Origin: a virus
IMG/VR virus record: IMGVR_UViG_3300025118_003437
Location: 1-28,233 of that record
Direction: 5' to 3' (one strand)
DNA: 28,233 nt
In this document: in pieces, positions 1-28,233 of the stretch
Layout of the letters: each line of letters opens with the position of its first letter
How positions within the stretch are numbered: the stretch's first letter is position 1
The notes under the pieces: model-generated
Database searches by the model: none
Told to the model about the DNA's origin: nothing
What the model saw: the letters and a program-made list of their open reading frames with translations, nothing else
Position numbers and translations under genes: made by a program

Positions 1-192
1 GGCGTTGGTTCCGGGGAACCAGACGAACCATCACTACCACTAGAGTTTGGCGTTGGTTCCGGGGAACCAGACGAACCATCACTACCACTAGAGTTTGGCG
101 TTGGTTCCGGGGAACCAGACGAACCATCACTACCACTAGAGTTTGGCGTTGGTTCCGGGGAACCAGACGAACCATTGCTTCCATTAGAGCCC
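1..192. repeat. 48-bp in-frame tandem repeat
   Basis: Three identical 48-bp units lie at 1-48, 49-96 and 97-144, followed by a diverged fourth at 145-192 and a partial fifth. Each unit encodes 16 residues of the minus-strand fibre. The array continues past the left edge, so its copy number is unknown. Perfect identity of neighbouring copies points to recent expansion by slippage or recombination, which would change fibre length without shifting the frame. Confidence 0.95.
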
Positions 193-344
193 GGGGAACC
201 GGATGAACCATTGCTACCGTCAGAGCCGTACGCTGTATAATTAGTTGTCATTTTTACTCTTTTGAACTCTCTAGCTACGCCAGCAAAACCACACTTGGGG
301 CATTGCCGCTTCCTGCTAAACAATCTTCTAAACATATTAAACAT
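1..344 (-). CDS. Ser/Gly/Pro-repeat (collagen-like) fibre protein, C-terminally cut by window edge
   Basis: The frame is open from 344 to the left edge, so at least 114 codons are visible and the C-terminus is missing. The N-terminus is basic with a single CxxC knuckle (CPKCGFAGVAREFKRVK, residues 15-31). Next comes MTTNYTAYGSDG, then a Gly-Ser-rich tract with a 16-residue repeat (NSSGSDGSSGSPEPTP) that runs off the window. I start it at 344 because the frame is continuous up to a stop just upstream, and the GAAGG there precedes the ATGs at 344 and 335 (GAAGG spacing fits 335 best). The ATG at 251 would drop the CxxC segment and has no good ribosome site. Such repeats are typical of phage fibre shafts; its exact place in the virion is unknown. 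The gene is divergent from the 405 gene. Confidence 0.75.
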   Translation of the reverse strand, partial: MFNMFRRLFSRKRQCPKCGFAGVAREFKRVKMTTNYTAYGSDGSNGSSGSPGSNGSNGSSGSPEPTPNSSGSDGSSGSPEPTPNSSGSDGSSGSPEPTPNSSGSDGSSGSPEPT

Positions 345-356
345 GCCTTCTATTTC

Positions 357-362
357 TTATAC
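357..362 (-). promoter_or_regulatory. Candidate promoter core GTATAA
   Basis: GTATAA on the minus strand sits 12 bases before the ATG at 344. It resembles the GTGTATAA-type motif seen upstream of other genes here. Weak on its own; supported only by recurrence. Confidence 0.3.
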
Positions 363-387
363 GTTTTTTTGTTCAAAATGTAAAAAA

Positions 388-397
388 ATAAATATAA
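388..397 (+). promoter_or_regulatory. Candidate promoter core ATAAATATAA
   Basis: ATAAATATAA ends 7 bases before the ATG at 405 and resembles the T4-type late promoter core TATAAATA. No Shine-Dalgarno sequence separates it from the start, so any transcript would have almost no leader. Inferred from position and recurrence. Confidence 0.35.
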
Positions 398-404
398 CGA
401 CTCG

Positions 405-638
405 ATGGCAAAAAAGGTTATTATCACTTGGGAAGCTTCTCACGAAGCGGTAGTTGGGTTGACATTTGACGAAGATATTGATGCAAATCAATTCGAAAAT
501 GATTTAAACCAAAATACAGAAGCCTCTGATCCTAATGGGGCATTAGCAAAAATAGAGCAAATGACCAAAGAAAATAAAATCGATTTTCAAAACATGACAA
601 ATGTTTTACTCAAAAATTTTAAAGTCAGAGAAATCTAA
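405..638 (+). CDS. Small acidic protein of unknown function
   Basis: A 77-residue protein beginning MAKKVIITWEASHEAVVGL. I do not recognise its family. The N-terminal stretch alternates hydrophobic and charged residues, as in a beta-strand, and the rest is acidic and helix-prone, ending NVLLKNFKVREI. There is no membrane segment and no cysteine. The start at 405 follows an AT-rich promoter-like motif. The gene is divergent from the repeat fibre and convergent with the small membrane protein ending at 650, with a GC hairpin between the two stops. An overlapping reading frame that starts upstream at TTG 262 looks less like a protein. Confidence 0.6.
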   Translation: MAKKVIITWEASHEAVVGLTFDEDIDANQFENDLNQNTEASDPNGALAKIEQMTKENKIDFQNMTNVLLKNFKVREI

Positions 639-639
639 A

Positions 640-657
640 GCCCCCTTTTCTAGGGGC
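640..657. terminator. Possible bidirectional hairpin between convergent genes
   Basis: GCCCC at 640-644 pairs with GGGGC at 653-657 across an 8-base loop, exactly between two convergent stop codons. There is no run of T directly after the stem on either strand, so termination would be weak. Confidence 0.35.
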
Positions 658-904
658 GGAAATGTTTTTCTAACTTCTCTTCCAATTTGTCAAATCTGGA
701 ATGAATAACGTCTATAGCTCTTGTTAAGTCACCTTTTGTGACATACTGCTTTGGCATTTCGACTGCCATTTGGGCGACCTTGTCGGTCATCTCGTCATGC
801 TTTTTCCAGAGGTTGTCTATGTTATGAAATAGTCTTTTCATAGTCCAACCAATAGAGAACGCAGCTATACCTAAAATTATATCTATTGCATTATTAAATT
901 CCAT
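650..904 (-). CDS. Small membrane protein with coiled-coil tail
   Basis: An 84-residue protein. Residues 5-25 (NAIDIILGIAAFSIGWTMK) form a single hydrophobic segment. A long helical, heptad-like part follows (YVTKGDLTRAIDVIHSRFDK then LEEKLEKHF) that would face one side of the membrane. Short proteins with one N-terminal membrane helix and a coiled coil occur near phage lysis genes, but there is no endolysin next door, so a holin or spanin role is only a possibility. It lies downstream of and co-directional with the MscS-like gene at 933-1388, with its own promoter-like motif in the 28-base gap. Confidence 0.65.
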   Translation of the reverse strand: MEFNNAIDIILGIAAFSIGWTMKRLFHNIDNLWKKHDEMTDKVAQMAVEMPKQYVTKGDLTRAIDVIHSRFDKLEEKLEKHFRP

Positions 905-910
905 TTTTGA

Positions 911-926
911 CTTTATTTAAATACAC
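911..926 (-). promoter_or_regulatory. Candidate promoter core GTGTATTTAAATAAAG
   Basis: The minus-strand sequence reads GTGTATTTAAATAAAGTC and ends a few bases before the ATG at 904. It is close to the motif before 8781 (GTGTAAATAAAGTC), which precedes an unrelated gene on the other strand. That match is the main support. Confidence 0.45.
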
Positions 927-932
927 TTTTTT

Positions 933-1388
933 TTATTTTTCTTCCCCTAGTTTCGGGATTTCTTTCATTTTGTCCCTTATGGCTCTTTGTTCGTCATAGC
1001 CTTGTTCTCCGCCTTTATGTAAGTAATGAAAGCCTCCGTTTAAAGGGAGCTTCTTTTCTATGACCAGCAGTTTTAGCCTGTCGTTTGGGACTATCATTTT
1101 AGTTCCGCGATCTGTCATGTAAAAAATTGTTTTCAAAAATCCGACACGAACTATACGCGCCTGCCTTCCAGAGATATACAACACATCATCATTACAGAAG
1201 TCCTTACCAATACATATCAAAAACCCTTCCGCAGCTTTGTGAATCGCGTCTTTAAACAAGATACCCAAAAAAGCGAAAAGGAATAACCAGCCATACGAGC
1301 CCATTAATTGCTCTATGGCTTGTTGAAATTCAGGGCTATTGTGGGCCAGACCAAGGATTTTGTCTGTAGCCAAGTTTATATCGTCCAT
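933..1388 (-). CDS. Single-span membrane protein with MscS-like beta-domain (paralogue 1)
   Basis: 151 residues, starting at the ATG at 1388. A GTG 18 bases earlier is also in frame but lies inside the promoter-like motif. Residues about 32-60 are a hydrophobic span (GSYGWLFLFAFLGILFKDA). Residues about 66-106 read NDDVLYISGRQARIVRVG, then LKTIFYMTDRGTKMIVPNDR. This follows the pattern of the beta-domain of MscS channels: GD-x-I, G-x-x-G-x-V, then T-x-x-x-x-x-D-G-x-x-x-x-x-PN. A charged C-terminal tail of about 40 residues follows. It is clearly homologous to the divergent gene at 1441-1755. It is much shorter than a cellular MscS and has one rather than three membrane helices. Role unknown: a channel, holin-like pore or membrane anchor are all possible. 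Confidence 0.65.
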   Translation of the reverse strand: MDDINLATDKILGLAHNSPEFQQAIEQLMGSYGWLFLFAFLGILFKDAIHKAAEGFLICIGKDFCNDDVLYISGRQARIVRVGFLKTIFYMTDRGTKMIVPNDRLKLLVIEKKLPLNGGFHYLHKGGEQGYDEQRAIRDKMKEIPKLGEEK

Positions 1389-1395
1389 CTCTAAA

Positions 1396-1407
1396 CAAAT
1401 ATACACC
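1396..1407 (-). promoter_or_regulatory. Candidate promoter core GGTGTATATTTG
   Basis: The motif begins 19 bases before the ATG at 1388. Its mirror partner, GGTGTATATATATTG, begins 18 bases before the divergent ATG at 1441. Two matching motifs in opposite orientations at nearly the same distance is strong internal support for a functional signal. Confidence 0.5.
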
Positions 1408-1422
1408 TCTAATTAAGAAATT

Positions 1423-1437
1423 GGTGTATATATATTG
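1423..1437 (+). promoter_or_regulatory. Candidate promoter core GGTGTATATATATTG
   Basis: Lies 18 bases before the ATG at 1441 and mirrors the minus-strand motif at 1396-1407. No Shine-Dalgarno sequence is seen between it and the start. Confidence 0.5.
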
Positions 1438-1440
1438 TAT

Positions 1441-1755
1441 ATGGAAGATCAAATCGCTAATGCCGGTCAAAATTTTATCGGCGAACACGGTTGGTTGCTC
1501 ATCGCGGGAGCGGCGGGTTTAATTTTCAAAGAGACTATAACTAGCTTCGCAGCTGCAGTATCAATGTCTCTTTTCGGAGGAATAAAGACTGACGATGTCT
1601 ACAGTATGGGTGGACGAGCCTGCAGGGTAGTAAGAGTTGGAATAAGATCTACAACTTTCTATTTTGCAGACACTAAAACCCGAGTAGATATAGCAAATGA
1701 AGACATTAAAGGTCTAAGACTCGAAAAGAAGATAGCACCGATGGATACAGAATAA
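1441..1755 (+). CDS. Single-span membrane protein with MscS-like beta-domain (paralogue 2)
   Basis: 104 residues, starting at the ATG at 1441 (a TTG two codons earlier is in frame but lies inside the promoter-like motif). Residues about 14-46 are hydrophobic (GEHGWLLIAGAAGLIFKETI). Residues about 50-95 read DDVYSMGGRACRVVRVGIRS, then TTFYFADTKTRVDIANEDIK, again the MscS beta-domain pattern. Shared positions with the divergent paralogue include GxxGWL, G-x-x-F-K, DDV, GR-x-x-R-x-VRVG, T-x-F-Y and EKK. It lacks the paralogue's C-terminal tail, and the PN motif has become AN. The two could assemble together. Function not established. Confidence 0.65.
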   Translation: MEDQIANAGQNFIGEHGWLLIAGAAGLIFKETITSFAAAVSMSLFGGIKTDDVYSMGGRACRVVRVGIRSTTFYFADTKTRVDIANEDIKGLRLEKKIAPMDTE

Positions 1756-1763
1756 GAGCGAAA

Positions 1764-1775
1764 TAGTTATATATT
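1764..1775 (+). promoter_or_regulatory. Candidate promoter core TAGTTATATATT
   Basis: Directly abuts the ATG of the PhoH gene at 1776. The same TAGTTATA octamer occurs before 2905 and 17998. Confidence 0.35.
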
Positions 1776-2543
1776 ATGCCTAAAGTTAAACTCGACCAAT
1801 TGGCCAGTTCTTTAGAAGATCTGGATAATCCACAGGGTAGGGCTTTGCAGCGAGAGCCTATTAGACACAGGGAAAAGTTTCATATAGAAGATTTCAAATG
1901 GACAAGAAAACAGAAAGATTTTATCAAGATAGCCTTAAGTAAGGAATCTAAGATACTTTTTGCCAAAGGTCCGGCGGGGTCTTCTAAAACTCTCCTTAGT
2001 GTTTATTGCGCTCTACATTTACTTAGCGAAGGAAAGGTTTCCGAAATAGTCTATATTAGATCTGCGGTGGAAAGCTCTGATTCTAGAATGGGGTTTTTAC
2101 CGGGAGACGCTGATCAAAAGCTTCATTTTTATAACCTGCCTTTTTTACATAAAATGGAAGAGCTTATATGCCCTAATGTAATAAAAAAACTACAAAAAGA
2201 CGAAAGAGTATCAACTTATCCTGTTAATTTTTGTAGAGGTATGAGTTGGAATTCTAAGTGCCTAATATTTGACGAGTGCCAAAATAGTACCGTAAAGGAA
2301 ATAGTGACTGTTTTAACTAGGTTGGGTATGGGTTCTAAATGCTTCGTATTAGCTGACCCTGCTCAAACAGATTTAAAAAATGGGGCCAGAGGGGGATTCG
2401 AAAGAATAGAAGGTCTTTTCACAGATAAAGAAAGTAAAAAGTTCGGCATAAATACTTTCCAATTCGACGAAACCGATGTGGTTAGATCCGAGCTTGTTAG
2501 ATTTTTGGTAACTAAATTTAAAGACTTGACTACTATTAGCTAG
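1776..2543 (+). CDS. phoH: PhoH-like P-loop ATPase
   Basis: 255 residues. Walker A is GPAGSSKT at 65-72 and Walker B is LIFDECQN at 163-170. Between them is the family's IVYIRSAVESSDSRMGFLPG block (91-110), and after them ADPAQTDL (193-200). These are the hallmarks of PhoH-family ATPases, which resemble the helicase superfamily I core; some members have RNA helicase or nuclease activity through an added PIN domain, absent here. PhoH genes are widespread in marine phages, but their role in infection is unresolved. The stop overlaps by a few bases the stop of the convergent gene at 2540-2842. Identity is confident; biological role is not. Confidence 0.92.
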   Translation: MPKVKLDQLASSLEDLDNPQGRALQREPIRHREKFHIEDFKWTRKQKDFIKIALSKESKILFAKGPAGSSKTLLSVYCALHLLSEGKVSEIVYIRSAVESSDSRMGFLPGDADQKLHFYNLPFLHKMEELICPNVIKKLQKDERVSTYPVNFCRGMSWNSKCLIFDECQNSTVKEIVTVLTRLGMGSKCFVLADPAQTDLKNGARGGFERIEGLFTDKESKKFGINTFQFDETDVVRSELVRFLVTKFKDLTTIS

Positions 2544-2842
2544 TCTTCTGGACTCTCGCACTGGACCGTCTGCCTCCACCCGTCTTTATGCAAGATGTTT
2601 GTTAGCGCACTGCAGAATCTTCTGACTTTTTTTTCAGGTACGTCCCAAAAGAAAGCGTGGAAAATTTCTTCGGTTAAGACTGCCATTTCTCGTTTAGGAG
2701 GGAGATCGGGGGAAATATGTATCTTAGGACCTTTATAATCTGGGGGGTCACATAGACCATCAGCGTTGTAGCTGTAATGAGGTCTCTTCTTAAAGATCTT
2801 ATACTTTATTCCATCGTTGTTAGTAAAAGTGTAATTAGCCAT
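2540..2842 (-). CDS. Small protein with degenerate HExxH-like motif
   Basis: 100 residues. The core reads PDLPPKREMAVLTEEIFHAF, then FWDVPEKKVRRFCSALTNIL, and HKDGWR. It resembles small phage proteins with an LIHEALHA zinc-protease-like helix followed by WDL and a C-terminal helix. Here the first histidine of HExxH is replaced by Glu (EEIFH), so the usual zinc site is incomplete. It may be a non-catalytic member or use an altered metal site. Its stop overlaps that of PhoH, a convergent arrangement. The start at 2842 is the only ATG near the frame's beginning. Confidence 0.6.
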   Translation of the reverse strand: MANYTFTNNDGIKYKIFKKRPHYSYNADGLCDPPDYKGPKIHISPDLPPKREMAVLTEEIFHAFFWDVPEKKVRRFCSALTNILHKDGWRQTVQCESPED

Positions 2843-2877
2843 AACATTTTTATTGTGTAAAACGGTATCTAGTTGTA

Positions 2878-2901
2878 ATAACTATTTGCTTAGTTATAAA
2901 A
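2878..2901 (+). promoter_or_regulatory. Inverted repeat overlapping a TAGTTATAAAA promoter-like core
   Basis: ATAACTA at 2878-2884 and TAGTTAT at 2891-2897 form a 7-bp inverted repeat with a 6-base spacer, ending just before the ATG at 2905. The right arm is part of TAGTTATAAAA. The same half-sites meet with no spacer in the palindrome at 17966-17979. Could be an operator, a promoter or a small hairpin. Confidence 0.35.
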
Positions 2902-2904
2902 GAT

Positions 2905-3216
2905 ATGTCTAAGTTAAAAAAAGTTACTTATTGCCAGAGCTGCGGTCAATCTAACCCTTGGGTGATGCAGTCCAAGACCTCCTTGCTGCAGAAGCCGAAA
3001 TTTTGCTGTTCTTGCGGAACTGATTTAGTCACAGGACAAAAACCTGCTAAGGAAGTTGCTGCCAGAAAAACAGAGATAGAAGAGGAGGATACTCCCATTC
3101 CTCTGAATATCCCGCCATTAGAGTTAGATATGGAAGCTTCTTATTTTCCGAAGAGAGACTCGCAAACCCTAGGTAGCTTAGTCGACCCTGCGAGGACAGG
3201 CGAAGAAGATACCTAA
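2905..3216 (+). CDS. Zinc-ribbon protein of unknown function
   Basis: 103 residues. C10-x2-C13 (CQSCG) and C35-x2-C38 (CCSCG) form a two-knuckle zinc ribbon in the first 40 residues. The rest is acidic, low in predicted structure and rich in Pro and Glu (EIEEEDTPIPLNIPP). It sits 5 bases upstream of the sigma-like gene, probably in the same operon. Small zinc-ribbon proteins in phages often touch nucleic acid or RNA polymerase, so a transcription accessory role is plausible but unproven. The start at 2905 follows the TAGTTATAAAA motif. Confidence 0.65.
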   Translation: MSKLKKVTYCQSCGQSNPWVMQSKTSLLQKPKFCCSCGTDLVTGQKPAKEVAARKTEIEEEDTPIPLNIPPLELDMEASYFPKRDSQTLGSLVDPARTGEEDT

Positions 3217-3221
3217 ACCAC

Positions 3222-3914
3222 ATGCCCAAAAAGAAGGCGAAAAAAATAGACTTTGAGGACTGTATAGATGTTATTGACCAAGAGATTTCCAAAAGAAGAA
3301 ATAAGTGGACTCTAACTTCTATAGCTTGGATGGATTTTGATGATATTTCTCAAATTCTAAAAATACACATTTTTAAAAAGTGGCATTTGTATGATTGTAG
3401 TAAGCCTTTAGCTCCTTGGCTCAACAGAATCATATCGAACCAACTAAAAAATTTAATTCGCAATAACTATAGTAATTATTGCAAACCTTGTTTAAAGTGC
3501 GCTGCAGCGGAACCGGATTCTGCCTGCTCAATATATGGCAGTCAAGATGCCAGATGCCCCCTTTATAAAGCTTGGCTACGCAAAAAGAAGTCAGCTTATG
3601 ATGTGAAGATGGCTCTGCCCTTAGAAAAACATAAAGAGAAGCTTAATGATGTTGAGGTTTCTCCTGCGGACATAGAGCTTGGTATTGTAAAATTAAATAA
3701 AAAACTTAAAGAGGTCTTAAAGCCTAACGAGTGGATAGTCTACGAAGGCTTTTATATAATGAATAAAACAGAGCAGGAAATTGCTGAAACTCTGAATTTC
3801 AAAACTACAGAAAAAAATAGAACTCCGGGATACAAACAAATAAAAAATATACAAAAGTCTATTTTAACCAAGGCTAGAAAAATTTTAAGTAAAAATGAGT
3901 TAGACTGGATATGA
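3222..3914 (+). CDS. Sigma-70-family-like transcription factor with inserted cysteine cluster
   Basis: 230 residues. Residues about 30-85 match sigma region 2 in pattern: WMDFDDISQILKIHIFKKWH, then PLAPWLNRIISNQLKNLIRN (compare the DLxQEvfLrlw and fraWLyrIarNxxxdxlR patterns of ECF sigmas). Residues about 150-225 look like region 4, with EQEIAETLNF as the start of a helix-turn-helix and KQIKNIQKSILTKARKIL as the recognition and exit helices. Between them lies a cysteine cluster: C87, C90, C93, C102, C112, a likely metal site. It would redirect host RNA polymerase to phage promoters. It overlaps the next gene by ATGA and sits next to a zinc-ribbon gene. Confidence 0.7.
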   Translation: MPKKKAKKIDFEDCIDVIDQEISKRRNKWTLTSIAWMDFDDISQILKIHIFKKWHLYDCSKPLAPWLNRIISNQLKNLIRNNYSNYCKPCLKCAAAEPDSACSIYGSQDARCPLYKAWLRKKKSAYDVKMALPLEKHKEKLNDVEVSPADIELGIVKLNKKLKEVLKPNEWIVYEGFYIMNKTEQEIAETLNFKTTEKNRTPGYKQIKNIQKSILTKARKILSKNELDWI

Positions 3915-4855
3915 TTGATATTCCTGAATTAAAAAATACTGTTAAGATAAATAGCGAAGGCTGTGCGGAAAACTATTCGCCGGAAGACGCAGAAAGGGTT
4001 GTGGACAGTATTATTAGTAGATCTCTAAGATATCCTACTACCTATAAGAGCATAACCGAAAAAAAACAAGAGGCAAAAGAGCTAAGGCAGAAAGGTTGGC
4101 TAAAGATAGAAGGGGCCTTAAAAAACAAGATAGATTTGATTGACACGATTAGCCGAAAACTTAATTACATATTAGACGGAGGTGAAATAGAAGTTTATTC
4201 TGAGTTGGGCAGGCAATTTGGGGAGCGGAATGATAATATATTTAATCAGTCCGAAGCCAGAAATAATCAATTATTTTTATCTGTACCCGAGCCGCTTTAT
4301 AATGTCCCTGAAATATCAGATATAATTTTTGATAAGACTTTAATTGGAGTCGCTAAATCTTTTTACGGGTGTATTCCTGCTATTGGCACTCTAAACCTCA
4401 GAAAAAGTTTCGCTAATAATCTAAACAGCGAAAATACGACTATGTATCACGTAGACCCGAACTCTCCTTATTTTTTTAAAGCTTTTGTCTATTTAAAAGA
4501 TGTCGACAGTGTGGAGGATGGGCCTTTTACTTTTGTTGAGGGTAGTATAGATAATAAACCTGATAACTTACTACAAGAATATAGATGGCAAGACGATGAA
4601 ATAGAAAATTTTTACGGCAAGGATAAAATAAAACATTTAACAGCGAAAAAGGGAGATGTTCTATTTGCCGTGACCTCTGGCTTCCATAAAGGCCAGAAGT
4701 GCGTTAGAAAAGATAGAGAGCTTCTAACCATAGATTATATGTGTCATCCTGACAGTTGGGATATGAAAAAATCTATGTTCATTAAGAGAGATACCTTTTT
4801 AAACTTACAAAAAGAAGATATACCTTTAACAGACTTTTTAAAAATAAGAGTATGA
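3911..4855 (+). CDS. PhyH-type 2-oxoglutarate/Fe(II) dioxygenase
   Basis: 314 residues. The iron-binding HxD motif is H180-V181-D182 (MYHVDPNSPYFFKAFVYLKD). The distal histidine is probably H259 (SGFHKG), followed by R266/R269 for the 2-oxoglutarate carboxylate (VRKDRELLTIDY). DGPFTFVEGS (203-212) is the typical phytanoyl-CoA dioxygenase-family strand. Fe(II)/2OG oxygenases are common in marine phages, where substrates are mostly unknown; protein side chains, nucleotides or surface sugars are possible. It is translationally coupled to its neighbours (ATGA overlaps on both sides) and so belongs to the sigma-terminase operon. Confidence 0.8.
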   Translation: MIDIPELKNTVKINSEGCAENYSPEDAERVVDSIISRSLRYPTTYKSITEKKQEAKELRQKGWLKIEGALKNKIDLIDTISRKLNYILDGGEIEVYSELGRQFGERNDNIFNQSEARNNQLFLSVPEPLYNVPEISDIIFDKTLIGVAKSFYGCIPAIGTLNLRKSFANNLNSENTTMYHVDPNSPYFFKAFVYLKDVDSVEDGPFTFVEGSIDNKPDNLLQEYRWQDDEIENFYGKDKIKHLTAKKGDVLFAVTSGFHKGQKCVRKDRELLTIDYMCHPDSWDMKKSMFIKRDTFLNLQKEDIPLTDFLKIRV

Positions 4856-5952
4856 ATGACCTGACATTAACCAATGAGCAAAAGTTTGCACTTACTTCAG
4901 TAAGAGACAGTTTCCTCGCAGGGGATGATGTCGATATATCCTTAATGCATCTGATACAAGATGTTGCGGGATTCAAAGGTAAAGACGGGAGAAGCAAAGA
5001 GGGTCGTGCTGTAAAATCATATTTAAGCGAGATAGACTTCAATGCAATACCAGCTAGCGAATATCAAAAAGTCGATAAACCAGAACTATCAGAAGAACAA
5101 AAAGAGTTTCTAGGAAACCACAGAGGCACAATGAAATATGTTGAGATGTCTCGAATAATTTTTGGAGATGAGTCGTTGACAAGCCTAAGCGCCGAAACAA
5201 GGATGGTTACGGACTACTGCAAAAGTCTAGAGGGAGAAGACTTTGAGACTCCAGAAGAACAACAAGAGAGGTTTGAGTATAAACCCCCAAAGCATCCAGA
5301 TAGAGTTTTAAGCAGGGTTAATAGATTTGTTCACGACAGCGGAATAGATAAAGATAAAATTACGCCTAGACAAAAAAAGAATTTAGAAAGGTTGATGGGC
5401 TACCTTCATACCTTTAGGTTTATTCATCAGATAAATAACTACGAACACGAAACAGAAAGAGAGTTATTTGAATCTTCGTTTGTTAGATATACCAATGACA
5501 AGCCGGACTTAACTCAAGAAGAAGTAGACCAGTATATAGTCTTGTCTGGAGAAGTGGTGATAGCGTCCAATATCCAAAGAAGGGTTGGGAGACTTCAGAG
5601 ATTACTTGATGATACTGCCAACGACAACGAGGGAAGAAGGATATCAATGAGTTTAGTGGAGGCTATAAGCACGGCTACAAACGAATATAACTCTTGTGTT
5701 AATAGACAGCATAAACTACTAAGCGACCTAAAACAAAAGAGAAGCGATAGGTTGAGTAAGCAAGTCCAAGACAATGCAAGTATATTGAATCTTGTTGAGA
5801 CTTGGAAAGAAGAAGAAAGCCGAAGAGAATTAATAAAGATGGCAGAGCTAAGAAAGGGTACTATTAAAGACGAGGTGGAGAAGCTAGTAACTATGGACGA
5901 TGTCAAGGCTAGAATATTTGGATTATCAGAAGAGGAGGCTTTAAATGGATAA
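4852..5952 (+). CDS. Tandem HTH-like repeat protein, candidate small terminase subunit
   Basis: 366 residues, mostly helical and charged. Two similar segments are visible: residues about 29-60 (LMHLIQDVAGF then SKEGRAVKSYLSE) and 93-126 (MKYVEMSRIIFGDE then LSAETRMVTDYCK). Both end in E-x-R-x-V-x-x-Y and look like a duplicated DNA-binding helix unit. The C-terminal half (about 160-366) is long helical, coiled-coil-like sequence ending EEALNG. Its place two genes before the large terminase, and the DNA-binding appearance plus helical oligomerisation region, suggest a small terminase or DNA recognition protein. No direct family match is claimed. It overlaps the upstream gene by ATGA and the downstream gene by 8 bases. 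Confidence 0.55.
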   Translation: MNDLTLTNEQKFALTSVRDSFLAGDDVDISLMHLIQDVAGFKGKDGRSKEGRAVKSYLSEIDFNAIPASEYQKVDKPELSEEQKEFLGNHRGTMKYVEMSRIIFGDESLTSLSAETRMVTDYCKSLEGEDFETPEEQQERFEYKPPKHPDRVLSRVNRFVHDSGIDKDKITPRQKKNLERLMGYLHTFRFIHQINNYEHETERELFESSFVRYTNDKPDLTQEEVDQYIVLSGEVVIASNIQRRVGRLQRLLDDTANDNEGRRISMSLVEAISTATNEYNSCVNRQHKLLSDLKQKRSDRLSKQVQDNASILNLVETWKEEESRRELIKMAELRKGTIKDEVEKLVTMDDVKARIFGLSEEEALNG

Positions 5953-6901
5953 GTCTCTAAGTGAATGTATGAAAATGGAGTTTGTCTGTAAAATAGACGG
6001 AAAAAAATTCGAAACAGAAAAACAGCTCCATATGTATCTCAGAAAGTATAAGATGCGTATGGCTGAGTATTATCAAAAGTATTATCCTAGGAGAGATTTA
6101 CTTACTGGAGATTTAATTAAATTCAAAAATAAAAGTCATTATTTTTCTAATTATTTTAATTCAAGACCTAACATGAAGAAATACCTCGAGTCGGCCTCTG
6201 AAGAAGACGCTAGAAAATTTTGTGTTCAAGTAATCAAAGACAGGATAATGAGAAGGAAAATTAAGTATTCTCCTACTCAAGTTGAAATGAGGTCTTCCAT
6301 GATGCCGCCTATTTTTTATTATCAAAAGCTGTTTGGTAATTACTACGATCTTTGTTATGAGCTTGGACTATTAAAAAGATTTAAAAGAGTTCCTAAAAAT
6401 AAAATCAAAGAAAGTATAGAAGAAGGCTATGAAATCATTGTTGATACAAGAGAGCAAAAGCCATTAAATATAAACTACGGCACAAGAAGAGAGGGTCTGA
6501 AATTTGCGGATTATTGGCTCGATAAAGAGAACAATAAGTGCTTCGTAGAAAGAAAAGAGACGAAAGACTTTATAGGTACTTTTACTGGCGGTTGCGAAAG
6601 ATTTTCTAGAGAGCTAGGGAGAGCAAAAGAGCAGGGCGCTTATGTCGTAGTAGTTGTTGAAAACTCTTTAGATAACATGATGAAATTTAATTACCTAAAG
6701 TATATCACAAAGAAGGTTCAGGTAACCCCAGAGTATGTGATGAGAAATGTTCGAGACATAATACAAAATCATGACAACGTACAGTTCTTATTTGCAAAAG
6801 GAAGAACAGAAGCTACTAGGTTAACTAGGAAGCTTTTCTTTTGTGGTCAAAACTATAAAAATGTAGATCTACAGCTAGCTTATGATCTTAATCTATTGTA
6901 A
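5945..6901 (+). CDS. ERCC4/XPF-type nuclease
   Basis: 318 residues. The C-terminal half carries the ERCC4 nuclease pattern: IIVDTREQ (165-171, D167 catalytic), DYWL (189-192) and the signature VERKETKDF (201-209), which satisfies ERKxxxD. Next come RFSRELGRAKEQGAYVVVVV and a likely closing Glu (VVEN). The N-terminal half (FVCKIDGKKF, LHMYLRKYK, YYPRRDLLTGDLI) is a separate basic module, perhaps for DNA binding, ending near a GNYYDLCYELGL motif. The strong GAGGAGG ribosome site lies within the end of the upstream gene. It ends one base into the terminase start. It may resolve branched DNA ahead of packaging, or act in replication. Confidence 0.8.
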   Translation: MDKSLSECMKMEFVCKIDGKKFETEKQLHMYLRKYKMRMAEYYQKYYPRRDLLTGDLIKFKNKSHYFSNYFNSRPNMKKYLESASEEDARKFCVQVIKDRIMRRKIKYSPTQVEMRSSMMPPIFYYQKLFGNYYDLCYELGLLKRFKRVPKNKIKESIEEGYEIIVDTREQKPLNINYGTRREGLKFADYWLDKENNKCFVERKETKDFIGTFTGGCERFSRELGRAKEQGAYVVVVVENSLDNMMKFNYLKYITKKVQVTPEYVMRNVRDIIQNHDNVQFLFAKGRTEATRLTRKLFFCGQNYKNVDLQLAYDLNLL

Positions 6902-8754
6902 TGTGGTCATCTCCTGCAAAATACAAAAAAGAAATCGAAGATGTTAATGCTAAATTAGCAAAGCTGGAAGGATCTCTAGAAGACAAACAAGCACGCAGTA
7001 CCCTAGCTGAATTTTTAAGAAATAATTTATATTTTACTACGTATCTTTTAAGTGGTATAAAGTTAGCGCCTTACCAAGAAATAACTTTAAGAGCCTTATT
7101 TAATAGAAATTTTAGTATGTGCGTATGGGGTCGAGGATGTGGCAAAAGCTTCATAGCTTCAATATTTTGTTTTTTGCAATGTATATTTGAACCCAATACA
7201 AAGATACTAATAGCTGGCCCAACATTTCGTACTGCAAGATTTATTTTCAATAACATAGAAAAGATAGTAGAGACAAAAGAAGCCGCTCTTTTGGCTCAAG
7301 CCTTCGGAGCCAAGGTAAAAAGAAACGACCAGTATGAGTGGAGAATAAACGGAGGCACTATAACAGCCATCCCTTTAAGCGGAGAAAAGATTCGTGGTTT
7401 CCGCGCTAACATACTTGTACTTGACGAGTATCTTTTGTTGCCGGAAGACATAATCAAAAACGTACTCATGCCATTTCTCGTTGCCCCTCAAGACATGAAG
7501 AGAAGGATGGAAATCAAAGAGATCGAAGATGGCTTAATTAAGGAGGGCGTAATCAAAGAAGAAGATAGGACTAAGTTTGAAAATAAGTCTAAAATGATAG
7601 CGCTGTCTTCAGCTAGCTATACTTTTGAGAATCTTTACAAGACCTACCAAGAATGGATTGGGAAAATACAATCAGACGAACAAGAAGGAGACGCTAAATA
7701 CTTTGTATCTCAAATGGGGTATGAGGCTTTACCAAGGGAGATGATAGACAAGACTATCATTGACGAAGCCCAAGAAGGAGGGTCTTCCCACTTTTCGTTC
7801 CAGCGAGAATATTGCGCTCAGTTTACAGATGGAAGTGATAGCTACTTTAGCGCAAAGAAGATGGAGATGTGCACTTTGAAAAGTGATGAAGAACCATCTA
7901 CTCTTATGGTCGGCAGAACAGGTAGGCGTTATGTAATGGGAATTGACCCCAATATGAGCGATAGTCCTACGGCCGACTACTTTGCTATGTCTGTCATAGA
8001 GATAGACGACGATACGGGTCAAGGTACCTTAGTGCATACTTATGCGGGACTTGGAAGCCTAAACAAACATGTAAAATATTTAGCTTATTTACTTCAGGCT
8101 TTTAATATTGTTTTTATATGTCTTGATAATGCTGGATCCGATACCTATTTAGATAGCTGTAATGAATCTCAATTCTTTAAAGATGCTAGAATAAATTTAA
8201 AAACCATACCCTTAAACTCAGACGCAGAAGGAATAGAATATCAAAAAACTTTGAGACAAGCTAAACAAAAATACAATCAAGAAAACCATCAAATTTGTTT
8301 TAATCAAGTATTTACTAGTAATTTCATACGTAGAGCTAATGAACACCTACAGGCCTGTATAGACTATAAAAAAATTTGGTTCGCTTCTAGGACGGCTTCA
8401 AATGAATTATTTTTTAATAGAACTAGTTCTATAAGATTACCCTATCCTAAAAAATTAGTATTTATTGATGACCGAAAAGAATGGTCTATGCTTGACTTTA
8501 TTGAGCATCAAGATGATATGATTTACCAAACTAAGAAACAATGCAGTTTAGTAGAACATAAGGCAACCGCAAGGGGGTCTCAGAATTTTGACCTACCTCA
8601 GCACCTAAAAAGGTCCACTTCTGTAAACAAAGCAAGAAAAGATAATTATTCCTCATTAATGTTGGCAAATTGGGGTCTTAAACTTTATAACGACATAAAT
8701 AAGGTCGAAATCGACACTAACAAGGAAACTTTCGAGCCTATTATGCTTTTTTAA
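6901..8754 (+). CDS. terL: Terminase large subunit (TerL)
   Basis: 617 residues. ATPase: Walker A GRGCGKS (77-83) and Walker B ILVLDEY (171-177, with D175 and E176), then a coupling motif ALSSASY (234-240). Nuclease of the RNase H fold: GIDPNMSDSPTADY (D349), ICLDNAGSD (D409) and HQDDM (D538/D539). It drives DNA into the prohead at the portal and cuts it at the end of packaging. Length and motif spacing fit gp17-like terminases. It follows the ERCC4 nuclease with a 1-base overlap and is followed by a promoter-like motif, so the head module that follows probably starts a new transcript. Confidence 0.95.
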   Translation: MWSSPAKYKKEIEDVNAKLAKLEGSLEDKQARSTLAEFLRNNLYFTTYLLSGIKLAPYQEITLRALFNRNFSMCVWGRGCGKSFIASIFCFLQCIFEPNTKILIAGPTFRTARFIFNNIEKIVETKEAALLAQAFGAKVKRNDQYEWRINGGTITAIPLSGEKIRGFRANILVLDEYLLLPEDIIKNVLMPFLVAPQDMKRRMEIKEIEDGLIKEGVIKEEDRTKFENKSKMIALSSASYTFENLYKTYQEWIGKIQSDEQEGDAKYFVSQMGYEALPREMIDKTIIDEAQEGGSSHFSFQREYCAQFTDGSDSYFSAKKMEMCTLKSDEEPSTLMVGRTGRRYVMGIDPNMSDSPTADYFAMSVIEIDDDTGQGTLVHTYAGLGSLNKHVKYLAYLLQAFNIVFICLDNAGSDTYLDSCNESQFFKDARINLKTIPLNSDAEGIEYQKTLRQAKQKYNQENHQICFNQVFTSNFIRRANEHLQACIDYKKIWFASRTASNELFFNRTSSIRLPYPKKLVFIDDRKEWSMLDFIEHQDDMIYQTKKQCSLVEHKATARGSQNFDLPQHLKRSTSVNKARKDNYSSLMLANWGLKLYNDINKVEIDTNKETFEPIMLF

Positions 8755-8766
8755 GTGTAAATAAAG
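8755..8766 (+). promoter_or_regulatory. Candidate promoter core GTGTAAATAAAG
   Basis: Begins right after the terminase stop, 26 bases before the ATG at 8781. Nearly matches GTGTATTTAAATAAAGTC before the minus-strand gene at 904, sharing GTGTA and AAATAAAGTC. Confidence 0.5.
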
Positions 8767-8780
8767 TCGAATAAGTTTTT

Positions 8781-9914
8781 ATGGCAAGCACAATTAGAAC
8801 TGGTCAGGTAGATGAGAGTAGCTTCCTTAAGCTATTCAACACGAAACTTTCTGGTAGCGCCACAAACAAATCTGGCTTTTATACACATGATAATACTTCT
8901 GGCTTTGTCGCTTTTTCACAGGGCGGACCAAAGTCTATGACCGGTTATAGTGGCGATATCATGAGTAGGACTTCTGGCTTAACCACTGCTGTTTCTGGGG
9001 CTCTAGATTCATCTGGATTATTTCTTAAGACTAAATCTGATGATGTCTCTGGTCATGCGGAGAGCTTTGCAACTGGAGCGAGCGGCTATCTTTCTGGGCA
9101 AATAACTAATGTTTCGGGTCAGTTTGCTGACACTAGTGGCGAGTTTCTAAAATCTGGAAGTTCGTACCATACTGGTTCAGGAGATTTTTCCGTAAATGCG
9201 CCGAGCGGAGCCTTAGCTTTTTCCTCGGGGCATAATGACACGTTTGGTTTTTTTATTGCGACTGGAGATACATCAGTCAAAGCAGGATGGATGAAAGTCC
9301 CCGGTCAAGCCGAAGTTACTGGCATAGTGTCAAATTCTAGCGGTGATTTAAAAACAAGCCTAGAAGCAACAGGGGCTAATGTTAGCGGCGCGATTGATAA
9401 TGTATTGGCAGACACTTCTACCAAGTTCACGGCTAAAAAAACTTTTAACGCAGGTCTTAAGGCAAACCTTGTGGACTTCGATGGAGTTACAGCGAGAGTT
9501 AACGCGAATAAGTCTTTAACTTTTGATGACGCAAGCGGGGCTCTCTTGACCTTGTCTCCGGGATATGGGCCTGATGCTCCGGTGTTTTCTGTTACTGACA
9601 AAGCTGGTTTGCCGTTGATGGATATATTTGATGACGACAGAATAAAACTAGGTCCTTACGGCACCAACCCCTTAAATGTTAGTGGAGAAAAAGTTTGTTT
9701 GGGCAACTACAGATCTTATTTTAGCGGATCAAACGTGCATTTAAGCGGAGATGTGACGGTAAACGACCTATTGACTATAAGTGGTATATCTGGAGGGTAT
9801 GCTATATTTAATAATTTGCCAGTACATCCTAACACAGGAGGGATGCCTAATGGAGCTTTGTTTATAAGTGGCAACAACACTGCCGGAAAAGGCAGAACTT
9901 TGATGGTGGTTTAA
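8781..9914 (+). CDS. SG-repeat virion fibre-like protein
   Basis: 377 residues. The N-terminus (IRTGQVDESSFLKLFNTKLS then GSATNKSGFY) is similar to that of the gene at 18408, suggesting a shared virion attachment segment. Residues about 50-190 are full of SG dipeptides at irregular 8-12 residue spacing (SGALDSSGLF, ASGYLSGQITNVSGQFADTS). The C-terminal part is beta-rich with Asn/Asp/Gly (FDDASGALLTLSPGYGPDAP). It has few aromatic residues and no cysteine cluster. Position between terminase and portal is unusual for a fibre. It could also be a head fibre or neck appendage. It is followed after one base by the portal start. Confidence 0.6.
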   Translation: MASTIRTGQVDESSFLKLFNTKLSGSATNKSGFYTHDNTSGFVAFSQGGPKSMTGYSGDIMSRTSGLTTAVSGALDSSGLFLKTKSDDVSGHAESFATGASGYLSGQITNVSGQFADTSGEFLKSGSSYHTGSGDFSVNAPSGALAFSSGHNDTFGFFIATGDTSVKAGWMKVPGQAEVTGIVSNSSGDLKTSLEATGANVSGAIDNVLADTSTKFTAKKTFNAGLKANLVDFDGVTARVNANKSLTFDDASGALLTLSPGYGPDAPVFSVTDKAGLPLMDIFDDDRIKLGPYGTNPLNVSGEKVCLGNYRSYFSGSNVHLSGDVTVNDLLTISGISGGYAIFNNLPVHPNTGGMPNGALFISGNNTAGKGRTLMVV

Positions 9915-9915
9915 A

Positions 9916-11835
9916 ATGACAAGAAAAAAAACAACAAGTAAAAAAGAAGAAGAAATTCAGCCAATGATGAGCAGTTTCGCGGCATCACCTTATACCACCT
10001 TAGACAACCAATCGACAAGACAGCGCAGGAACGTAGGTGGACAAATAGATAGGACGAACAGGTTTGAAAATATTGATAATGGACTAGTCCCCTATAAGTA
10101 CACAAAAGGCGTTAATAATAAAAGTTCTCTTGATGTTAGAGATGTGGTAATTCTTTGTCAAAAAGCCTATTATAATTTTGCGGTATTTAGAAATGTTATT
10201 GATTTAATGACAGAGTTTTCTTCGACGAATCTTTACTTCACGGGTGGCAGTAAGAAGTCAAGAGATTTTTTGGATGCTCTTTTTAAGAAAATTGATATAC
10301 AAAGTTTCCTAGATAGATTTTTTAGAGAATACTATAGATCAGGAAACGTTTTTATTCATAGATTCGACACTAAGATTCAACCAGAGGATTTAAAAAGAAT
10401 TACCCAAACTTATGGTGGCGGGAAATTAAGCTCCTTAGGGTACGGAGAGGACAGCAAGCTTCCTTCTAGATATATTATATTAAATCCAGCCGATATTCAA
10501 ATGGGAGGTAATATATCATTCTTTTCTGGAATGTATTATAAAACACTAACGGACTACGAACTAGAAAGAATCAAAAATCCAAAAACAGAGGAAGATAAGC
10601 AAGTCTATGATGCCTTAGACCCAGAGACAAAGAAAGCTTTAAAAAGCAGGAATATAGGGATTATTTCCCTTAGGTTAGACCCAGATAAAGTTACTCCTGT
10701 GTTTTACAAGAAGCAAGACTATGAACCATTTTCTGTTCCATTGGGATTTCCAGTTCTAGAAGATATCAACTGGAAGTCTGAAATGAAGAAAATGGATATG
10801 GCATTAACAAGAACCACCAACCAAGCGATACTACTTATCACAATGGGGTCCGAGCTGAAAGACGGCAGCCTAAATATAAATCAGAGAAGTATAGAGACAA
10901 TGCAAAAGCTTTTCGAAAATCAATCTGTTGGAAAGGTTCTTGTTTCAGACTACACTACCAAAGCTCAATTTGTTATTCCAGATATAGCTGGCATCTTGGA
11001 TCCTAAAAAGTACAGTGTTGTAAATCAAGATATTCAAATGGGGCTTAACAACATTTTGGTTGGCGAGGATAAGTTCGCTAATACAAGCATTAAAATTCAG
11101 GTATTTATCGAAAGGCTAAAGCAGGGAAGAGACGCTTTCATAAATCAATTCCTTTGTCATGAAATAAAGAGGATTTGCAAATCTTTGGGTTTTAAAAATT
11201 ATCCAAAGGCAAATTTCCAAGAGATAGAGCTTAAAGACAAGACTACTTGGAACAGGGTCGTTGCTCAACTTATTCAATATGGTATTCTTACCGCAGAGGA
11301 AGGTTTGGAGGCGATTAGCTCTGGCAGGCTCCCAGAACCCGAAGAGTCTGTCGAGTCACAGAAAAAATTCAGAGAGCTCAAAGAACAAGGCTACTATTCT
11401 CCTCTACTTGGTGGAGGAGGAGATAATCAATCAGAGAAAGAGGGAGCAGGTAGACCTAGCGGAACACCTTCACCACAGACCACAAAGAAGGTTACCCCTA
11501 TAGGGGAGAAGACCTCCGGTTCCCAAAAATTTAGCGTAGAAAAAATTAAAGAAAATTTGACGCTAGCCGAAAAGCTAGAAACAGAGATTCAGGAAAAACT
11601 CAAATTGAAATATGAGAACAAAAGAGTAACTAACAAAATTAGAAGTCTATCTTCTGAATTGAGTAAAATAGTTATGGCCAATGAATCTTCTGATAAATGG
11701 CTAGAGAAAGTTAGTGAATATATTAATAACCCAACAGATACTAACGAAAAAGCTATAAAAGAAATACAAAGTATAGCTTTGGAGCATCAAGTGGATGAGT
11801 ATCTAGCAGGTTTATTGTATGCAAGTAAGGTTTAA
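9916..11835 (+). CDS. Portal protein
   Basis: 639 residues. The central region follows the portal pattern: YYNFAVFRNVIDLMTEFSST (85-104) and REYYRSGNVFIHRFD, then a crown/wing region with a helical stem (GLNNILVGEDKFANTSIKIQ, ERLKQGRDAFINQFLCHEIK). After about residue 495 comes a Gly-rich linker (GGGGDNQSEKEGAGRPSGTP) and a helical charged tail. The dodecameric portal forms the unique vertex, is the docking site for the terminase, and nucleates capsid assembly. It directly precedes the tubulin-like gene with a 3-base gap. Identity rests on pattern and gene order; a distant T4 gp20-type relation is likely. Confidence 0.85.
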   Translation: MTRKKTTSKKEEEIQPMMSSFAASPYTTLDNQSTRQRRNVGGQIDRTNRFENIDNGLVPYKYTKGVNNKSSLDVRDVVILCQKAYYNFAVFRNVIDLMTEFSSTNLYFTGGSKKSRDFLDALFKKIDIQSFLDRFFREYYRSGNVFIHRFDTKIQPEDLKRITQTYGGGKLSSLGYGEDSKLPSRYIILNPADIQMGGNISFFSGMYYKTLTDYELERIKNPKTEEDKQVYDALDPETKKALKSRNIGIISLRLDPDKVTPVFYKKQDYEPFSVPLGFPVLEDINWKSEMKKMDMALTRTTNQAILLITMGSELKDGSLNINQRSIETMQKLFENQSVGKVLVSDYTTKAQFVIPDIAGILDPKKYSVVNQDIQMGLNNILVGEDKFANTSIKIQVFIERLKQGRDAFINQFLCHEIKRICKSLGFKNYPKANFQEIELKDKTTWNRVVAQLIQYGILTAEEGLEAISSGRLPEPEESVESQKKFRELKEQGYYSPLLGGGGDNQSEKEGAGRPSGTPSPQTTKKVTPIGEKTSGSQKFSVEKIKENLTLAEKLETEIQEKLKLKYENKRVTNKIRSLSSELSKIVMANESSDKWLEKVSEYINNPTDTNEKAIKEIQSIALEHQVDEYLAGLLYASKV

Positions 11836-11838
11836 AAT

Positions 11839-13029
11839 ATGAGCGAAAATCAAGAAAATATCCAAGATGTTAATCAGTACTTCGGTGCTGAAGGAATAGA
11901 TGTTATGGTCCCGGACATTCCGTTGCCGCCAGAGCCAGAAGAGAAAAAAGAAGTAAAAGATGAAGTAGAGGGAGCGTTTAAATTTGCTTTCGTTGGTGCC
12001 GGGCAAGGCGGTTCTAGGATCGCAGAGAGTTTCCATAAGCTAGGCTATAGGAAAATTGGCGTTATAAATACAGCTCAGCAAGACCTTAATTCTATTAACG
12101 TGGAAAATAAGCTTTGTATTGGCTCGGGTGGAGCTGGAAAAGATAGAGCTGTCGCAGCTAAGTGCTTCGAGGAGAAGAGGGATGACGTTTTAGATTTCAT
12201 GCGTCGCTCTTTTGGAGAAGATGTAGATAGAATTTTTGTTTGTGCAGGTGCTGGCGGAGGTTCCGGCGCAGGAACTCTTGTACCTCTTGTTAAAACCGCT
12301 CAAGAATTACAAGAGACAGTGAAATCTGGATCCAAAAAAGTTGGTGTCATACTAGCCCTACCTAAATACTCAGAGGGAAGAAAGGTTAACTCTAATGCTT
12401 ACGAGACTCTAAAAGAGGCTTGCGCTTTAGTGGATCAAGGAATAGTATCACCTCTAGTTATTATTGATAATGAGAAGACTAGCAAGCTTTATTCAAATGT
12501 CTCTGTTTCTAATTTTTGGCAGACAGCTAATATGAGCACGGCTGGCGTATTTCACTTGTTTAATATGACGGCTTCTAGAGACAGCTCGTACTCATCTTTT
12601 GATTCTAGTGACTATAAAAGTGTTTTGGATTCCGGTATTACTATCTTTGGTGCTACGCCGGTTCCTCAATGGGATGACCCAGTAAGCATTTCAAGGGCTG
12701 TTAGGGGCATAGCTCAAAGTGGCAGTATGTCTGGTGGCATTGATATATCCACAGCAAACGTTGCTGGAGCCATACTTATTGGAGGTAAAGAGGTTCTGGA
12801 CAAGATCCCTCAATCTAATCTTGACCAAGCCTTTGATCAGTTGAGCAGAATATTAAGGTCTGGGAGTATGGTGCATAGAGGTATATATAGTGGGGACAAA
12901 GACAACCTTACGGTATTCACCACTATCGGGGGAATAGCTACTCCTCAAGAAAAATTAAACGAGCTAATGAAACTTGGGGATTTGACCAACCAAACAGATC
13001 CACAGGAGGACACACCGGATAAAGCTTAG
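11839..13029 (+). CDS. FtsZ/tubulin-like GTPase
   Basis: 396 residues. T1 loop FVGAGQGGSRI (51-61); T3 region IGSGGAGKDR (94-103); tubulin signature CAGAGGGSGAGT (135-146), corresponding to GGGTGSG; and T7-loop region SFDSSDYKSVL with D255 and D258 at the spacing of the two catalytic Asp of FtsZ (DxxD). An acidic, Pro-rich N-terminal tail (1-45) and an acidic C-terminal tail frame the GTPase fold. Phage tubulins (PhuZ, TubZ-like) are known to centre DNA in infected cells, but here the gene lies between portal and the head genes. A head-assembly or positioning role is inferred. GTP-dependent polymerisation is expected because the catalytic residues are retained. Confidence 0.85.
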   Translation: MSENQENIQDVNQYFGAEGIDVMVPDIPLPPEPEEKKEVKDEVEGAFKFAFVGAGQGGSRIAESFHKLGYRKIGVINTAQQDLNSINVENKLCIGSGGAGKDRAVAAKCFEEKRDDVLDFMRRSFGEDVDRIFVCAGAGGGSGAGTLVPLVKTAQELQETVKSGSKKVGVILALPKYSEGRKVNSNAYETLKEACALVDQGIVSPLVIIDNEKTSKLYSNVSVSNFWQTANMSTAGVFHLFNMTASRDSSYSSFDSSDYKSVLDSGITIFGATPVPQWDDPVSISRAVRGIAQSGSMSGGIDISTANVAGAILIGGKEVLDKIPQSNLDQAFDQLSRILRSGSMVHRGIYSGDKDNLTVFTTIGGIATPQEKLNELMKLGDLTNQTDPQEDTPDKA

Positions 13030-13073
13030 CGAAAAATAAAATTTCCAAAAATAGAAAAAACAATGTAATTGAT

Positions 13074-13088
13074 TGTATATAATAGGAG
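13074..13088 (+). promoter_or_regulatory. Promoter-like TGTATATAAT with adjacent Shine-Dalgarno
   Basis: TGTATATAAT at 13074-13083 is followed immediately by AGGAG at 13084-13088, spaced 9 bases from the ATG at 13098. It is one of the clearest TGTATA cores in the window and precedes a one-gene unit that ends in a terminator. Confidence 0.5.
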
Positions 13089-13097
13089 AAATTTACA

Positions 13098-13697
13098 ATG
13101 GCAAACAAAGATAATACGTTCATTTTAACAACCGCCAAGAGCAAGCTATCTAACTTAACTAGTGGTGACGGAAACCACGGAATAAAATATCTGATTGGTG
13201 ATAGCGTAGTGGGACCGCACGAGACTTTTGTGGGTGGTCCAACTGGTATCGTGATCCCAATCACAACTGAGGCTATTGCTGCTGCAGATGTGGATCCAAC
13301 CCAGACCCACGCATCTACAAATACTTTGGGAGACCCAGCTGTCTCTGAGTACGCTTTAACATCCGGAGATCTTATAGCTTCCGCGGGTGCCGCTGGAGCA
13401 AGAGAGAAAAACGGTGGAGCTCAAAAATTTATTAACGCTGTTCTTGATGGTGCGTACAGAGGCTATACTTCCGGTGTAGCCCAAAGCAGTGGCTTAAATT
13501 CCATGACGGTTACTAGAGGCTCTTTGAGTTTGTCTAGTACGGCCATTAATGATGGAACAGGCATTGTTAACACCTATACAAGATCTTATACTGTAAACTT
13601 TAAGTATTATCAATCTGGTACAATCAACGCCTCTGGCTCGTTTGATCCGGCAACTACGGATATCGCTAACGATGCTTCCAACGGCGTACCGTTCTAA
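13098..13697 (+). CDS. Putative virion structural protein of unknown type
   Basis: 199 residues, Gly/Ala/Thr/Ser-rich, with no cysteine. The N-terminus is MANKDNTFILTTAKSKLSN; an Ala-rich helix-like stretch lies at about 90-105 (LIASAGAAGAREKNGG); the C-terminal half is beta-rich (SLSLSSTAINDGTGIV, YTRSYTVNFKYYQSG). I do not recognise a family; decoration or tail-tube-type proteins have this composition. It has a strong AGGAG ribosome site, a promoter-like motif just upstream and an intrinsic terminator just downstream, so it is a single-gene transcription unit inside the head module, consistent with high dosage. Confidence 0.65.
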   Translation: MANKDNTFILTTAKSKLSNLTSGDGNHGIKYLIGDSVVGPHETFVGGPTGIVIPITTEAIAAADVDPTQTHASTNTLGDPAVSEYALTSGDLIASAGAAGAREKNGGAQKFINAVLDGAYRGYTSGVAQSSGLNSMTVTRGSLSLSSTAINDGTGIVNTYTRSYTVNFKYYQSGTINASGSFDPATTDIANDASNGVPF

Positions 13698-13726
13698 GAA
13701 GTAAGGTTTGCATTTCCCTATTTAAA

Positions 13727-13764
13727 GACCCCTCATTTATTTGAGGGGTTTTTTTATTTTTTTT
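13727..13764 (+). terminator. Rho-independent terminator
   Basis: ACCCCTCA (13728-13735) pairs with TGAGGGGT (13742-13749), a perfect 8-bp stem with a 6-base loop, followed by TTTTTTATTTTTTTT. It lies 30 bases after the stop of the 13098 gene. Confidence 0.93.
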
Positions 13765-13783
13765 ATAAGTTTTTTAAAAATAA

Positions 13784-13793
13784 GTGTATAAAC
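13784..13793 (+). promoter_or_regulatory. Candidate promoter core GTGTATAAAC
   Basis: Lies between the terminator and the ATG at 13809, 25 bases before the start. A promoter is expected here because the terminator should stop upstream transcription. TTTTAGGTAAA offers a weak ribosome site. Confidence 0.5.
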
Positions 13794-13808
13794 TTTTAGG
13801 TAAACTTA

Positions 13809-14261
13809 ATGGAATCCATTCGTAAAATGATGTCGCTTGATGTAGAGTACTCTTATGGTAAAAAATTTGCTCCAGTTTCTGGAGAAAAAGACGCGGCTTT
13901 AGAATTCTCTAGTAGGGTCATGCAGCTCTTAACTAGTAAAGCAAATCAGCATAACTACACAAACGAAGAACAAGTTACCTCTGAGGGATTAAAGGAAATT
14001 TTTGTAGACAATCTTTCTGAATCTTTACAAATTACTCAAGCTTTGGCTAATGTGAATGTCTTTCTGAACATCTGCTCTGCTGGACTTGTGGATGATGGGG
14101 ATCATTTCGAACCTTCTATGGAGGAAATAAAAGAAGCCGAAAGGGAAGTAAAAAGGCACGGCTTGGCAAGTTATGACTTCAGAGACGTAGATGATTTATA
14201 TTTTCAAAGTGACGAGCAAGCCAGATCAGAAGCGAAAGACTGGTTAAATAGTGTAATTTAA
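13809..14261 (+). CDS. Conserved-looking head-module protein of unknown function
   Basis: 150 residues, acidic and mainly helical, with patches such as AALEFSSRVMQLLTSKANQH, LSESLQITQALANVNVFLNI and a very acidic C-terminal part (VDDGDHFEPSMEEIKEAERE). One cysteine; no membrane segment. I do not recognise its family. It begins the transcription unit that leads to the protease-scaffold and major capsid genes, so a head assembly chaperone or internal head role is possible. Confidence 0.6.
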   Translation: MESIRKMMSLDVEYSYGKKFAPVSGEKDAALEFSSRVMQLLTSKANQHNYTNEEQVTSEGLKEIFVDNLSESLQITQALANVNVFLNICSAGLVDDGDHFEPSMEEIKEAEREVKRHGLASYDFRDVDDLYFQSDEQARSEAKDWLNSVI

Positions 14262-14278
14262 AAAAAGGACAACTTAAA

Positions 14279-14572
14279 ATGGCCAGATCAACAAATTCAC
14301 AACAGACGCAGGGAGTGCCTTCTGTATCAAGAACGGCTAATAAAGCAGGAGCCGGTGCTGTGGTCGCAGCAAGCAGTGGGGATACCGTCGTAATCACAGA
14401 CATATTAGCTTCAGCGGCTACTACTATTAGTACCTTGGCGGCAGGGGGAGGTACTATTATAGCTTATGTTCCGGCTGGATCGACAAGTTTAAACCAAGGC
14501 ATTCCAGTACCAACTAGTTCCGGCGTTTTCAGTAGTGCTGGTAACGTAACAGTGAACTATTATATAACCTGA
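14279..14572 (+). CDS. Small beta-rich virion-type protein
   Basis: 97 residues, preceded by AAAAGGAC as ribosome site. Ala/Gly/Thr/Ser-rich with a short hydrophobic beta pattern (DTVVITDILASAATTIST, GGGTIIAYVPAGSTS, SAGNVTVNYYIT). No charged C-terminal tail. Composition suggests a capsid-associated decoration or cement protein; family not recognised. The stop overlaps by one base the start of the protease-scaffold gene (TGATG), so the two are translationally coupled. Confidence 0.6.
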   Translation: MARSTNSQQTQGVPSVSRTANKAGAGAVVAASSGDTVVITDILASAATTISTLAAGGGTIIAYVPAGSTSLNQGIPVPTSSGVFSSAGNVTVNYYIT

Positions 14573-16032
14573 TGAAATATACTACAATCTTCAGCTCAAA
14601 CGTAAGGCCTGTCGTATCAGAAGAAAAAGATAAGTATTTAGCTTTGGCTTCTGCTATCGAAGTCGCTCAATTTATTCCAGAAGTAGATGAGAAGCAGGTT
14701 GACTTGCTTCCCATAGCTTTTAATGCATTTGTGGCTAACAGAGTTAATAGAAATGGAGACGTAGTTGATACAGATACAGCTTTAGCCTTTCATAAAGATT
14801 TTAAAAATAAACCAATTAATATAGAACATAACAGAGATAAAGTAATTGGTACTATTTTAACAGCAGGTTTTTCAGAATTTGGAACAGATAAGCCATTAAC
14901 AGAAGAAGAGGTAAAAGATATAAAAGGACCTTTTAATGTTACTCTAGGTGGAGTTATCTGGAAAGTAGTAAACCAAAGAATAGCAGACTTGATTGAAGAG
15001 TCAGCCGACCCAAGCAGCGAAGACTTCATGAGGATTAGTGCTAGCTGGGAGTTAGGCTTTAGAGATTATAATTTGGTGCTTTTAGACGGAAGTGATAAAA
15101 ACATAGAAAATGGGCTCATTGTTGATGACGAAGAAGAAATCGCAGACATGGAAAAAGATCTAAAAGCTCTTGGGGGAGAAGGTAAAACTAAAGACGGAAT
15201 GTCTGTCTATAGAAAGGTTGTGGGAGAGGTCGTACCTCTTGGAATAGGACTGACCGAAACTCCCGCTGCCGACGTAAAGGGCGTGTCAACCAAGAAGAGC
15301 GTTGAAGAGCCCAAAGAAGAAAAGACTTTTGCTGAAGTTGATAAAACTTCACAAATACAAGAAAAAAATGTAATAATCCAAAACGAGGACAAAGCTATTA
15401 TGAAAATAGAAAGTATTAAAGACATCACGAACGAGTCTTTGAAGGAGCTTTCTGCCTCGGCTGTTTCTGATTTTATCGAATCGGAACTCAAGGAAGCTTC
15501 CGAGAGATTTTCAGCCGAAAAACAAAAGGTGGAAGCTAATCTCAAAGAAGCTCAAGAGAAAATCGCATCTATTAATGTAGATTACGATAAAGTCAAAGCA
15601 GAACTAGGAACTGTTACGGAAAAGCTTGGCGCGCTGGAAACTGAAAAAGCGGTAAAAGAAGCCGAAGAGTTGTTCTCTCAGAGAATGGCCTCTTTGGACG
15701 AAAAATACGCTCTTGAGGATACGGATCGCGAAGTTCTTGCCACGCAGGTTAAAGATCTCGATGTTGAAGGCTGGGAAGCTTTCGCAAAGAATCTCGAAGT
15801 TCTGCTGAGAGACAAGTCAAGAGAAGTCTTGGCTAAAAAGGAAGACGAAGCTTCTAAGGAAGCTGAAGTTGAAGAAGAGACAAAAGCTTCTGATGAAGTT
15901 GTGGACGAGGCTATCGAAAGAGGCGAAGAAGAGGAAAGTGCTATTCCAGCATCTACCGAAGCTTCTGAAGGTTCCACCTACGATAAGTATAAGAAAGCTT
16001 TTGAAATCGATCAATTTGATATTAATTACTAA
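14572..16032 (+). CDS. Prohead protease fused to scaffolding protein
   Basis: 486 residues. The N-terminal domain (about 40-240) fits a phage capsid maturation protease: FNAFVANRVNRNGDVVDT, KNKPINIEHNRDKVIGTIL (H86 the likely catalytic His) and DFMRISASWELGF (S156 or S158 the likely nucleophile). Residues about 277-470 are a long, highly charged coiled coil rich in Glu, Lys and Ala, as in scaffold proteins, ending YDKYKKAFEIDQFDINY, a typical capsid-binding tail. The fusion would deliver the protease inside the prohead. An in-frame ATG at 15400 with a ribosome site could make the scaffold alone. It precedes the decoration and major capsid genes. Confidence 0.8.
   Translation: MKYTTIFSSNVRPVVSEEKDKYLALASAIEVAQFIPEVDEKQVDLLPIAFNAFVANRVNRNGDVVDTDTALAFHKDFKNKPINIEHNRDKVIGTILTAGFSEFGTDKPLTEEEVKDIKGPFNVTLGGVIWKVVNQRIADLIEESADPSSEDFMRISASWELGFRDYNLVLLDGSDKNIENGLIVDDEEEIADMEKDLKALGGEGKTKDGMSVYRKVVGEVVPLGIGLTETPAADVKGVSTKKSVEEPKEEKTFAEVDKTSQIQEKNVIIQNEDKAIMKIESIKDITNESLKELSASAVSDFIESELKEASERFSAEKQKVEANLKEAQEKIASINVDYDKVKAELGTVTEKLGALETEKAVKEAEELFSQRMASLDEKYALEDTDREVLATQVKDLDVEGWEAFAKNLEVLLRDKSREVLAKKEDEASKEAEVEEETKASDEVVDEAIERGEEEESAIPASTEASEGSTYDKYKKAFEIDQFDINY
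15400..16032 (+). CDS. Possible nested scaffold-only product (internal start)
   Basis: The ATG at 15400 (Met277 of the longer protein) is preceded by ACGAGGAC, a purine-rich ribosome-site-like run at good distance, and begins MKIESIKDITNESLKELSA, right at the junction of protease and coiled coil. It would make a 210-residue scaffold without protease, as lambda Nu3 is made within the C protease gene. No direct evidence of use. Confidence 0.4.
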   Translation: MKIESIKDITNESLKELSASAVSDFIESELKEASERFSAEKQKVEANLKEAQEKIASINVDYDKVKAELGTVTEKLGALETEKAVKEAEELFSQRMASLDEKYALEDTDREVLATQVKDLDVEGWEAFAKNLEVLLRDKSREVLAKKEDEASKEAEVEEETKASDEVVDEAIERGEEEESAIPASTEASEGSTYDKYKKAFEIDQFDINY

Positions 16033-16053
16033 TATACAAGGAAATAAAATATT

Positions 16054-16698
16054 ATGGCAACGTTTGTTAAAAACACACAACGGCTGAAGCCTTTCAGGCA
16101 ACACGCCGAGACAGACGTCATTAACCTTTTCAGTCTTAAAGACGACGACGGAGACGTAGTGGACTCTTATTCTGACCTTAAAGCCGACGGCGGCAAGGTC
16201 AATAAGGGGCTTCTCGTTTCTGTTAAGTCTAATGGTTGGAAAAATACTGACGATCCTGTAAATAAAACTGGTATCGGTAACCCCGGTGCTAGCTACACGA
16301 ACACGGTATCATTCCGTTATGGCGCAGCTGCAAATATCGAACCTTGTGCATCTGGTAGTCAGCCTCTTGGTCTTACCCTTTGGGACGTCGCAGAAGTCGA
16401 CGAAAATGGCGAGAAGTTGATTTATCATCCGCGCAAGGCTGCCGAAATGCAGGCTGTGGTTAGTGGTCAGGCAGTTCCTGTCTTGGCCAAGGGTATTATT
16501 CTTTACAGCGGAAACCTCACAAGTGGTGGCGCAAATACTGTAACAGCAGGAGCTAAAGTTTATGCTGATATGTTGCGTCAGGGCGATCTGAGTTCGGCTG
16601 CTACTGAGAGCACCGGTGGTGCAACTCAGACGCAGGTTGGTACCGCTTTGGGATCTGTTGACGCTGACGGTTTCATTCTGTTGAAGATTGACCTCTAA
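16054..16698 (+). CDS. Capsid decoration-type protein
   Basis: 214 residues, with AAGGAA upstream. The N-terminus is MATFVKNTQRLKPFRQHAET. A Gly/Ala-rich beta pattern follows, with VNKGLLVSVKSNGW, AVPVLAKGIILYSG and a C-terminus GTALGSVDADGFILLKIDL. The ending in an ALG...DADG...LLKI strand resembles proteins that precede or decorate HK97-type capsids. Codon use is richer in C and G at third positions than in most neighbours, like the major capsid gene, consistent with high expression. It sits 29 bases before the major capsid gene. Confidence 0.65.
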   Translation: MATFVKNTQRLKPFRQHAETDVINLFSLKDDDGDVVDSYSDLKADGGKVNKGLLVSVKSNGWKNTDDPVNKTGIGNPGASYTNTVSFRYGAAANIEPCASGSQPLGLTLWDVAEVDENGEKLIYHPRKAAEMQAVVSGQAVPVLAKGIILYSGNLTSGGANTVTAGAKVYADMLRQGDLSSAATESTGGATQTQVGTALGSVDADGFILLKIDL

Positions 16699-16727
16699 TT
16701 TTAAACAAGAAAAGGAGATTTAATAAA

Positions 16728-17891
16728 ATGAGACTTAAATTGAAAAACACCCCTGAGCAGGTTGAACTCATCAAAGCGATGGGTAACAAAAACCAGCTCG
16801 TCGCCCGTGAGGCGCAAGAAGCTTTTGCAGCTTTTCTAGGCCCTGTAGTCCGTAAGGTTCTACAGCAGGCCGCAACGGCCGGAGCGGTTTATACCGATGC
16901 TCCGTTTAATCAAGATGAGGGAGCTAGCTATCCTTTGGATCTTTATTATAACGAAACCAATGATGGTTACGTTAGCGTTTGGTCGCAGAATGTCGCTGGT
17001 GGTCTTCCCACTTCGCAAGACGTATCTGCTGTCCAAGAGTTGAAGATCGCAACTTATCGTTTGGATGCAGCTGTTTCTATCACCAAGAAGTATGCTAGAC
17101 AAGCAAGACTTGATGTTGTGAGTAAACTTATTGAGCGTATGTCTCAAGAGGTTCTCGTTAAGCAGGAAAGAAATGCTTGGGCTGTGGTGCTTAATGCACT
17201 CGCTAACGCTAGTACTTCTTCTGTTACTGCGGATTCTGTTGGAGTCACGGATTTGGCTACAGGTAGTCACGTTATTCCAGCTTACAACACTAATAGATTC
17301 CAGTTGGCCGACTTGAACAAGTTGATGACTCTCAATAAGAGAATCAATCAGTCTTGGGCAGACGGTACTCCTGATGCTGCTTACAGCAACGGTATTACCG
17401 ATCTGTACGTCAGCCCTGAGATCAAAGAGCAGATTCGCGCTTTTGCTTATCAGCCAATGAACACTGTTCAGGCTACTAGTGGCACTAGCTCTATTCCGCT
17501 ACCAGACAACATTAGAACAGAAGTGTTCAATTCTGCTGGTATGCAGGAGATCTATGGTGTAAACATCGTTGAGCTCAATGAGCTTGGTATTGGCCAGAAG
17601 TACAACACCGTCTTTGACGAGTTTGATTCAGGCAAAATCGCCCCTCATGCTAGTACCGCCGGAACGGCTATTGCGTTCGCTGGTGGGACTCATGAGCTCG
17701 CAGTTGGCGTTGATAATAGCAAGGGTGCGTTTGTTCGCGCTATCGCTCAAGACGCTGATACTGGTGACACCTTCACGACTAGCCCAGATGATCAGTTCAC
17801 TCAGAGAAATGAGAGAATTGGTTTCTATGGTTCGTTGGAAGAGGGTCGCGTATGTATCGACGCTCGTGCAGTTGTTGGACTCGCGGTCTAA
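16728..17891 (+). CDS. Major capsid protein, HK97 fold
   Basis: 387 residues, with a strong AAGGAG ribosome site. Position after protease-scaffold and decoration genes, length, and pattern all fit: a helical N-arm (LVAREAQEAFAAFLGPVVRK), an E-loop-like part (GASYPLDLYYNETNDGYVSV), a spine helix (LDVVSKLIERMSQEVLVKQE), a P-domain strand (NGITDLYVSPEIKEQIRAFA) and a C-terminal YGSLEEGRVCIDARAVVGLAV. No extra Ig or decoration domain. Third-position C is frequent, suggesting high expression. A strong terminator lies 24 bases after the stop, so this is the end of the head transcript. The N-terminus could be trimmed by the protease; no cut site was identified. Confidence 0.88.
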   Translation: MRLKLKNTPEQVELIKAMGNKNQLVAREAQEAFAAFLGPVVRKVLQQAATAGAVYTDAPFNQDEGASYPLDLYYNETNDGYVSVWSQNVAGGLPTSQDVSAVQELKIATYRLDAAVSITKKYARQARLDVVSKLIERMSQEVLVKQERNAWAVVLNALANASTSSVTADSVGVTDLATGSHVIPAYNTNRFQLADLNKLMTLNKRINQSWADGTPDAAYSNGITDLYVSPEIKEQIRAFAYQPMNTVQATSGTSSIPLPDNIRTEVFNSAGMQEIYGVNIVELNELGIGQKYNTVFDEFDSGKIAPHASTAGTAIAFAGGTHELAVGVDNSKGAFVRAIAQDADTGDTFTTSPDDQFTQRNERIGFYGSLEEGRVCIDARAVVGLAV

Positions 17892-17915
17892 TAGAGACCC
17901 AAAATACATTATCGA

Positions 17916-17952
17916 AGCCCCCGGAAACGGGGGCTTTTTTGTTTCTTTTTTT
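17916..17952 (+). terminator. Rho-independent terminator after the major capsid gene
   Basis: AGCCCCCG (17916-17923) pairs with CGGGGGCT (17928-17935) around a GAAA tetraloop, followed by a T-rich tail (TTTTTTGTTTCTTTTTTT, counting from the last stem base). A very strong intrinsic terminator. Confidence 0.95.
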
Positions 17953-17960
17953 AGGCGATT

Positions 17961-17980
17961 GTGTGTATAACTAGTTATAA
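17961..17980 (+). promoter_or_regulatory. Promoter-like GTGTGTATAA with overlapping 14-bp palindrome
   Basis: GTGTGTATAA at 17961-17970 is followed by TAGTTATAA. The stretch 17966-17979 (TATAACTAGTTATA) is a perfect palindrome. It lies between a terminator and the ATG at 17998, where a new promoter is expected. GGAGAAAGGA supplies the ribosome site. Confidence 0.5.
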
Positions 17981-17997
17981 CGGAGAAAGGATAAGTT

Positions 17998-18390
17998 ATG
18001 GCAGTTAAAAGGAAATCAACTTCAAAAAGTAAGAAAAAGTCTAAGTCTAAAGATATGATCCAAACCCATGCTATGGAAGAAAAACAAGGATCAGATTTTG
18101 AAAAAACTACTTTAGATCAGGTATGGGGAGACGTAGGCTCTTCGAGATATGGGACTCTTGACGAAGAGGAATACTCTTCTAGAATCAGGAGTATGAACAA
18201 AACCGATCTACATGCGCACGCTGTCAAGTTTGGGATTCTACCAGTCGACAACAGGCAGCTTCTTACTACTAGGTTAATAAGAGAGTTCAAAAAGCATGTT
18301 TTAGGGTACAGGAAGCCAGCTTCTAAAAAAACTAAAATTTCAAAAGAACCATCGAGAGCTGTTAAGTCTATTCTAGCCGAAGGCAGATAG
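17998..18390 (+). CDS. Basic SAP-like protein
   Basis: 130 residues. The first 20 are a Lys/Ser tail (KRKSTSKSKKKSKSK). Residues about 62-100 (SRIRSMNKTDLHAHAVKFGI, then RQLLTTRLIREFKKH) fit the SAP DNA-binding motif: an M-x-x-x-D-L helix, a G-I turn and a second helix. The C-terminus is basic as well. It could bind phage DNA or be a head-completion or connector-associated protein, since it directly follows the major capsid gene. SAP assignment is by eye. Confidence 0.6.
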   Translation: MAVKRKSTSKSKKKSKSKDMIQTHAMEEKQGSDFEKTTLDQVWGDVGSSRYGTLDEEEYSSRIRSMNKTDLHAHAVKFGILPVDNRQLLTTRLIREFKKHVLGYRKPASKKTKISKEPSRAVKSILAEGR

Positions 18391-18391
18391 A

Positions 18392-18400
18392 GTGTAATTA
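18392..18400 (+). promoter_or_regulatory. Candidate promoter core GTGTAATTA
   Basis: Starts just after the stop at 18390 and ends 7 bases before the ATG at 18408. Matches GTGTAATTT before 27464, another fibre gene. Confidence 0.4.
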
Positions 18401-18407
18401 TGTCTGT

Positions 18408-19250
18408 ATGCCTCAACTTATTGGTACAGGCCAGCTAGATCTTGACAACTTAAAAGAATACTTTTTAAGGTCAGACTCTGATAGTTTATCCGGCAGTGCA
18501 TCAAACACTACCGGATTTTATCCTTATACGGGTAACCCAGCGCAGTTTGCAAATACGGGATATATAGATTCTGTAAGTGGAAGTATATCTGGATATATAG
18601 ATACAGTAAGCGGCGTATTGAGGACGGACCTGCTAAAGTCAGGTTTAGACTTAAGTGGGTACGTTGGTACGGTATCAAGTGAGCTAGCTTCGGATATAGA
18701 TGAAGTAAGCGGAGATCTTAGGTATGTTAGTGGCTTGCATGCAGCCACAAACACAATAGCCACTGGCAATCAAAACGACGTAGATACATTAAGTGGCGAA
18801 CTTCTTAATACAGGGGAAAAGTTATCTGTACTTATAACTGGAGCGACAGGAGATGGCTTGAGTGGTTATGTCACTGGGCACGTTCATGACACTAGTGGTA
18901 TATTAGATGCAAAAATTACTTCTTTAAATACAAGCTTAAGAAGTCATGTAGAAGAAGATTACCTGAGCAAAAGAGACGAGTCGGAGGTAGTCTCGGGCTC
19001 CGTAAGTTTTCTAAAAGCTATAAAGCTAACAAGAGGATCAGAGCACGAAAGAGTTGGCGATAGAGATGAAATAGTTACTACTCAAAGTGGTGTTAATATG
19101 TATAGTTATGTGAGTGGGGTTAATGTTGGCCCGGAGTCTGCTTACCATGAAGTTTTAACTACTTATTTACGTCATCCTCAAAGCGGGGATAACGTAAGAC
19201 AAGATTTGATATTCAGCACTTTTCAGTATAGCGGAGGAATCCCAGAATAA
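18408..19250 (+). CDS. VSG-repeat fibre-like protein
   Basis: 280 residues. The N-terminus (IGTGQLDLDNLKEYF, then LSGSASNTTGFYPYTG) is shared with the gene at 8781. Residues about 50-170 carry VSG/LSG motifs every 10 or so residues (DSVSGSISGYIDTVSG, DLSGYVGTVSSELASDIDEV), which may form a trimeric helical or beta shaft. The C-terminal part is less repetitive (YVSGVNVGPESAYHEVLTTY). Probably a virion fibre or tail appendage. The stop overlaps the next start by one base. Confidence 0.6.
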   Translation: MPQLIGTGQLDLDNLKEYFLRSDSDSLSGSASNTTGFYPYTGNPAQFANTGYIDSVSGSISGYIDTVSGVLRTDLLKSGLDLSGYVGTVSSELASDIDEVSGDLRYVSGLHAATNTIATGNQNDVDTLSGELLNTGEKLSVLITGATGDGLSGYVTGHVHDTSGILDAKITSLNTSLRSHVEEDYLSKRDESEVVSGSVSFLKAIKLTRGSEHERVGDRDEIVTTQSGVNMYSYVSGVNVGPESAYHEVLTTYLRHPQSGDNVRQDLIFSTFQYSGGIPE

Positions 19251-21214
19251 TGTCTGCTCATAACGGAAATTTAAGAAAGAAGCTGGAAGGTATAAGACTA
19301 TATACTAATCAGTTATATTATAAGAGTTACCCGGGTAAGCCTACAACTAACCTTATACCTACTGCTGAAGATAACTTTGGCTTTAACGCCAGACTAGGAG
19401 GCAGTCCTCATAGGTTTTATAGAATATATAGTAATAAAGACACTGATCAACAGGGCATGTATAAATCTTTGGCGACAGGGTATATGTCTGAGAGTGACGT
19501 AGTCTACAAGACAAATTTTGCTGGTCGCAGTAATAAACTTTTCGGGTTACATTCTTTTTCGGGGAGCTCGCTTAAATTAAAAATAGGGCAAGAATATATA
19601 TTCTCTTGTGAAGTATTTGTATCCAAGAGACATAATAGAACCTCTGGTCTTGGTTCGGTGATATCTATTAAAGCTACTGACCAAAATGGAAAATATTATG
19701 GTAATTATGATTTTTCTAAATCTGGAACTTGGCAGGTTGTCTCTATTGTTTTCGTACCAAAGCTAGAGACGCTAGTAACCGCTACATCTGGCACTTCGGG
19801 CTCATCAGGTTCCTCGGGTTCTTCTGGACTTAGCTCCTTGATAAAGACTACGCTTCGCCATACTGCCTATTTCTGGCCTCAGGAGAGCACTACGAGCGCT
19901 TCTGAGCGTTCTGGGGGGTATATACTATACAAGAACCCACAACTAGAAAAAGGTTCACAAAGGACACAGTTCACAAGAAAAGAGAAGCCTAGGCTGTCTC
20001 CAGCTAGCCTAAAAGATATAAGCTCAAATAAGAACTCTTTTAGCGTAAGTGGCATGTCTTTTTCTTCTGACTCCAAACCTATATTCTCTGAAAATAGCTT
20101 TACTAATTTAGGATTGACTTCAACAGACACAGGCTTAAACTCAGGTCTTCAGATAAATTCAACACAAAAAAAGACCCTTGAATTCTGGTTTACTGGAACC
20201 TCTCTTTCTGAAGGAATATCCACTTTATTTTATGGAGATATATCTGAGGGAGCCAGATTCACAGATAAGAATAATGTTTCCAGAAAGCAGCATGTTTATA
20301 TAAGCGATAAAAAACTTCATTGTGATTTATACAATGAGTTTGGGCTTTCAAGCAGCACGTTTACGGTAGACTCTGTAGTAGATGAGGGGGCTATAACCAA
20401 CGTAATTGTCTCTGTTGATATGACAAAGTCATCTGGTAAGATAAAATTTTATGTAAATGGTTATTTAAAGAGTTCTCAGATTATCTCAAATTTACAAACG
20501 CCAACTAGCATAACTTTGTACCCTTTTTTAAATACAACGAGCTCTTTAGAGTCTTTATCTTCTAGCACAACCTATAGTCTAAATGAGGGAGGGCTAGAGG
20601 TAGAAAAAAATACAACACAAAAAGCTTTTGACAAAGGGCTTGCAGTAAATTATAAAATAAGTTCTTATAATGAAAATGGGGAGTCAGCGGCTTCCGCTAA
20701 TAAAAAAGTTTTAATAAATAAGCGAAACTCTTCTGTGTCCGTCAGCTGGGCAAATGTAAGAGAAGCAAGGGGGTTTTATGTTTATAGGTCTATAAGTAAC
20801 GTCTCAGAGTTTGACGAGGCCTCGTTATTAATAAAAGCAAGAAACCCTTACTTTGGAAAAGACGGCAACGATATAATTAGCTTTATAGATGACAACTCTA
20901 TAACACTCAAAGAAGGCATACCTAAATCCAGCTCAACTTATTCAAAATACAAAGTAAACAATACTAGCTTTTATGATGGGCCGGACCTAAAGGCCGCAAT
21001 AGGAGGTTTGCCGCTCGGTAATACAAATGAAAAATCTTATATAGACGGAATTATATATAAAGTCTCAGCGTATTCAAAGGCCTTTAATGCAAGCGACGCG
21101 CTATACGCATATATAGAAGGTTCTAGAGATTTCAACCTAAAAAATAATACTGCTCCTTACAGTTTTTCAGTTTCTTCTGGAAATTCAGTAGGGGGATTTG
21201 GAGGAGGATACTAA
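19250..21214 (+). CDS. Multidomain fibre/adhesin (carbohydrate-binding-like, LamG, FN3)
   Basis: 654 residues. Residues about 33-245 form a jelly-roll carbohydrate-binding-like domain (TNLIPTAEDNFGF, KIGQEYIFSCEVFV, ending YILYKNPQLEKGSQRTQF) into which a TSGTSGSSGSSGSSGL linker is inserted at 179-194. Residues about 290-430 look like a LamG/concanavalin fold (TLEFWFTGTSLSE, GKIKFYVNGYLKSS). An FN3-like segment follows (VNYKISSYNENGESA, SVSVSWANVREARGFYVYRS, about 470-530). The last part (YIDGIIYKVSAYSKAFNA) may return to the LamG fold. A likely receptor-binding protein of the virion. Domain borders are estimates. Confidence 0.65.
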   Translation: MSAHNGNLRKKLEGIRLYTNQLYYKSYPGKPTTNLIPTAEDNFGFNARLGGSPHRFYRIYSNKDTDQQGMYKSLATGYMSESDVVYKTNFAGRSNKLFGLHSFSGSSLKLKIGQEYIFSCEVFVSKRHNRTSGLGSVISIKATDQNGKYYGNYDFSKSGTWQVVSIVFVPKLETLVTATSGTSGSSGSSGSSGLSSLIKTTLRHTAYFWPQESTTSASERSGGYILYKNPQLEKGSQRTQFTRKEKPRLSPASLKDISSNKNSFSVSGMSFSSDSKPIFSENSFTNLGLTSTDTGLNSGLQINSTQKKTLEFWFTGTSLSEGISTLFYGDISEGARFTDKNNVSRKQHVYISDKKLHCDLYNEFGLSSSTFTVDSVVDEGAITNVIVSVDMTKSSGKIKFYVNGYLKSSQIISNLQTPTSITLYPFLNTTSSLESLSSSTTYSLNEGGLEVEKNTTQKAFDKGLAVNYKISSYNENGESAASANKKVLINKRNSSVSVSWANVREARGFYVYRSISNVSEFDEASLLIKARNPYFGKDGNDIISFIDDNSITLKEGIPKSSSTYSKYKVNNTSFYDGPDLKAAIGGLPLGNTNEKSYIDGIIYKVSAYSKAFNASDALYAYIEGSRDFNLKNNTAPYSFSVSSGNSVGGFGGGY

Positions 21215-21215
21215 G

Positions 21216-22049
21216 ATGTCAAGTAAAGTAAATTATGGTAAATATAGAGTCAATACTGATGGTCTTGTTTTTAGAGTAGACGGATATTCTGACAGAAGTT
21301 ATGATCACAACACGGAGTATTGGAGAGATTTGACCCCCAGTGGTCTAGATGTGAAGTTGCAGAACACTGGTCTTTATGACGAAACTAGTGGCTACTATAA
21401 GTTTAGAAACCCAGATAACGGAGATAATACCTACGGAGCTATATCAGGGTCAAATTTTATCGGTTTAAGGTCTTTGGGAGTTTTAAAAGATGCAGACTCT
21501 AGTTTTACTATAGAGGCGTTTTTCGATATAAAAGATTCTGGTTCTGACTCTCCTCCTGATGATGGCGCAGTAATATTCGGAAATACAGACCATAACAAGA
21601 GTGGTTATTCTTACGGATTTGTGACGCAAACAGGTAACGGCGGAGAGATAAGCGGTATAAAAGCTGTTGTCTCTACAAACAAAGTCGACGGTAGTGATAA
21701 CAACCCATGGACAGGTATGAGCGTTACGCTATCTGATGTAGACGATCCCTCTATATCTGGATCTGACTTCAGGCATGTGGCTATGACCTACAATAGTTCT
21801 ACTAGTGAAATGATAGGGTATATGGATGGCCAAAAGAAAGGAACGGCTTCTTTTCCAGCGACTAACTCTTCCGGATTTCATACTGGCGATGAAAATGGGA
21901 CTTACCAGCAGTTTTATGTGGGTGGCAATAACAGTTCTGGCCTAAATATTAATGTGGGCGTGGTTTCGGCTTACAACCGAGCCCTTTCTAGCGGTGAAGT
22001 TTTAGCCAACTGCAAGGCAGTAAAACATAGATACGGACAGGGATATTAG
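21216..22049 (+). CDS. LamG/concanavalin A-like lectin-fold fibre protein
   Basis: 277 residues, starting at the ATG at 21216. GGAGGAT at 21203-21209 in the end of the upstream gene is its ribosome site; a TTG 18 bases earlier is less likely. The pattern is that of a LamG domain: FRVDGYSDRSYDHNTEYWRD, SFTIEAFFDIKDSGS, FRHVAMTYNSSTSEMIGYMD, FYVGGNNSSGLNINVGVVSA, and the family ending YNRALSSGEVLANCKAVKHR. Such domains bind surface sugars or proteins. It is coupled to the preceding adhesin and probably acts at the tail or fibre tip. Confidence 0.72.
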   Translation: MSSKVNYGKYRVNTDGLVFRVDGYSDRSYDHNTEYWRDLTPSGLDVKLQNTGLYDETSGYYKFRNPDNGDNTYGAISGSNFIGLRSLGVLKDADSSFTIEAFFDIKDSGSDSPPDDGAVIFGNTDHNKSGYSYGFVTQTGNGGEISGIKAVVSTNKVDGSDNNPWTGMSVTLSDVDDPSISGSDFRHVAMTYNSSTSEMIGYMDGQKKGTASFPATNSSGFHTGDENGTYQQFYVGGNNSSGLNINVGVVSAYNRALSSGEVLANCKAVKHRYGQGY

Positions 22050-22086
22050 TTTTGAAATTCGACCTTTTGCTATTTAAAACTATTTG

Positions 22087-23121
22087 ATGAACAATGCTCC
22101 CTTTTTTGAGGAGGCCGCGCCTTTATTTAATACAAATAAACAAAGAGGCCAAGAAAAATCTAAAGATGTTGCTATAAAGCTAAACTCCTTTTCTTTTGGA
22201 GATACTTTATCAGCTACGCCAACGATAAGAAAGTTAGCGGAGTATTACGCTAAAAAAATAATAGTGTGCACGCATAAACCTTTTCTTTTTGAGCACAATC
22301 CATATGTTCTTTTTACGATACATGTAGATGATTTTAAACAAGAACATTATGATAAATACGAGGTCTTTGATACTTTTAATTCAATAGGAAAGGCAGATAG
22401 AGCTGGGATAGAAAAAAAATACGCAGCTTTCGATATAAGAAAGATACATTGCACGGAGATAGGCTTTGACTTGATGCCAGAAGAGCTTCATTGCGATTAT
22501 TACCCCGGAACAATAGAGTTTAATAGAGGTGACCAAGACTTTCTAGCTAATAACAAATACGCAGTTGTTCATATAGGACAAAATTGGCCTAGTAGAACTT
22601 GGCCAAAAGAGAGCTACGTTAATTTGATAAGAGGGCTGAATAGAAATCACCTAAAGGTTGCGTTAGTTGGGTTTGATCAGAAACCTGAGCCGGGCCAATA
22701 TAACCACGATAAAACTTGCTATAATTTCGATGCTTTAGATTTTGAAGGAGTAAGTTTTTTAAATAGAACTTCCTTAGATCAAGATTATTATATAACCAAG
22801 AACTCAGAGGCTTGCGTGACTATGGATACAGGACAGCTACATCTGGCAGGCTGCACTGACGCTCATATTATATTTATAGGAGCTTCTGTTCACCCTTTTT
22901 GGAGAGCTCCCTACAGAAAAGGAAGTCAATCTTATAAAATGACTTTCGTCGGTGGCACGTGCGAAGCTTTTTGTGCGTCGGACCCAAAGTATTCTGTTAT
23001 AGAGCACGGTACCGTTAATAGTGTTCCCCCTTTGCCTTTTTGCTTAGAAGGGAGGCCTAATTTCGACTGTCAACCTAGGTGGGAAGACGTTCTTTCTTCT
23101 ACCTTAAAAGTTACAGAATGA
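22087..23121 (+). CDS. Glycosyltransferase family 9-like (heptosyltransferase-type)
   Basis: 344 residues from the ATG at 22087. The GT-B pattern of GT9 is visible: SFGDTLSATPTIRKL (36-50) in the N-terminal acceptor domain, and VVHIGQNWPSRTWPKESYVN (160-179) and MDTGQLHLAGCTDAHIIFIG (246-265) in the sugar-nucleotide domain. Four Cys near the C-terminus (C292, C296, C319, C328) recall the metal finger of the TibC-type proteins downstream. Expected to transfer a heptose or other sugar to lipopolysaccharide or protein. First gene of a four-gene operon; it overlaps the next gene by ATGA. Confidence 0.82.
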   Translation: MNNAPFFEEAAPLFNTNKQRGQEKSKDVAIKLNSFSFGDTLSATPTIRKLAEYYAKKIIVCTHKPFLFEHNPYVLFTIHVDDFKQEHYDKYEVFDTFNSIGKADRAGIEKKYAAFDIRKIHCTEIGFDLMPEELHCDYYPGTIEFNRGDQDFLANNKYAVVHIGQNWPSRTWPKESYVNLIRGLNRNHLKVALVGFDQKPEPGQYNHDKTCYNFDALDFEGVSFLNRTSLDQDYYITKNSEACVTMDTGQLHLAGCTDAHIIFIGASVHPFWRAPYRKGSQSYKMTFVGGTCEAFCASDPKYSVIEHGTVNSVPPLPFCLEGRPNFDCQPRWEDVLSSTLKVTE

Positions 23122-26100
23122 AAAGAAAGATATTATTTATACCCATGCATCTTTCTACTGGTGGGTCTCCTCAGTGGCTGCATGAGCTTATAAAAGTCTG
23201 TTTGTCGGAGAACGAGGTTTTTGTAGCTGAGTTTAATAATTACGGTTCCTATAATATACAAAAAGACAGGATAATAAATTTAGTTGGCAAAAAGAATTAT
23301 GAATGTATTGGTCCGTGTTTTTCGGATAATTGGATAGAAGAAAGGGGTAAGTTACTAGAAGTTATAAAAGAATTTGATCCTCATATAATACATTTTAACG
23401 AAATACCTGAAAACTTTGAATACAATGGATTCCCCGAAGAATTACTTGAAAAAATATATAACGAAAACAGAAGTTATAAAATATTAGAAACTTGCCATTC
23501 TAATGCTTTTGATTTTGCCAATAAGGTTCATCAGCCTGATGCGTATGTGTGCGTTTCAGATTACCACCCAAGAAAAATAAAAGAGGTTTTCCCTGAGGCT
23601 AAGTGTTATACTTGGGATTATAAGATACCCAATAAGGAGAGACCCGACAGAGATAAAACTTTGATGAGCCTTGGACTAGACCCAACAAAAACCCATATAC
23701 TAAATGTTGGTCTCTTTCACGAAAATAAAAACCAGAAGTTTATTTATAAAATAGCAGAAGAAATGCTAGATGAAAATATTCAGTTTCATTTTATAGGAAA
23801 CAGCTGTTACCTATGTAATTGTGGCATTGAAAACACAGATCTACTTAATTGCAAAGTATGGGGAGAAAGAAAGGATGTGGATAGATTTTATTCATGTATG
23901 GACTTGTTTTTCTTTCCGTCGATAAGGGAGTTAAACCCGCTGAGTGTTAAAGAGGCATTATCTTGGGGTATGCCTGTATTAATGAACAGGATAAAATCTT
24001 GTGATTTATACAAAAAATACGAAAACAATGACAATGTAATTTTTATAGATGATGTAAATACAAAAGAGTATATAGAAAAAACTATAAAGAACCCTAGAAA
24101 AAAAGAAGATTTTAGAATAGCTTTGTATACAAGTTTTTATAATAACGCTAGATATATAACGGGCGTATATAAACAAATATGCAGCCAGACTTACGAGGAC
24201 TGGAAGTGGTTTGTTACAGATGACTTCAGCAAGGATAGCGCGGTTAAAGACACTTTAGTTGACTTAGCTTCAAAAGATAATAGAGTAGTATACTGTGAGC
24301 AAAAAACTAAAAAAGAGATGTTTTGGAATCCTCAACATTTTGTTACTAAAGATTGCGACTACTTAGCTTTAGTAGATGCGGACGACGGAATATACCCTAA
24401 AGCTTTAGAGTTTTTAAATCATATGCTGAAAAAGAACCCTGAGGCTTTTTCTTTTTCAACATGGTTCCATCAGTATAGTAACGATATAGACAGCACGGAT
24501 AACATCACTAATCTTGATTACTCTTTTCCTAAAGACAATTGGTGCGACTACTTAGATAAGCATGAAAAAGACCTAATAAATTCAGGAGAATTCGACTGGT
24601 CATACTTAAGAACTTTTAGGTTCTTTGGGGCTCTAAGGGGGCACAAGAACGATAAGCAAGTTGAGATAGAGGTTCAGAGTCCTGTAGAGACGGTATCAGA
24701 AGACTCTATAAGGATGGCGCAGCTTCAAAAGTATGGAAATTATGTACTTTTTCCTAGGCCTATGTACAAGGTGCTTAACCATGACGAGTCTCACGCTACG
24801 CCTTCAAACGTAACCAATGAACAAGGTAAGGTGGGTAAGTTAAATTTATATGACTCTATAAACTCTACAAAAAACTTCAAGCATAACGTAATACTCCACA
24901 CTTACTATAGATTCTTTGACGAGCTTTGTGCGTTGGCTAGATCTGATATACATTTTGAAAAAAATAGAAAGAGACTTTGTTTGATCACCAATAAAGAAGT
25001 ATCTGATTCAGAAAAGAATAAAATACAGGACCTATATTTTGATCATGATTTTTGTGTTAACGAGTATTCTGAAAAGGTTGATTATTTCTTTTTCGATGCT
25101 AATAGCTTTAATGATAACGAACTAAAAGACATATTTACAAAACTAAAAAGTATAAAAAATAATTTTGATTTAAATATTTATTCTCTTTTAAGTAAAGAAG
25201 ATAGAGAGGTAATGGATAAAGCTATCTCGAGAGTATCGAATATTTTTCATGGCCTCGTCTTCAGATGGAATACTTTTTGTAGAAATTTAGTTTTTAATAT
25301 GAAGTTTAAAAATTTAAAAAAGAAAGTCTTAATCGAGCTTTGCAGTTCCTCTCTAGGAGATAGTTTGGCTTGGGTTCCGTATGCAGAAGAATACAGAGTG
25401 CAAAAAGATTGCGATGTCCACTTGTTTACTTTTAAAAATGATTTGTATAGAAATAGCTACCCTGAGATAAAGTTCATTGATGACTTAAAAGAAGTTGAAG
25501 GCGAGAATTTTCATGATCATCTTAAGATAGGCTGGTTTAATCATACTCCTGACTGGGTTAAGCAAAATGAAGAGCAAAGAGCTGCGTCTTATTATTTGGG
25601 CTTAGAGCATAAAGAGTTAAAACCTAGGGTTGATATAAATAATAAAGAAAGGATGATCTCGGGCAAATATGTCTGCATATCCGTTCAATCTACGGCTCAA
25701 TGCAAGTACTGGAATAATCCTGATGGGTGGGATAAGGTTGTAGAGTACTTAAACTCAAAAGGGTATCAGGTAGTGTGCATAGATAGGCATGAGTCTTTTG
25801 GGGGAAGAAATAGAGACAACCGTATACCCTCCGGGGGTATAAATAAAACTGGAGACTTCGACTTGCAGGAGAGAATAACAGATTTATATCATTGCGAGTT
25901 TTTCATAGGTTTAGGCTCTGGCCTGTCTTGGCTGGCTTGGGCTCTGAACAAGGACGTGGTTTTAATAAGTGGATTTAGCAATGAGGAAACAGAATTTTAT
26001 ACGCCATACAGAGTAATCAATAAAGACGTTTGTAATTCCTGTTGGAATAATCATAAATTTGATGCTAGTAATTGGAACTGGTGCCCGGAACACGAAGGCA

Positions 26101-26174
26101 CAGAAAGGGAATTTGAATGTTCAAAATCTATAACTTTTGAAATGGTTAAAGAGCAGATAGATAAATTAATATGA
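23118..26174 (+). CDS. Three-domain glycosyltransferase: GT4, GT2 and TibC-like heptosyltransferase
   Basis: 1018 residues from the ATG at 23118, which overlaps the previous stop. Domain 1 (about 1-325) is GT4-like, with LNVGLFHENKNQKF and the EX7E motif ELNPLSVKE (271-279). Domain 2 (about 332-600) is GT2-like: RIALYTSFYNNARYITGV and DAD at 420-422. Domain 3 (about 735-1018) resembles the autotransporter heptosyltransferases (TibC/BAHT): SSSLGDSLAWVPYAEEY, SVQSTAQCKYWNNPDGWDKV, GLGSGLSWLAWALNK, and a Cys finger C972-x2-C975-x13-C989-x11-C1001. TibC carries an iron-binding four-Cys finger. A linker region of unclear fold spans about 600-735. The fusion suggests sequential assembly of one glycan. 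Confidence 0.82.
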   Translation: MKRKILFIPMHLSTGGSPQWLHELIKVCLSENEVFVAEFNNYGSYNIQKDRIINLVGKKNYECIGPCFSDNWIEERGKLLEVIKEFDPHIIHFNEIPENFEYNGFPEELLEKIYNENRSYKILETCHSNAFDFANKVHQPDAYVCVSDYHPRKIKEVFPEAKCYTWDYKIPNKERPDRDKTLMSLGLDPTKTHILNVGLFHENKNQKFIYKIAEEMLDENIQFHFIGNSCYLCNCGIENTDLLNCKVWGERKDVDRFYSCMDLFFFPSIRELNPLSVKEALSWGMPVLMNRIKSCDLYKKYENNDNVIFIDDVNTKEYIEKTIKNPRKKEDFRIALYTSFYNNARYITGVYKQICSQTYEDWKWFVTDDFSKDSAVKDTLVDLASKDNRVVYCEQKTKKEMFWNPQHFVTKDCDYLALVDADDGIYPKALEFLNHMLKKNPEAFSFSTWFHQYSNDIDSTDNITNLDYSFPKDNWCDYLDKHEKDLINSGEFDWSYLRTFRFFGALRGHKNDKQVEIEVQSPVETVSEDSIRMAQLQKYGNYVLFPRPMYKVLNHDESHATPSNVTNEQGKVGKLNLYDSINSTKNFKHNVILHTYYRFFDELCALARSDIHFEKNRKRLCLITNKEVSDSEKNKIQDLYFDHDFCVNEYSEKVDYFFFDANSFNDNELKDIFTKLKSIKNNFDLNIYSLLSKEDREVMDKAISRVSNIFHGLVFRWNTFCRNLVFNMKFKNLKKKVLIELCSSSLGDSLAWVPYAEEYRVQKDCDVHLFTFKNDLYRNSYPEIKFIDDLKEVEGENFHDHLKIGWFNHTPDWVKQNEEQRAASYYLGLEHKELKPRVDINNKERMISGKYVCISVQSTAQCKYWNNPDGWDKVVEYLNSKGYQVVCIDRHESFGGRNRDNRIPSGGINKTGDFDLQERITDLYHCEFFIGLGSGLSWLAWALNKDVVLISGFSNEETEFYTPYRVINKDVCNSCWNNHKFDASNWNWCPEHEGTEREFECSKSITFEMVKEQIDKLI

Positions 26175-27055
26175 GTAAAAGAGTAAAGGTTTATTTTGAC
26201 GGAGAGGGCTTAGGAGATACTATTGGCTGGATGGGTCAAGTCGAGAGATATCAAAAAATTACAGGAAACGAAGTTTACGTCTTCTGTAAGTTTAACGACA
26301 TATTTGCTCCCGACAATATTAAGGTGAGCCCCAAAAATAGTCCCTTGGTCGAAAAAACTTACGACGAGTCTTTTGTCATAGGTTATTGTGGATGGCAGAG
26401 GCCTTCTAATTTAAGAAATGAAGTTAAAGACATTAAAGCAAGTGGGTTAATGCAGATGGCTTCTGAGATTTTAGGTTTAGAAGATTTCAAAGAGGTTAAG
26501 CCGGTTTTGAATATCAAACCCAAAAATATCAAGCTAAAGCGCCGTACCGTATCCATAGCGTCGTTAACTACAATGCAGCAAAAGTTCTGGAATTACAAGG
26601 GAGGCTGGAACGCTGTTATATCTCATCTAAAGAAAAAGGGCATAGATACCATTAGTATCGATGGCGATTCTCAGTTTGGAGCTGGTTATCCTCTGGGAGA
26701 CATACCAGCTTTTAATCCTATACCTTCGGCATCTAAAGATAAGACGGGGCTGTCTCTTCAAAAAGCAGCCAACTATATACAAAAATCTGTTTTCTTTATG
26801 GGCTTGGCTTCAGGTCTATCTTGGTTGGCTTGGGCTCTAGATAAGCCTGTTGTAATGATTTTAGGTTCTGTTGCTGCGGATTATCATTTTAGTAACCCAT
26901 ATGTAGTACAGAACAAAAATGTTTGCCATGACTGTTGGAGAAATCATGATATGGTTGGAGATGAATGGTATTGGTGTCCCGAGGATAAGAATTTTGAGTG
27001 CAGTAGGCAAATAACGCCAGAAATGGTAATAGAAAAAATAAATACATTATTATGA
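26171..27055 (+). CDS. TibC-like autotransporter-type heptosyltransferase, stand-alone paralogue
   Basis: 294 residues. It closely parallels domain 3 of the upstream fusion: GEGLGDTIGWMGQVERYQ, TTMQQKFWNYKGGWNAVI, GLASGLSWLAWALDK (211-225), and a Cys finger C252-x2-C255-x13-C269-x7-C277 with the same CxxCWxNH and WxWCPE surroundings. The TibC family O-heptosylates Ser residues of autotransporter adhesins in Gram-negative bacteria. Here the enzyme lies next to fibres rich in Ser and Thr. Two paralogues in one operon may form a mixed complex or act on different substrates. It overlaps both neighbours by ATGA. Confidence 0.85.
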   Translation: MSKRVKVYFDGEGLGDTIGWMGQVERYQKITGNEVYVFCKFNDIFAPDNIKVSPKNSPLVEKTYDESFVIGYCGWQRPSNLRNEVKDIKASGLMQMASEILGLEDFKEVKPVLNIKPKNIKLKRRTVSIASLTTMQQKFWNYKGGWNAVISHLKKKGIDTISIDGDSQFGAGYPLGDIPAFNPIPSASKDKTGLSLQKAANYIQKSVFFMGLASGLSWLAWALDKPVVMILGSVAADYHFSNPYVVQNKNVCHDCWRNHDMVGDEWYWCPEDKNFECSRQITPEMVIEKINTLL

Positions 27056-27444
27056 AAGTAGAGGTATCAGACGGAGAGGTTTTAGATAAGCTATCTATCT
27101 TGGAAATCAAATTAGAAAATATACAAGATGAGGCTAAACTAGTTAATATCGGAAAAGAGCACGTTACATTATTGGAGACTATTGGTCAGCCAGATTGGCA
27201 TGAACATGTTTTTAGAAGACATGGGTTTTACGACCAATTGAAAGAGATAAATAAAGAGTTATGGGATATAGAAGACGAAATAAGATTAAAAGAAAAAAGT
27301 CAAGAATTTGACTCTATTTTTATTAAATTGGCGCGAAGAGTCTACCGTACTAATGACAAAAGAGCTGAAATGAAGAAGGAAATTAACATTTACACTGGGT
27401 CCAATCTATTAGAAGAAAAATCTTACGAAGATTACGCCCAATAA
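27052..27444 (+). CDS. DUF6165-like protein
   Basis: 130 residues. It begins KVEVSDGEVLDKLSILEIKL and continues ENIQDEAKLVNIGKEHVTLL. This opening matches, as far as I recall, the small family catalogued as DUF6165, found in bacteria next to glycan biosynthesis genes. The rest is helical and charged (YDQLKEINKELWDIEDEIRL), likely a helical bundle or coiled coil. No catalytic motif is visible; it may be a partner or scaffold for the glycosyltransferases. It ends the operon, with a promoter-like motif before the fibre gene that follows. Confidence 0.7.
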   Translation: MKVEVSDGEVLDKLSILEIKLENIQDEAKLVNIGKEHVTLLETIGQPDWHEHVFRRHGFYDQLKEINKELWDIEDEIRLKEKSQEFDSIFIKLARRVYRTNDKRAEMKKEINIYTGSNLLEEKSYEDYAQ

Positions 27445-27445
27445 T

Positions 27446-27456
27446 GTGTAATTTAC
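27446..27456 (+). promoter_or_regulatory. Candidate promoter core GTGTAATTTAC
   Basis: Directly follows the stop at 27444 and lies 7 bases before the ATG at 27464. Matches GTGTAATTA before 18408. Confidence 0.42.
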
Positions 27457-27463
27457 ATAGTAT

Positions 27464-28233
27464 ATGGCGGTCAAAAGGTATGTTGGAGATAAGCTAGTAG
27501 GCTTAGACGCTGAAAAGGATAGTGTTTTACACACTGTTTCCGATGGCGCTAACTATTATTCGACCGACTCCCCTTATAGTGTATACATAAAACAGAGCGA
27601 AGCTTGGCAGCAAATAAGTGCCGGTGGGGGTGGAGATAGTACTTCGGGTTCATCAGGTACTTCAGGTTCGTCGGGTTCAGCTGGTTCAGCTGGTACTTCG
27701 GGTTCAGCTGGTACTTCGGGTTCGTCAGGTTCATCTGGTACTTCAGGTTCATCTGGTACTTCAGGTTCGTCGGGTTTATCTGGTACTTCAGGTTCGTCGG
27801 GTTCAGCTGGTACTTCTGGTTCATCAGGTACTTCGGGTACTTCAGGTTCGTCAGGTACTTCAGGCACTTCAGGTTCATCTGGCACTTCAGGTACTTCAGG
27901 TTCATCTGGTACTTCAGGTAGTTCTGGAAACGATGGTACTTCTGGTAGTTCTGGAAACGATGGCACTTCAGGTTCGTCGGGTTTATCTGGTACTTCTGGT
28001 TCATCAGGTACTTCAGGTACTTCTGGTTCATCAGGTACTTCAGGTACTTCAGGTTCATCTGGTACTTCAGGTACTTCAGGTTCATCTGGTACTTCTGGTT
28101 CAGCAGGAACTTCAGGTACTTCTGGTTCAGCAGGAACTTCAGGTACTTCAGGTTCATCTGGTACTTCAGGTTCGTCGGGTTCATCTGGTACTTCTGGTTC
28201 AGCAGGAATTTCAGGTACTTCAGGTTCATCTGG
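27464..28233 (+). CDS. Collagen-like Gly-X-Ser fibre protein, cut by the right edge
   Basis: At least 256 residues; the C-terminus lies beyond the window. Residues 1-55 (MAVKRYVGDKLVGLDAEKDS, DGANYYSTDSPYSVYIKQ, AWQQISAGGGG) look like an attachment domain of the YVGD...GLS...DGA.YYETD type found at the start of phage fibre proteins. From residue 59 on, every third residue is Gly: GTS, GSS, GSA, GLS and GND triplets. That is a collagen-like triple-helix pattern without proline, and rich in Ser and Thr. It directly follows a glycosyltransferase operon with TibC-type enzymes, so it is a candidate O-glycosylated fibre. Two reverse-strand frames over the repeat are shadows. Confidence 0.85.
   Translation, partial: MAVKRYVGDKLVGLDAEKDSVLHTVSDGANYYSTDSPYSVYIKQSEAWQQISAGGGGDSTSGSSGTSGSSGSAGSAGTSGSAGTSGSSGSSGTSGSSGTSGSSGLSGTSGSSGSAGTSGSSGTSGTSGSSGTSGTSGSSGTSGTSGSSGTSGSSGNDGTSGSSGNDGTSGSSGLSGTSGSSGTSGTSGSSGTSGTSGSSGTSGTSGSSGTSGSAGTSGTSGSAGTSGTSGSSGTSGSSGSSGTSGSAGISGTSGSS
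27638..28233. repeat. 9/18-bp Gly-Thr-Ser / Gly-Ser-Ser coding repeat
   Basis: Mainly units of GGTACTTCA and GGTTCATCT with synonymous and Ala/Leu/Asn-Asp variants, running to the window edge. All units are in frame. A short version (TSGTSGSSGSSGSSGL) occurs inside the fibre at 19250. Low complexity makes this stretch prone to slippage and to assembly errors. Confidence 0.95.

Follow-up and report, generated by a model that had tools for sequence, protein, structure and literature searches.

The window (the whole stretch of DNA analysed, 28,233 nt) is the IMG/VR record IMGVR_UViG_3300025118_003437 of an uncultured virus of bacteria, and is probably a fragment. The genes of its head block are all on the plus strand and include the gene for the large subunit terminase at 6901-8754 (PF03237; phrog_2, E 9.5e-27) and the portal gene at 9916-11835 (639 aa). 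The portal assignment is supported by PHROG portal families, with phrog_16240 matched by 16 of 29 members of the portal gene (best E 7e-7), and by portal folds in the PDB, where the 50 best matches to an AlphaFold model of modest confidence are all portal or connector proteins (best E 2e-7). Its stop codon ends at 11835 and the ATG start codon of a tubulin/FtsZ-like GTPase gene (11839-13029, 396 aa) lies at 11839. The gap of 3 bases between a portal gene and a tubulin gene, reported in the preliminary description of this DNA, is thereby confirmed.

The next CDS, at 13098-13697, codes for a 199 aa protein without assigned function. It gave no match in family searches, and follows the tubulin gene only in the clade to which the window belongs. 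Behind it is a terminator-like hairpin with a T run (13724-13763, plus strand; 12-pair stem), the likely end of a transcript carrying portal and tubulin. This is followed by a conserved head-block gene (13809-14261) that, in relatives lacking the tubulin, is found directly after the portal gene. A protease-scaffold gene and a capsid gene had also been proposed downstream, and of these the capsid gene has weak family support: the CDS at 16728-17891 probably encodes the major capsid protein, a weak but consistent assignment based on sub-threshold matches to PF25209 (Phage_capsid_4) in 8 of 19 members (best E 4e-4). The CDS at 14572-16032 received no family support in database searches, and is a putative protease-scaffold gene by position and sequence.

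Several other features were seen elsewhere in the window. At 933-1755 there are two short, similar and divergently transcribed CDS, the products of which resemble the beta domain of MscS channels, one having a sub-threshold match to PF00924. The gene at 3222-3914, conserved and located ahead of the terminase, has sub-threshold similarity to sigma-70 region 2 and may specify a late sigma factor, and a phytanoyl-CoA dioxygenase-like protein (3911-4855; sub-threshold PhyH) is found in some close relatives only. A protein with an ERCC4-type nuclease domain (5945-6901; PF02732, over cut-off) is encoded directly before the terminase in most relatives. The region 22084-27055 holds a cluster of three glycosyltransferase genes, two of them matching O-heptosyltransferase TIGR04414 (one over cut-off) and the other heptosyltransferase-like, and the contig ends in a low-complexity repeat (27549-28229) that, in one frame of the minus strand, encodes PEVPDEPEVP-type repeats. 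PADLOC gave no match for a defence assignment. No relative was found when 84,980 species genomes were scanned by alignment for a host.

The tubulin-like protein

By family, fold and residues, the CDS at 11839-13029 is a real GTPase of the tubulin/FtsZ superfamily. In a Pfam search the protein scored 45.9 bits against PF00091 (Tubulin; cut-off 33, E 1e-11), and it matched the FtsZ model TIGR00065 with an E value of 2.6e-16 and 59.9 bits, well under the FtsZ equivalog cut-off of 295.2. The closest solved protein by sequence is RepX/TubZ (E 3.6e-14 by phmmer against the PDB, and 5.7e-22 in a profile search). An AlphaFold model built from 29 relatives (pLDDT 81, pTM 0.81) has the complete two-domain tubulin fold with the central helix H7. 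Its structural matches are headed by TubZ (Z 35.5 over 336 residues, 3.7 A, 19% identity) and CetZ2 (Z 34.9), tied within 1 Z, with FtsZ at about 30-31. PhuZ is absent among the PDB structure matches listed, and no weight is placed on this absence. Profile searches lead to TubZ and FtsZ, and the fold search to TubZ, CetZ and FtsZ, in agreement with the superfamily originally assigned.

The catalytic residues are retained across the family. An alignment of 30 diverse members shows invariant positions in the T1 nucleotide loop (GAGQGGSR, residues 53-60, 11995-12018, plus strand; G53, G55, Q56, G57, G58 and R60), in the T4 tubulin signature (GAGGGSGAGT, residues 137-146, 12247-12276, plus strand; G140, G141, G143 and G145) and in the T7 catalytic loop (SYSSFDSSDY, residues 250-259, 12586-12615, plus strand; F254, D255 and D258). 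Both T7 aspartates are thus invariant, and the T1 loop, glycine-rich signature and T7 DxxD first noticed in the single sequence are found to be general. Nearly no positions of the C-terminal domain are invariant in the same alignment. Codon comparison gave a dN/dS of about 0.04, close to the values for portal and terminase and indicating strong purifying selection, a figure that is approximate because synonymous sites are near saturation.

Shortly ahead of the tubulin core, family members have a conserved peptide of the form D-hydrophobic-x-x-P-[DE]-...-P. In the window this is IDVMVPDIPLP (residues 20-30, 11896-11928, plus strand), of which D21 and P30 are invariant in 30 members. The N-terminal region varies from 36 to 141 residues among members, the longest values depending on the start codon chosen. 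In the AlphaFold model, residues 1-36 have a pLDDT under 50, and the peptide is predicted to be disordered. It is present in all genomic contexts in which the family occurs, which suggests that its partner is probably the tubulin itself, a host factor or a general phage factor, and not this particular portal. At the other end of the protein, the final helix of the model spans residues 370-379 and is followed by an unstructured end, so that the helix H11 with extended tail typical of PhuZ is not seen; several members end even ahead of the last helix, and the C-terminal helix and tail are short or missing in the family.

Distribution and genomic context of the family

Scans of IMG/VR revealed over a hundred loci of uncultured viruses with a tubulin of this family, at least 89 of them distinct (89 at the time of counting). 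Among cultured phages the sole relative found is gp138 of Bacillus phage G (23.6% identity). A gut contig with an FtsZ-like match (H5) was set aside. PhuZ and FtsZ were included in a first tree only, and their placement was rejected because branch lengths of 9-10 make it meaningless; both were dropped from the second tree. In the latter, the members do not cluster with known TubZ, all of them being split from five plasmid tubulin-like proteins and phage G by a branch with support of 100/99. Tubulins adjoining a portal gene form one clade in the best tree, at a support of 49/97 with which their monophyly is not established, and the non-adjacent tubulins, a single clade in the first tree (99/99), were broken up in the second after rows were added. 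The PhuZ family phrog_4733 was matched by 3 of 30 members (best E 1.5e-4), and the protein of the window was unmatched at E 0.01. A literature search, with 2025 work on chimallin/phuz phages outside its reach, found no paper on a tubulin adjoining a portal. On sequence grounds, these phage tubulins make up a new subfamily, unnamed and widespread, the position of which is unusual and strongly conserved, and the separate 100/99 branch, along with the lack of a description in the literature searched, favors the earlier view that it represents a distinct and little-described clade.

The linkage to the portal gene is indeed tight, as had been claimed. The gap between the two genes is no more than 30 bases in 66 of the 78 distinct loci that have both, the remaining 12 having 1.3-4.7 kb of other sequence between them, and a gap this short between terminase and portal is found in only 11 of 68 loci. 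No terminator-like site was detected in the portal-tubulin interval of the loci scanned and this, together with the short gap, makes it likely that the two genes share a transcript. In the clade of the window a terminator recurs about 0.7 kb past the tubulin stop codon, behind the 13098-13697 gene, and in several more distant clades the first terminator after the tubulin is downstream of the capsid gene. Terminator counts overall were at the level of shuffled sequences, and confidence in the site at 13724 comes solely from its recurrence at the equivalent position in relatives. A promoter scan gave no more matches than were found in shuffles.

A portal-based scan, which was independent of the tubulin, returned over 600 relatives, and 80 of these were kept. 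A structural protein would be expected wherever the homologous head block is present, but in 19 of the kept loci the terminase, portal and scaffold genes occur without a tubulin. The empty sites are about 30 bases long; in L232, for example, the portal gene (end at 9908) is followed by a conserved gene from 9942 on, and L214 has only the tubulin gene added between this pair. The records of the tubulin-less phages, fragments of up to 97 kb, showed no copy at any other position. On the portal tree, the portal of the window is sister to those of the tubulin-less L211 and L232 (100/99), and the distribution of the tubulin requires at least four changes between presence and absence. A subclade (L204, L206, L264-L268) has the tubulin gene between terminase and portal. 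Some of the tubulin-less loci (L198, L203, L220, L235, L244, L251 and L259) carry 3.7-7.5 kb of other sequence between the portal and scaffold genes, and with other inserts at this flank the adjacency of tubulin and portal may reflect an insertion-prone site.

Related tubulins are also found in quite different surroundings. In two records of 211 kb and 120 kb, the tubulin is the sole match among 12 profiles, with no detectable homologue of the head genes described above, and these proteins are 54-55% identical to that of the window. In L110 the tubulin gene faces away from a terminase-like gene and is near primase-, nuclease- and helicase-like genes, and in L270 it is placed between RecA-like and DnaB-like genes (names read from sequence in both cases). 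The 158 kb record L066 has terminase, portal and tubulin genes and is unmatched by the scaffold and capsid profiles; the contig may end ahead of them. The absence of the gene from the same head block, its alternative placement between terminase and portal, and the distant copies indicate that the tubulin is an accessory, transferable module, present or absent on one and the same head block and also carried by phages without these head genes. The most economical account is transfer from one phage lineage to another, the gene being lost or gained next to the portal.

Proposed role and alternatives

Taken as a whole, the reading that is favored, with modest confidence, is that of a GTP-hydrolysing, filament-forming tubulin that represents a new subfamily, is transcribed together with the portal gene and most likely positions DNA or proheads. 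From the fold and conserved residues, GTP would be bound in the T1-T6 pocket, and subunits would join head to tail, each triggering hydrolysis in the next through its T7 aspartates and so giving rise to dynamic filaments. In its lineage the tubulin would be expressed with the late head operon, and the filaments would most likely position replicated DNA, or carry proheads to DNA, late in infection, improving yield without being essential. The N-terminal peptide, replacing the C-terminal tail of TubZ and PhuZ, would probably recruit cargo or a partner, or else strengthen the contact between subunits.

PhuZ filaments both position the nucleus of the phage and transport capsids (PMC13282480), and PhuZ is also an accessory, missing from one third of its family (PMC10299810). 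It is this analogy, along with the company of head genes in one lineage and of replication genes in others, that makes DNA positioning or capsid delivery most likely. Neither chimallin, which forms the nuclear shell (11 large records), nor a phiKZ-type RNA polymerase (5-11 large records) was found in the records searched, all of which are fragments. A nucleus need not be involved, and the PhuZ system, the nearest precedent in function, is not reproduced here. Two other observations count against the favored reading: the C-terminal helix and tail with which PhuZ polymerises are short or missing, and the linkage to the portal, including the second placement directly before it, exceeds what a purely general role would need.

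The position of the gene had earlier been taken to suggest a link to head assembly. As such a factor, the tubulin would bind the portal or prohead and help to nucleate, locate or mature heads, or be packaged in the virion, and the conserved linkage, the probable common transcript and a second placement (the terminase-portal interval) that also touches the portal are all in its favor. Sister phages, however, use the same head block without a tubulin, copies with 54-55% identity occur where terminase, portal and capsid profiles find nothing, and the other inserts at the portal flanks (3.7-7.5 kb) allow adjacency to be a property of the site. The argument from position is therefore weakened, and a head-assembly factor is considered unlikely; it is more likely that the adjacency reflects expression timing and a site prone to insertion than that the tubulin has a structural part in the head. 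Prohead delivery, which had been suggested alongside head assembly, belongs to the favored reading. A more specific version, in which the tubulin of an inherited portal-tubulin pair docks on the portal vertex or an adaptor via its N-terminal peptide and so brings proheads to the DNA, along filaments or together with them, is distinctly improbable. If true, such a portal-docking tubulin would constitute a cytoskeletal system for prohead delivery outside the nucleus-forming phages.

Interference with host FtsZ, through co-assembly or through competition for partners by a DIP-like N-terminal peptide, might block division or remodel the host cell. FtsZ is among the matching families, and the peptide of many members contains D-I-P, reminiscent of the DIP core in the C-terminal peptide of FtsZ. 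These letters are not kept in all clades (e.g., DISLPDDIMMP), a poison would have no need of an invariant T7 loop and complete catalytic core, and the identity to FtsZ is only about 20%, leaving this explanation very doubtful. Least likely of those weighed here is partition of the TubZRC type, by which the tubulin would segregate a plasmid-like or pseudolysogenic phage genome, even though no solved protein is closer in sequence than TubZ, which is also one of the two top matches by fold, and a phage TubZ serving segregation is on record (PMC7824862). The gene is located in a head block, and its upstream neighbor, at 3 bases, is a 639 aa portal, where plasmid TubZ has a gene of about 100-115 aa. 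An adjacent TubR-type small gene and an iteron centromere are both lacking at the locus, with no iteron-like repeat array near the tubulin gene, although a distant TubR may lie elsewhere in the genome.

Few phage tubulins have been studied well: PhuZ, from phages that form a nucleus, and TubZ, which certain phages and plasmids encode. The family described here has a complete catalytic core, and it includes tubulins of phages between which no homology of terminase, portal or capsid was detected. This points to the tubulin cytoskeleton as a transferable accessory that tailed phages have outside the nucleus-forming family as well. Its patchy presence on a conserved head block provides a natural with/without experiment on the benefit of a cytoskeleton to a phage, and the conserved N-terminal peptide offers a specific handle on the partner of the tubulin.

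Comparison with known tubulins

The nearest solved relative by sequence, and top by fold, is TubZ (plasmid RepX/TubZ; PDB 4ei7, 2xka). The T7 loop of the window's tubulin has FDxxD where TubZ (4ei7) has FDASE, the locus is without the small upstream TubR-like gene and the repeat array, and the family has an N-terminal peptide, with the C-terminal helix and tail short or absent. PhuZ (phiKZ gp39; phrog_4733) is likewise a tubulin fold encoded by phages, with a patchy, accessory distribution (PMC10299810), but phiKZ gp39 has other neighboring genes and does not share the position next to a portal. The anatomy of the two is also reversed: PhuZ of phiKZ lacks a significant extension at the N-terminus and has a C-terminal H11 and tail that are involved in polymerisation (PMC3678025), whereas the protein described here has its conserved peptide at the N-terminus. 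FtsZ and CetZ share the fold and catalytic loops, at an identity of only about 20-23%. Among viral proteins, gp138 of phage G, annotated as putative FtsZ-like, sits among nucleotide-metabolism genes and is on a separate branch. The best match in a viral structure library is A0A6J5RW92 of an uncultured member of the Caudovirales (E 2.8e-32, 26% identity), which is named FtsZ Cell division GTPase and may be a member of the subfamily found in the window, or of a near one.
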